The translations under genes and the position numbers were made by a program. Source: Thunnus maccoyii (Eukaryota > Chordata > Actinopteri > Scombriformes > Scombridae). From it: a stretch of 64,000 nt of DNA. This document shows, in pieces, positions 1 through 64,000 of this stretch (position 1 is the stretch's first letter; each line of letters opens with the position of its first letter). The DNA lies in contig NC_056547.1 in assembly GCF_910596095.1 (NCBI RefSeq), positions 23,703,647 to 23,767,646 on the forward strand, read 5' to 3'. A model generated the notes under the pieces. It was not told the origin of the DNA. It saw only the letters and a program-made list of their open reading frames with translations, and searched no databases.

Positions 1-59
1 GCTAATGAGAGAAACTCAGCTCTGTTTCATCTAGTCTCCCCGGACCAGGAATTAGCATC

Positions 60-240
60 TCCAAAGACAGACGCAGCGAGAGGGACGGAGGGAGGGAGGG
101 AAGGACGAGAAAGAGAGAGGGAGAGCCACAGAGAAATAGAGGGAGAGAGAAAAATGAGGCGAAAAAATAAGTGTGATCGACAGAGGAAGTGGGGAGAGGG
201 AGGGGGGAGGGAGGGGAGGGAGAAGAGACTGGCTTCCTAG
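60..240. repeat. Polypurine (GGGA/GAGA)n tract
   Basis: About 180 bp almost free of pyrimidines on the plus strand. It creates long Ser/Pro/Leu-rich ORFs on the other strand that should not be read as proteins. Confidence 0.85.
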
Positions 241-734
241 ACAGGGAGGTGAATATAAACACAAACTCTCTGCCTCCCTGTCCCTCACACACATGCTGTA
301 GCATATTGACAAGGCAGAGTTAAGTGAGGTGGTGGAGTGTGAGACAGCCCTTAATAGGTCCCTGATGGACCCGAGATGAGAGGCCAGCCACTCAACACAC
401 AGAGTGGGGAGAGAAGGGGGAGGAGGGGAGTCGGGGGTCACAGGTCAGAGGTCAGTCAATCAGTACACCCTCCCCTCTCCTTCCCTCCATCAACCCAACC
501 ACCACCACAACCCGTTCCTCTCCCACTTAACTGCACAGTGCCTAATGATTATTAACACGTTAAAACACTTAAGGAGCGCTGGGAGCGAACGCACCCCAGA
601 GAGAGACAGAGATGAGAGGAGAGGAGGGAGAGAGAGAGGGGTAGAGGGAGGTATGGTAATGATGTGCTTGCGCATGATTTGCCGGATAGAAATCACTAAT
701 CACCTCATCCCTATGGTGACACCATTGGGACGCA

Positions 735-770
735 CACACAGACACACACACACACACACACACACACACT
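735..770. repeat. (CA)n microsatellite
   Basis: Near-perfect CA dinucleotide run. Further GT-rich sequence follows at 930-965. Confidence 0.9.
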
Positions 771-3700
771 CGTGCGCACACTTTGGCTTATACAGGCTAT
801 ACTTTCACACAGAAACAGCGATATCAACCTAATAAATATTTCTCTTTTGCATTTGATTTTTTAGTCAAAGATATGGTGCATATTTAACAGGCTGCTCATG
901 TGTGCGTGTATGCATGCATTTGATCTAACTGTGTGTGTGTGTGCATATGTGTGTGTGTGTGTGTACAAGTGTTTTTCTGCACCCCAAATTTTATTCTCTC
1001 GTGCATGAGCGTTTGTGCAGCAGGTTTGTGTGTATACAAGTGTGAATGTGTGTGCGTGTGGAGCAGCAGGGAGCCCTCTCATCTGTGCTTAGCCAAGTAA
1101 ATGGTGAGTGATTGAAGGGTTTGATGTGGAGTGATTCAGCTGGGAGCTCGTCTGTCTGCGTTGAGCCCCACAGCTCATAATCTCGTGAAGTGAGGCTCTT
1201 CTCCGCTTGGAAACTGAAGCCGGCGGAAACATTTCCAGCCGCTGAAAATGAACTCAAACCAAAGAAAAACCACCCACAAAAGTTTCCCTGAAAGGGATGG
1301 TACCCTTCAGCCACGCAAAATGGGCTAACGAGATGAATGAGACATGAGTGCGAGAAGAGGGAGAGAGAGAGATGAACAGAGGGAAAATGGTGATAAATAA
1401 TGAAGCTATACTGCATTTGAGCGCTTTTTGGAAAAACAAAGATTGCACAGATTGTTCAGAGATATTTTCAGAAATCATGAATATTTAAACATTCATTTCA
1501 TTTAAACATTTCAGATCCAGTGTCCCCTCTAGATTGACATTTTCTTGTCTTCACCTCTAATAGTTTGTAACAGAGCTGGGTAATAAACCAAATTCGTTGA
1601 ATTACCAGCATTGTGGATCCTGCAGTGATCCAAGTTTACTCGTGTCACAATTTTCAAACAAATAAATAAATGTTCTGGATCTCAACTAACGATTAACCTG
1701 AGAATAGCTGCACGAATCTAACAATAAGTTAAATCTTTTAATCAGCCAACAGTCCAGAGAGTGGTCTTCATGTAATAATCAGGACAAACAAACCAGAAGT
1801 GAGCTAGCACGAGAAATGAAATAACATCTGATGTTCTAAAAGAAACTTACTGTTACATTATTGTTATAAATCTAACTGTGACAATGCAGATTTTAGGTCA
1901 TATTGTCCAGTCCTAGAAATCAATGCCCTCCTCTTTAGTTTATTGTCTTAAGGTCTGGTCACACCAGATAGTTGGCATAGTGGAAATTCATTTGCATGTC
2001 TTCACAAAATAAGTGGTTCTAAAAACTTGGTGACATAGCTAACGTGCTAGCCAGTCAGGCTAGCACTAGTCGGTCGCAATAACTCTCTGAGCTTCTTTCT
2101 ACTTTCTATATATCGAGCCATCTGAGTGAATTAACTGCTTGTGGTGATTCCATTTAAATATATTATTTTGCCATGAAATTTTCGGCATTTCAAATGCTGG
2201 TCTAACACTAACAATTCACCTGTTTTCAACTCTTGCTCTTCAACAGTTCGTTGCTCACAAACGACCACACAATTCAACTGCTTACATTTTAAACTTCTTT
2301 CAGCACACACACTTCAACTGATTGTGACTGTTACATCTCAACAGACACTTCATCATCAGCACTCTTCTCTTAGTAAATGAAGTGAAACCAAAGGATAATT
2401 CAGTCTGATAATCAAGCTAAGTCGACTGTCCAACTGCAGTCAAGGTGAGTTGATATGTAAAGAAATTGTGGGTTTAGTATATTAACACCCCTGTATGGAA
2501 TAGTAAATTGAGCTATATTTGACTTACGGGGTCACCTCTCCATCTGTCATAGATAGTAACACGCAGCATTTCAGGACTGACATGAAGCATTTAATCTGTT
2601 CCATCAGAGAGGGTGTGTATGTGTGTGCGTGTGTCCCAGGGGTGTATCGTGTCAGTGGGAGTCAGCTGAGCGGCTGCTGGGGGAGGATCCGCCAGTGAAG
2701 TGGTCAAGCAGCCCCAGATGGGTTTCTAATAGTCTTAATCCAACAGGTCACCGTACCGGGCTCTGCCTCGCTGCCGCCCCTCATAAACCTGGTTTTCCTC
2801 TCCTTCTGCCTCCTCTCGCTCTCTTTCAACTCCCCTCTGCTTATCTAACCTCCCCTTTTTCCGTCTCCCCCTCTCTCCCCCCCCTCCTGTCTCGCTCTGC
2901 CTGTCTCTCTAGAAAAGCAGCAAGAAGCTAATGAGGCTTGGCTGGCGTTTATCCAACCCTCGATCCCCCGGTGCGTGTGTGTGTGTGTGTGTGTACACTT
3001 GCCTGTGTGGCTGGAGTTATTATTATATTTGTCTGCATCAAAATAAATATGCACTTGAAACATTTTTTTTTATTTATAAGGAAATTAATGTAGTGATAAA
3101 AATATCAGGAGAATTTCAAAAAAAGAGCAGAAAGTGATGGGAAAACTGCACTGGAAAGACAGGTAGTCACAGGCTGTTGGAAATGGGAATTCCAAGGTGG
3201 ATTTTCAGGGGCGGAAGGCAGGTTTTCCGCCCCATTAAAAGGTTCCTTTTGCAGGGAGATGCGCTCCACCTCAGATTAGACAGTCCCCTTATCTCTCTAC
3301 GGAACAGACAGATGGGAAAATCATTCCCGCTTTTCCCTGTGTCCATGAAGCACCTGCCTGTTTTCCATACAGAGGGACTCTCCCTGAGAAACAAACACTA
3401 AACAGCCTCCTGGCACACGCTTTGATGCTGAAATCTACCTTTTCCCCAACCTGAGAATATTCTGAATACATCATTAACTCCCATTGCTGGAATTTTGCAG
3501 ACAGATCGAGCTAATGAGACACATTTCAGAGAATAGATTTCAAAAACGGTTCACAGTTTGACAGACCACTACGGCAGTGGTTATATATTTGATATAATTT
3601 ACAGAGAGCAGCAACAGATAGGCAGCGAGACACTGAGGAATCACATGTGATGCCGCTGCGAGGATAGAGACGGAGAGGAGACCTGTCACACACATCGTTG

Positions 3701-3994
3701 TAACAGTCATTAGTGCTAAGTGACAGTTTCTGGTGGCCCTTCAGTCAGCTGGGGAAGCAGAGGAGAGTGTGTGTCTGTGTGTGTCAGGGAGGCGAGACAG
3801 CGGGATGTAATGTATTATATCAACAACAGGTTCACTCCAACACCCCAGCCAACGTGACAGTGTTAATATTGCAGTCTTATTATTCAGCCGAGCAGAGCTG
3901 AAGGTGTGATGACCTGAGCAGGTGACGGGACTAATTAACCACCGTTTGACCCTGCCTGCCTCAGACAGCTGCTCTGTGTGTGTATATATGTATG

Positions 3995-4070
3995 CGTGTG
4001 TGTGTGTGTGTGTGTGCATACTCACTGTGAGTGATATCCAGCTTAAGAAATCTTTTTTTTTTTTTTTTTT
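3995..4070. repeat. (GT)n then poly(T) run
   Basis: A GT run to about 4017 is followed, after about 30 bp, by a run of about 20 T (4051-4070). Confidence 0.85.
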
Positions 4071-4984
4071 ATTCCTCTGCCAGTGAGGGTGAAGTAATTG
4101 TGTCTGTGCATCCACCCATCCGTCAAATGTTTCAGGCATCAAATTTCAGGTGGTATCCCACACATGATTTGATTTGCATAGGAAACAAATTAAATGATCT
4201 CGCAGCTGTTGGCAAAACATAATAGATTTTAACAGTCTGGGTTTTAGATGCTGGATTAAATCAGGTAAGACTGCAGTTGTGCAGTCAATCAATCGACAGG
4301 ATGTATGTATGAGAGGAGCTTTCACATTTAATGTATTGAAGTATGTGTGTGGGATGATGCTGCTTGGCTGCTGATATACTGTAAATATCTCCATGTGAAT
4401 GACTGTTAATCACTGGCAGGCAGGTGTCCATCAGCACAGAGAACATAATAAGGGCTGAGGGAAAGTGTAACTCTGCTGTGCAAGTTCAAAAGGGGCTCAA
4501 CTATGACGAGTCTGTTATGTTCATCTACATATTTCAATGAGTTTTCAACAGGAAATAGCGGTTGCTGTAATAGTTTGTTTTATCTATGGACCTGGAGAGA
4601 ATATAACCAGCACAAAACTAAATGAAACCAGTGACATGAGAAACATGTATTTGATATAAATAAGGAAATAGGTCAACAGAAATATAGGCACACAAAACAA
4701 GCTTCCACCACAATTTCACTTTTATGGTTTGCACAGACATTTGGGATTTACACATTGATATACGGTAAATATTCAGATAAAGTTGATTACTTGTCAGCAT
4801 TTTTTAATACATATTTTTGGGCATTTTTTTGCCTTTATTAGATTGCAACAGTTGAGAGATGACAAAAAGCGAGGGGAGAGAGAGATGTAGCATCTTAACC
4901 ACGAGGCTACTGAGATGTGCCGGCTTTTTAACTTTTTGTAAGGAAAATTGTCTTGATGACCTTCTTTGACATTTTTAATGTTTT

Positions 4985-5360
4985 CATTTTATTTATTAAA
5001 GGCCCTGAAAACCTATTTTCATATTCAGCTACATACTATAAGTAGTGGGCACTATTTTCTGTATTAGTGTTTTTATCCTGGCTTTTGTCACTAGTTTGAA
5101 GTGGGCGGAGCTCAAATGGAGAAAGCTGATGTCACAACTTCAGCGCACCAATCAGAACATTTGAATCGAAAACATGATGACAGTTGTGGGGTTGTCCACA
5201 CCATCCCGATAAAGCAGATTAACTCAGTTTTTGTTAAACATTTAATACGAACAGTTAAGGTTTTCCTGAGTTTGTCTTTGATGGTTTTTTATTTGGTCAT
5301 AATATTTCATCTTGTAGAGAAATACTGAAGACTTGACATACAAGTGACCAGGAGCTTTAA
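4985..5360. repeat. Interspersed repeat, TTAAAG...CAGGAGCTTTAA type
   Basis: The block begins near TTAAAGGCCCTG and ends ACCAGGAGCTTTAA. The same 14-base end recurs at about 17974-17987. The interior (GGGCGGAGCTC, then CACCAATCAGAAC) looks like a common percomorph repeat from memory. The small ORF across it is not considered coding. Confidence 0.4.
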
Positions 5361-6027
5361 AGGTTAATTTCCTGCAAATAATGATATAATCTGTTTCAAG
5401 AAAATGAAGGTTGCTCTATAATTTTTGTTGTTGTTATTGTCATCTTTTCATTTACACATTCATCTGTTTGACACCTGCGACATTTTGTATCACATTACAA
5501 CTGAGCTCAGGAGAGTAGTTCATCTCAATGCTGCCTTCTGACACTTTCTAAATGACACTATCTCAGTATCGGCTTTTATATACAACTTTTCTGAAATAAG
5601 GGTCAAATGGTGCCTCAGATCACTACAATAAAAGGATGATTAGCCTTTAAAGCATCAAATCGTTGTGTCAAATGCTTCCATTTTCATTTAAAACATAGTT
5701 CCTCTCACTGATTCTGACATTGCTCATGATTGACCGCTCTTTCAAAAAGTTCAAGTTTGAATTGAATGAGTACTTTCATGTAATATGTTCAAATTAATTT
5801 AATTGCTCCCCATTTAAACCATGTAGTAGAATTTGTGGTGCCTCCACTTGCTTTTCAACAACATATTAACTCCTCAGATTTGTTATTGTGGTTTTGTAGG
5901 CTCCAAGTAACAAAAAAAAGGGTGCAACTGTAAACTGTAATGGTTGCTGATTGGTCCAAAGGGTAGCTGACTCATTCATGGGGTTTTCTTGGATTTTTTT
6001 CTATCCAGACTCTGATAAACTACCTAA

Positions 6028-6708
6028 AGCTGAGCTCAGATTACAGGAGTTTTGGGCTGATTCATCCCTCCTGACAATCAGAGGAGAAATCTGGTCTGGG
6101 ACCTTGGTCGGTACCAATGTTCAGCCCAGATTAACTGGTATGAGGGGTTTACAGATCCAATCATTAAACCTCCAGAACTGCTTGCAGACTCATCGGGTCC
6201 CCCCAATAATTTCAAACATGTTTGATATTCAAGATTTCAAATCTGGATGATTACATCACTACTTTCAGAGTGGGACCACAATGGCCAATGAGATAGATAT
6301 GTCTACAAGGAGACAGAAGTGAATGAAAGGACTTTTGAAATGGCGACTGTGAAGAAACAACAAGCTGTTGTATGGGTGCGCTGGACAGCTGAGATGGAAC
6401 ATGACTGCCTTTATAACGTGCAAGACAAGGGGAGCTTTACTAAAGCAAGTTGTTGGATCATATCAGTCTCCATTTAGTTTATATTTCCTTCCCCATGAGA
6501 TCACAAGAGATGGTGCATTTTTCCCTCTGGCATGATAATGTTAGTAATATCCTGTAGTGTGTGATGCACCATTATTTCTGAGTCTTGTAGTGTGTTTATA
6601 TTTGAGATTAGAGAGAAAAACATATGTGAAGTTTCTCCTTGTGTGCGTGATGCAACCCGATTTTGAAATCGGTTAGGATTTTAAAACTCCTGTAGTCTGA
6701 GCCCGGCT
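6028..6708. mobile_element. PIF/Harbinger-like non-autonomous element
   Basis: The 26-bp ends match at 23 of 26 positions as an inverted repeat: AGCTGAGCTCAG... on the left, and AGCCGGGCTCAG... read from the right, then ACAGGAGTTTT on both. TAA flanks both sides (6025-6027 and 6709-6711), the 3-bp target site typical of PIF/Harbinger. The element is 681 bp. Inside, an ATG at 6340 opens a 46-aa reading frame with WVRWTAEMEHDCL, resembling the start of the Myb/SANT-like protein of autonomous Harbinger elements. If so, this is a deletion derivative. Confidence 0.75.
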
Positions 6709-6879
6709 TAAGAAAAACCACAGCAAAGGCCACTGAATTCTTTGCGCTTGTGGGCCCCATATGCACAGCACACTTTAATCTTTAATGACATGGTGATGAT
6801 GGAGTACTCTTGACCTCCAGATTTGCACACTGGCACACACACACCTTAAATCTCTGCAGCTCCATTCCTCAACTCATCC

Positions 6880-7170
6880 GTCGTGTCTTTTAACTTCTCA
6901 GCGTTCCTACAGATTGGTGACTTCCCCGGTTCAACTCCTCAACAATAGGCAGGTCCTACCCGAGGCTGGGGAAAGCTGGCCAGCCATTGTCCGAGCTCAA
7001 AGCCCAGTTATTCATTGCCCGTGAGTTAAAGAGCTGACCCTGGTGTAACACTGACGGAGCTGGCTAACAACACTGAGGCCCTTTGTCTGGCCCTGCCTCG
7101 TCTCTGATCACCCTGTAATGAACTGAGAGCTCTGTCGAAAATTTACAGCCCGGTGCTGCCTTCACTCCTA
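6880..7170. promoter_or_regulatory. Candidate conserved non-coding element
   Basis: About 290 bp of balanced, non-repetitive sequence between repeats. It contains GCCCAGTTATTCATTG and CCTGTAATGAACTGAG, which look like homeodomain-site-bearing CNE text. Only texture supports this; alignment to other fish is needed. Confidence 0.3.
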
Positions 7171-7448
7171 TTTTCCCTTTCATCCCCCTTCTCTACCATG
7201 TCTTCATTTTTAGTGCTCTTTTCTTAGCACACATCATTTTAAAGGGCCCCCCTCCCTACAGACCCCCTTACACAATAACAATGCTGACAATATAAGATGG
7301 GTCATTAATTTCCTCTCAATGGATCCCAGTTGTTTTCCCCTCTTCTCCTGTCTTCCCTCTTTTCTTTGGCTTGCTGTGTTTTGTTCACCTTCTCCAGCTC
7401 TATAGGGATGGGTGATGTGGTTTCTTCATCCCATAGGGGTCCAGTTGA

Positions 7449-7449
<1 letters not shown>

Positions 7450-7495
<46 letters not shown>
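7450..7495. repeat. (CA)23 microsatellite
   Basis: Perfect CA dinucleotide run. Confidence 0.95.
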
Positions 7496-7498
<3 letters not shown>

Positions 7499-7644
7499 AA
7501 CACAAGTAGGCGAGAGTCCTAAATGAATTACCTCCTACTGTTCTTATAATGGGGAGTTAAACGCTCTAAATGCTTTACGACATTTAATCATTACCTCAAA
7601 CAGGCAGTGTGTGGAGTCACACAAACAAGAACACATGCATGAAC

Positions 7645-7673
7645 GCACGCACACACACACACACACACACACA
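7645..7673. repeat. (CA)n microsatellite
   Basis: CA run about 150 bp after the previous one, preceded by GAACGCACGC. Confidence 0.9.
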
Positions 7674-7908
7674 AACTGTTGCCTCAAACACAACCCATAT
7701 CTGTAAGAAATACATTCAGGACATATGCAAAACTGTTTCAGGATCCGAGTAATGCCCAAACATTTTTTGGTTTGGCTAATATCTTATTTTTTCCCTGAAA
7801 TATTTTCTCAATCTGGAATTGGTGATGGATTTCTGTGAACTGCGGATGGACCTGCTGTAATAAATCCTCTCCTTGAAGTGTGTGAGTGAGAGTGCGTGTG
7901 TGTGCGCC

Positions 7909-7913
<5 letters not shown>

Positions 7914-7956
<43 letters not shown>
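7914..7956. repeat. (GT)n microsatellite
   Basis: GT run of opposite strand polarity to the two CA runs upstream, so three alternating-dinucleotide tracts lie within 510 bp. Confidence 0.95.
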
Positions 7957-7957
<1 letters not shown>

Positions 7958-8069
7958 TATCCCAGGGTAAATTGTTTCCTCCAGGCTTTGAGAGGTGGGC
8001 ATTCAACAGCCTGCCAAAAGAGCTATAGGCGATAATTAAATGATTCCATGCTTGAAAGGAGAAAGAAAC

Positions 8070-8130
8070 AGAGACAGAGAGAGAGGGGGGGGAGTTAGAG
8101 GGAAGGAGAGAGAGATACTGAGACAGAGAG

Positions 8131-8165
<35 letters not shown>

Positions 8166-8220
8166 CTGGACAGAGAGTGAGGAAGGGAAAGGGAAACAGA
8201 GAAAGATAGATTTAGAGAGA
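8070..8220. repeat. (GA)n polypurine tract
   Basis: GAGAGA repeats with a near-perfect core at about 8132-8161. Confidence 0.9.
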
Positions 8221-8734
8221 GGAGGTTTTTGCCACAGTGTGGGATAGTATCACACTCTGTGGGCCAACACACTGCCGATCCAACCCAGTGCCTGAAGCCA
8301 GCGTGGAGATAAAGAAACATCATTAATCAGCCATGTTGGAGGAGTCTAAATCGGGATGGCTCCTGTCAAATGCCAAACCAACACGTTTAATTCCGACTCC
8401 AGTTTTTCTCTTACCTTTCTGCCTGTCTTGTTCTGCAGTGTCCTGCTGCGACCGCAGTCATCTTCTGCAGGTCTGCAGTTGAGCAGCTGGGTGTTCAGTG
8501 CCTTGCCCAAAGGTGGTACAACAGCAATTTCTTGTTACTTAATTACTTTCATCATCACTTTGCCTTCAATTCCTTTATGAATTAAGACTTACACTTACCA
8601 CTTTAGACTAAAATTTAACTTATTAGCCGCTAAACTGGATAAGGATGACTTCATCTATTTTCAAGCTCATTGCTATTTTGTAGTGCTGAAGTGATTAGAA
8701 TTGATTACTGGATTGACAGAAAAATTAAAGGGAT

Positions 8735-8960
8735 CTTCTTGGAATTAAAATTCCAAGACACTGACTCCAACACTTCCCATAATGCAATTTGACAGCATCT
8801 TTTCATCACACCCTCCCTGCTTGGTAAATTCCCATGTCTTTCAAACTCTACGCCCCCAATTTGTGATGCTTTCTGTGACAATTTTGTGAAAATCTGTCTC
8901 CAAGCCCTGATGATGTCATCAGGGTTACTTTACCCAACCTAGCCTCCTAGAAATAATGTT
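8735..8960. repeat. Interspersed repeat, copy A
   Basis: It shares TTCCCATAATGCAA, GCATC and CATCTTTCAAACT-type segments, in the same order, with 63725-63860. The two are diverged copies of one dispersed family. Class unknown. Confidence 0.5.
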
Positions 8961-10358
8961 TATGTACTACTAGGCAACACAAACCCTTTGGTTAAGGTTA
9001 AGAAGAAATGTGGTATTGGTTAAAAGTTAATAAGTAAACATGTTGTGTCGTGCTTCAAGTCGCTGTTGACTTTTTCAATACTGAAGGCCACAGTTTTTCT
9101 CTAAGCTAAGTACTGCAAGTGCCTAAACGCAGGTTTATCATGCTTTAGTTGCTATGAGTATTGTATTACCAGAGCAGATATTGGAAGGAAAACAAATGAA
9201 ATATGTTGTCAGTGACACACATATGTTCTGGATGAACCGTTTTGGCAGACATGTTCTTTAAAAATGTTTCCTGGCATTATATTTCTCTCAAAATTTATTT
9301 GCTGTAGCAGAAGCAGGCGATATACACATAATCTCAAGAAGACAGTTGTTTTATCAGATTTTGGAAAGTTCCTCTAAAACACAGATGATATTTTATAGTT
9401 GTTTTCACAGGCTGAGTAGTGCTTTTCATGACAAATAAGCTGATATTGATTAAATTGGTGGAGTTCCCCTTTAATTGACATCAATTTTGATGATCTAATA
9501 ATCATTAAACTCATTCTGGAAGAAAAATGACAAATCCAGATTCTCAAATGTAAGAATTTGCTGCCTTTCTCTGTTTTATATTTTTATAAATCTCTGGGTC
9601 AAAGATTATTATAAAACGTTGGGTTTTGGACACTTGGTTGAAAAAGTTGGAGAAAACAAGCAATTTGAAGGTGTCACCCTGGGCTCTGGGAAATTGCTAC
9701 TGACATTTTTTTCCACTTAATTGATTAATGAATTTAAGTTAATTGATTAATGAAGTTTCAGCCCTGCTATTTTGTTGTCCATCTTCAATCTCGCCAACAT
9801 TTATTAAATGTGTAACCATTTCACAGGTGATCCACATGAGCACATGCGGTTTTCAGGCATTTTACATGTGAAATTTCAATTTTTCACACGTGAAAAGTAA
9901 CAATTCACTCTTGAAAACACAAATTTCACATGTGCTTTTTTTCCCACAATGGTTACTTACCTCATACACTGCCTCTGTCTCCATTCCTCTCACCTTTTCT
10001 CTACCTCCCATTCAATAAGCAAGCCAGCGGTTTAGTATACGCTCATTTACATTCCTCAAACTGTCACTCACAAGCAGACACACACAGAGAAATTGTTGCT
10101 GTATGTGCCAAATTTTCAAGACTGGGAGCATTCAGTTCTCATCACTTGACAACCCGAGTTGCTCAGGTTTCAGTACTCAAACAGAAAAAAAAGCTCCTTC
10201 TCTGTCTCTCTCGCTCACTCTGACAGTAGGTGTTGCATACTAATGTGTGTGTGTCTCAGGGGGGCGAGATGAGGAAGTCCTCTCCCATTACTCAGTGCCC
10301 ACCAGCTGGGCAGGGGCAAGGGCTACAGCAGCCAGACAGATGGTACTGTCACCCCCTG

Positions 10359-10360
<2 letters not shown>

Positions 10361-10394
<34 letters not shown>
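10361..10394. repeat. (CA)17 microsatellite, followed by a purine tract
   Basis: Perfect CA run; a GA-rich purine tract follows at 10455-10560. Confidence 0.95.
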
Positions 10395-10396
<2 letters not shown>

Positions 10397-12031
10397 GGTG
10401 TAACAGCGAGGAGGAAGTCATTAGCTGGGAAAACCACAAGATTCCTTATTGAATGGGGGGGGAGAAGAGGGGTGAGGGAGATATAAAGAGAGAAACGGAA
10501 GAAAAAAGAGCGAGGGAGAAGGAGAAAGAGAGAGAGAGAGAGAAACGGAGAGGGGGAGAGAGGTTTTATCCTAAACTCAGTTCTGCTGAGGCAATCTGTC
10601 ATGGTTGAAGTAATTGCCCTCGTCTTGCGTGAATGAAGTGATCTGTCATCGCCCACTGCATTACTGCCTTAAGAACTGCTCTGAGACACACAGACACACA
10701 CACACACACATGGTCAGAAAGCCGTGACCCTACTGAACGCTCCAACTAAGACGCACGCAGCTGTGACATCTTGAATAAACCGCCCTTCGAAAATTTCAGG
10801 GGGAGGGAGGAGAAAAAAATGGCACATGGCGAGTCTCTCTTCTTCCTCTCCATCATTCATAATCGCTCTTTGTCTGCACAAAGAAAGAGTGTTGCAGAGA
10901 GTAAAAGCGGTAACTGCTGGCTCTGTTTTATCAGTAAGAGTAGAGTGGGCTTGGGTCTCATTAGGTCAACATCCTCTGGTCTTATATTGTAGCTTATTTG
11001 GCTTGGTTGATACACTGTGTTGAATGAGAAAACAAAAGGGGAGGGGAGGTATAATTGCGCTTTAACTGCTGCTATTGGACTAATATTTGTCCAAGTGGTG
11101 AAAAGAGACATTAGTCACATTGATTAGGAGTCATTATTGAACTGTCGGGTGGTGAAATGAGCTGAATGGCTGCACACGTTGACTGAATGTTGAGGGTTAA
11201 TGTGGACTCAATGATGAGAAATGGAACAATGTAACTTTCAGGCTGATATTTGCCATATAGACAGAATATTTTTATATTCTTTGCATATGTACTCACACCA
11301 CATTGACAGTTACCAACACCAATTAAGTTTGCAGATGACACCACATGAGTAGGTCTCATTACAAACAATGATGAAACCTCAAGTAGAACGCTTTTATCAG
11401 CTTTCGTGAATTGCTGCGGTCAGAATCATTTTAAATTCATCACCAAAAAGACAAAAGAAAAATAAGAGAACTTTTCCATCACTCCTCTCACTACGGATCA
11501 AAATCGACTCCCTTAAATTTCTTGGCAGTTATCTACACTAAAGTTGGAGGGCATTACAAAGGCAGTTCTTACCAAGGAACATCAGAGATATCAGTATTTT
11601 TCTTAAGGCAAATGTGGATATTTGGTGTTTCAAAAACAAGACTACTTTTTCTTATGACAGTGTTGAATTCATGATAACTTCTTCTATCACAGTTGGCCAT
11701 GGCTTAAGTCGCTAACCCTCAACCCTTAAAACTACTCTCATCCAGTGAGTCATCATTTTTATTATCTTACATCAGACAAACTGCTCAGGGGCTTGAAAAC
11801 TAGTTGAAAATGTTTCTATTGCAGCACTTATCCTGAGGCAGGACCAGCCAAGGACTCTTGTTTTAGGTGTTAAGCATTCATTCTTAAACCATGCTCAAGA
11901 CTTTTAATATGTTTTCGACAATGACTGTTATTACATTGTCTTCTTCCTGCAGTTTCTTAAATTTGATGACACTGATACATTTATTTTTGAGTTTTCAACT
12001 GCCTTCTGGGGCCTTCCTTGCTGGGAACACT

Positions 12032-12945
12032 GAGCGAGTGGGTGCCACGCCATTGGTCCGATGGCTCATTATTCCGAAATCCCACTAGTTTGATAAATTT
12101 CCCATTGGACCGAAAGCCCATAATCAGATGGCCCGTTATCCTGAAAACAAAAGCTCACTGCTCCGAAAATACGTACTCTCCCTTGACATGCAGATGATCA
12201 TTTTAACCCAAACCATGATTTTCCCTAACCCTAATCAAGTGTTTTTGTGTCTAAACCTAACCAGACCTTAACCACAGTGTTGTCAGAGGTAGCCTAATTG
12301 GAACGCCTAACCATAAATAATGACAGTGCATCATTATTGGTTATTAGACACCGATAATGTTTATCACCTGACAAAGCAGACTTTTTATACATTACTGAAC
12401 TCTTCTGCTAAATTCGGCATCATGTTTCACTCAGTAGAACTCTGATTTAATAAATCAGCAGTTATAAAAATGTACACCACTGTGTTTAAACTGCATTGTT
12501 AAGGCAGACCAGCATCACATTTATTCACTTTACATGCAGCTAAAATTAATACTGAATTCTGTTAAATGTTCACCGAATGAGTTAGTGTCTACTTATGAGT
12601 TGTAAGAAATCATAAATCATCTTAGGAGTTTACCAGTAAACTCTGCTGAGTTAAATTAAACAATATGTTAACTCAGGTTTTCCTTCAACAGTAGGAAACA
12701 GTTGAAGACTGGTGAAGAAGAGCTGTTGAAGTTAAATATCAGCCGATATGAAAAGTCTTTCTTTAGGGGTCATACAAAGTCATACGTTATGATTAAGTTA
12801 TGATTTATACGTTATCTGTTGAATCGGAGCAGTGGGCTTTTGTTTTCAGGATAACGGGCTGTTGGACTATGAGCTTTTTTCAAACTATTGGTGTTTCGGA
12901 ATAATAGGCCTTCAGGCCATTGGGCAGTCCCTGAGTGCTGCACAC
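12032..12945. mobile_element. MITE with ~120-bp terminal inverted repeats
   Basis: The left arm (about 12032-12166) and right arm (about 12825-12945) are inverted copies. Both contain TATTCCGAAA or TTATTCCGAAA, then AGTTTGA, then CCCGTTATCCTGAAAACAAA and CACTGCTCCGA, in the same order. Within each arm, short related units (TTATTCCGAAA, ATTGGACCGAAAG, TTATCCTGAAAAC) recur, so the arms are internally repetitive. The 660-bp centre has no coding ORF and includes a CCTAACC-rich segment (12215-12275) shared with the next element. Exact ends and target duplication are not resolved. Confidence 0.7.
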
Positions 12946-13502
12946 TCGAGCTAATGTTAGCTACTTTAGCTAAATTGTGCTAACAAGGCAGGTATCATAA
13001 TCAAGTAACATTAAACTTACAGAAATAGTGCAATAGTCCCACTCAGTGTGAGTCCTGGAGCTGGGGAGAGCAACAGTTGAGTGAACTGTCAATCACCACT
13101 GTCAATCAACACCCAAATGGCAGACATCAAAGCTACAATAAGTCATCAAATCTTATTAACGGAGCAATAATTTCCAAAATGACCACCAGCACACTTATTA
13201 GAGGGCCAACATTTAGCAATTGAGACCATAATGACTCATTGAAAAAAAATACTGACTTAATATTTCAAGAGATAAGTTGATACTTTTTGAATTGGAATCA
13301 GTTGGAGCCAGTGATTTTTTGAAGCTAGCATATAGCCGCCATTGGTGCCATTGCACTTTAAAGTACTTCTGCATTACCTTCAGTCTCAAGCCGTGGTAGA
13401 TGTCGTTTGGTCCATTTATAGTTAGTCAGCCCTTAAAGTGTTTTGTCAGTCAAGTTTAACAGGAGATTCTGAAGGCTTGTGTAACGTGTCTTTTGCACAG
13501 CC

Positions 13503-14070
13503 TGGTCGCCAGAATAAATGTTGGAACTGTACGTTTCTGCAAACCACAGATACATTAAATATCTACGTTTCAACATGTATAATACGTAGCATATTAACAT
13601 TTCAATGATATGTATCCTATCAACATTTCTAGAATACATATCATATCAACATTTCTAAAGTGACGTAGTTCACATAAGATCTATATGAGCTGACTTTCTT
13701 ATTAGGAGAATGAGGGGTCGGTGGATGGTTAGGAAGTTTGTTGGAAGAAAGTTGGAAGAAATTTGGAAATCAGCAGAGAGCACGGTTTGAGACCACCTCA
13801 AAACCAATGCCCGCTTCCTGCTTCAACGGACAAAACCGGGTGTTTTTAGCAAGATGTTGGGACATTTGCAGCAGTTTTTATTTATTTTTTTATTTTAACC
13901 AAACAATGATTTTTCCCTAACCTTAACCAAGTGGTTTTTGTGCCTAAACCTAGCCAGACCTTAACCACATCATTATTCAACTGATAATGGCTAACATTGA
14001 AACGTAGACATTTTACATATTCATGGTTTGCAGAAACATACAATGCCAACATTTTGTTCTGGTGATTGGG
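13503..14070. mobile_element. MITE with ~45-bp terminal inverted repeats
   Basis: The left end, CGCCAGAATAAATGTTGG then GTTTCTGCAAACCA, matches the reverse complement of the right end, CACCAGAACAAAATGTTGG then GTTTCTGCAAACCA, with one indel. The right-hand half holds a CCTAACCTTAACCAAGTGG segment (about 13915-13965) also present in the MITE at 12032-12945. Just inside the left end, three similar TATCAACATTTC-type units recur (13565-13660). There is no transposase. Confidence 0.65.
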
Positions 14071-16929
14071 TTGTTTTTGCAGCAAAGGAAATACATTTAG
14101 GAACATTCTGCACAAATGAACCATGGACTGAATCATCTGTCAAGCAGCCAAGAATTACTGCTGTCACCGATGATGAGGAGTTCAAAAAAACCAAACTTCT
14201 GGATAAAATAGAAGAGCATGTGAGTATATGACTGATGGGTGAGGATGAAGACTCTTATCTCTTTGGATGATAGAATCTCAAGGAAATCTTCAAGAGATTA
14301 GTGCGGAAAGTCTTTTTTTAAAAACAGGTGTTGGAAAAGGGGGATTCTCCTATAATCAGTCATCTTATATTTGTATATATAGCCCTTTAATGCTGCCCAT
14401 TGTGCTGTCAATAGCATTTTTCACAGCGAATACTTTGACTTGTCACAGTAGGAAAAGCACAGGTGGAACTAATAACATTAACGATGGCTCCGTTCCATTA
14501 AGTGTCCCAGTAACCCATTCCAGTGAACCAGCATGCACAATAGCAAAGCCCTGGAACTGGCTAATCTAAATGGAATGCAGTTGTATTAACGTTATTGATT
14601 ACAGCTGTGTTTTTTCTGCTGTGACAGGCCAAAATGTCTGCTGTGAATGTGTGCAGGCATTTGCAGAAGTTTGTCAATCTTTATATGATATTTCACAGTC
14701 TGGCCTGTCGTGAGACATCATCACTCGTCACCCTGTCCTGTTACACTGCAGTGGTGTCTTTACACTTTTGGAACTTTGCTGTCAATGGTCTTTAATCCTT
14801 GCCTTTTCCCCCCTCACTGTGGTGTCTTCATTTTGTAGTGTCTTTTGTATTTTGTGTTGAATTGAGTGAGGAGAAAGGTCATTGTTTCTGAATCAGTGTT
14901 TCTTATCTGTACATATGATTCTGTATATTTGATTTCATGGCTTTTTGTTTGAGAAAATTCTCAACCTGAACTGATTCTAATCAGTCATTTGGATCAGATT
15001 CCACAGGGTATACTGCAGATATGCCCTATTTTATTAAATTATGGTGGTTATTAGTATCAATTAGTATCAAAGACATCTTTACCCTGATATGAATAGCATT
15101 CTGGGGGACACTCATTACTCATTTTTAATTTATTTTGGATTGAAAATGATCCAATTCAAAGATGCAGGTTCAATCAACGCCTATCAATATCACCCCTCAC
15201 AAAAGCATACATGTCAAAATTAACTCATTAAATCAAATGCAATGCAAAAACCAACACACCATCCCTCTGGTAAATGCTTTTTTTTTTCAATTCAATTTTA
15301 TGGTAATTTCTGAGGAGTTTGTAGAGTTTTTGAAGTGAACAATACGAATATATCGTAAAGGTGTTACTTTGTCCACCCCCTGCACATACAGTACCTTAAA
15401 TCGCAGATGCACCCCCACAAGCACCACCTCCTCCATCACCTCCGCACATGCACACTCACACAAACAGACGGTCAAACAGACATACAGTCTGTCATATTTG
15501 CGGCTGGTAAACAAGCACTGAGAGGCTGTTAAAGCCGGCAAGCTGAGTAAACCAGAGACAACAGTGTGCTTAATGAACTGGGCTGCCTCCCAGCACAACA
15601 TCTCATCATCACTTGGACTTAAACAAACCACTCAGCTGCTAATTGGCCGAGCTGCATGGAGCCGCTGTGAGGAATGTACGCTCCCCACCTCCACTGTTGC
15701 TTCTCAAAGGCTTGACAGACAGCAGCAAGACAGACTCTCTGAGTCTTTGCATGGATATGTGACAGTCTGGCCTTCTGTTGGACTCCACTGTGTACATCCA
15801 TACATGCACTGACTCACTGTGCTTCATTTATATTTTTCCGCTGTAACTGGTTTTGGTGTTTTTACAATTCCTCTCTCTCAAAATATATTTTAATATGATT
15901 TGATCCCTAAAACTGGTGATGTGGTTTGAGGTTAAAGTTTGGACTACACTTCCCAAAGGACACTTGTCAATCAATTGTTACAGTGAGTATCGTTGCGTCT
16001 TTGTTTTCGGGTTGATTAAGTTTCTGCAGGTATACTGCTCTTTTCTTTGGTGGCTATCAGCGCTGATGCTAACTGCCCAGATCTTCCTCTTCTTCTGTTG
16101 ATTCCAAACAAACAAATAAAGCCCATCACTTCCTGTGTGCCAGAGGATTTCGCCCAGGAAGGCCCTTCCAGACACCAGGTGTTTAGATTAGCAAATGCAA
16201 AGATTCATAAACTGGGTATAAGCTGAATTATATTATTTGCAAACAAGCATTTATTTATATGAAATGTTGCAGAATATTCCTTCAACACCAATTATTTACA
16301 CTCTTGTCTGTGTTATATCCATTCATTATTGCTGCTGTACAATCTCAATATCCCCAAATGAATCACTGAAGTTTTATCTTATCTAACTATCTATTATTTT
16401 ACAGTTTCATATAGCAGAAACATACTTAATCAATATGTTTTCAGTATGACTTATATGTTGCAGTGGCCAAATACCTCTGCAAATCACTTAAACAAACAAT
16501 TCTCAAAAAAAAAAAACATTTGAACAATGGGCAGGCTACTTGTGCAGCCAGCGATTCACTGACTTTACATCATTTTTTTGGAGGTGGAAGTTTCTCCTCC
16601 GTGTCAGACCAACCTCATGGCAGGGTGGAGATGTTTCGAGCGAGTGTAGGGTTTAGGAGGAAGTTGATAGAGCTTAAGGGCAGGAAGCACACCCAAATGG
16701 CTCATGGTCAAAGCCTGAATGAAATGCAAAAAAACCCTCCAGCACGTCTCTGCGCTCAGTTCAATTTCATATATCTGTTTGCTTTACTGTACCTACGGGT
16801 TATACAGGGAGTGTGCAAATATTTGTGACAAAGATTTTAATGATATGGATACTGAGGGTAGATTTCAATACTGATGATAATAATAATATACTTTTTTTAA
16901 ATGGAGCTGCTTCGAGCTGATATTTTGTA

Positions 16930-17005
16930 GAGAGTGCAGTATGTTGTGCAGATTGTAAAACCCTTTGAGGAAAATTTGTGAGTTTTTGGGCTATATAAAT
17001 AAAAC
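16930..17005 (+). repeat. Short retroelement-tail-like sequence
   Basis: A stretch reading TGTAAAACCCTTTGAGG ... TTTTGGGCTATATAAATAAA resembles a 3' tail often seen on fish non-LTR elements or SINEs. Only the tail is recognised, from memory. Confidence 0.3.
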
Positions 17006-17059
17006 ACATGACGTGACTTGATAACAGATAGTTGTAAGATCTTTGACATTTCACCTAAC

Positions 17060-17990
17060 TTAAAGGTGCACCATGGACTTTTCTTGTAAACAAACAAAGT
17101 TTTGTTTACATCTAGTGTTCCATAGCTAAATGTATCCTTAAGGTCTAACAAACGTGTTGAATGCATTTTCTTCTTCATAAAAGACTTGCAAAGCTGATTT
17201 TAAAACTATTTTAAATTGTGCGATGTGCGCATCCATGTTTGCTAGCTCACAGTCTTCTTCCTTACCTTTGTTGGCACATTGCCTCCCACAGTCCATCAGT
17301 GGAATACTGTGAAACTGGCACCAGGTATGTCGCATTGTTTCCCGTGAGCTTGCACACATACATGATTGTAAGTCCTTGTGTGTTTAGGTGATACAAACAA
17401 AATCCACTCATGTAAAACTACCATAGTGGCACTACACTACATAATTTATGTATTTATAATACATTGGAAACCCTGCACTTACAATTCTCAGCATAACAAC
17501 TGTGGTTGTAATGTCCCTTTTCCCCACATATGATTATCATTAAGAATTGCCACATTGTTGACTGTTTACAGTGATTTTGTGCAAGATATCAACTATGTTA
17601 ACCAGAGATTAAAAGAAAATTAATTAATATATATATATATATATATATTTTTAAAAAACATGTCAGAATCGGCATTTAGACGTTTTATCAGGGCAGGGTT
17701 AAGCAGGTTTCATTGCAAGATTTTTAGAGACTAACATCCCAGAATGTATTTGACATCACCACTATCATTAGCAATGGACAGCGCCAATTTGTTGATATCC
17801 TGTTGCTATTGGCAGGCCAACAGGCTTGCATCAGATTCATTTGTTTAACTGGGCTGTAACTACAGAGTTATACTGTAGTCATATTGTAACACACAGCATC
17901 ATCCATAACATATGACCTGAAAATACAATCTGGTGTGAAGCTTTTTGAAACAAACAAGAGCATGACATTATATAAACCAGGAGCTTTAAT
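17060..17990. repeat. Interspersed repeat region, TTAAAGGTGCACC...CAGGAGCTTTAA
   Basis: The block starts with TTAAAGGTGCACCATGGAC, followed by a short palindrome around TGTAAACAAACAAAG. It ends with the ACCAGGAGCTTTAA also seen at 5347-5360. A (TA)n run lies at about 17626-17648. The start resembles a repeat frequent in percomorph genomes, from memory. Whether it is one element or several abutting ones is unclear. Confidence 0.35.
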
Positions 17991-18889
17991 TTCAGCTGGA
18001 TGAAAGAGAAACTCCCTGCACCACCTCCTTCTCACTGGCAGTTAATAGCTGATTAAGCCCTGTTGCAGACAGTGGGCCACGGGGAGCCAATTGATCTGAC
18101 CTTTGACCCCCCACTCTGATGGAAGGGGTGGCTGGAGGTCAGGCCTGTAAGGGATACCCTCTTTATCCATTCCCCAGAACAGGAGCTCAAAGCTGGGGGA
18201 GGCACCCAGCCAGGATCCGTAGGTCTCTGGGGCCCTCCACCCCTCCACCCCACCACCACCACCACATTCATATGGTCAATATGAGCCAAAGAGCAAACAC
18301 CTTGGTGCTCCTTGGCCCTGTGATGCTTTGACCTGCACTGAGCATCTTTGATTTTCCCAAGGGAAGCTTTAACTCTAATTTTGGTTGGAGAAATGAACAG
18401 ATATTGCATATAAAAAACACACAGTTACACAATATCTGTCATAGGTGACAAGTTTCGGTTCAATACTAACTCCTCCAGCCTGGTGATCTCTGTCAGTTCT
18501 CAAGTAAAGACTGAGCTGATCCTTCTCTCAGTCAAGGACTTGTTGGGGATTTTCAGTGGAGAGGACTGTGTAATGCTACCTCTCTTTGAGGTATCCATTG
18601 AAGTCAGCACTATTGCATTAAGCTTACTGGTCTTCCTATAAGGGCACCTTTTCATCACAACACACACACATACAGCCACACACACACACACAGCCCTTCA
18701 CACACTCCCCCTTTTAAGTTGAGGTATTGTCTTTAACAGCATTATAACGGTATCATTCCGCTCCCACTGTGAACAACAAAGACAAGAAATGCCAAATCCT
18801 AGAACACAGCAATCTGCGTGTGTGTGTGTGTGTGTGTGTGCGTGCGTGCTCTTTAAAGCAATGCTAATGGACCCTAAGAAGCATTAAAG

Positions 18890-19480
18890 TGACCCCTACT
18901 GTAACAAAAGAGTTAATAATCCGTTTAGAAAACAATCAGATCCCTGGCCATGAGAAAAGCCCCCCACTAAGTCTCTCTGTAAAGAGGAGGAGGTGGGAAT
19001 TCACCTTTTTTTTTTCAGTCAGCAATCTTGTTGAACATCGCTTGTTTTCATCACACTCTCTACGGGGAATGATGGAACTGTATTTAACGGCAGCCCTCAA
19101 CCGCAGTCGGCGAATAAAAAGACAACGCGGTTGAGTTTCACAAATGGGGCGACCATTTTAAGTGATTCAAAGTGACCCCTGCCGGAGGTCAGGGTTTGTT
19201 ATCAGCCCCATCCACTGTAAATGAGTCCCATTGGACTTCTAAAGGAGCTATTAACAAACAAACGCTGGCACGCCCGTTAATTGCTAATGATAGGCTCTTT
19301 GTCTAGTGTTTCCCCTCTGGGTCAAAATGTTCAACCAACGGGATCCATCTCCAGGCAAGTGGCTGTCAGGTCACACCGCCACTGATATAATAGGTGATAT
19401 AAGCCATTAAGACTATGAATGACATCTACCACTCTCTATGTCAAATATCACGGTGATTAAAAAAGAGTAAAAATAAGTAC
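18890..19480. promoter_or_regulatory. Candidate conserved non-coding element
   Basis: A long repeat-free block about 4.7 kb before irx1. It has CCGTTAATTGCTAATGATAG and several AGTGACCCC(T) repeats (about 18888, 19170), and an evenly mixed composition unlike the surrounding simple repeats. It would fit a cluster enhancer; conservation is untested. Confidence 0.35.
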
Positions 19481-20165
19481 CAGCCCTGTATGAGGGATCA
19501 TAAAACTTTGGGTAGCTGAGTGTATCACCTCAGGCTGGCAGGCTTATCTGTTATGCGTCAGAGTGATCCATCTGTTTTAACATCAGGTCACAGCTGAATC
19601 TATCAGTGCTTATCTTTGCTGTCAAGAAGGTGAGGACAGCTTTTGCTTTATCTCTCTGCTGCTTGTCCTTCCTTCCCTCTGCTCTCTTTGCAATCTCTGA
19701 CATCCTGGAAACCGATCACAAAGACAAGTTATTCAGCGAAATGAAACAACAGAGGAAATACGACAATAAAATGAGATAATTGTGTCACTTAGCAAATATC
19801 AGCTCGTATCAAGTGTTATTTTCTCATGTGGTTTCACTTGCTCTGTGATGTTTTCTGGAAATGATTTGTCATAGGGACACAACACTAAAAAAGTACAACT
19901 ACTTCACCTTATTGTCAAGATTTACTTACTTACTTGAAAAATGTTAAAAAAAAAAAATTGAACTGAAAATTGAATTATGTTACTTTACTAATTACTCAGA
20001 AGCCAAAGTAATTCACATTACTCAGCCCGACTCATTCAAAGGCGCCTTTACACAACACTTAACCCACATTTCTCAAATTCTGCATTAAATATTTGAGGAA
20101 ATAGAAGAAGAAGCCCTGGTGACTGCACGCTGCAGAGCCTCAGAAGTCCTGTCTTCATATTTAAA

Positions 20166-20495
20166 GCTGAGGGGTTCTCACACCCTTTAACTCTAAACTA
20201 AACTGGGTGATTCTGATTTCTAATGTTAGCATGTAGGCCTGTGGTGTCTGGGAATCCCCGGGAGTCCTTGAGGGGGAACCAGGGGTGTCCCCACCAAAAA
20301 GGGGAATACCTTATTTTCACTTTAATTCCATCTATAAATAACACAGTGACAGAATGTGTTACTATTTTGATCATGTCAAAGCCAAAATCTTATCAGATGG
20401 GGGACCCTGGGACAAAATCTTATCAAATGTTGGTCCATGGTCTAATTTGTCAGTTTAGGGGTCCTTGATGTGAAAAAGTTTGAAAACCACTGATG
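20166..20495. mobile_element. Possible hAT-like fragment
   Basis: The right end, GTTTGAAAACCACTG, read in reverse gives the CAGTGGTTTTCAAAC pattern of many hAT ends, and the left side has GAGGGGTTCTCACACCC. Inside, two near-copies of ATCTTATCA-AATG (20390-20435) sit in tandem. No clean 8-bp duplication was found, so this is a tentative call. Confidence 0.35.
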
Positions 20496-21661
20496 CAGGC
20501 TATGGAGACACAACATGTAAATAAAGCTGTATCCTCAAGTTCAGTCTCACTCATGCATTCACAACTTCCTATAAAATAAAAACTGTTATGAAGTAAAAAT
20601 AGTTTACTTCATTGTGGGTGGTCAATTGAGAATAGGACATGTATTCATGTAACACTGGCTAATCTTAGATCTTAACTCTAAACCACATAGTTACTGCCTA
20701 AAAACTACTTTTCAGGACTTGGGTAGAAGCAGTGGGACAGCTTCTTCTGTGTAAATTTGGTCATTACACAGCTACAAAATGTGAAGTACATTGTGGGATT
20801 GTTAGCAAAAAGTAATGTACATGCCATGAACACTACTTTTTTTGTGTGGGCTACTTGACGGCACTATAAGTTTCACACATAATTCAGACACTCAAATAAA
20901 ATGGAAGAGGGTTAATGTAGTGCACTGTATAGTAGAGATTACGGACACAGCCAAAGACAAACTATTGAGTTACAGTATGTTGCATTTTTCCTCTTTTGAT
21001 AGAAGCTAACACCTCCCCACATCTCCAGCCTCTCTCAAGCTAACACGTGCCCCACTGAATGCAAACACACCAAACTGATTTCAGACTTCCATCAAACTCC
21101 CAGCGGGACCCCCAAACTGTTGAAGTAATGGAGAGTTACCAGGATCGGTAACTGTAACGTAGTTGTAATGTGATGAATAATTTAATGTGTAGTAATCCCT
21201 AAGATGCCCAACACTGCAAGAGGGACATTTTTAGCAGGGATAATTTTACTTTAATCCTTTATCACTGTTGAATATTCAAGATTTCACACACAGCAGAACT
21301 GAGGTCTTGCAAATGATATCTATGCATGCAAAATAAGCCAATTACTTAATCATTATCGCATTATTCCAATCATCCCTGTTTGTTGAAGAAAAGAAAAAAA
21401 ACAGCTTTATGATGTTTTGGGCGTCTTCATTTACCTCACTGCAAATTACCCAGGAGGAAATGACCAGTGTGAGTGGATTGAGGGACTTTATTTGAATGTT
21501 TCCTGATGTAAGTTATTCCTTTGTCTGGGCCCAGCTAATAGCAGGGAATGGGATTCAAATAGAGTCAAGCTGCCTCCTGAGATCCCTCAATCCACCGTCG
21601 CCATAAAAAGAGGTCTGAGGCCAGTCTAAATATTTGGTAGTCTTAGCAGGTTCATGTTAAA

Positions 21662-21663
21662 AG

Positions 21664-21694
<31 letters not shown>

Positions 21695-21730
21695 ACAGGC
21701 ACACACACTCACACACACACACACACTCAC
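21662..21730. repeat. (CA)n compound microsatellite
   Basis: Interrupted CA array. Confidence 0.9.
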
Positions 21731-21912
21731 GGTGAATGCACAAGCAGGCCGAGGCTGTGAAGTTGAATGGCATAGCTCAAAGCCTTCCTCCCCCTATCCC
21801 TGCCTCTTTCTCTCTCTAAACCGCCAAACCATTCTCCCCCTTTCTCCAGCTCAGAGGAATTCATTAACTGCCTCTCCACAGAGACACTATGGAAATCAGG
21901 CAGCTACAAAGG

Positions 21913-22152
21913 CAGAGAGAGAGAGAGGGAGAGAGAGAGGGAGGAGGGAGGGGTGGTGGTGGTGGTGGTGGTGGTGGTGAATGGGGCTATATTATCCTAT
22001 TAGATGGTGGATATGTCTCGTTTCCCTCCCCTGTCATGAGAAAAACATTAATTTTAAGTGAGAAACGAGACAGAGGGAGGGAGAGAGAGAGAGGCAGAGA
22101 GAGAGAGAGAGAGCGAAAGTGAGAGAGGTAAAGAGAGAGAGAGAGGGAAATG
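21913..22152. repeat. (GA)n - (GGT)9 - (GA)n compound repeat
   Basis: Two GA-rich stretches (21913-21950 and 22070-22152) surround a nine-unit GGT run (21952-21979). Reading frames across it give Gly/Trp or Arg/Glu runs and are not genes. Confidence 0.9.
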
Positions 22153-22280
22153 GTGAGGGTCTTTAACATTGCTCTTTTATCGAGCTGAAATGGAGAGTCC
22201 CCTGGCTCCATTTACCTTGGCAATGAGGATAGAGCCGCTCTCCATGAATGCCATTTAAAATGCCATGGAGATTAAGCATC

Positions 22281-22335
22281 CTCTCTCTCTCTCTCTCCCT
22301 CTCTCTCTCTCTGTTTCTCACACACACTCATACAC
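22281..22335. repeat. (CT)n / (CA)n simple repeat
   Basis: CTCTCT run passing into CA-rich sequence; more CT-rich sequence follows at 22526-22595. Confidence 0.85.
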
Positions 22336-22429
22336 ACACATACAGGAGCAGCGGCGGCGGTGGCAGTGCTCGTCATAATATGTGTTTAGGAAAACAGCTT
22401 TGAGATTCATGAGTAAAGCCCTCTAGGTT

Positions 22430-22740
22430 CCAGCGCTGAGGAGGGAAGAGAGCGGAGAAAGAGACAGAGAAGACCATCACTTAGCCAGAGTGGGCTTTAA
22501 GCACTGTAATTAAATCATTAGACCCCCCCCTCCTCCTCCTCTCCTCCTCTCCTCCTCTTCCTCCCCTCCCTTCCTCTCCTCTCTCCTCTCTCTCTCAACT
22601 CAGCCAAGCTCATCAGGGGCTCCAGTGTGAAATGATGAATCTGTATTTATGGGGATGGAGTAATTACACAGCTAACCTCTGAGGGAGCCCGGGAGGGCCA
22701 CAGGGCCACTGAGCAGGGCGCAGGGTGCTCAACCTCATTA
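22430..22740. promoter_or_regulatory. Candidate conserved non-coding element interrupted by CT repeat
   Basis: Two unique stretches, GCACTGTAATTAAATCATTA (about 22481-22500) and GGATGGAGTAATTACACAGC (about 22653-22672), carry TAAT cores and flank a CT-rich repeat. Judged from texture only. Confidence 0.3.
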
Positions 22741-22754
22741 GCACTGCCCGTGTG

Positions 22755-22784
22755 TGCATGTGTGTGTGTGTGTGTGTGTGTGAA

Positions 22785-22815
<31 letters not shown>

Positions 22816-22822
22816 GTGTGTG
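22755..22822. repeat. (GT)n-(GA)n-(GT)n compound repeat
   Basis: GT run, then GA run, then a short GT run, with no unique sequence between. Confidence 0.9.
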
Positions 22823-23383
22823 TTCAAAGGAGCATATTGAAGCCGAGTTGCTGTTTTGATATTTAAGACAGTGGGAAAACATCAATCTGCATCCTTCCAT
22901 GTATCAGGATACTGTCCATTTCATTTTTTTTCCCCACATAAAAATGTGAAGTTTTCTTGTCTCTCATATCAAATTCATCATTTCACCACCTTTTTTTAAT
23001 TACCAACCTCACTCTAACAACATCATTGACTTCAAACCTGTAGGCCTATCAGAGTACAGTTGTCCATTCTTTGCAGCAAACATCTGTCATTTTCCACTCC
23101 AGAGCTCCTGTGTGCTCCATATCTCCCCTATCTCTTATCCTCGTCAATCTCTGTCATTACCTTCAGTCTCCTTTATCTTCGCTCTGAAAATATGCTCCAC
23201 TGACTTCCGTCGATAATCACGGACATTCCTCTCGGATCTGGCCGACCATATCGATGCCTCCCGGCCCATCTGCTGGCCAGTGTCCCGCCATACCCTGTGG
23301 ATCAGCTGTCAAATATACTCATTAAAAAAATATGCGAGGGAGATATGAAATGGCAACAGTTGTAAGACCTATTATACAACTAT

Positions 23384-23384
23384 C

Positions 23385-23423
<39 letters not shown>

Positions 23424-23464
23424 CATTATTATTATTATCATTATTATTATTATTATTATCATTA
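23384..23464. repeat. (ATT)n trinucleotide microsatellite
   Basis: About 27 units of ATT with three ATC interruptions, ending about 670 bp before the irx1 ATG. Confidence 0.95.
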
Positions 23465-23719
23465 ATAAGTAGCCTAGTAGCAGATTTTTTAATATATGCA
23501 TTTCTTCTAAATTCGTGTAATTATTACTAATATAATAAGAATATGAGCATAACAATGTGTTACTGTTTTACCATACAGATTGACTGAGGTGCATTTGTTA
23601 AATAAAGCCATGCTGACCACAAAGAGGCAAATATACACTGCACAAACATGCACACACTTGTACACACTTCACAGGTTCCTCTCCTCTATAGACACAGTGA
23701 AGACTGCAGAAATTAGATC

Positions 23720-23776
23720 ACACACACCAACACACACACACACACACACGCACACACGCACACACACACACACGCA
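23720..23776. repeat. (CA)n microsatellite upstream of irx1
   Basis: Interrupted CA array with CG-containing units, immediately before the irx1 promoter region. Confidence 0.9.
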
Positions 23777-23814
23777 CGACCTAGGCTAACCAATGCACTA
23801 ATCGCCTGCCCCGG

Positions 23815-24132
23815 GCATAGGAGGAGCTTGGTGCTTAAGTAGGCTGCCAATCAGTCAGTCAGCTCCACATCCAGAAGCTCCTGCGGCCAGACGCACGCAT
23901 CATTCCGCACTCGAGGTGCCAAACTACGGCTCTGACACGACACCGGGTCGGTGGAAGTGGAGAAGTGGAAGCTTGACAGTTTCTAAAAAGGGGGACTCTG
24001 GTGATTTAGACACCCCCTTCATCCTGTTCGTCTTCTTCTATCTGGGGATTCCTACTTTCTCTTTTTTTTTCTCTGCCTGCTCTTGCTGTTGTGCGACTTT
24101 GACTTTGAGATTTACTGTACGCGTCTCCGGAC
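23815..24132 (+). promoter_or_regulatory. irx1: irx1 proximal promoter and 5'UTR
   Basis: This interval is more GC-rich than the (CA)n DNA before it. It holds a CCAAT box at 23847-23851 inside GCTGCCAATCAG, and CpGs around 23885-23950. No TATA box is obvious. The transcription start is not determined; most of 23900-24132 is probably 5'UTR. Confidence 0.5.
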
Positions 24133-27100
24133 ATGGCTTTCCCTCAGCTGGGGTACCCCCAGTTCCTTAGTGCCTCTCATGAGGTGTACGGGGGCGAGCG
24201 GCCGGCCTCTGCCCGGGAAGGAGCTACCGAGGGCGGCGTGAGCTCGTCCGCTACCGCCGCGGCTGTCGGCTCCATGCTGGGGATGTACGGGAGCCCATGG
24301 GCGGCTCATAACTACAGTGCCTTTCTGCCGTACAGCGGAGCAACAGACCTCGCCCTCATATCCCAGATGGTGAGAGTTGATACTTGTTCACCTCAGGCTG
24401 AAGCAGCTCAGGTGTTGATGATAGACCACTGATCTCTTGTTAATTGTAAACTAGTGCGCAATTTTCCCATGGCTCTATATGATATTTGAATATACTGATG
24501 GTTCGTTTTGTGCAATATTTGGCGGTTTACAATCGTTATTAAATTATAAAGTCATTTAACACAAATTGCCCGATGTCAGTTAAGATTTCATTATTCTGTT
24601 ATGTTTAAATGTGGATATATCCTGGGCTGTATTGAAAAATATTGATCCGTCACATATAAGACAAATTAATTATCTTATAGCATAAAACCAAACTTTACAA
24701 TTGTCGGTTCAGATTTTTATCTGTAGCTAAATTGCGTAAATCTCAAGGGAAAATCACTGGTAATTTAGACTTAACTTATATATTATCCTATATGTTTTAG
24801 AAAAAAACAGCTTTTATTCATGAGGAAAATACAATTAATTATGTAAGAAGACGAATATTGAAACATGAACATGTATTTCGTCTTTGTTCGTTAAAAATTA
24901 AAAATGACAAATATTTCACATTTAATAGCTTAATTAAAAGGAACCACTTCAGAAAAATAAAACAATTATTCTATGTTATTAATTCAGGTTATTATTAATT
25001 CCTCTTTTCCGGGTCAGTTGCCTTTTCAATGTCAAATTTATGAAATGCTGAAACTTTTAAAAACTTTTTTCTTGCTCTAAAAATAATAATTCACTTCAGT
25101 TTTGACGTGTAGTCTGCACTCAGAGAAGGAGTATAATTTTCCAGACCTGCCGCTCAACAAGTTGTCACTTCTCTCTGCAACATTTCAGGGCTCCCAGTAT
25201 GATCTGAAGGACAGCCCGGGCTCTCACCCAGCCTCTCTGCCTGTCCACGCCGCTCAAGGCTTCTACCCGTACGGCCAGTATCCGTACGGGGACCCGTCGA
25301 GGGCCAAGACGGCCACAAGGGAGACCACCAGCACCCTGAAGGCCTGGCTGCAGGAGCACCAGAAGAACCCCTACCCCACCAAAGGAGAGAAGATCATGCT
25401 TGCTATCATTACGAGGATGACACTCACACAGGTGGGTAATGCTCAAGTTCTGGCTTAAAACATTTGAAAAATATAGATCAGGGCTGCTTAGTAGGGGCCC
25501 CAACAGACCTTGAGGGACATTTGATAAGACGCACACCGCCCACTAATGCACATATCAACAGCACCTTTTGGTAGGCCTGTGTCTCCATACATAAGGATCA
25601 TAAATGACCATTTGCTTGTTTTAAATACATTCAAATGTTAAGTCCAGATCCTACAAGAGTAATACTCTATGAAACTACTTGTCACATCACTTATTATGAT
25701 AACACAACTGCCCACTGTGACTGATACTTAAATAAAGCTACATTTCCAGTGAAAAGTCTCGAGAGATTTCTTATCTCAAAGCTCTTTGTGTGATAATAAC
25801 GAATTAAACGGAGTGATGAGTAGTGAAGCATTTAGCATATTCAGTAATTTCATATTCCCAGTTTGCACCCCTGCATCGACAAACCAATGCATCTGATTTA
25901 TAATGCGTGAAAATATGTTTATTTTCCCAGGTGTCGACGTGGTTCGCGAACGCCCGCAGGCGGCTGAAGAAGGAGAACAAGGTAACCTGGGGCCGCAGCG
26001 CCGAGGACCGGGATGGACGCATCTTCAGCAGCGACAACGAGGACGAGCACGGCAAGAACGGCAGCGAAGACGAAGACGACGAGGAGGAGATTGATTTGGA
26101 AACTGTCGATATCGAGAGACCCGAGGAGCAGCGAGCAGGGGAGCAGGACTCCGGGAAGGGGGAGGGAGAGGCAGGCCTGGCCGCCGGAGAGGCCTCGGAG
26201 CCGAAGAGCTCGGAGAGCAGCAGGACGCTTTCTGTGGAGGGCCTGAGAAGAGTGGAGGCGGCTATTTCTCTCAATAAATCGCCCGTTGTCAAACTCGCTG
26301 TGGATCATTCTCCCAGCAGACAGGAGTGCCAGAGACCACCCCAGAGCAAACCCAAAATCTGGTCCCTGGCTGAGACTGCCACGGCCCCCGACAGCTCTCA
26401 CAAACCTTCCCCCGCGGCCCATGCGCACCACCCGGCTTTGGCCTCCGCCGGCCACCCGGCCTTACTCCCGGGTCATGGGATATATACATGCCAGATTGGC
26501 AAGCTGCAAAACTGGGCCAACGCGGCTTTTCTGAATGCCAATTCTCTTTTGAACATGAGATCGCTCCTCGGAGGGGCGCCGGCCGGACACCTGCCTCTCC
26601 ACGGCGCAGTGCCGGCTGCGCGTCATGACGCACGACCAGCGGTGACGGGCCCCGGAACTTCGGGGACGGAAGATGACAGTGATGAGGAGTCGTCAGGAAG
26701 CTTCAGTCCAAAAAGAGATGGTATGGACTGCACTTAAACATACGACGTTATGCAATTAATTTCTTTCCTGAACAGGCCTCAATAGAGTTACTTTGACGCA
26801 GGTGGCAACGAGAATTGATCCAGAAAAACCCTAAAACACGTCTACAGGACAATATTAGTATTATCTGCATAATTTCCAAGCGATTTTTCGAAAATAATTC
26901 GCACCATTAAATTGTTCAATAAATACATGGCTTTGTTTTTCTCTTTTTACAGAGGAAGAGAGCGACCACAGGCCTGATTCCCTGAAGTCCCCATTCCAGC
27001 TGATCACTGACAGGTAACCTCATGCATTTGAAATCAATTTGGCAGGCGTTATCAGCCTCAATTTCTTTCCACATATCTTCTGCTAAATTAACCTTAAAGC

Positions 27101-27655
27101 AGAGGTAAACACTGTAACACCTGACTGGGCAGACCTCAGCACATAAATCATGTGATTGAGTCCCCACTTTAACGCCTCGTCAGGCAACAGTCTAATATAT
27201 CCTGCGGGGCCCCCTAACACTGAGTTATCGCCGCCTGTGTCATTTAAATAATCTGCCGCCATTTATTCACGCCCCCCTCACTGAATGCAGCTAATGTATG
27301 TCAAAGAAAACGCTGATAGCAACATCATGAATGTAGTGGAGGGTGAAAAAGGCATAAAACAATTTACCTAGTGTCATTTTAATTTGCATAAATAGAGTTT
27401 CACATTGTTTTAGATTAAGTTTTAAAACTAAACTCATGGTATAAAAAATGTCAGTTATTTAAAGATGTGTGTATGCATGAGGATGTGTCTTTTTAAGGGG
27501 AGAAAACATGCTTTTCTGATCATGTAAATGTATTTATGATACAGGTTTAAAGATGTGGCACTTATTTCACTTCTGACTTTTTCTCTCATTGTGTTCTCTC
27601 CCTCAGACCTCACCATGGCACAGCAGCACAGCGAGTTCTGACAACAACATTATGA
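24133..27655 (+). CDS. irx1: Iroquois homeobox transcription factor Irx1 (probably irx1b)
   Basis: Five coding exons can be joined at GT-AG sites: 24133-24369, 25189-25431, 25931-26720, 26953-27013 and 27607-27655. Together they give exactly 459 aa (human IRX1 is about 480). The start has a good context (ACATGGC), and the N-terminus [14 protein letters not shown] is typical of Irx1. The TALE homeodomain spans about residues 117-177. It is split between exons 2 and 3 at Gln160/Val161, carries the PYP loop, and has a recognition helix with [10 protein letters not shown] (Asn167). An acidic stretch (about 195-215) ending in DEEEIDLE follows. The Iroquois-type motif [12 protein letters not shown] lies near 300-311, an Irx1-type block with IYTCQIGKL near 343-351, and the C-terminus is [12 protein letters not shown]. 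Irx proteins are nuclear DNA-binding regulators of neural, cardiac and kidney patterning. Assignment to Irx1 rather than Irx3 rests on both termini. The b-paralogue label is inferred from the absence of irx2. Unusual: the homeodomain has EHQK and ITRM where mammalian IRX1, from memory, has EHRK and ITKM. Confidence 0.95.
27160..27340. promoter_or_regulatory. Candidate conserved element in irx1 intron 4
   Basis: This balanced-composition block has no simple repeats, lies between the two tiny last coding exons of irx1, and contains TAATATAT, CATTTAAATAAT and a CAGCTAATGTATGTC stretch. It looks like a vertebrate CNE in texture, but conservation cannot be measured here. Confidence 0.3.
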
Positions 27656-27942
27656 GAAGACGAAGCAAAAAGAAAAGAGAAAGAAAGGAATAATTTTATT
27701 TAACGGAGAACAGTTTAATGAAGGCTATTTTTCTTTTTGACAGGGCAACCTGTCATAGTATTACTGTTTAGCTTCTACTTCTTGCAAAAGAGATTGTTGT
27801 TTTTGTCACAGATTTGCTTGTATCTCTCTTTTATGTCCTACGTTTTTTTTTTTCCTTCCTCCCTCTGTTGTGAATGCAAACATTGAAAATTGTAAATACA
27901 GGATATGAATTTGTCTTTAAAGAATATATTTTTTGGGAACTA

Positions 27943-27948
27943 AATAAA
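27943..27948 (+). terminator. irx1: Candidate irx1 poly(A) signal
   Basis: AATAAA lies about 290 bp after the irx1 stop, in an AT-rich 3'UTR with T runs. A second AATAAA near 28015 is an alternative. Confidence 0.55.
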
Positions 27949-30900
27949 TGTCATTATAGTCATTTATTACTGAAAACTTTTTCACTAATTGGAAATTGAT
28001 CATGAAAAAGAGGAAATAAAGAAGAAAAGCAGAGAAAATGGGTGTTCAACAGAAATATAGAAGTGACATCAATTTTCCAAAGGCAGTACCTAACTTTTTA
28101 TTTTCAGAAAGTTACGGGTTGACAAAGAATTTATGATGCTAATTTGCATTATGTTATAATCTATCACAGATACCAGTTTTAATGTGAATGTTATAATTAA
28201 TCCCAACATAGACATTCTCTTTTTATTTTCATCCTTTTAAGAAATTCATGTGCAGACACAGTGGATTTGATATTTTAAGGGGAAAATGATACATTTATAT
28301 GAATATACATATAATATATAAAAATATTATTGATTTCAGTTGGTGACTGTTTGCTTAATGGTGATCACAGTGTGCCCACCTTTTAATTGACCCCTTCGTC
28401 ACTGTGTCGAGTTAGTTTCACATTCTCGTTGCCAGCCGAACCATGCAGTGTCAGCCCTTTTTTTTTTCTTTTTTTTGCAAGAAAAGTATCGTCCTTATTG
28501 AAATCTGCACTCTCGCCAAAATTCTGAGACTTATGCCAACGCCTTGGAAGCCACTGCAAACCCTGCGGAAATTGAAATTGAAGATTTCCAGGACCTTATG
28601 AACCTGCGCCTGTGCTTTCAGCCAGGCCTTCTTGCTTTAATGTTGGATTATACCCCCTCAGTGCCACCACTGCCGCCTCTGAAATATGGATCAGACGGCA
28701 GGAAAGGCCAGCAGCCAGTATGGGGGCGGCAGCTCAGGGGGAGGTGGATGGGAGGAGGAGGAGAGAGGTGGGGCGGGGGGTTGTGTGTCACTCCAAGCCA
28801 TCCTTGACGTTCACAGGCCCAAAGACAGGGGGTAGAGAGAGAGAGAGAGAGGGAGGTGGGGGGTCTTAGGGCTGTTAATAGTGAGTATTTCAAAGCTGTG
28901 GCCCTATATTCATGCTTGAATTGGCAGCAGATCATGCATGGCACATGATTTGGGGTCCTCAGGCCTCTCAAGGGGCCCTGACAGTCTCAGGTTCATGTAC
29001 ACACAAAATTTAGATTTAATTGCAAATTTGAAGTTGTGCGAAATTTGGACACTGTGTTGAAAACCATTGAAAGTTAACTGATTTATTGTCACACTGAATG
29101 TTGATCATGTAATGCAGATATGATAGGTGACACTGTGTCAAGTGGCTACAGTCTGTCGGGAAAATATCTGCCACATTTCAAATACTTTTCAAATCATACA
29201 GATATAATTCAGAATTTGGATACAGTTAATCAAATGATCAGATAAGGTTAAATAGTCTGCAAAGATGCAACAAATAAGCATGTAGCCTTGTGCTGAAGAG
29301 CTACGATCTAATAGCTAAATATGAACAATTGAAATGAAGACAATATGGAAACTTATATAAGTGGAGAGCTGACTGGGCAGATGGACGGTCCGCAGTACAG
29401 TAAAATACATGTTCAAATGGTGATTAGAGCAGGCATGATACTCACTGCTGCCAGGTTTATGGACCTGGACATGTGACTCAATGCTGCCACCTCACTCTCA
29501 GAACAAGTAGAGCAGAATTGTAAAGATAAGGAGTGAAACATTTTATGCTCAGGTACAACACACTACCCTCCTCCGCAAACCTACTTTTATCAGCCAACCA
29601 AATATTTAATAATAGTAGAACATTATTTGGTGCAAATTTTGCACGGGTGTCATTTCAGCTAAAAGACATCTTTATAAATTCATTAGTCAAGTCAAATAAC
29701 CCAAAATCAGATACAACAAATTTGCCTCAAAGGCCTTAACAAACCGTACAGCATACGACACCTTCTATCTTTAGACTCTCAGTTTCAGAAGAGCGCTTAA
29801 AAACAAAACACTTTGACAAGAAACAAAGGGGAGAAATAATGTGTTTCCACTTGAGAATCGCTCAGTTTGCATGTGTACTTCATTCTACCTTTGGTCATTT
29901 GCCTCAAATGATCAAAAGATAATGCAGTGCCAAGTACTCCTATAGGTGAGGCCTTATCTACATCTAGTTCAGCCTTAATTAGTGCAGATTTGTACTTTTC
30001 ATGCCAGAAACTAATTTGCATCTTCATGGAGGATCAAAATATATATACATCCACTCTTGTGAGGACCTAAAATGCACCCCTGATGTCTGTGAAAACTGTA
30101 CTTAAATGTGGTCCTCTCACTTTAAAACTGAAGAATTGTTACAAATAGGGTCAAAAGTTGGCAACATTGATCACATCACCATTTAAAAAATGATAACATG
30201 GATCTAATAATTTATTATCTAATTTGTAGACAAACCAGACAAAAAATATAATTGATTTTCAATAGATTGGTGGATATTTCCTGATCATCACCTGGAAATC
30301 AGACTGAAGCACATTTGTATCATTCCATCAATGCATCAATCACACCATCACCTTTCACCACAGAAATGCATTAAGTCTATAATCAACCAACCAACCTGAC
30401 ATGGGTGTATGAGGTGTGGGAAATAATGGAGTTGTGACTTAAGCGGTGTATTCAGATGCATCCGAATTCCTCCTCTCTCAAAACCTCCTCGCTGTATATC
30501 TTCATCCATCCATCCTCTCACAGAGAGAGAAAGAATCAGAAAACAAGGGATAGAAAGAGCAAACTCGAGTCTAAAGAGAGCAAATGAGAGAGAGGGAGAG
30601 AGATGATGCAGTGAGAGCTGTCATTGATGTGAGAACAGCATGGAAGGGAGCCAGACACTTGAGGCCATTTTCACTTCCTCTGCCAACTCTGACAGACTGC
30701 CATCAGCACCGCTGAGGAGAATATCAGCCACTCTTTCTCTTGCACACTTCACTTTTTCTACACTTCATCCCAGCCAGATCGCGCTACTGTTCTTCCAAGT
30801 ACCCAAACAATATGTTATTCTTTCAAAGTTGGATATCAGTGAGCTTAGCATGATGGGGCTGAAAATGACATCAATCGGCTGTTTCATCAGTAACACAGCG

Positions 30901-31479
30901 CGTCCAGAACATGTTTTGTTATGAAAGGAGGGGGAAAAAGCGAGCAGATCCAAAATATGATTAGCGTTTTCTGGCTGTTGCAGCTAGAAACTTCTTCAGA
31001 GTCTCAAGTTTTTGCTTCATGTTGGTTGTTTGTCATCCAACCTGTCCCAAAACTTTTCAAAAATAGAACTGGTACACACTGTAAAGAGCCATAAGTGAGG
31101 AAAAACAACCACGATTCTTCTCGACGATACCCTGAGCTCTCCTGCGTGGAGTTTTTAGAGTCATATCAGCCCCTCAAACTCTCAGTGTGAATAGAGTCTT
31201 CATTGGTGCTTTGGTATTCTGATATAGGCTCTTTGGTGAGTTCTAATCCCTATTAAAGAGGCAGATTATGGAAGGGATTTGTCTTTGATTTGCCTGTCCC
31301 ACTGCTCTTTTCTGTCAGCATCTCGCTCTCTATATATATCCTTCCCTCGTTCTCTTTCTCTCTGCTTCTCTGTCTGTCTTGATGGGATGGTCATGGATTG
31401 AACAATGATTGCCTCCATGTGTCATCCCCCACACACTCCCACCCTCAGCCACCCTCCTGTGATTATAGCCACATGTATG

Positions 31480-31960
31480 AGGGCTCCCGGTTGCCTGAAT
31501 AGATTTGTTAAAGGCCCCCAGTGGATGAGAGAGGTCCAAGCTCCGTAGCCTGGCCCTCGTGTGCTCGACTATCCCCTTTAGAGGCACTCTGCATGGGGGT
31601 GAACTCCCTGCCAGTCCCACCCCCATCACCACCACCAATGTTACCCCTCCTACTCTTCTCCGCTCCTCCGCCACGCAGAGATAATCAGGCTTATGTAAAG
31701 ACGACGTGCTCTTTTGACAGTCATCAGCTCATCAGTGATCCAATCAAGCCCAAATCCGTCATTGTTCACCCCTCAAAGTGTCTCAAATCCGCTTGTGCAG
31801 GAGAGAGGGGCTGCACTCTTTATCCTGCCAATCACTCCTGACATTCCTGCAACTGTTGCCATGGCCTGGGGTCAGAGGTCGTGAAAACAGAGAGCATGAG
31901 CTGACTCGCGGAGAATGGCGGAGCGCTAAAGGAGGGACTCTCCACGCAACGGCCCCATTG
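31480..31960. promoter_or_regulatory. Candidate conserved non-coding element
   Basis: Repeat-free block with GATAATCAGGCTTATG, CATCAGCTCATCAGTGATCC and CCTGCCAATCACTCCTGAC. The 106-aa ORF overlapping it is Pro-rich at one end and is treated as chance. Texture-based call. Confidence 0.3.
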
Positions 31961-33379
31961 GTCAGCCAACGCAGGGGGTAAATGTAGACAAGTTAGGACT
32001 CTATAGCCCCGCTGAGAGGGCCAGCCGGACAGAAAGACATGGACAGGAGAGGAGAAAGGGGGGGGACGAGGAGGCGCAGAGAGGGCCGACGGAAGAGAAA
32101 GAGGGCAAGAGAGGTGTGTGTGGAGAAAGGAGGAAAAAGAGGGTTAGGGAGGGACAGTGTTTGATTGCCAAATAGGCTTTACAGAGCTTGACCTCGAGGG
32201 GCTTGGAGAAGAAAAGGCCTGACACACAGTTAAAGGCTCTGGAGACAAAATAATGAACACACAAGTTAATATTTCTTGAATTCTTAATGGAGTTTCTGCA
32301 CATAAAATCTTAAAAAATTGAGCATTTTCCCATAACAAGAAGTAAATTCTTTACCGCTGGAGCTCAAGAACAAGCCGCAAGCAAAGACAAATGTTTGATC
32401 TACGTGTGTGCGCATGCTAGCTGCTGAGCTGTAATTTGAAATGGAAATGTACCTCCCAACGCAATGAAGCTAATACATGTCATTGCAGGATAAGCGGGGC
32501 ACCGGGTTAAATCTGTTGTAATGTTGTCAAAAGAATTATTTTCTGTACCCAATGTATACGTAAGTGAGCAAATGTTTAGCCTAGACAAGATATCATAGGG
32601 AATTTACGCCATTCACTGTTCCTCCATAGGGATTAGTGGAATTAAGCGTTTACACAAAAGCAAAGTATCAAAACTCATGGGTAATTCAACAAGCTCCACA
32701 ATACTGAGTTTACAGACTGCTGCTTCTTAGCCTGCGTTTATTGTCGCGTTGCAGCTGCGAGTACCTTGCAGACAAATAGCAAACATTGTCAATGCCTTTA
32801 AAGGAGACAAATTTAATATACAGGGAAAATACACACAACAAATACTATGAAAGGGTGGGAGTGATAAGTCTTTTCTGTTGTTGTACGTCCATTCATGGCA
32901 ATAATCTGAGGGAAGAAGCAGATTAGGACAGAGGGAGGGTTCGTGGCTGAGTGTTCGCATCGCTGGCTCCTTTCAGCCATTTTGAAACAATGTTTATCCA
33001 CTGCACTGTTCTAGCGTAGCAACTTAGCGTAGTGTACTGCTGGGAGAGTCGTGAGGGGGCTGAGGACTCGCTGCGTCTTTGTTCAGCATCCATTGAGACA
33101 CGCTGATGTATTAGAGCGGGGCGGGGAAGCTGCACAAAATTAATCCATGTGCAATCTTGGTGATTTCAGTAATTTGTGTTTTAGAGTAGAGATATCTGGA
33201 AAATGTTGTAGAAAAATGAGGATCATCAAAGGGATTTATTTATACAGCCGTTGTTTGCACGTGAGGAAGAAAATCAGCACTGGCTGGACTGTTTTAGTGA
33301 TCAAAAATCACCAGTGGGACATGTAGACTGCACACCATCTGATCTACCGTCTATTATTGAGCTCTAAATGTTTTGTTAG

Positions 33380-34440
33380 GGCTAGTTGCTCTGTAGGTTG
33401 TCTTTTGGTCTGTCGGTCCACCAGTTTGATCCAGATGCTAAAATACCTAAAATTTTGTACAGACATTCATGGTATTAATTGATGTATCCTAATGACTTTG
33501 GTGATACCTTGACTTTTCATCCAGGGTTTCTGCAGGGTTCACCATGTTAAATTTAAGACTTTTAAGGACCTTTTTAATACCACATGGAATGCTATATATT
33601 ACCTTTAATGTACGTAAGTATGATGGAAAAGCAGAAGGGACAATATGACCTGTCACAACAATCCCACTTTTAGGTATGTAACGTCTCCTCGGCAGCCATC
33701 AGACACAAAAATATTTTAAACATTACTGACTGTGGCAGGCAGGAAAAAGTACTTAAAGTCCCCATTCCACTCAAAAATCTGTTTTTCTTCTTTTTACAGT
33801 TGGATGTTTGAGCTTCACTGTGCAGAATGATGTATGTGCAGAGTTTGACACTGGAATCATTCATCTGCTGAAAGTGGAAAGTTTCTCAGTGCTCACTGAA
33901 AAACTAATTTTAATGGGTGGGCCTATGAGCATGATTTGTGACACCACAACTAGTTTGGAAGCCAATCCTGGTCCAGTATGCAATTTACACACGTGTGATG
34001 TGGAAACTTGAAGCCTTTAGTGCACAAACACTGAGAATGAACTTTGCAGTGACGTAGGAGACATCTTGTGTCCAGCAGTTAAACTTCTGAAAGGAAAAGT
34101 ATTTGCATATTCATAGATTATGGAATTTTTAATGAGGGAGAAGGAGTAGATACCATTTCAAGGATTTTAATGAGGTAATTATACTTTTTTTGTGGAAAAA
34201 GCACAGCACAGTATCAGACACAGTATTATTTCAAGCACAGTAAATTTATATGTCTTAATACATGTCCTGAGGGGATCTTTAAGATTTTTGCACATAAAAT
34301 TTATGACTTTTCTATGGCTTTTTTTTTTTTAAGGAAACTGAATTTGTGACATTAGCATTTAGCTTAAAGCACTGCTGTGCCTGAATACAACCTCAAAGAG
34401 CTGCTAGCATGGCTGCAGACACTTAGTCTTGTCTTAAAAC
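33380..34440 (+). repeat. Composite interspersed repeat, split by another repeat
   Basis: The left part (33405-33525, with AAATTTTGTACAGACATTC and ATGACTTTGGTGAT) and the right part (34345-34435, with TAGCATTTAGCTTAAAGC and GCTGCTAGCATGGCTGCAG) match the two halves of the continuous repeat at 61425-61985, in the same order. About 800 bp between them (from GGGTTTCTGCAGGG near 33525 to about 34340) appears to be other repeat material. The ORFs here are not coding. Confidence 0.5.
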
Positions 34441-34858
34441 AAGTGAAAACAAATCTTCCACTACAGGAAATTTATTTCAACCTGTTTCCAATGTATAATA
34501 ACTTATATAAAGACTATGGGTATATCTTGAGAGAAGACAAAAATAGTGAAAAAACAATTATTAATTCTAGAAAATGTTTTAAGCTGAGCTGTATTCAAAA
34601 TCATTTAGGATTATTTCACTGCACAGACAGATTTTTAAAAACCTTTTTTTAAGAAAGTGATACATTTTGGGCCCAATAATAGATAAAAATGACAAGATAA
34701 GATGTTGATTCCAACAGTGTACAGTCACCTAGAGTGCAAAAAATCCCTCTGCTGTCTTTCACTTTGTTGATAATGATAGATGACTCATGGGTCACATATC
34801 TCCACAGTGTAATTACACATGAGAAGCGTGCATGTGCGTGTGTGCACAATCTGTCATT

Positions 34859-34869
34859 CACACACACAC

Positions 34870-34935
<66 letters not shown>

Positions 34936-34941
34936 ACAGAC
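34859..34941. repeat. (CA)n microsatellite
   Basis: About 80 bp of CA with one CG and a few GA interruptions. Confidence 0.95.
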
Positions 34942-35254
34942 AGAGTTGCAGAGTAATGTGAGTCCTCATTCATCTGCCCACGTCGTTTAGGGTAATAGAG
35001 CTTAATGGAGTATATTAACCCTGTCCAGCTTGCATCCCCTCTCAGATATGTGTGTGTGTGTGTGTGTTTTCATGCACGTGCACAGGGAAAGGGGAAACCT
35101 GCCAACTGTTTATCTGCAAGGGACACACACACACACTGGGGGAGCAGAGATCTGGTTTCCCACTGTCACAGATGCTTACCCGCCTCTCCATTAGTGATGT
35201 GATTGGAGTGGACATAGAAAACCAGCAGCCTCGTTCCCACAGGGGCAATCTGAG

Positions 35255-35480
35255 GAAATTATTGCCCCGCTCCTCTCTCGGGAATGTCAGCGCTCCAGAA
35301 AGAAGCACTTAATCGACTGCTATCACATGCAACTCTGTCAACCGCATAACGTTAGTTTTTGAGCATTTGGTGTGGATTAATACTTTGCAGAATGGTGTTT
35401 GATGGTACGTGATCAGTCATGGCACACAGTAAGAGGCCCGCGGGAGCTGCAGGAGATCAGACACTCAGCAGCGTTTACTG
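35255..35480. promoter_or_regulatory. Candidate conserved non-coding element
   Basis: Unique sequence between two CA arrays, with AAGCACTTAATCGACTGC and GGTGTGGATTAATACTTTGC. Texture-based call. Confidence 0.3.
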
Positions 35481-35661
35481 AGAATGTGACAAATAGATGA
35501 TCACTGGAGAATGAAGATTGATACAATAGTCAAGATCTTTAAGTCTGTCTATCTGTGTGATACAGGGAGGAAATCACTCAGAAGTAAGATGTTGGGGTGG
35601 ACACTGCTGGTGGCCAAAAGTCCTGGGAGGTCCAGTCAGACATGTAATATGAAATCTGCAA

Positions 35662-35662
<1 letters not shown>

Positions 35663-35696
<34 letters not shown>
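35663..35696. repeat. (CA)17 microsatellite
   Basis: Perfect CA run; a second, interrupted CA array lies at 35817-35853. Confidence 0.95.
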
Positions 35697-35699
<3 letters not shown>

Positions 35700-35817
35700 G
35701 CATGCATGCAGACAAGCAGACCTACTGTGTTGTCTTTGGTTGGTCACTTAATTGTGGGTGACCTTTTCACCCTGGTCAATAAGAACTGCAAGTTGAGCCC
35801 ACTGCACCGGCTAACAC

Positions 35818-35848
<31 letters not shown>

Positions 35849-37044
35849 ACACATCCCATCACCACCACCACAATAACATTGTAGTTCCCTGAACCACCAG
35901 AGGATGGCACCTGAGCTCTAAGTAGCAGTGCTGCAGTAGTTCTCTAAAGCACAGGGGAGAATGTATCCCTGACTCCACTTTTCATGGTATCCCTTGATCT
36001 AAGAATCTGAAGTGGACACTGCTGTAATGCTCTGAGATGAAATGTGGTCCCTGGGTGACTAGGATTTCAGGATTTTCTAGGATGATTCACTCTTAACTAC
36101 CATTTGGCTAATTCTATTTACTTCACAAGGAGATTCAGATAATTCTCGGTTTGCTTTGATTTTGTTTAACATAGAAATAACTCAGAGTACAAAGATTTAA
36201 GTATGACTTAACCCCGATGTTCTGTTTGTGCTCGGGTCCTGCCTAACAACTCAAAAACATTTGATTCATGTTATTGGAGTTTTATAACAGTCTAATTGAC
36301 CTTAAATATAGCAATAACACCACTATGTAGGATAACATGCTGTACATTTCTTTGTTGTGAATGACTTTTTGGCAAACAAAAGGAACATATATTTGCTCAT
36401 GCTTTCCCCATTAAACATATAGACCTAAAATATGAAATATTTAGTAATGCTTTAAGGTCATTTCTGTACTTTGTCACATGTATGTGTAAATGTATGAGCC
36501 CAAACCACTTCAATACTTTTCTACATAGAAAGAAGAAAGAGAGAATTATTTTTTTATATTTTTTATTATCATTATTATTACTTTACACAATCAACAGTGG
36601 GATCTGTGAGACCCCAAACAATGAGGAAGTAAAGCCAGTGTTCATGTCAACGATAGAGAAAATGTAAAAAATTTAAAAAATGGGCAGAAAATGAGTCAAA
36701 AATGAGTCATAAGAGCAGAGAGAATATAAATGGACAGAAGTCAAATCAGACTAAGAGAGATAATGGACAAATAAACAGATAAGGTAACAGACAGAGGATC
36801 AGTAGAAGAGTTAAGGTAGGTTTAAGTGTTTGTTAAAGGATGTATTGGTCCCTGTGGACTGAGGCTTGAAGAGCTGAATAATGTATGTCTGCTCCCAAAG
36901 TAATGAAGTGGAAGTGATAGGGAGGAATACGGCTGGCCTCTCGGGGCTCAACGCAAACTGTACACACTCTTAAGAGCTGCCTGTAGCCTAAACCTGTCTC
37001 CCTCTCTGCCTCTGTCTGTCTCTGTCCACTTCTTTCTCTCTCTC

Positions 37045-37578
37045 TCACACACACACATACACACACTGCTCAGCGGCTAAGAGGGTTAGCTTGTCTCTGT
37101 TCCCATATCCTACATCATTGATGAGGAAGACCAGGGCATTTATAGTATCCCACTCAGAGTTCAGCTGCTCCAGATCTTCCATGAGGCTCTTATTAGACAG
37201 GAGCAGAGCAGCAGCAGATAGTACGTATGGTGCTCGGTGATCAGACAGGTACTCGGTGTTGGCAGCCTTGTTTGTGGATCGGATCGACTCTGCTTTGCTC
37301 TTGTACTTGGTTGGAGCTATTGCGCTTAACAAGAGGCAACCACTGTAAGCTGTGTCTTGTGGTGAAAAGAAAGGGCTACTTTCATCCCTCATGATCCATT
37401 TATTGCTTGTCCTCCTCTGTCCTCTTCTTTCTCTCTGAATATCCCTCCTTTTTCTCAGAGAGCAAAAGCTGGGGGAAAAAAGGTGGAAAAGTTGCTTTGT
37501 GTTACCCCCATGTTCATTTGTCTGATGGTAGAACACTGCGAACAGAGGAGGTCTTGCGTTTTTGAAGACTTTTCTCAT
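37045..37578 (-). other. Unexplained 177-aa open reading frame or conserved element
   Basis: An uninterrupted minus-strand ORF of 177 codons with ordinary composition, unlike the repeat-driven ORFs nearby. Its second half (SLMEDLEQLNSEWDTINALV followed by FLINDVGYGNRDKL) reads like a protein helix region, but I recognise no family. The 3' end runs into a CA/GA repeat (VYVCV). It lies in the irx1-irx4 spacer, where enhancers are expected, so a conserved non-coding element that is open by chance is at least as likely as a gene. Confidence 0.3.
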
Positions 37579-38974
37579 TATTTCGTCTCACTTTAGCTCA
37601 GAACACCTTAAGATTTCTGTTTTGAAAAAAAGTAACATTTCAGAGGATATATTAAGAATTTTTTGTTTTATCTCCTTGTTGTGGTCAGGCTTATTTGCAT
37701 TCTTGCTGAGAGTTAGATGAAGATCGATACCACTTTCATTTTGTCCGTTCAATACAAGGCTACAACCAGCAGCCATTTAGCTTAGCTTAGCATAAAGACT
37801 GGGAGCAAGGGGGGGACAGCTATCCTGGATCTGTTTGAAGGTAACAAATAATCCGCCTTCCAGCACCTCTAGAGCTCATTAATTAACACGTCATATCTGG
37901 TTCCTGGGCTATTGTCATCACAGTGAGGTCTCCAACAACCAGCGAGACTCTAGGAAGTCACTGCACCCAACTGACACTGTCCTCCCAAGGTAGCGACAAC
38001 ATTAGTCATTTCAGCAAATCCCCCAAAACGTCATATGTTTACATTCAAGTGACAAAGCCCTCTAATGAACAGAATTATGACTCTTGTCTGTTGGGGGCAA
38101 AGGAGGAACCTGTGTGACTTTATGGAGACACAAAGTCTGCCAAGGGAGGAGGTTTGGGTGGATTGATGGGTCAACAAAATGTTGGACTTCAACATAGGCA
38201 ATCATTGTTCTGGAGGGCAATAACAAATGAGGAGGGCTTGATCCTGAGCTAAGAAATAGTCTGGCACATAACCATCTGCAAAACCACAAACTGTCATTTT
38301 TACTCTTAGGTTTTTGGATGGATTGATTTTGTCATCCCCTGACAGAGCCAAGTTAACTACTTCCCCCTTCTAAAGCTAAAGCAGCTGGCTTTAGCTTCAT
38401 ATTTACCATAAAAATGTAAGAATGGTATGCTATCTTATATAACTCTTGGCAAGAAAGTGTATTTCCCAATATGTCAAACTCTTCCTTCAAGTTTCTGAGA
38501 CACAAAAATACTATCTGAACAATTTTCTCATCTTTTGTTTGTCTGTCTCACTCAAGCTCAATAGACAATAAGGCTGTGTTTTCACTCAGGTTGGTAAAAA
38601 AACATTCTCACTTCAATTTGGGCCCTTCAGCACAACCCACTAAGATCTCTTTTCAAGGTGAAACAGCTAAAACCGAGATGAAGGCTCAAAAAGCATCTAC
38701 ATGTTAAACAGCGATTAAAATTGCATAGATTTCACACTTTAAGGCAGAAAATATTCAAATGCAGCGCACTGTGATTGAAAGAACCTGTGATTGGAGTTGT
38801 TTGGCCCTCTCTTCTGCACACTCTCTGCAAGTGCCTAGACTTCCACTTCCTCTCACATTAACATGCTTCTATCATTAACCCCCATGCCCCACCTACTGCA
38901 TAATAGCTAGAGCAGGATGCAGGGAGGAGAAAATAAGAATGTGTTTCCTTTCTTCTTTTTTTTTTTTTTTTTTT

Positions 38975-39260
38975 CTTGTGGAGCATCTTGAATGAATGAT
39001 TGATGTGAGGGGAGCAAGATCAGAAAGATATAATCACGGTCTAACGAACGCAGAGCCTTAAGAAATATATATACTGGAGGAATGCCATAAATTTATAAAC
39101 ACACCATATATTAATATATAAGTAGTCCATTGAATATTCAAAAAGACGGAAATAACATAATCTATGCACCTCTGTGTGCAATGCATGCTTTGTATTCATT
39201 CTTTGTGTACAAGAAGAAGGTAATAAAAGCTTGCAAGTTAAAACCTAGACTCTCTATAGT
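38975..39260. promoter_or_regulatory. Candidate conserved non-coding element
   Basis: AT-rich but complex block with GAATGAATGATTGATGTG, CGGTCTAACGAACGCAGAGC, CCATATATTAATATATAAG and ATGCATGCTTTGTATTC. Density of homeodomain-like and octamer-like words is high. Texture-based call. Confidence 0.35.
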
Positions 39261-40659
39261 CTGTTCATCTATACCTCACAAGTTTCCCCCTCCATAAATT
39301 ATAGGAAACCAAGATTAAACACAGTCATGTTCATTGTCACTGGCTAAACAAATTGCCATTCTCTTTGAGTGACATATGTTTTGTGTGAAGATGTGCAACG
39401 GCGGAACGGGGAGATAACTTCATTTCCAAAGCTTTGAGCACAGATGAGGGAGAGACAGTTAGTCCGTGTTCAGTATATGAGCACCTTTCACGGGACAAAT
39501 GGAATGTCAATCAAGCAGCGGTACACAGATGCCTTCTCCCCGGTGGGGCTGGAGATGCTTTCTGGTGATGCAGCTCTGTTGTTCCAGCCTTACTCTGGGT
39601 GCACTGGGAATATTTTGTCCTTTTACCCCCCCCACACATCCCCTCGCTCCATTTCAGATCCCCTGACTATTAAGAATTTCTTCTGCTCCCCAAGTTTGCT
39701 TCTTTAGGCTTTCCCTCCTCAGCACTTCCATTTCTTCATGTTGGTTCCGTTGCATGTAAAGGTTCATATTCAACTCTCCTTATTTCTTCTTCCACTCCAT
39801 AACTTCTCATGGTTTTCCCATTTTGACTCTCTTCCATTTCCTCCAATTTAAGGGACAATACGAAAATAATTGGGATGGGGAGGGGGATGGAGTAGGTTTA
39901 CTGTATACTTGATTTTATAAAAAAGCAAGACCTTTTCGAAACATTATCAATATTTTCTTTGGACCTTCTCCTTGAATTAAAAACAATACCTTCCTCTGCA
40001 ATATCGCAAAATAAGATATTTATGTTTACAGAATGAGCTTTATGGCTACTTGATGGACTTGAGCGCCGCAATATTTTTCACCAAACCCAGACACAACTTA
40101 ATTAAAAACTTATATAAATTAGATCAGATGATGCTACAGCCTGAAATGTATGAGATCATATTGCTTATGCTTGAGTCGCATGGCTGTGTCTGTTTCTTCC
40201 AGACAGCATCCAAAGAGCACGATAAGTCAAACATTCTTTGTGATGTAACAATTTAATCTTGAATAAATCATTCATTTGAATAAAAAATGAATCAAGAATA
40301 TGTATGGGATGAGGTAAAAGTTAAAAGATCCTCCCCGGCTCTCCCCCAAAAATAAACAAACAAACAAACAAACCCCAAAATCTTCCCCCTCAGCTGATCC
40401 CATCCCTCCCCTAATAATTTGTGTGCAGTTCCTGACTCCTTTTCTCTCTGTCTCATGTCATTCTACCCCTTTCCTTCCCTAAAACTCTTTACTTCTGCTC
40501 TTTTTGCACAAATTTATCCAAAGATTTTTGATACCACAATCCCCTCTAACATTTTCTCCATCGCTTTTATACTTGCTCTAGTCTTCCTCCTCTCCTACCT
40601 ATAAAAAAACCAGAGGTGGGTTGAGAGGAAACGAGTCAAGTGTTTCCACTTCACCAGGA

Positions 40660-40920
40660 CGGCTTAAGACTTTGTTATTAAAAACATGACAAGCCATTCA
40701 GTTGGTAAAGGTGCTTACTCAAGGGAATGCAGAAAGTGTTTATTCTTTGATTAATTTGCTTGGAGGAGACCTGAAATTTCCCCACTCATGAATATGTGGA
40801 TGACAGGGAGATTTCTCCGTGGTGACAAGTTATCTAAACTACAGGGCAAAACGATTATGCTAATATCAGGTTGTAGTCATCAATCATCTTGTGTCAATGT
40901 GGTGTCAACGCATGACGTTC
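40660..40920. promoter_or_regulatory. Candidate conserved non-coding element upstream of irx4
   Basis: Repeat-free block just before the (GT)42 tract, with TTTGATTAATTTGCTTGG and CGATTATGCTAATATCAG. About 0.7-0.95 kb from the irx4 ATG; possibly part of a proximal enhancer. Confidence 0.35.
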
Positions 40921-40956
40921 CTGATCCCCCCTCTGGCCATAGCAGTGTGTGTGTTG

Positions 40957-40958
<2 letters not shown>

Positions 40959-41042
<84 letters not shown>
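40959..41042. repeat. (GT)42 microsatellite upstream of irx4
   Basis: 84 bp of uninterrupted GT, the longest dinucleotide array in the window, ending 565 bp before the irx4 ATG. Alternating purine-pyrimidine DNA of this length can adopt Z-form. Confidence 0.97.
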
Positions 41043-41045
<3 letters not shown>

Positions 41046-41606
41046 TTTGGAAAGGAGAATTGATCACATTCTCATTACGCCTGGGGACTGTTGGGGGGTT
41101 GCACTTGCGCTTGTGTGGAGCTGTTCTCCTGGATAAGAGCTGAAAGAAAACTGGGAGGGAATTAATTAGGTGAGTTTCTTCTTCTTGATGTGAACACCGA
41201 GCTACGCGCTCAGAGTCCGGGCTGACGTCAGAGAGACGCGCCTTAAAACCAAAGAGCGCATCACGGAGAGATGCATGGTTTGATCACACACACTCGCTTT
41301 GGACTGTATGATAGCAAGGGCACTGTCAAGGCTGCAGTAGCTTAGTGAATGAAGAGAAACTGCAAGGGAGGAGCCAGGAAGTTACTTTAAAAGTCAGTTC
41401 ATCGTGGTGCGTAAAATGAGAGTTGTGCGTAAATGTATGCGTGCCTCTAGTTGGATACGGTGGTAGATAATATTCAAATTTTAAAAGCTGGAAAGTTGGC
41501 TGGCGGACTAGCTCTGAGCTAGTGTCAGAGGGAAAAGTCTACCTTTGGCACGGATGCTGTTGGATGTCTGCGCTCCTGATTTTGCCTCTTTGATCTCATT
41601 TGAGCC
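41043..41606 (+). promoter_or_regulatory. irx4: irx4 promoter and 5'UTR
   Basis: The interval runs from the end of the (GT)n tract to the irx4 ATG. It contains CpGs, a full CRE at 41223-41230, and a TTTAAAAG box near 41385 that could serve as a weak TATA element. The transcription start is unknown; the last 100-200 bp are probably 5'UTR. Confidence 0.45.
41223..41230. promoter_or_regulatory. Consensus CRE (TGACGTCA) upstream of irx4
   Basis: The perfect 8-bp palindrome TGACGTCA lies 377 bp before the irx4 ATG in CpG-rich sequence. This is the CREB/ATF consensus. Function is inferred only from sequence and position. Confidence 0.45.
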
Positions 41607-44393
41607 ATGGCTTACTCTCAGCTGGGATACTCCTACTCCACCACACCGCAGGTACGGTACATATGTTAAGCATGTTTTTCGTCATTTACCTTATTGAGTC
41701 ATAACTGTCATTCAAGTGATTGAAAAGCTAAGTAAGGGGAATGGTATATAGACGTATGCACCCACATAATAGCCATTCACACGCCATTCGACTCTTGATT
41801 TATTTACAAAATATGACACCTAGAGTAGCATAGTTTCATTTCTTTTCCGTGCATGTTTCATTTTTTTTCAATAATTAACTGAAATTATAACGTCTCAAAG
41901 TCCTAGAAAGCAAGCGTGAACATTTAAGACAATAGAAAACTGTAAAGAGATTATTTTACAGTATAAACTAAAGGTTTTTTAAGTTTTGGATTGAAAAAAA
42001 ATTAACAATTTCTTTCTTAGTGAAGATTCTGTGGGACAAATTAAATTAATCTCACAATTCTCTCCGAAGTTTCTGATGACCTCCAGCTCCTTGGCCGGTT
42101 GTCTGGAGCCGGGAACGACTCCGTCCCACCCGGCGCTGCGCTCACCGGGCCACCAACTCACCCCTGGTTCCAGCATCGGTGTCTACAGCGGCCCTTATCC
42201 AAAGAGCCAAGGTTACTACAACACCTGCACCAGCGACGCCACCGCTCTCTATTCCAGAGTGAGTTTCACATGCCATTTATAGTTTATTATCATTGTCCTT
42301 GTGCATTCATTTAAAAATGCGCAATTGCGCAGAAGTTGTTACTGACGTGCGAGGGAAGAAAGGCAGAAAATGTTATTATTTTTTTAAGGATTTTTCCAGG
42401 TTCATATGGTATTATTATCTGAGATAGAGAGAAAAACACCTCACAACAGATAAAGTCACTTCTTGGCTAAAACCACTCTTGACTACATTCCTTTGAAAAT
42501 ATGTTGGAATATTTTAGAGTTTGATATTGATTAGACATAATGTATATTAATGTTACATATTTTCCATTTTGCAGGGGCCACTAGAACCCAAAGACAGAGC
42601 TGCCTCTGTGCATGTGGGGACATCTCAGACTCCTGCCTACTATCCCTATGAATATACATTTGGACAATATCCTTATGACAGATATGGGTAAGTTAAAGTT
42701 AGTGGTTAGGCAAACGACTGCTTTTATTGCCCTTAAACTACACATTATTTTCTAAAATCAAAACCGTAATATCTTAATTTCAGATATGCTCGTCCCATAG
42801 GACTGCTGACTCTCTGATGAAAATGTTACTAGTCTGTAGCACGCTCATAGTGACCATATCTTCTTTAATGTCTTTGCATGAATACATATTATATCCTAAC
42901 AGTAATATCCCTACTGAGACTTAGTACTGGTACAGTGCGGTTATATTGTAGCCTACTTTATGGTATGGGTATGGGTAAAGCATCATTAAAAGGCTTTCAG
43001 GATTTCAGAAGTCAATAGTTACTCTTATTCCTCTAAATGACACAGGCCTTTCTTTATAGCAAATGTCTTTTACTTATTTCTGGAGAAACAGTAACATAAT
43101 AATGAATGTCACTACTTTGTTCAGGTATTCCTCCTCTGATGGAGCTTCACGTCGTAAAAATGCCACCCGAGAGACAACGGGCACCCTGAAGGCCTGGCTG
43201 CAGGAGCACCAGAAGAACCCCTACCCAACTAAAGGAGAGAAGATAATGCTTGCTATCATCACCAGGATGACCCTTACACAAGTAAGTTGTTAGCAAAATA
43301 TTTAAGATTTAAGGGCACTTGGGTTATTATAAGTTTAGTTGTCGGATAAAGGGTATTTGTCTTATTTTCCGTCTTTCTGTTTGCTTTTCTTACTTTCTTT
43401 CTTACCCTTTACACCTTAATATGTTTTTCCTTCAGTCCTTCTTTCTGCTCCCTATTTCCTTTCTTTCTTCCCTTCATTCCTGTATAACTTCCCTCCTTTT
43501 CCTTTTCCTATGCCAATGATTTTATTTTCCTTTTTGACTTCCATTCCTTCTCTCCCTCAGGTGTCTACATGGTTTGCAAATGCCCGCAGGAGGCTGAAGA
43601 AGGAGAACAAGGTGACGTGGTCACCGCGGGCTTGTAAAAGCTCTGACGACCGAGGCTGTGATGAAGACAGTGATGAGGCAGAGAAGCCACTTAAAACTGA
43701 CAAAGATCTTCCTGGTAAGTGGGACCGAAATCCATTTGTGCTTGGCTTAAATCAGCTGTTTGTAGAAAGTTTCATTACCCTACACAGACTTAGAGTTATC
43801 TGTGTCATTCCTCAGATCAACAGTGTGCAGACCTGCAGAGTGATCTTGAAGACTTCGACCTGCTGGAGTCTGATGCTTCTGACTGTGAACCAAAGCCACA
43901 GTTTCTACCAGAGGACAATGAAGCAAACCCAAACACAAACATCCGACATGGGCATCTCACACACAACCCAGATCCACTACACGGGACAGAGAGATTGACT
44001 CCTGACTGCCCCAAACTCACATCGGTCCAAGACCAAAACAGCACCTTCTATCCTAATCCAGATGTCCGAAGCTCAGACGCCAAGCCGAAAATCTGGTCCA
44101 TCGCTCACACTGCTGTGTCTTTGGACCCCAGCTTGCAGCCAGAATACCCTCCCTGTATGCTGTCATCGACCAGGTCCTCCTCTCCCGGGTATCCATCAAA
44201 TATGGCACTAACCAAGGCAGACAGGCAACAGGATTCACCGGTCGACACTCTCAGAGAATGGGTGGACGGAGTTTTCCATGGCCCCCCTTTTCAACAGCCC
44301 AAACCAGCTGCGTTGTGGAAAGGCTTAAATGAAGCAGTGATAGACAGCAGAACGCCAGGACAATCCTTTGTTAGGTCTACGTCATCTTTGTAG
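41607..44393 (+). CDS. irx4: Iroquois homeobox transcription factor Irx4 (probably irx4b)
   Basis: Six coding exons join at GT-AG sites: 41607-41651, 42070-42258, 42575-42687, 43125-43281, 43561-43714 and 43816-44393. They total 1,236 nt, or 411 aa (human IRX4 is about 519). The start has an optimal context (GCCATGG) and opens a tiny 15-codon exon, [15 protein letters not shown], the Irx4-type N-terminus. The TALE homeodomain runs from about 126 to 185, split between exons 4 and 5 at Gln168/Val169, with the PYP loop and [10 protein letters not shown] (Asn175). Irx4-specific signs follow: DLEDFDLLE near 229-237, [11 protein letters not shown] near 309-319, and [16 protein letters not shown] near 360-375. 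Irx4 is a nuclear regulator best known for ventricular heart identity. The protein is shorter than mammalian IRX4 because the low-complexity linkers are missing. The homeodomain carries the same EHQK and ITRM variants as the irx1 in this window, and KVTW instead of KMTW after it. Confidence 0.95.
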
Positions 44394-44998
44394 TGCAACC
44401 AGGCACCATCAATGGCGTTTTTCAAAGACTGCTGGACTTAAAACATAAAGTCTATATTTTGTTGTTGTGACTTGGTAATTGACTGTTCACTAAGCTCTGC
44501 CCTCTCTTGGTTTCTGTTGCTATGGTGGCAGATTTATCACTCTGAATTTTTAGTAATTTTTTAAACAATGAATCCTTCATTTCAGACACGTACATTAAAG
44601 CAGGTTTGTCATTTCTAGCCAACAACCGTTGATTTCGCCATCTGTAATGACGACATTGGTAGCAGATTTTATTAGCTTTGGTTAGCTAGCTAATTAACAT
44701 TAATGTTAATTAATTTATTAAAAAGATTGACTCCAGCTTACTTTTTAATGTTTCCAGCTGAGTCATTTTAAAATGAGAGTCCTGTAAAAGGGGTATTAAC
44801 TATGCACTTAATGGCTACATGCATAATATCGTGATAAAAGACTGAGGCTAAAGCCTCATGTCCCACGCAGGCAAAAAGTCAGCATCCCCACTAGTTATAA
44901 AAGACGTACAGGCTTCTAGGATTAAGACGTATTTGGGAAACGTAATGCTGTCTTGGAACATTGGCTGGGGTTACTGGAGTGCAAATTTCCCCAAACCC

Positions 44999-45004
44999 AA
45001 TAAA
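44999..45004 (+). terminator. irx4: Possible irx4 poly(A) signal
   Basis: This is the first clear AATAAA after the irx4 stop, about 600 bp downstream. A nearer ATTAAA around 44594 is another candidate. The 3' end is uncertain. Confidence 0.3.
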
Positions 45005-45879
45005 GGGCAGGACAGAGCTGCTAACGTTAGCCAAAACTCTGATAGCATGCTGGACCAAGGTTTCCACATGGTGGATGTGCTAGTCTTGAACAGAACTTTT
45101 TGTTAACGTAACATTGTAACCCCACAAATTCATATATGCTCCTTAATGATGTGCTCCTTGGCTTTGGAAGCAATGCTCGGTTACTGTTGGGAGAAAGCTA
45201 GTTGGTCGGATATTTTAGCGATTGCAGCAAAAGTTGGAGCTGGTAAATGCACTGTTTAATCCATTCCTTAAATGTTTCTCTTGTGTATTGGGTTTTGGAA
45301 CAGCTTTAACAAAGACACAACCCTCCAAAGTCTTCAAATGCCGGACATCATTTTTTACTACTGTCCCATGTGCACCGTTTCATCAACATGTGGAGAAATC
45401 CAAAGCTTTGAAAGATCTGCTGTGCCTAGTTATGGTTACCAAGCTAGGATTGGACAATTGTTCAGGGTAGGGGTTTAGCAAACAGTCAATTAACAATGTA
45501 TGATCCTACTTTGGCATTTTGATAAGCTCTAACTCTCATGGGCCCCATTAATGGTCAAATGTCTAAGAACTGCCACCACACACTTCCCTGCAGCAAGGTT
45601 GTACGGTTCTCACATGAAAAATATACAATATTGTACACTTGCACTATAGCCTGCACACGCACTGAACCACAAAAATAAAAGGTGTATTCCGTAGCATGGC
45701 AATTCTCTGAGTGTGCCCTTACATTATCTGTCCATTGTGCTGAAACCACTTGTGGTATCAGTTTAGATGATGTAAATCCAGTTCAGGAATAGTGGAATAT
45801 ACTTCCGCAGTCTTGAATGTGTGTGTGAGTGTTTGTATGCATGTGTGTGTGTTTTGAGGGAGTGAAAGGGGGGAAGTGG

Positions 45880-46170
45880 ATGGTATTCAGCCGTGACTAA
45901 TGGAAACACACAGAGGAGGGTGCTGCTAAATTGTTAAATCGATGCCACTTCCACCCCGGCTCCAGATATAGCTGCAATCAGTGATGCGTCCCTTTTCATT
46001 AGGCGGCTTTTGACTTTGTCAACCTGGGACTGCAAGAAATTCCACCACTCGCAAAATGCTTCATAAAACTTCTTAAGTAATTTTAACTGAGTATCATTCT
46101 GTGCTCATTGGCATATCTTCATCCGCTTCAGTGAATTTGAAATACAACCATTAAGAAGAATAAACCTCAT
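45880..46170. promoter_or_regulatory. Candidate conserved non-coding element
   Basis: Block with AGATATAGCTGCAATCAGTG, CATTAGGCGGCTTTTGAC and TCATTGGCATATCTTCATCC, free of repeats and compositionally even. Located 1.5 kb past irx4. Texture-based call. Confidence 0.35.
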
Positions 46171-48153
46171 AGAAATAAACAGAGAAATAATGCTTGCATC
46201 ATTAGCCCTAAATGGTTTATAAAAAATACATTTTCATCAGCTTCAATTATTAAAGGAAACTTGACAAATTTGGCACTCACAGCATTAAAACCAACACTTC
46301 TTAAAACAAAGCACAACAAGAAAAAGTGAGAAGTTTTTTTTTCTTCACCGTCTTTCTCCTCCTGTTTTTCGATTTAGGAACAGTGATAAAGTATTTATCA
46401 GAACAGAGGAGGGATCTGCCCGGGCTTTGTATGGAATTAACCATTTCAGATTAAATAATTCAGGATGAATTCAACCGAGAATTTCATTCTCTTTCTGCCT
46501 CATGAATAAGTAAGATTTAAGATGATAAATAATGACATCTGACTTCTTATTTTTGTAAAGTTTTCTTTCTTCCACTCGCTGTCAGACAGGATCTCATTGT
46601 GGTAGGTTGCAAATATATTTTTTATATTTTTGCTCACTTTTTTTTCCTTTTCTCTAAATTTAATGATAGAAATGATACAATTGCTTCCTTTTTAAAAAAT
46701 CTCAAGTTGAATTTGACCTCAAAAGAAGAAAATGTAGACTCATAAAGGATATCGAATGGCAGTCAGATAAGAGGTTGACCCAGTGCTGAGTGGGGTTGAG
46801 AGATATAAGGTTATACTTGTTCTCACCTCAAGCTGTTTGGGACATGACTTGTCTCTTGAGCCTAAAGCATGGGGGAAATATGCAGAAGTACATATACACA
46901 CTTTAATTTAGTGTTGAGCATCAACAATCTACTTTGATTCAAAAAAGTGTAATTGGAATCAGGTAATTTCATCAAGGTTTTAATTAAGAAATTTCTTAAT
47001 TTTCAGCATTCTACAAATAATAGCATTTATTTATTTTGAGAATCCCTCAATTAGGAAATCAGTGGAATCCCATGGAAATCAGTGAAAAAAGGCAAGTGGG
47101 TCAGTGAAAATACTCAGAAAACAGGAAGGGACCTGTGAAATGCAAAAAAGTGAGAGAATTTAATATGCTCAATATATGCATGAATACAGGCACTAAATGG
47201 CACGAAGAACACAGAAAAACCTTGGATCAGCTGCTACTGAAGAGAATCCCTAAAACATGAAAATGTGTATTGACCAATCTTGTGACAATTTCAGTCTGTC
47301 AGAGTTTTCACTTCATCAATAATCAATGAAATGATTTTCTGAGAATTACATTTTAAAGTGAGAGCAGTATTAATCCGGACTTTAAACCTGCAATAGTGAA
47401 ATTTTTGACCATTTGGCAGAAGCAGAAAGCAGCTGTAAACACTGACATATCACCTCTTAAGTTGATGTGTTGCCTACTGGCACATCCAGCAGACACCAAG
47501 CAACATTAGCAGTCATTTGGAGTTGTGTTTCTGCCACCTGTAAGGTGTCCAATATGCTCTCCTTTTAGCTCTGACAGCAGCTGCCTTCTGCAGCAAAAAA
47601 CAACACTATGAAAGCACTGGGACTGAATCAAAACAGTAAAGTTGTGGGCTGGAAGACCAACAACAATGAGCTGAAAGATTTTAAAATGCTACATAGAGCT
47701 GAGAGGAACTGCAGAGTTTGTGGGTCCATCAATACGAGCAACATCTTTCAACCACATGTAGTCATGTGATCCATTGTTAATATAAGCCTTACTTTTGACT
47801 AAGAGATACTATCCACTTAAAATAAAATATAAAATAACATTGATTTCCAAATAATTGCATATGGAAAAGAGTAAATATAGCTGTTTTAAGTCACACTTGT
47901 AGTTACAGTACAAAATGCAATGCAAAATACTGTCAAAACTGAGCATAGACCAAATTTTGGGCTATTTTGAAAAAATTCTAGTTAGATTCTCCCTCCATCA
48001 TCTCTCTCACTTCCCCCTTTCACACTCTCTAACTTTCTCTGCTGACCTCTCACACTTTTTCTCCCCTTACGACTCCAGCCATCACTTATCTTCTCTTCTC
48101 AATCTTTTCCTTCCCTAACCCACATCCCTCTCTCATTCCCTGTCCCCCATTAG

Positions 48154-48177
48154 CCCCCCCCCCCCCCCCCCCCCCCC
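48154..48177. repeat. Poly(C)24 homopolymer
   Basis: Twenty-four consecutive C. The complementary G run has quadruplex potential. It could also be a place of sequencing or assembly length error. Confidence 0.95.
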
Positions 48178-48647
48178 TACTCGTGTCACCTCACCTCTGT
48201 CTGTTCTAGACACACAAGCAAGCCACTCAACAGCCAGTCTGACACGAAGGCCTGCTCCCTGGGCCATATAATGTGATTAAGCCACAGTGAGTTGCTGTAC
48301 AGGTTGGGGGAATGTTAGACCCACTGTTTATTTGTCTGGCTCACACCACCAGGAGTTATTTGCCCCTCTGTGACTTATGAGACAATTGACATAGAGGTGA
48401 TAGGCAAAGGACTTTTTTTCCACTCAGAACATTAATGGTTTGTTTGAATTAGATTTCCATTTATACTTGTTCATATTCTTTTAGTCTGTGCACTGTGACC
48501 CTTTTTCTGAGTCACTTCTACTTTTAAAATTTTAGTTGGAATGTCTGCACAGGAAAGTATTGACAACTTCAAATTACTCCTCTCTGCACCTTCCGTCTGA
48601 CACCTATTTCCTCTCCACACTGTCTGTATCTCTGTCGCATACCCAAA

Positions 48648-48690
48648 CACACACACACACACACACACTGCCACTCACACACAGACTGGT
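48648..48690. repeat. (CA)n microsatellite
   Basis: Short CA run with a few interruptions. Confidence 0.85.
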
Positions 48691-48889
48691 ATACTTATAC
48701 ACACAGTTCTAAGTCTCTTGCGTCTTGTCACACACACTTTGGTTTTCCGGGGCTATCAAAGTGCTGAGTGCAAACTCTCTCCTCCAAAAACTGTCACATG
48801 TCGCCAGAGGTGTCTCGCTCCCTGTGGTAACCCTCTGAACCCTCTGGCACAAGAACAAGTCATTATTTCCATGGTAAAGGTCAGAAGCT

Positions 48890-49260
48890 CTGTCACCTGA
48901 CTCTAAAGTGGAGCTGAGTGGAGTCGCCTCGAGACAATGACCAAAGGTCAGTTTTCTGTTTTGCCTCCTCATACAGTAAGTATAGATTTGAGGACGACGG
49001 GCTGCTCCCAGATCTGCCTAAAGCCCCCTCTGGTCACAGTGGCTTCCAGACATGGAGGTTCAGATAATTGGCTGCAGGGAACTTCATAATGAGCCTGAGG
49101 GTCTGTAATATGACACATCTTCATGGAGAAATATTTTAATGGGGCAATTACAGCAACAAGGACGATGTTTTGTGTAGAGTGAGTGATTGTTGTGGAGGGG
49201 CGCTGTGTTAAGGAATTCAATGGCATTTAACTCCATTATCTATCGAGGAGATTTTCAATA
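48890..49260. promoter_or_regulatory. Candidate conserved non-coding element
   Basis: Contains GACAATGACCAAAGGTCAG (a nuclear-receptor-like half-site pair), CAGATAATTGGCTGCAGG and ATTTTAATGGGGCAATTAC. Texture-based call. Confidence 0.35.
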
Positions 49261-50094
49261 TGAATACAGTCTCATTTGAGCTTATCTTTGTCTGAATGGT
49301 CTGACCTAAGAGTGCAGGTCGCATTATGCTTAAGAGTTATATTTGCAATTATTATCCAATATTATGCAGAAAGGAAGTGGATAACTGGATGTAGCCATGC
49401 ACTCATCTGGTGATTTGACAGTTCAAGGTTGAACCCATGAATGAGATCATCTGCAAATTGGTTCAGTCCGCCTTCATAATCTGGAGTTACTTGACATATA
49501 TGATGTTTAAGAATATTCTATTATACTGGCTGATGCATTTAAGAATGGTGAATAATTAAAGGGTGCAGTTGAATCCAGCACAAAACATAGTGCTGTTTAA
49601 TTCAGCACAATTCATATGCTCGGTTTCATCTGAAGATTTTGCCCCTGGCAATGCCTACAACTCAACCAACCACCACCTCTGAACCACCAACCGCAAGACC
49701 AACCAGTCAGCTCTCTGACACTGACCCGGCTTCCCTGCCTCATTTTAACAATGCACCTCTCTCCCCTTCAATCATCCAAAGTGGTCTGACTATAGATGAG
49801 GTTAACTACAGCATAAGCCTCACTTCCAGAAGTCACCAGGGCCAATTATATCAGCCTGACTACTCATACCCAAACTGAGCTCTATGGTGTGGAAAATGCA
49901 GTTCCACTGGCTGCATCACTGGGGACAGAACAGGCTAGTGCTGTCTGGAGCCTGAGCCAAGCGCAGGCCAATTTGGCATGCAGAGGTCTATGGAGAATAA
50001 GCCTGATGAAATATATATATGATCTTCTTCAAACATGTATTGTTCCGCGCTGCTGTGTCTTATCAGGCTGGCTCCCTCCTGATGTCTTCCAGGC

Positions 50095-50300
50095 TTGGCA
50101 GAGCGAGACTCTGCAGCGCAGATTGTGGGGGGCCGATGCACAAGGAATGCTAAAGGTTCTGTCAGTGCTCCTTACAGTAAACAGCAGAGACGAGCCATAT
50201 CTTGCCTACTTATTGATGAAAGCAAGTTCAAAGCACTGCTATCACAAGCAATCAGTTATTCATGCAGCAAAGAAATAAATCCTAGTCATGCAGACAACAA
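50095..50300. promoter_or_regulatory. Candidate conserved non-coding element
   Basis: Contains AAGCACTGCTATCACAAGC and AATCAGTTATTCATGCAGC in repeat-free sequence. Lies 0.5 kb past the ndufs6 3' end. The overlapping short ORFs in three frames are taken as chance. Confidence 0.35.
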
Positions 50301-50769
50301 AAGAGCAGATGACACAGGTGCACTGTAACATTAATCAGATGGTTTACTGTGGTTCAAACCAATTTGGAGTTTTGCTTCAAACAGACCCTTTAGTGTCATA
50401 TTTAAAACAGATAGCTTTGGTCTGTTCAATGGGAAATAAAGTCTGAAACTTGGCTTTCATTGCTGTACCAAAAATGTTTCCTTATCTTGGTGCTCTCTGA
50501 TCAAACACATCTGCAGGACACTACTGACCTCTGCTTGTCATATGGTGGAACTGCATCCAACTACTGCACAGGTAGCAGTTGTGTTAAATGGGACATGAAT
50601 CTTCACAAATTCCTCACAAAAATAACCCTCAAAGAAACATTTTTATATATTCAACTGACTATGGAAAATACACATTTCAGCTCAGGACAATGTTGTAAGT
50701 GTAAATGCTGCAATGTTTATTCCAACAGTCTTCAACAAAACAAAAGCACCCTCAGACAGATAGATATAA

Positions 50770-50775
50770 TTTATT
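50770..50775 (-). terminator. ndufs6: ndufs6 poly(A) signal
   Basis: TTTATT on the plus strand is AATAAA on the ndufs6 strand, 48 bp after the stop codon. The spacing is typical of short vertebrate 3'UTRs. Confidence 0.7.
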
Positions 50776-50822
50776 AACCAATATGGCAATTTATACAGAG
50801 AAGCAAAGACAAAGGAATTGTT

Positions 50823-52590
50823 TCAGTGATGATGCTTCTGCTTAAACTGTAATCCACAGTAGCCACATGTGCCCACTTTCGTATCTTTATCCTGGAAAGA
50901 GAGAGAGAGACAAAAAAATAGTTAGGAGTTAGTATCTATGTGATTTGGGACCTTTGCATAAATAAAAATAAATTACACATAATAAGCCATAATTCATTTT
51001 CACCTCATCTCAGTTGATAGAGATCGATATCAGCGAGAACATTCTTACCCTCATTTAGCTATGCAAGTTTGAGTTCATGAATCCAGAAAAACAGTAAAAA
51101 GGTCATACATTTACATGCGCTTAATGAACCACTGTGTAGAATCTAGTGGACTTTATGTAGGTTCTCGTGTATTTTTCTGTTGCTACCTGACAGATTGTTC
51201 TGTTTCCTCTTACAGAGATGTCTGGATTTTAACAACACAAACTGAATAAATCCACATAAACCTAGGTGTATGCAACACTTTGAATCTCCTAACCAATCTG
51301 ATTCACAATAATAAACATGTTGTCTGCTGGTAAACATCACATAAAGCACTGGTTGCACCTATCAGGTTTGACAAAACAGGGCACTTCTAATTATTTGAGA
51401 TCTTGTGTATGCACAGACTCTTACCAGGTTGATATAGACTTTGGGGTGACCCAGGGCTCCTCCACCTCCATCACAGGACACCACTCTGGCCTCAATGTCA
51501 GTCACTGGCTCCTCTGCCACCAACTTGATGGCAAAGTTCTTATTCACCTTGACACAAATAATTTGATTTCTGTAATTATCTCCTTAGTAAAATTAGGTTA
51601 AATTAGGTTTATACTGGAAGCATATAAGCAACACAAGGGTATTTACAAACATTACAGTGAGACTGTCGGTGTGTGGGTTAATGATGTTTTGATGGTTGTA
51701 GGCTATCACTTGTGTGTACCATTGCTTCATTGTTATGGCAAAGATACAGATTTAAAATGAGTTAAGTAGCGAGCATATGAGATTTTCAGCACTGAAAAAT
51801 ACGTGGTGAACTTGTTTTGAATGTCAATTCATGTCCAATGGTTGAGTCACATGATGAAGCGAGGAAAATACGTGGATTTTAGAACAAGACTGTCGTGTTT
51901 GACAAGATTTCAACATTTGTATGATACAAGTGTGCAAATTCGAGGGCATCATTACTTGAATGATTCACACAACACCAGTGATGCACACTACCAGCCTGTT
52001 TTTTCAGTTGTTGAACAATACATCCCAACGCAAACGTTTTTAGTTACTTCAGTGTATTAGTTACTTACCTCTTTCTGTCTGCCAACGAATCTGGCTCTCC
52101 TGGGATCCTTTTCATCATACACCTGAGTGCAGAAAACACTCAAGTTATAAACTGGAGGAGCAGCCATATAGCGGCACATAACATTTACTTATTTGCTAAT
52201 GATATAGAAGTCCATTTTCGGACTGTGTTTTTTTTTATATAGCTGTAACAAGAGGCAGATACATATCTTCTCCTTACACACACAAATTAAGGGATAACGT
52301 TTAAAGGCATGTAATTTGAGGGGCTGTCCGATAATGGACGTACAGATGCACCTATTACCAACACTACTACGAGGCTAAGGGTTAGCTAACACAAGGCCAA
52401 CCAATAATACAAACAGAGAGAATAGAGGAAAAGCTTTTAAACTTACCTGGCCGGTGTGAGTGATGACCTCACCGGTGCTGGAAACCTCTAAACTGTAGCG
52501 GTGAGCAGGTACAGCTGACAGCCTCAAAGGTGAAACAAGCACCTTAACATTTTTACTGAAGGACAGAACTCTGCCCGCTGCGGCCGCCAT
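50823..52590 (-). CDS. ndufs6: NADH:ubiquinone oxidoreductase subunit S6, mitochondrial
   Basis: Four exons on the minus strand, in transcript order 52590-52447, 52122-52069, 51547-51425 and 50891-50823, give 129 aa (human about 124). The first exon (residues 1-48) is an Ala/Arg-rich mitochondrial presequence followed by [12 protein letters not shown], and exon 2 is the short VYDEKD...GRQKE block. Exon 3 contains [18 protein letters not shown], and exon 4 contains [10 protein letters not shown] and ends in KQKHHH. Cys91, His100, Cys116 and Cys119 form the zinc site of this accessory subunit of the complex I N-module (matrix arm, inner mitochondrial membrane). All introns are GT-AG and phase 0; the acceptor before exon 3 is AAG. 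A poly(A) signal lies about 48 bp after the stop. The gene diverges from mrpl36, as it does in human. Confidence 0.95.
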
Positions 52591-52990
52591 GTTTGCACCA
52601 GCTTGTCTTGACTTCCTGAGCTGGCTCCTTCTGGTTTTATCGCTTCCCTGAGTTTTGCCTTTCAGGCTTAACGTTCAACGGTTGCGTACCACCTTCAACA
52701 AGGTTTTCACCCAAATGTATATGTTTTGGTTTAAGTTATAAAAGATTTATGCTCGGATTACAGCTACATTGGAGTTAGGGTCTACTAATGACGAGAGAGG
52801 CAGGATTTGAACGAAGCCACAGAGAGAGAAAACTGACTGGCAGGCTAAATTCAGGGCAGCATTATCTCCATATACAGCAGTTGAACCCTCACTAGCAAGA
52901 AGTAGCATCACGGTCGTGTTGTGGTGAATAAAGCGCGACATTCAGGGGTCTGAACCCCTTTTTTGAGTTTTCAAGGAATCTCTGAAAGGT
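52591..52990. promoter_or_regulatory. Shared divergent promoter of ndufs6 and mrpl36
   Basis: ndufs6 starts leftwards at 52590, and mrpl36 reads rightwards with an acceptor at 53806 that implies an upstream non-coding exon in this interval. A CTTCCTG (ETS-type) site lies just outside the ndufs6 ATG. There is no TATA box. The head-to-head pair is also known in human. Confidence 0.5.
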
Positions 52991-53817
52991 TTGTTCACGT
53001 TGTTTGAGTTTGTGATAAGACTGTCTCGCTGGGGACTTATGGTAGGGCTGTGTTCGTGTTTGGTAATGAAGCTAGCAGGTCAACCCTGTCATGCGCGTCT
53101 CCTTAGCATGTTGCATAGCTGTCCTGAAGTATATACCGGGCCATGGTATTTACATTTTATGTTACACAGGCTTTAAAGCATATCACTGATTTCGAAAAGG
53201 TTGCTAAATATTTTGTGAATCTGGTCATATAGGGGCACAGTTGTCTGTATAGTGCACACTTTACTCATTTGTAGTCATTTGAAGTATTGCTGAATGGTAT
53301 TGCTACTACAAAATGTTGATGCAAGATTGCCTAATTAATGTTAGGAGTACGTGTGTTGATAATCTCGCAATATTTAGGCAGTTTTGCGTTCAGGCAATAG
53401 TTAATCTTACATTAATTCAATGAGAGGAGAAAATGTGATTTTAATAGTTTTTAGTAAGTTAACGTAAATGAACTTTTCCTCTGGAAAAACTATATGAGAC
53501 ACTTATGGGACATATGAGACTATTACTCAAAGTAGAGCAATTTTAAATATCATTTCTTAACTTTGGGTCAATTATTTATGCCTCTGACAAAAAAGGATAA
53601 TATGATGGGCAAGCAAGTAAATGCATTCAAGGTTCATTTCTGTCAGCTGTGACAAAAAAGCTTAGAAAATATGTTTCATGCTGCCTTGAAAAGTATAAAA
53701 ATGTAAATGCATGATCTCTAAAACACAATCTTGTGTCATATATATTGAAACATCTACATTTTCCAGCTATAACTTGTGAATAATCTGTTTCTGTCCATCT
53801 CTTTAGGCTTTGACATC

Positions 53818-54186
53818 ATGGCGTCCCACCTGTTGAAGCACCTGGCTACCTCCCTGGCCCAGATGAGCCGGTTAACGCCAACCTTCTCTTCACCTGCAGC
53901 TAGTGCTTACAGATGTCTGTACACCCTCACCACAGCTCCCCGCACACTGCTGCTGTCATCGGCCAGAGTCAACTCAATCCAGCCCTGTTCGTCTGGCTCC
54001 TCAGCTCAGTGTGGATCATCTCTGTTGGGACACTGTGAGCATCTTCCCTGGATCCAGCCCTCTGCAGGGATGAAAACCAAGTCTGCCCTGAAGAGGCGCT
54101 GCAAAGACTGTTTCTTCGTTCGGCGAAGGGGACGTATGTTTGTGTACTGCAAGACAAATCCAAGACACAAGCAGAGACAGGGCTGA
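53818..54186 (+). CDS. mrpl36: Large mitochondrial ribosomal protein bL36m
   Basis: A single coding exon gives 122 aa. The last 38 residues, from Met85, are a bacterial-type L36: [20 protein letters not shown], ending in NPRHKQRQG. Cys95, Cys98, Cys111 and His117 form the L36 zinc ribbon. The first ~80 residues are Ser/Ala/Leu-rich and act as a mitochondrial targeting sequence, which is long and variable in vertebrates. The ORF is open 14 codons further upstream, but a polypyrimidine tract and AG acceptor end at 53806. The ATG at 53818 is therefore the first in the exon, and a non-coding first exon probably lies between 52600 and 53000. The protein sits in the mitochondrial 39S ribosomal subunit near the peptidyl transferase centre. 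A poly(A) signal follows at 54266. Confidence 0.95.
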
Positions 54187-54265
54187 AATGTGTCAGGTTA
54201 AAGGAGTATGGAGAAAATTGCTTTGAGATCATGGGGATTTCTATTTACGAGAACTGTGCTACAAC

Positions 54266-54271
54266 AATAAA
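54266..54271 (+). terminator. mrpl36: mrpl36 poly(A) signal
   Basis: AATAAA about 80 bp after the mrpl36 stop, followed by a T-rich stretch. Confidence 0.65.
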
Positions 54272-55776
54272 TTGTTTTGCTGACACCCATCATAGCTCTT
54301 TCTACTCGTGTTTCTCTCTCAGCAAAGATGGGGCAAAGTTGCATCAGATTTATGTGTATTCAAAAAATGGTGAAGAAATGATAAATTCTGTCATTTTCCA
54401 CTTTAAGAGCATTTTAGGAAATGTATATAGCACAAGAGTTAAGTAGAAGTGTCATTACCATGATAACCATTTCAACTGGGCCTTTCTTAGTACATTCACA
54501 TATTTTAGAAACTGACTGGATGTTTGTTTCTCGCCAGCTCATATTGGAAAATATAGGAATGCTTTTAATTTCTTTTTGAGTCATTATGAATTTGTAACTA
54601 AAAGAAAAAATAATCTTAACTTACATACATACACAGTAACATATTACACTGCCATTATCCGGTTATAACCAAAGTAACCTTTTGCAAATTGGGGCTTCAG
54701 TTTCCTAAAATTATTAGCGCACTTGTTAGTTCTGTCTATGGGATAACAATCTATCATTTCAATCTTGTATTTTATTGATTTTATCACACAGACAGTCTTC
54801 CATTGTTTCTCCACATGGGGGAGCCAAAGTCTTTTCTACACAAATACAGGAGCCAACCTGTGTTGGTCCCTTTGAAGTCCTTGTTCTCTAACCGCAGTTA
54901 CCTATTATAAGTTGTGTCTTTCATCCTCTGCTTCTACACATTTTTATCAGTGTCTTAACAATATTCACTCATAAAATGTGCAGAATCTTGTGATGAAAGT
55001 TGTCTGTCCTTAGGCTTACACTTGTTAAGGTCCTAAAAAACAAATAGCTGTGTGTCCTAAAATCTGTGGCCACCTTTTATATTTTTACTGAAAGACAGAG
55101 AAAGCACAATTTACACAACAGTATTGACATACTGTGACATGCAAACTGTGCAGCCATGGAAACCTGGCTGGTTTAAAGGTGTTTGGCAACAAACAGAAAT
55201 AACCTGCTTGAATAGTTTTCCTGAAGGTTAATATTTACTGATGGAGGAACAAGGAGCAGCAAAACACTTGCCTTTTTTTTTAATGTATACTATATTATTT
55301 AATTTGAATGTTTGTCTTATTCCCAGAGAGCACGGCAGGATGAAGTTTACTATTTCTTGCATTTCACTAAAGCGTAGTCATGAATAAACTCAGAACCTTT
55401 CTGTGTGGCCCCTAACATGTTATCCTACATTTATCATCCTCTTACAAGTCCTGTGTTAGTGAAATACTGTAATGAAGGGCATCTTGAGTAACAGATGTTC
55501 ATTGAGCTTTACAGTACATACATTTTCAGTATGTAGTTGATGAACAAGTCAGCCCCCGGATACAGTGTAGATCTACCATCTGTGGCTTTCAGAATCAGTA
55601 AATGAGGAGTTGCTGTCATCTAGAAATAAAAGAGATGGAGGAAAAATTGATGGGTGGATCAAAAAAAGGAAGTTTGACTTCAAATAGATACTGTATGTTA
55701 CTGAAGGCCAATTACCCCAAACATCTCAAACATACATTCCACAGATGGCCTCTGAGTTCTTACCATCTTATCGTGT

Positions 55777-55805
55777 GTGCATGTGTGTGTGTGTGTGTGT
55801 GTGTG
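55777..55805. repeat. (GT)n microsatellite
   Basis: GT run, about 1.5 kb after mrpl36. Confidence 0.9.
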
Positions 55806-56859
55806 ATTGTCTCTCAGATAAGTTGTCCACACTCAAACGTCACAAATGTCTACTTTTCTAAAAAGAAAAAAAAAAGGATGTACTCAATCACTCAAGTTGT
55901 AAATTTCTTAATAAACTCAATATTTTTACTATTTCTATAAGCACAGTGAAACACCCAAATACATATGTTAAAGATTTAATTTGTATTTGCACAGTTGTTG
56001 TGCATGTTTATGTTTATTTTAGAATTGGACACACACAGGAAATGTACTGAGACATGCGCGTGTTCCCGTGCGCACGCGTGCCACCACGTTTCCAGAGCTG
56101 GTCACATTTTTGCCAATACGAGTATACCTCGTGTAAGCCTAAAATATATAAATATATAATTACTTTTGCGTTTTTATTAAACCGCGCGTGGTATCTACAT
56201 ATTGGGAGCGCGTGCACGTGGAGAAAAACCATTTCATTGTAATGTGTATTTTATTTTGAATTTTCAACCGGAAGTCAAGTCATTTAATCTAGCCAGAGTG
56301 ATGTAGATAAAGAGAGTGGCGACATTTCCGTTGACTTTCACTGGTATTTCACCAGCATGATTAGTGTGTTAGCCATCGTTAATGTTATGAATTACACCTG
56401 TATTTGATGAGTCAGGATGTCAGTAATGAGAAAGGCCTTCTCATTTCTGATCCACTGTCTCTCTCCATGGTGCTGAACAATTCAAAATAGCTTTGTAATT
56501 AAACAATGACAATTTTACACTTGCCTCATATTTTAAATATGTTTAGGTAAGAACATCTGTGATAGAATATGTCTTATAGACCCTCTTTGATTACAGCCTG
56601 TAAAATGTAAATATTTTATATATGGGGTACTAATGAAATACTTTGTTTTTTATTTTATTTATTTATCCCATTAATAAGTGAGGAACAGAATTAGAGCAAC
56701 TTATATTAATACAAATTTGGCAAAAATGATTGAAATGTTTAAAAATGTTTCCTTTGTGTTGCATTACCAGACTACAGATGTAATAGCAGATTTGCTACTA
56801 CAAATAGTTGATTTGTGAGAAAGCTTTGAAAAGTTTTGATGTAAACTGTGAAAGTAAAA

Positions 56860-56945
56860 CGTACAACTTTCTTCAGGGGCCAAATCTTTTTGCTGCAGGG
56901 CCAGATTTGGCCCAAGGGCCACTATTTGCCTACCACAGCTATAGA
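56860..56945. repeat. Possible hAT end fragment
   Basis: The text GCAGGGCCAGATTTGGCCC followed by GGGCCACTATTTGCCTACC resembles the subterminal part of Charlie-like hAT elements. No ends or target duplication were found. Confidence 0.25.
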
Positions 56946-57388
56946 CTGACATAGCTGCTTTTTGAACCACACTAACAGTTGTCTCCAGTGGTTGACGCAG
57001 TCCCTCACTACTGTGCTTATAAGTTGATTGGTGTAACCCTTTATTTAGCATTGGTCAGCCAATAATAATTGCTTAGAACACAAACTGGACTATTGATTTG
57101 TTAACTGAGTCAAGATATGTCTGGCTTGATTGCAGCATCAACTCCCTCTCATCCTGTCATATGTTGGATAATACACAATATTTGATATTACTTTTAAAGG
57201 TGGTTGTAGCACTGTTTGTATGGGTGGCTTTTCTTCAGGGTGCTTGTGATGCATATGGTGCCATACAATATTAATTAACTGTATTTAAATAGCCAAATAT
57301 TATTTAATTAAGCCTTAAAAGCCTCCTGTTTAAGTCTGTTTAATGAAAGTACAGAATGCGACTTTTTAAAATATTTTTTTCCCCCAAG

Positions 57389-57562
57389 GTGGGTCTTTTT
57401 GGCCTTTCAACAATGGCACTGAGTGCCCTGATGCTGAGAGGCCTCCTGAGGAGAACAGGATCATCCACCATCTGCCAGTCCTCCCAGATGACCACGAAGA
57501 GGAAGAAGAGATTGACATCATTGGTGATGAGGATGGGATTCAAGAGGCTGGGCCTTGTGGAG
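57389..57562 (+). other. Possible orphan exon, unidentified
   Basis: A 174-bp stretch begins after a T/C-rich tract ending AAG and is followed by GTAATA, a usable donor. One frame gives PDDHEEEEEIDIIGDEDG, an acidic stretch; a second frame is also open and basic. I recognise no gene. It could be a non-coding exon, an upstream lpcat1 5'UTR exon, a decayed retrocopy, or chance. Confidence 0.25.
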
Positions 57563-57829
57563 GTAATAGAGACAGTGAGAGGGATGGTGGTCGAGATCAA
57601 TATTAGTATTGGTATCTTAAAAGTCAGAAAGATAACAATAAGATGTGATGCAACTATCACAGAAGATGGAGTAGCCTATGGTAATGTTGCACTCAAATCT
57701 GTTTCCATCATCATTAATATATTTAATATTCCAAACATGAATCAATGATATTAATCACTGTATACAATACACAAAATTACTTCACAAGGCTGTACAAGGC
57801 TTTAAAAGTCGTTTTTTGTTGGTAAATCC

Positions 57830-58085
57830 TGATGGGTCTGAATCCCACATTTACAACATTTCCGAGCTACATGAGTCATGTGACCCGCTGTCGCAACTCT
57901 TCTTCTACACGGCTCTGGATGTAGCCAGCTGGTAGTAAATGGACTATCCTCCCCGCCCAGCATCACACAGCAGTCTCTCCTCTTGTCAGAGGAGGGTAGA
58001 CCGGGAGCCGAGGACCCACTGTCGCCACAGTGCAAAATAACGAACTCAACGAACGTTTCGGAACATTTTGGACACGACTTTTCTG
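57830..58085 (+). promoter_or_regulatory. lpcat1: lpcat1 promoter and 5'UTR region
   Basis: CpG frequency rises here relative to the flanks, and the block ends at the lpcat1 ATG. An in-frame stop at 58038 bounds the coding frame. There is no clear TATA box. The transcription start is not determined. Confidence 0.4.
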
Positions 58086-58199
58086 ATGTTTTCGGGTGTC
58101 AGGTTGTCGGCAATGAAGTCGTCACACAGTCGCCCCTCCAGAGTGGGTAGAAACCCCTTCGCCCACGAGCTGAAATTCACCATGACAGAAAAAATAAAG
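58086..58199 (+). CDS. lpcat1: Lysophosphatidylcholine acyltransferase 1, first coding exon (partial gene)
   Basis: This exon has 38 codons, starting MFSGVRLSAMKSSHS and ending FTMTEKIK, then a GTAAGA donor at 58200. The block GRNPFAHELK (residues 21-30) matches GRNPFVHELR near the N-terminus of LPCAT1. In that protein it comes just before the first membrane segment, and the exon break falls in the same place. An in-frame stop at 58038 makes the ATG at 58086 the first possible start; a second in-frame ATG at 58113 would give a protein nine residues shorter. LPCAT1 is an ER and lipid-droplet membrane enzyme that acylates lyso-PC in the Lands cycle and in surfactant synthesis. The acyltransferase and EF-hand exons lie beyond the window; I found no exon 2 up to 64000. 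Gene order and strand match the human IRX4-NDUFS6-MRPL36-LPCAT1 block, which supports the call. Confidence 0.85.
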
Positions 58200-58256
58200 G
58201 TAAGACCATTAAGATAACAAATGATAAATTAATTGTGTACTGTTGAATACATACAG

Positions 58257-59858
58257 CAGACCTGTCAACTCTCATTTTCCCGAGTTTCCTCCATTTTTTC
58301 ACCCTCTCCCATCGTGCTCGTGTTTAATAATTTCCCCTGTAAATCTCCCGTATTTCCCTTTTTTCTTTTTACAGTCATACGCAGGGCTGTAGTGCAGACT
58401 AAACGCACGTAAACGCCGTTCACCCACTTCTGAAATTCAGAAATAGCGTTTACGCAGACTGTCCATCACTTTACAGCTGTTAGCTCAGACTGCCTTCCTA
58501 CCGCACATTCTGTTGTAGAGCGCTCGTTTTGTTGTCCGTTTGAACATTGTAACGCTCGTATGAGAGACGGAGGATACTGTTAACACGGAGCGACCGGCCA
58601 TTCGTGCTACGCGGATGTTTAAAACAAACGAGCCCTTCGTGCTGAAACTAGCAGGTAGACTGGAGCCGCTTTCATGAGACAGACGGATGAATCAGAGTTC
58701 AGAGGATCTTATATGACATTAACTGACATGTGCGGCATCAAATCATAATCTGTTAGACAAAATACAACGAAGTAAGTAGTCAGAAAAGCTCTTCAGTGGA
58801 ACAGATTTTTATTATTTTTTTAATTGACATCTAATCAGTGTTGCTTAACCGCCCACTGTATCAAGTGCTGCTGCTAGTTAGCTTGACTGCTGATGCATTC
58901 CCACTGTGTTGTTTGTCCACAATTACTGTTATTAACACCATACAAGTTAAAGTTCAGCTTCATGCTCACTCAGACTTTTTAAAAAGAAGACTTTTTAAAT
59001 TTCAAAATGAGTGAAGGAATCAAGAGAGAGAGACAGAAGTGAGGAAAAATTGCAGGATGTAATGGTGTTGAAAGAAAAACAAGGAGAAAGTAAAGAAGAC
59101 AACTAATTCAAGATCGAAAGAAATGGATTAAGGAGGAAACATAAACACAGAAGCATCCCAGGTGTCAGGTGATGGAGAGACATGAATAAATTCAAAGTAG
59201 GAAAACTGGTAAGAAACTTAAACCTGTATCTAGATGAATTACTGTGCTGGCGAATATTTTTGAAGCCACAATCTGTTTGCAAAATGTCAAAAACGCAAAT
59301 CCAAATATAAACTAAAGGGCGTCCCCACCAACAAAAGTCAAAGCACAAGATTGAAACCTGCTATAAAAGGATTTACGGATCTTTTAATACAGGCACTAAC
59401 GCTGCACAACAACTCGATTTAACATTAACATTCTTAAGCCGTTAAAATGTTGTTGACTTCAGTAACTGTACCTTAACCAAACAGGTGAGACGCCAGCAAA
59501 AAAAAAAAATTGCTGTGCAAATATTTAAATACCTGGGGGAATATTTTTCCCATTCCTGACAAAAGACATGTTAGGAAACAACCATGCATTTTTGCAAGGT
59601 GTGTAGGTAGACTTAAGTGTTGGTCATGGTGGGAAAAATGATGTTAACCAGTATGCTGTTAAACATAAGCGTGCCAAAGAAACCACAAAGAACACATTAA
59701 CCGTCCGGTCAATTACAGCAGGGCAGGCAAAGTAAAGGCACCTGGTGATTAGATCTCTGGAGCCGAGCGAGGATACCCTTCTCATAACGTAAGAATTATG
59801 GTCAGGTGGTATCCTGGAAAATCTCCCTTATTTTCAAAGCCCAATGTTGACAGGTATG
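58257..59858. mobile_element. hAT-type non-autonomous transposon in lpcat1 intron 1
   Basis: The element starts CAGACCTGTCAAC and ends with the inverse of CATACCTGTCAAC (12 of 13 matching). It is flanked on both sides by the identical 8-bp ACATACAG (58249-58256 and 59859-59866). CA-starting terminal repeats plus an 8-bp target duplication define the hAT superfamily. It is 1,602 bp long. No transposase ORF is visible, so it should depend on an autonomous copy elsewhere. The inside is partly CpG-rich (58390-58660). It inserted 57 bp after the lpcat1 exon 1 donor. Confidence 0.85.
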
Positions 59859-61424
59859 ACATACAGCAATATATAAACGCAGCCATATGTTATATATCTT
59901 CTTTGGCTGTGAAAAGCTATTTGAAGGGACCCTTTTTGTTTGTTGTATAACTACACCTGAAGTTTAGGTTTATAGGGTTTCCTCACTGTTTTCCTGGTTG
60001 TAGTTACCACAACAAATGAGCAGTCCATTTAATTACAGCATTAATTCAATATCTTCATGTCAAACACAACTTAAAGAGAAAAACCATTTGTTCAGCAAAG
60101 TTTAAATACATGCAGTCATTTCATAAATCTTAGACCTTTAATAGCCCCCCAATCCATGCTGTGTGTTTATTTCTTTAAGATTTTCCCCAGCCTTAGCTTG
60201 GCAGAGGGTCTGTATTCCCTGCTTCATACGTGTCAAAAAGTGAGGAAGCAGTTGCACTATAAGGCTCATTGTTATCAATCTGACCATGATAATTGTTTAG
60301 CCGCCAGTTGGTTTGTGAATGTGTAAAGACACCTGTGCAGCCTTAGACTGAGCTAATATTGGTAGGAAGGATAACAAATAGTATCAATCACATGTATCGT
60401 TTATTTCTTTCATATTTTTGGTCATTCAGTTCATGTAACTTGCCATGCCTCCACCTCATAGGCTCCATTATGAGTGTTATGTGAAACTAATGGTATCACT
60501 GTGGGGCCAGCCACTACCCCACATTTTCCTGGAAGGATTTACCAAGCATGAGTTGAATGATGATTGACCAAATTTGCATGTCAAACATTTGCATTAGATT
60601 TTCGGTGATGCACCTGCTGACTGTGGGAAGTAGATTGCACTTAATTGCACTCCAAACAACATGCATGTTTTTCTACATCGTTAAACTGTTCACCTGTCAC
60701 GCTGATATGCTGACGAGGGTAACGTGCATTTCACTTCCTCCCGCATTCTCCCTCTATCAGTCAACACTTCTCTGTTTCTAGCCATTTGTTTTGGCTCATA
60801 CAAGTGAATGTAAGCATGCATACTGAACATACACACAAGCTCGCAGTGTATACACCTGGGTGTTCACTCTGTGGTAAACAAGTGGACGGCTAACTGAGTC
60901 TCTTGTATACTCCGATAGACCAAATTAGACTGGATCAGTTCACAGGATGGGGTCGCAAAAGTGACTAATGGCTTAGGTCAGAAGTTAGGGCCTACTAGGT
61001 GGGATGACTGATACTTAAATACTGTGGTAGCACATTTAAAAAAGACGCTTAATGAAGTACATAGGCTACTTATTAGAGGAAACTGTGTGCGCTTGGCCAA
61101 ACATGAACATGGAAGTGGTAGTAGAGATACTCTTAATGGTTCTGCAACAGATGGACAGCTGTGGCTACAGCCTAAGTCAGCCATTGAAATTGATGGACGG
61201 CAGTCAGGCTGAAATGCGTCCTCATCAATCAACCAATGGATCAATGGACTTTCATGCTTGGTGATTGGTGGGGTCTGCTGACAGCATGAGACCTGGAGAC
61301 ACACTGCTAATGTAGTTCGACTGACCAACTGAAAGTCATTTCTCCTATTGTCATACTAAAACAAAATGGAAATCATCCCCTTACTGGTGCACGGCTCTAT
61401 GGATGGAAATGTCATTTAGATGGT

Positions 61425-61985
61425 TGAACAGTTGGTTGGTCAGTTGGTTGGTCTGAAATACTATATCTCAACAACTACTAGATGGACTGCCATGATATCT
61501 GGTGCAGATATCCATGGTGATGGTGCCCTGAGGATGAATCCTAGTGACTTTGGTGATCCACTAACTTTTCACCTAGCACCACCAGCAGGTCAAATTTGTA
61601 CTTTTCCTATGAGATATCTCAGTATGTACTTGATGGGTTGGCACAAAATTTTGTACAGATATTCATGTTTCCAAGAAAATGTTTCAAAGTGACTTTGGTG
61701 AGCCTTTGGTTTTTTTCTAGTGCCACCATGAAGTTAACATTTATGATCAATTGTAATAACTTTGGTGGTTACTTCATCTAGCACGTCCCATCAGCCTCAG
61801 CTGTACTTTGTCTTTAGTGCTAATTAGCAAATGTTAGCATGTTAATGTGCCAAACTAAGGTGGTAAAAATGGTACATAATACTTGCTTATTTTTACATAA
61901 GCATATTTAGCTTAAAACTGCCTCACAGAGCTGCATGTATGACTGCAGACTCCTAGACTAGTTTCTGAGAGTGGAGTAGACTGGA
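61425..61985 (+). repeat. Interspersed repeat, more complete copy
   Basis: Contains internal near-duplicates (GTGACTTTGGTGA at about 61549 and 61689), AAATTTTGTACAGATATTC, and a GCTAATTAGCAAATGTTAGC tail. It is the same family as 33380-34440. From memory this is a very common percomorph repeat; its class is not evident. Confidence 0.5.
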
Positions 61986-63167
61986 AACAAGTAACAAAGA
62001 TGTATTTTTCTCTAGAAACTCTTTTCATTTTTTTTGCAGCCGTACAATCAGACAAGAAGAGGAAGTACACTCCCTCTACTCTACCCCATCAGGTCGATCT
62101 GTTCAGCCTTTTTCCCATATCCCCAGGGCCCGGAGGTGCCTGCTCTCATTCAGAGCAAAATATACAAAGCACAAGGCTCAGGAAATTGGCCCTTATGTTG
62201 GTGCAGTCAGTTCCCAACAATAATGCACCACTGAGGCAAGCGGTAAACTCAGGCTGTTTTCCTTTTTGGTTTTGCTTGCTTTCACAGCAGCAAACTATGC
62301 TTAACTAACAACTTCAGTTGGGCTCAGTGAATGCTGTAACTACATTTTTCCCAGTGCTGTTGTTGGGGGAATGTCTTATTAGTGAATGTTTTTGTCAATT
62401 TGCCATTGGAGTTTGCAGTAGTTGTAAACAGTTATGCGTTCGTCCGGTAAATGTAAGCTGCACCATGTGTGTCTCTGTGTCTAGTTCACACCTCCCACTG
62501 CCTGCTTCTAATATGGCAGTGAGGTGTGTTTTTCCACTTCAGACACGTGTGTGTGAACTCACAGGGTCACACGTAAACAAACACGAGCTCTGGCAGAGCA
62601 AAAACATGACTTCCTAGATGCCGTAGGCTTTAAAGCTATATGGCTGCATGCCGCGTGTGTCTGATATATAGAGAGGACAAGCGCTGCGTGATGCATAAGC
62701 ACATTCCTCCCCCTGGCACTTGTTCTTCCTGGAAAATCTTTTTTTCTCTAACTTCCAGCAAATGTGATCAGCAGCAGACCAACTAGGTCAGCAAGTGAAA
62801 CAGACAGTAGTGCTCAATCCAGCTGAGTCACACATTTCTGAACAGTGAACATCATACAGACATGGCTGCCAACGCTCCAGCTCACAGACAAAATACCTGT
62901 GACATTTGATAGAACTGCAATGTCCAGAGACTGAATTGGGACACTTCTCAGATCTCAATAAATACCTGAAATAATTCTGGAGAAATGGCGTATTGGATAT
63001 TTATATCTATATATATTGGATATGGAAATTTTTGGCTATTTGAGTATCAAAACTTAATCTGCTTGTGCACAGTTGTTGTGTTTGTGACAGCTCGATTTTT
63101 AGAATTTTTCGTAAATTTTCACGGCAAAGACAAATAATTACTAATACCTGATGTGACTTATATAGTG

Positions 63168-63195
63168 TATTTGTGTGTGTGTGTGTGTGTGTGTG
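63168..63195. repeat. (GT)n microsatellite
   Basis: GT run inside the presumed lpcat1 intron 1. Confidence 0.9.
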
Positions 63196-63714
63196 ACAGA
63201 TTTTAAAGCCTTTGACAATGCGGACCTAATTCCCATTTACTGGCCTTGTTACTCCCTGCCTGACACACAGCCTAGATCTGTACATCAACAACATGACAAA
63301 CAGAAGGAGAGGTTGAGTGCTTCCTGGGTCCTCAGGTGGAAATTAAAGCACACTTCCCTCCGCTCATTGAAAACAATTAGCTCAGAGCGATTAGCCCTCA
63401 CTACAGGGAAGAAGAGCAGTTAAAGGTGTGCTTGGCCTCATTGCACAGGGGAGTTGGGTGTTATGTGGCAAGGCTATGGAAAATTAGGTAATAGTATGTT
63501 GGTGTAGATAGGCTACACACAGTTTATAGTGGCTTTTTTCAGCCTGGATATGAAAGATAAAAATACTATTATACTGGTCCCCATGGCAAGTGGCATAATC
63601 CCCATCCTCTCCTTAGTCAATCAGTATTGCAGGCTGTGAAGTTGGGGGACTTGTGAGAGAGAGCTTTTTAAAAACAATCATCAAAATTGATGCAGCTGAA
63701 GTCAAGATATCTTA

Positions 63715-63870
63715 ACTTTAAGTCCCTGTACGGGTCAAATTCCAAAAACACCGGAACACTGGCTCCTACGATTCCCATAATGCAACTAATAGCATCAAAA
63801 GTACCGCCCAGTAAATGCCCACATCTTTCAAACTGGATGTCACAATGCAGGGTTTCTGTTATACAGTACT
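63715..63870. repeat. Interspersed repeat, copy B
   Basis: Second copy of the family at 8735-8960, with ATTCCCATAATGCAACTAAT and CCCACATCTTTCAAACTGG. It lies in what should be lpcat1 intron 1. The short ORF here is not coding. Confidence 0.5.
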
Positions 63871-64000
63871 GTGCAAAAGTAAAGTGAGAATGCTCACAAA
63901 AATATTGCTATAAATTGTTTTCATTTATCAATTAACTTCTTACAAAGTTGAGTAAACAGCAGAAACCTAAATGAAATCAATATTTGCTCTGATAACTCTG

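Follow-up and report, generated by a model that had tools for sequence, protein, structure and literature searches.

Among the closest described systems is the annelid Capitella teleta, in which gene conversion has been reported between linked Dlx genes (PMC3199776). Like the Irx genes considered here, these are linked homeobox duplicates, with homogenisation, probable in the Irx case, restricted to homeobox parts, and the 150-base tract includes part of an intron (PMC3199776). The same paper mentions the concerted evolution of hexapod engrailed and invected, homeobox paralogues likewise held alike by conversion, although these are insect genes and not Irx. For introns, a transfer model has been formulated in which one paralogue gains an intron and recombination then carries it to the corresponding position of the sister gene, and a table in a 2012 review gives three indirect cases (Mycosphaerella, Aspergillus and Chironomus), none of them vertebrate (PMC3443670). 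Six Irx types have been placed in the common ancestor of bony vertebrates, and the vertebrate clusters show a pairing of Irx1 with Irx3, Irx2 with Irx5 and Irx4 with Irx6, with extra clusters in teleosts (Kerner et al. 2009, PMC2674049). The clusters studied here agree with that account in gene content and pairing; the words intron, exon, gene conversion and concerted are absent from its main text (PMC2674049). Judged by titles and abstract openings of the papers listed, which included 20 of the 41 with irx1b or irx4b, the literature yielded no report of Irx conversion or of an intron in the irx1b or irx4b homeobox. Fish Irx organisation is reportedly the subject of Dildrop and Ruether (2004).

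In the window, by which we mean the whole stretch of 64,000 nucleotides analysed from Thunnus maccoyii, irx1b and irx4b are neighbours in the same orientation, with their coding regions 14 kb apart. irx1b (24133..27655, + strand) has five coding exons (24133-24369, 25189-25431, 25931-26720, 26953-27013 and 27607-27655) which form one open frame of 459 aa via GT-AG joins, and its product is 94% identical over its full length to IRX-1b of Echeneis naucrates. Similarly, irx4b (41607..44393, + strand) has six coding exons (41607-41651, 42070-42258, 42575-42687, 43125-43281, 43561-43714 and 43816-44393) with GT-AG ends and a single open frame of 411 aa after joining, 92% identical over its full length to IRX-4b of Scomber scombrus. 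Both proteins carry a TALE homeodomain (Pfam Homeobox_KN, PF05920; 64.2 and 63.4 bits against a cut-off of 24). Translation and alignment place the 5′ part of the irx1b homeobox, codons 1-41 ending in TLTQ, at 25309..25431 (+), and translation places its 3′ part, codons 42-61, at 25931..25990 (+); by translation, the corresponding parts of irx4b lie at 43159..43281 (+), also ending in TLTQ, and 43561..43620 (+). Over residues 2-61 the two homeodomains show a single difference.

Both homeoboxes are interrupted by a phase 0 intron at the same position. That of irx1b (25432..25930, +) is 499 bases long, has GT-AG ends and lies between TLTQ and VSTW; that of irx4b (43282..43560, +) is 279 bases long. 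This shared intron was absent from the preliminary description of the locus. At the DNA level, where the comparison covers the ten Irx genes found in this one genome, all eight other Irx homeoboxes are unbroken over residues 2-61, and only irx1b and irx4b are split. Thus the pattern by which intron transfer is recognised, an intron at the same position in two paralogues and absent from their relatives, is found in two of ten Irx genes. Further support comes from 12 open reading frames (10 irx1b-like and two irx4b-like) that run into VSTW from apparent intron sequence, and from the irx1b model of Merluccius polli, which has additional residues at the intron junction. The two introns do not align with each other beyond 10-base matches; no likeness in sequence is to be expected between them, because of the inferred age of the sharing. 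A genome search for a repeat-derived origin of the irx1b intron matched its own locus only, with no second copy. The shared intron is stronger evidence of homogenisation than a silent 46-base run between the two genes, and it was possibly carried along by an old conversion between them. As compared with the intron-transfer model (PMC3443670), however, the two introns are now dissimilar.

The main rival of conversion is parallel change, in which the same selection acted on both neighbours and the intron was gained independently twice at a ready site, 44/45. Indeed, the junction sequence CAG|GT, a ready insertion site, occurs in irx1b and in seven of the eight other Irx genes, and an intron at homeodomain position 44/45 is on record for NANOG (PMC2211742). 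Nevertheless, parallel change needs two gains at one site in neighbouring genes and none in eight paralogues; overall, we regard it as a serious but rather unlikely account.

The preliminary description had proposed that conversion would be supported if the homeoboxes grouped together while the flanks grouped by orthology, and in this one species that is what we observe. In homeobox trees, which rest on one species and 183 bases, irx1b and irx4b fall together with UFBoot values of 87 for the whole homeobox, 92 for codons 23-61 and 56 for third positions only. The AU test rejects a descent tree (p=0.011, 0.010 and 0.005) and retains the cluster tree (p 0.33-0.60). With the homeodomain masked, irx1b scores 157 bits against irx1 of bowfin, 127 against irx1a and 34 against irx4b; the bowfin homeodomain was left unmasked and those of its partners were masked, so that the bowfin scores are still flank scores. 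Masked irx4b scores 153 bits to irx4b of the carp family and 34 to irx1b. Its score to irx4a of the same genome is only 24 bits, which is low because just one irx4a exon entered the comparison. The comparable flanks of irx1b and irx4b therefore follow descent, and their homeoboxes do not.

The amino acids of the homeodomain point in the same direction. As the preliminary description had noted, EHQK, ITRM and KVTW are present in both proteins. irx1a and irx4a differ at residues 6, 15 and 59, whereas irx1b and irx4b have the same residue at each of these places, this equalisation running in mixed directions, and the b pair also has new states in common at residues 18 and 36. Residue 18 is R in all six irx1 sequences from non-teleosts or irx1a. 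Among the matches listed, it is K in 9 of 92 irx1b sequences (seven from otocephalans) and Q in the other 83, and in irx4b it is K in 11 sequences, all otocephalan, and Q in 122 of the other 123; these counts cover irx1b and irx4b sequences fitting a homeodomain pattern, and one search query had K at this residue, favouring K-bearing sequences among the best 120 matches. The paralogues thus share a lineage-specific residue 18, K/K in the listed otocephalans and Q/Q in nearly all other listed teleosts.

Some features of these residues would suit parallel change. The changes are small and could recur, and residue 18 varies elsewhere, being L in irx7, K in an insect Irx and H in irx4b of Neogobius. 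At residue 36 the change came at one time in irx1b and at another in irx4b: with irx1b and irx4b matched by genus, the species not always being the same, irx4b has R and irx1b has K in Gadus, Merluccius, Polymixia, Lepidogalaxias and Centroberyx, and the pattern is reversed in Lucifuga (irx4b K, irx1b R). In addition, irx4b of Clupea has R at residue 36, as against K in its listed otocephalan kin. From these sequences, residue 36 agrees better with parallel change than with conversion. But parallel change must also make the two genes agree at five residues, and give K/K in one lineage but Q/Q in another.

The preferred reading, which we hold to be probable, is that the irx1b and irx4b homeoboxes were homogenised by old, repeated conversion confined to the homeobox, and it predicts the same in the other Irx clusters of Thunnus maccoyii. 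The homeobox would be the sole stretch alike enough to pair, and repair would thus copy short tracts between neighbours. Tracts would have passed both ways, residues 6 and 15 of irx1b taking the irx4 state and residue 59 of irx4b taking the irx1 state. The intron would have been gained once in one gene and copied with a tract into its neighbour, after which both introns diverged. Residues 6 and 15 would have been equalised before the split of otocephalans and euteleosts and residues 18 and 59 along the euteleost branch, with residue 36 following later and out of step.

The preliminary description had favoured a recent copying of one homeobox onto the other. Its claim of conversion stands as to homogenisation, for which the intron, residues, trees and clusters all speak, and falls as to recency. 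Recent copying in the lineage of Thunnus maccoyii would account for the 46-base identical run and the near-identity of the homeodomains, and yet it is unsupported, because the shared residues span many fish lineages and the homeobox introns between the exon parts cannot be aligned. For example, nearly all euteleosts among the matches listed have EHQK in both genes, and it is therefore an old shared state. For the shared residues recent conversion is refuted by their spread over many fishes, and in general we consider it highly improbable, although a short tract copied recently and limited to codons 8-23 may be conceivable.

All the identical runs described earlier were recovered: 46 bases (25331-25376 in irx1b and 43181-43226 in irx4b, both +), 22 bases (25962-25983 and 43592-43613) and two of 14 bases. 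In a BLASTN comparison of 23001-28000 with 41001-45000, the two homeobox exons match over 122 and 63 bases, and there are further matches of 28 and 33 bases (E=0.001) and seven to a simple-repeat stretch. At comparable codons, meaning those for the same amino acid in both genes with M and W excluded, 34 of 54 are identical and 20 differ, which again argues against recent conversion. When codons were drawn at the frequencies pooled over all ten Irx homeoboxes, 30.5 +/- 3.4 identical codons were expected (P=0.19), and a run of at least 46 bases was rare (P=0.005); under the usage of irx1b and irx4b themselves both the identity count and the run length were rarer (P=0.001 and 0.000). The earlier suggestion of identity beyond chance is accordingly borne out only in part.

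These counts bear on the view that there was no homogenisation and that codon preference together with protein constraint suffices for the likeness of the homeoboxes. In its favour, beyond a codon count within expectation, the silent identity of irx1b and irx4b ranks only 14th of the 45 Irx pairs, with 13 higher and one equal, and longer identical runs occur in three other pairs (irx3-irx6, 60 bases; irx3-irx5a and irx5a-irx6, 51 bases each). For these two reasons the 46-base run is weak evidence, and it was dropped as a diagnostic of conversion after the ten-gene comparison. Within codons 1-22, to which 44 bases of the 46-base run belong, identity is 15/19 against 15.8 expected from shuffled positions, showing no excess; the split of the homeobox at codon 22/23 was picked after the data were seen. 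When all variable columns enter a GENECONV-like run test, irx1b-irx4b ranks first (P=0.001 uncorrected; global P=0.047), and with silent columns only it reaches P=0.074, uncorrected; after correction its silent identity ranks third of 45 pairs. For silent changes shared relative to irx1a, irx2a and irx4a the pair gives P=0.014, and the unlinked pair irx5b-irx7 gives P=0.004; composition can therefore mimic shared silent changes, and we give this test little weight. Taken by itself, the silent-site evidence from irx1b and irx4b is modest and suggestive. Equal silent identity among all Irx paralogues, named in advance as evidence against conversion, is seen in part, since several pairs are as alike or more so, and these are mainly cluster neighbours. 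However, neither the intron common to both genes nor their paired K/K and Q/Q states can come from codon preference and constraint, which we judge improbable as a sufficient explanation.

In fact, the silent states of the Irx homeoboxes group by cluster and not by descent over the three clusters jointly (P about 0.0002). Silent identity within clusters is 0.70, whereas the three genome-duplication twins reach 0.52; of 15 matchings, the one by descent comes 14th. Permutation of cluster labels gives P=0.0003, or 0.0000 in 20000 shuffles after correction for GC3, and shuffling of positions gives P=0.0002; the effect survives correction for GC3 and for the codon choice of each gene, and leaving out one gene at a time keeps P at most 0.0055. 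Taken singly, cluster C1 ranks 1st of 120 triples, C10 17th of 120 and C15 3rd of 45. At codons 40 and 53 each of the three clusters uses a single codon (P=0.0001), though these codons are not cluster-exclusive, because the lone genes irx5b and irx7 carry the C10 and C15 codon at these sites. As a control, Dlx shows no cluster effect (P=0.26 and 0.78), mean silent identity being 0.39 for the same type, with types assigned by sequence, and 0.42 within clusters. Grouping by cluster is left unexplained by parallel change, and its persistence after correction, together with its absence from Dlx, counts against codon preference and constraint.

Compared with the Dlx genes of Capitella teleta, which form a single pair (PMC3199776), homogenisation of the Irx genes here would extend over three clusters together and come with a candidate for a newly shared intron. 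A broader reading is that recurrent conversion keeps the homeoboxes alike in every Irx cluster of a vertebrate, in genes that had otherwise diverged before the bony-fish ancestor, and that in one teleost cluster a newborn intron was copied to the neighbour, an instance of intron transfer in a vertebrate developmental gene; this we put forward tentatively, as plausible though somewhat doubtful in its full extent. The case makes intron transfer testable in vertebrates from public sequences. Homeodomain trees are used for sorting homeobox genes, for example in one figure of PMC2674049, and can mislead if neighbouring genes overwrite one another in the homeobox. Furthermore, a DNA-binding domain common to two regulators would enforce the same binding preference on both while their other parts diverge. 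For irx1b, forebrain divergence among Malawi cichlids has been attributed in part to variants in and around the gene (PMC8217251).

The 782-Mb genome places the window at C15:23703647-23767646, where irx1b (24133-27655, + strand; five coding exons, 459 aa, 94% identity to IRX-1b of Echeneis naucrates) and irx4b (41607-44393, + strand; six coding exons, 411 aa, 92% identity to IRX-4b of Scomber scombrus) are separated by 13,951 bases between coding regions and 17,850 between homeobox starts. Eight other Irx genes, which we named from homeodomain and flanks, were among the genome matches: irx1a, irx2a and irx4a on contig C10, irx3, irx5a and irx6 on C1, irx5b on C5 and irx7 on C4. Within the C10 cluster (22.34-22.64 Mb), the twin of that in the window, irx1a is on the opposite strand to irx2a and irx4a, and irx2a lies in the 291 kb between irx1a and irx4a. 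Because irx1b and irx4b share a strand at 14-kb spacing, as against opposite strands and 291 kb in the a copy, and because neither irx2b nor irx3b was among the Irx matches in the genome search, the b cluster has likely been inverted and compacted relative to that on C10. Downstream of irx4b, an ORF at 53776-54186 (+ strand) with a Ribosomal_L36 Pfam domain (71.8 bits) is likely mrpl36.

The homeoboxes of irx1b and irx4b are interrupted at the identical codon boundary, between TLTQ and VSTW, by a phase 0 intron with GT-AG ends; counting with W48, we take this site to be 44/45 in standard homeodomain numbering. Residues 2-61 are uninterrupted in all eight of the other Irx homeoboxes found in the genome. 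Ten irx1b-like and two irx4b-like ORFs from other sources enter VSTW from apparent intron sequence, which points to a homeobox intron in other fishes as well, and seven further irx1b-like ORFs start at the VSTW codon, a weaker indication; the best matches of these ORFs among the named proteins compared are from percomorphs. The irx1b model of the gadiform Merluccius polli has extra residues exactly at this junction, so the irx1b intron, judged from such gene models, likely predates the codfish/percomorph split. Oreochromis aureus irx1b isoform X2 joins exon 1 directly to VSTW and a Caranx irx1b model lacks the VSTWFANAR stretch (annotated proteins P0073 and P0052), incomplete homeodomains that would reflect exon skipping or poor models. 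We consider it fairly probable that long-running gene conversion, limited to the homeobox, has acted between cluster neighbours. Such conversion would explain the intron together with the trees, the silent states and most of the residues; its direction, intron donor, dates and number of events are all things that we infer. Parallel change in irx1b and irx4b, which we hold to be doubtful, would require the intron to have been gained twice at this position.

Across residues 2-61, irx1a and irx4a differ at 6, 15 and 59, and irx1b and irx4b are identical at all three (the irx4 state at 6 and 15, the irx1 state at 59) and have new states in common at 18 and 36. Their sole difference in this span is at residue 8; residue 1 differs as well (T, N). 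G at residue 8 occurs in the window irx4b and in 12 of 134 irx4-type proteins among the matches listed, including Scomber (P0121); with the best irx4b match also from Scomber, this gives a hint of a mackerel-like relative. For counts across species, only proteins fitting the homeodomain pattern were used. This held for 98 of the 120 listed matches of the irx1b search; the other 22 are variants, incomplete pieces or gene models that lack the domain, and among those checked P0030 and P0077 have Q18. Six of the 98 are irx1 of non-teleosts or irx1a (three sturgeon, bowfin, bichir and a smelt irx1a), all with R18, two being labelled IRX-1b by their source; the remaining 92 irx1b among the matches listed have K18 (9, seven from otocephalans) or Q18 (83). 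In the irx4-type set 134 of 142 listed proteins fit the pattern, the rest being four irx4b pieces or mis-splices (P0199 has Q18) and four other proteins. Among these matches 11 have K18, 122 Q18 and one H18, and residue 59 is M in the K18 proteins and V in the others. The 11 K18 sources are otocephalans, Clarias and Clupea among them by taxonomy look-up; since one irx4b search used a K18-bearing bait and its best 120 matches were taken, otocephalan irx4b with another residue 18 may lie below the listed set. In Brachyhypopomus gauderio irx1b and irx4b alike carry K18 (P0097, P0254), and in the euteleost Esox lucius the two genes carry Q18 (P0078, P0236). Residue 36 is out of step: irx4b has R but irx1b K in Gadus, Merluccius, Polymixia, Lepidogalaxias and Centroberyx, Diretmus has K in both genes, and Lucifuga shows the opposite arrangement, with R in irx1b and K in irx4b. 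The states at residue 36 are explained by parallel change, which could explain the remaining residues as well.

The preliminary description had read a run of 46 identical bases (25331-25376 in irx1b, 43181-43226 in irx4b) as evidence of recent conversion. The identical runs and shared residues are indeed present just as described, but the run carries less weight than it seemed to: of the 45 Irx pairs, 13 exceed irx1b-irx4b in silent identity (irx3-irx5a 0.82, irx3-irx6 0.77, irx5b-irx7 0.73 and others) and one equals it, and three pairs in the genome have longer identical runs (60, 51 and 51 bases). Where the two genes agree in amino acid (54 positions, excluding M and W), 34 codons are identical, with 30.5 +/- 3.4 expected in simulation from pooled homeobox codon usage. 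Most of the run (44 of its 46 bases) falls in codons 1-22, where identity in this pair does not exceed that of shuffled positions; a run of at least 46 is nonetheless rare in the codon-usage simulation (P=0.005). A GENECONV-like test ranked irx1b-irx4b first (global P=0.047), partly because of amino-acid changes common to both; restricted to silent columns it gave P=0.074. The irx3, irx5a and irx6 homeoboxes (loci L003, L006 and L007 on C1) match one another without a mismatch over stretches of 51 to 60 bases and all have CTA at codon 53, a silent likeness stronger than that of irx1b-irx4b.

Silent identity averaged 0.70 over the 7 within-cluster pairs, 0.52 over genome-duplication twins (three pairs), 0.60 over 1/3, 2/5 and 4/6 pairs (six) and 0.56 over the remainder. 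This cluster effect was found by label permutation (P=0.0003; GC3-corrected, 0.0000 in 20000 shuffles), with codons shuffled among same-amino-acid positions within each pair (P=0.0002), and whichever gene was left out (P<=0.0055). Among the ten ways of dividing the six genes on C10 and C1 three against three, division by cluster came out best, and pairing by descent ranked 14 of 15 matchings. The signal is confined to codons 23-61 (P=0.0002; codons 1-22, P=0.65), a division picked post hoc, with fewer codons in its first part. For single clusters the effect is clear in C1 (rank 1 of 120) and not in C10 (17 of 120) or C15 (3 of 45). Codons 40 and 53 differ from cluster to cluster and are uniform within each of the three (P=0.0001); irx5b and irx7 match C10 at codon 40 and C15 at codon 53, and thus the cluster codons are not exclusive. 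As a control, four linked pairs of Dlx genes from this genome (the best 8 of 101 matches) were compared over 47 codons and showed no effect of cluster (P=0.26, 0.78). Parallel change leaves the cluster pattern of silent states unexplained. Composition can mimic conversion, as in irx5b and irx7 (L005 and L008, on different contigs), with identical codons at 33 of 45 positions and many GC-rich silent states.

Trees built from all ten Irx homeoboxes found in the genome join irx1b to irx4b with support of 87% over the full 183 bases, 92% over codons 23-61 and 56% at third positions, under a model that presumes even composition, which is not quite the case here (GC3 0.70 to 0.98); the unlinked irx5b and irx7 group too (65-88%). 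The descent tree, with the 1/3, 2/5 and 4/6 groups of Kerner et al. (PMC2674049), was rejected (AU 0.011, 0.010, 0.005), and the cluster tree was not (AU 0.60, 0.42, 0.33). A version of the descent tree in which irx1b alone joins irx4b was not rejected for the whole homeobox (0.157) but was for third positions (0.005) and codons 23-61 (0.014). With homeodomains masked, flanks match by orthology as far as they are comparable. Our literature search, judged mostly without full texts, found no report of Irx gene conversion or Irx intron transfer. For the transfer of introns between paralogues, a named model, a 2012 review lists three indirect cases (PMC3443670). Linked genes with conversion restricted to their homeobox have been described in Capitella Dlx, in a paper that also mentions hexapod engrailed and invected (PMC3199776); irx1b and irx4b, as read here, would resemble the Capitella genes in their linkage and in the restriction to the homeobox.
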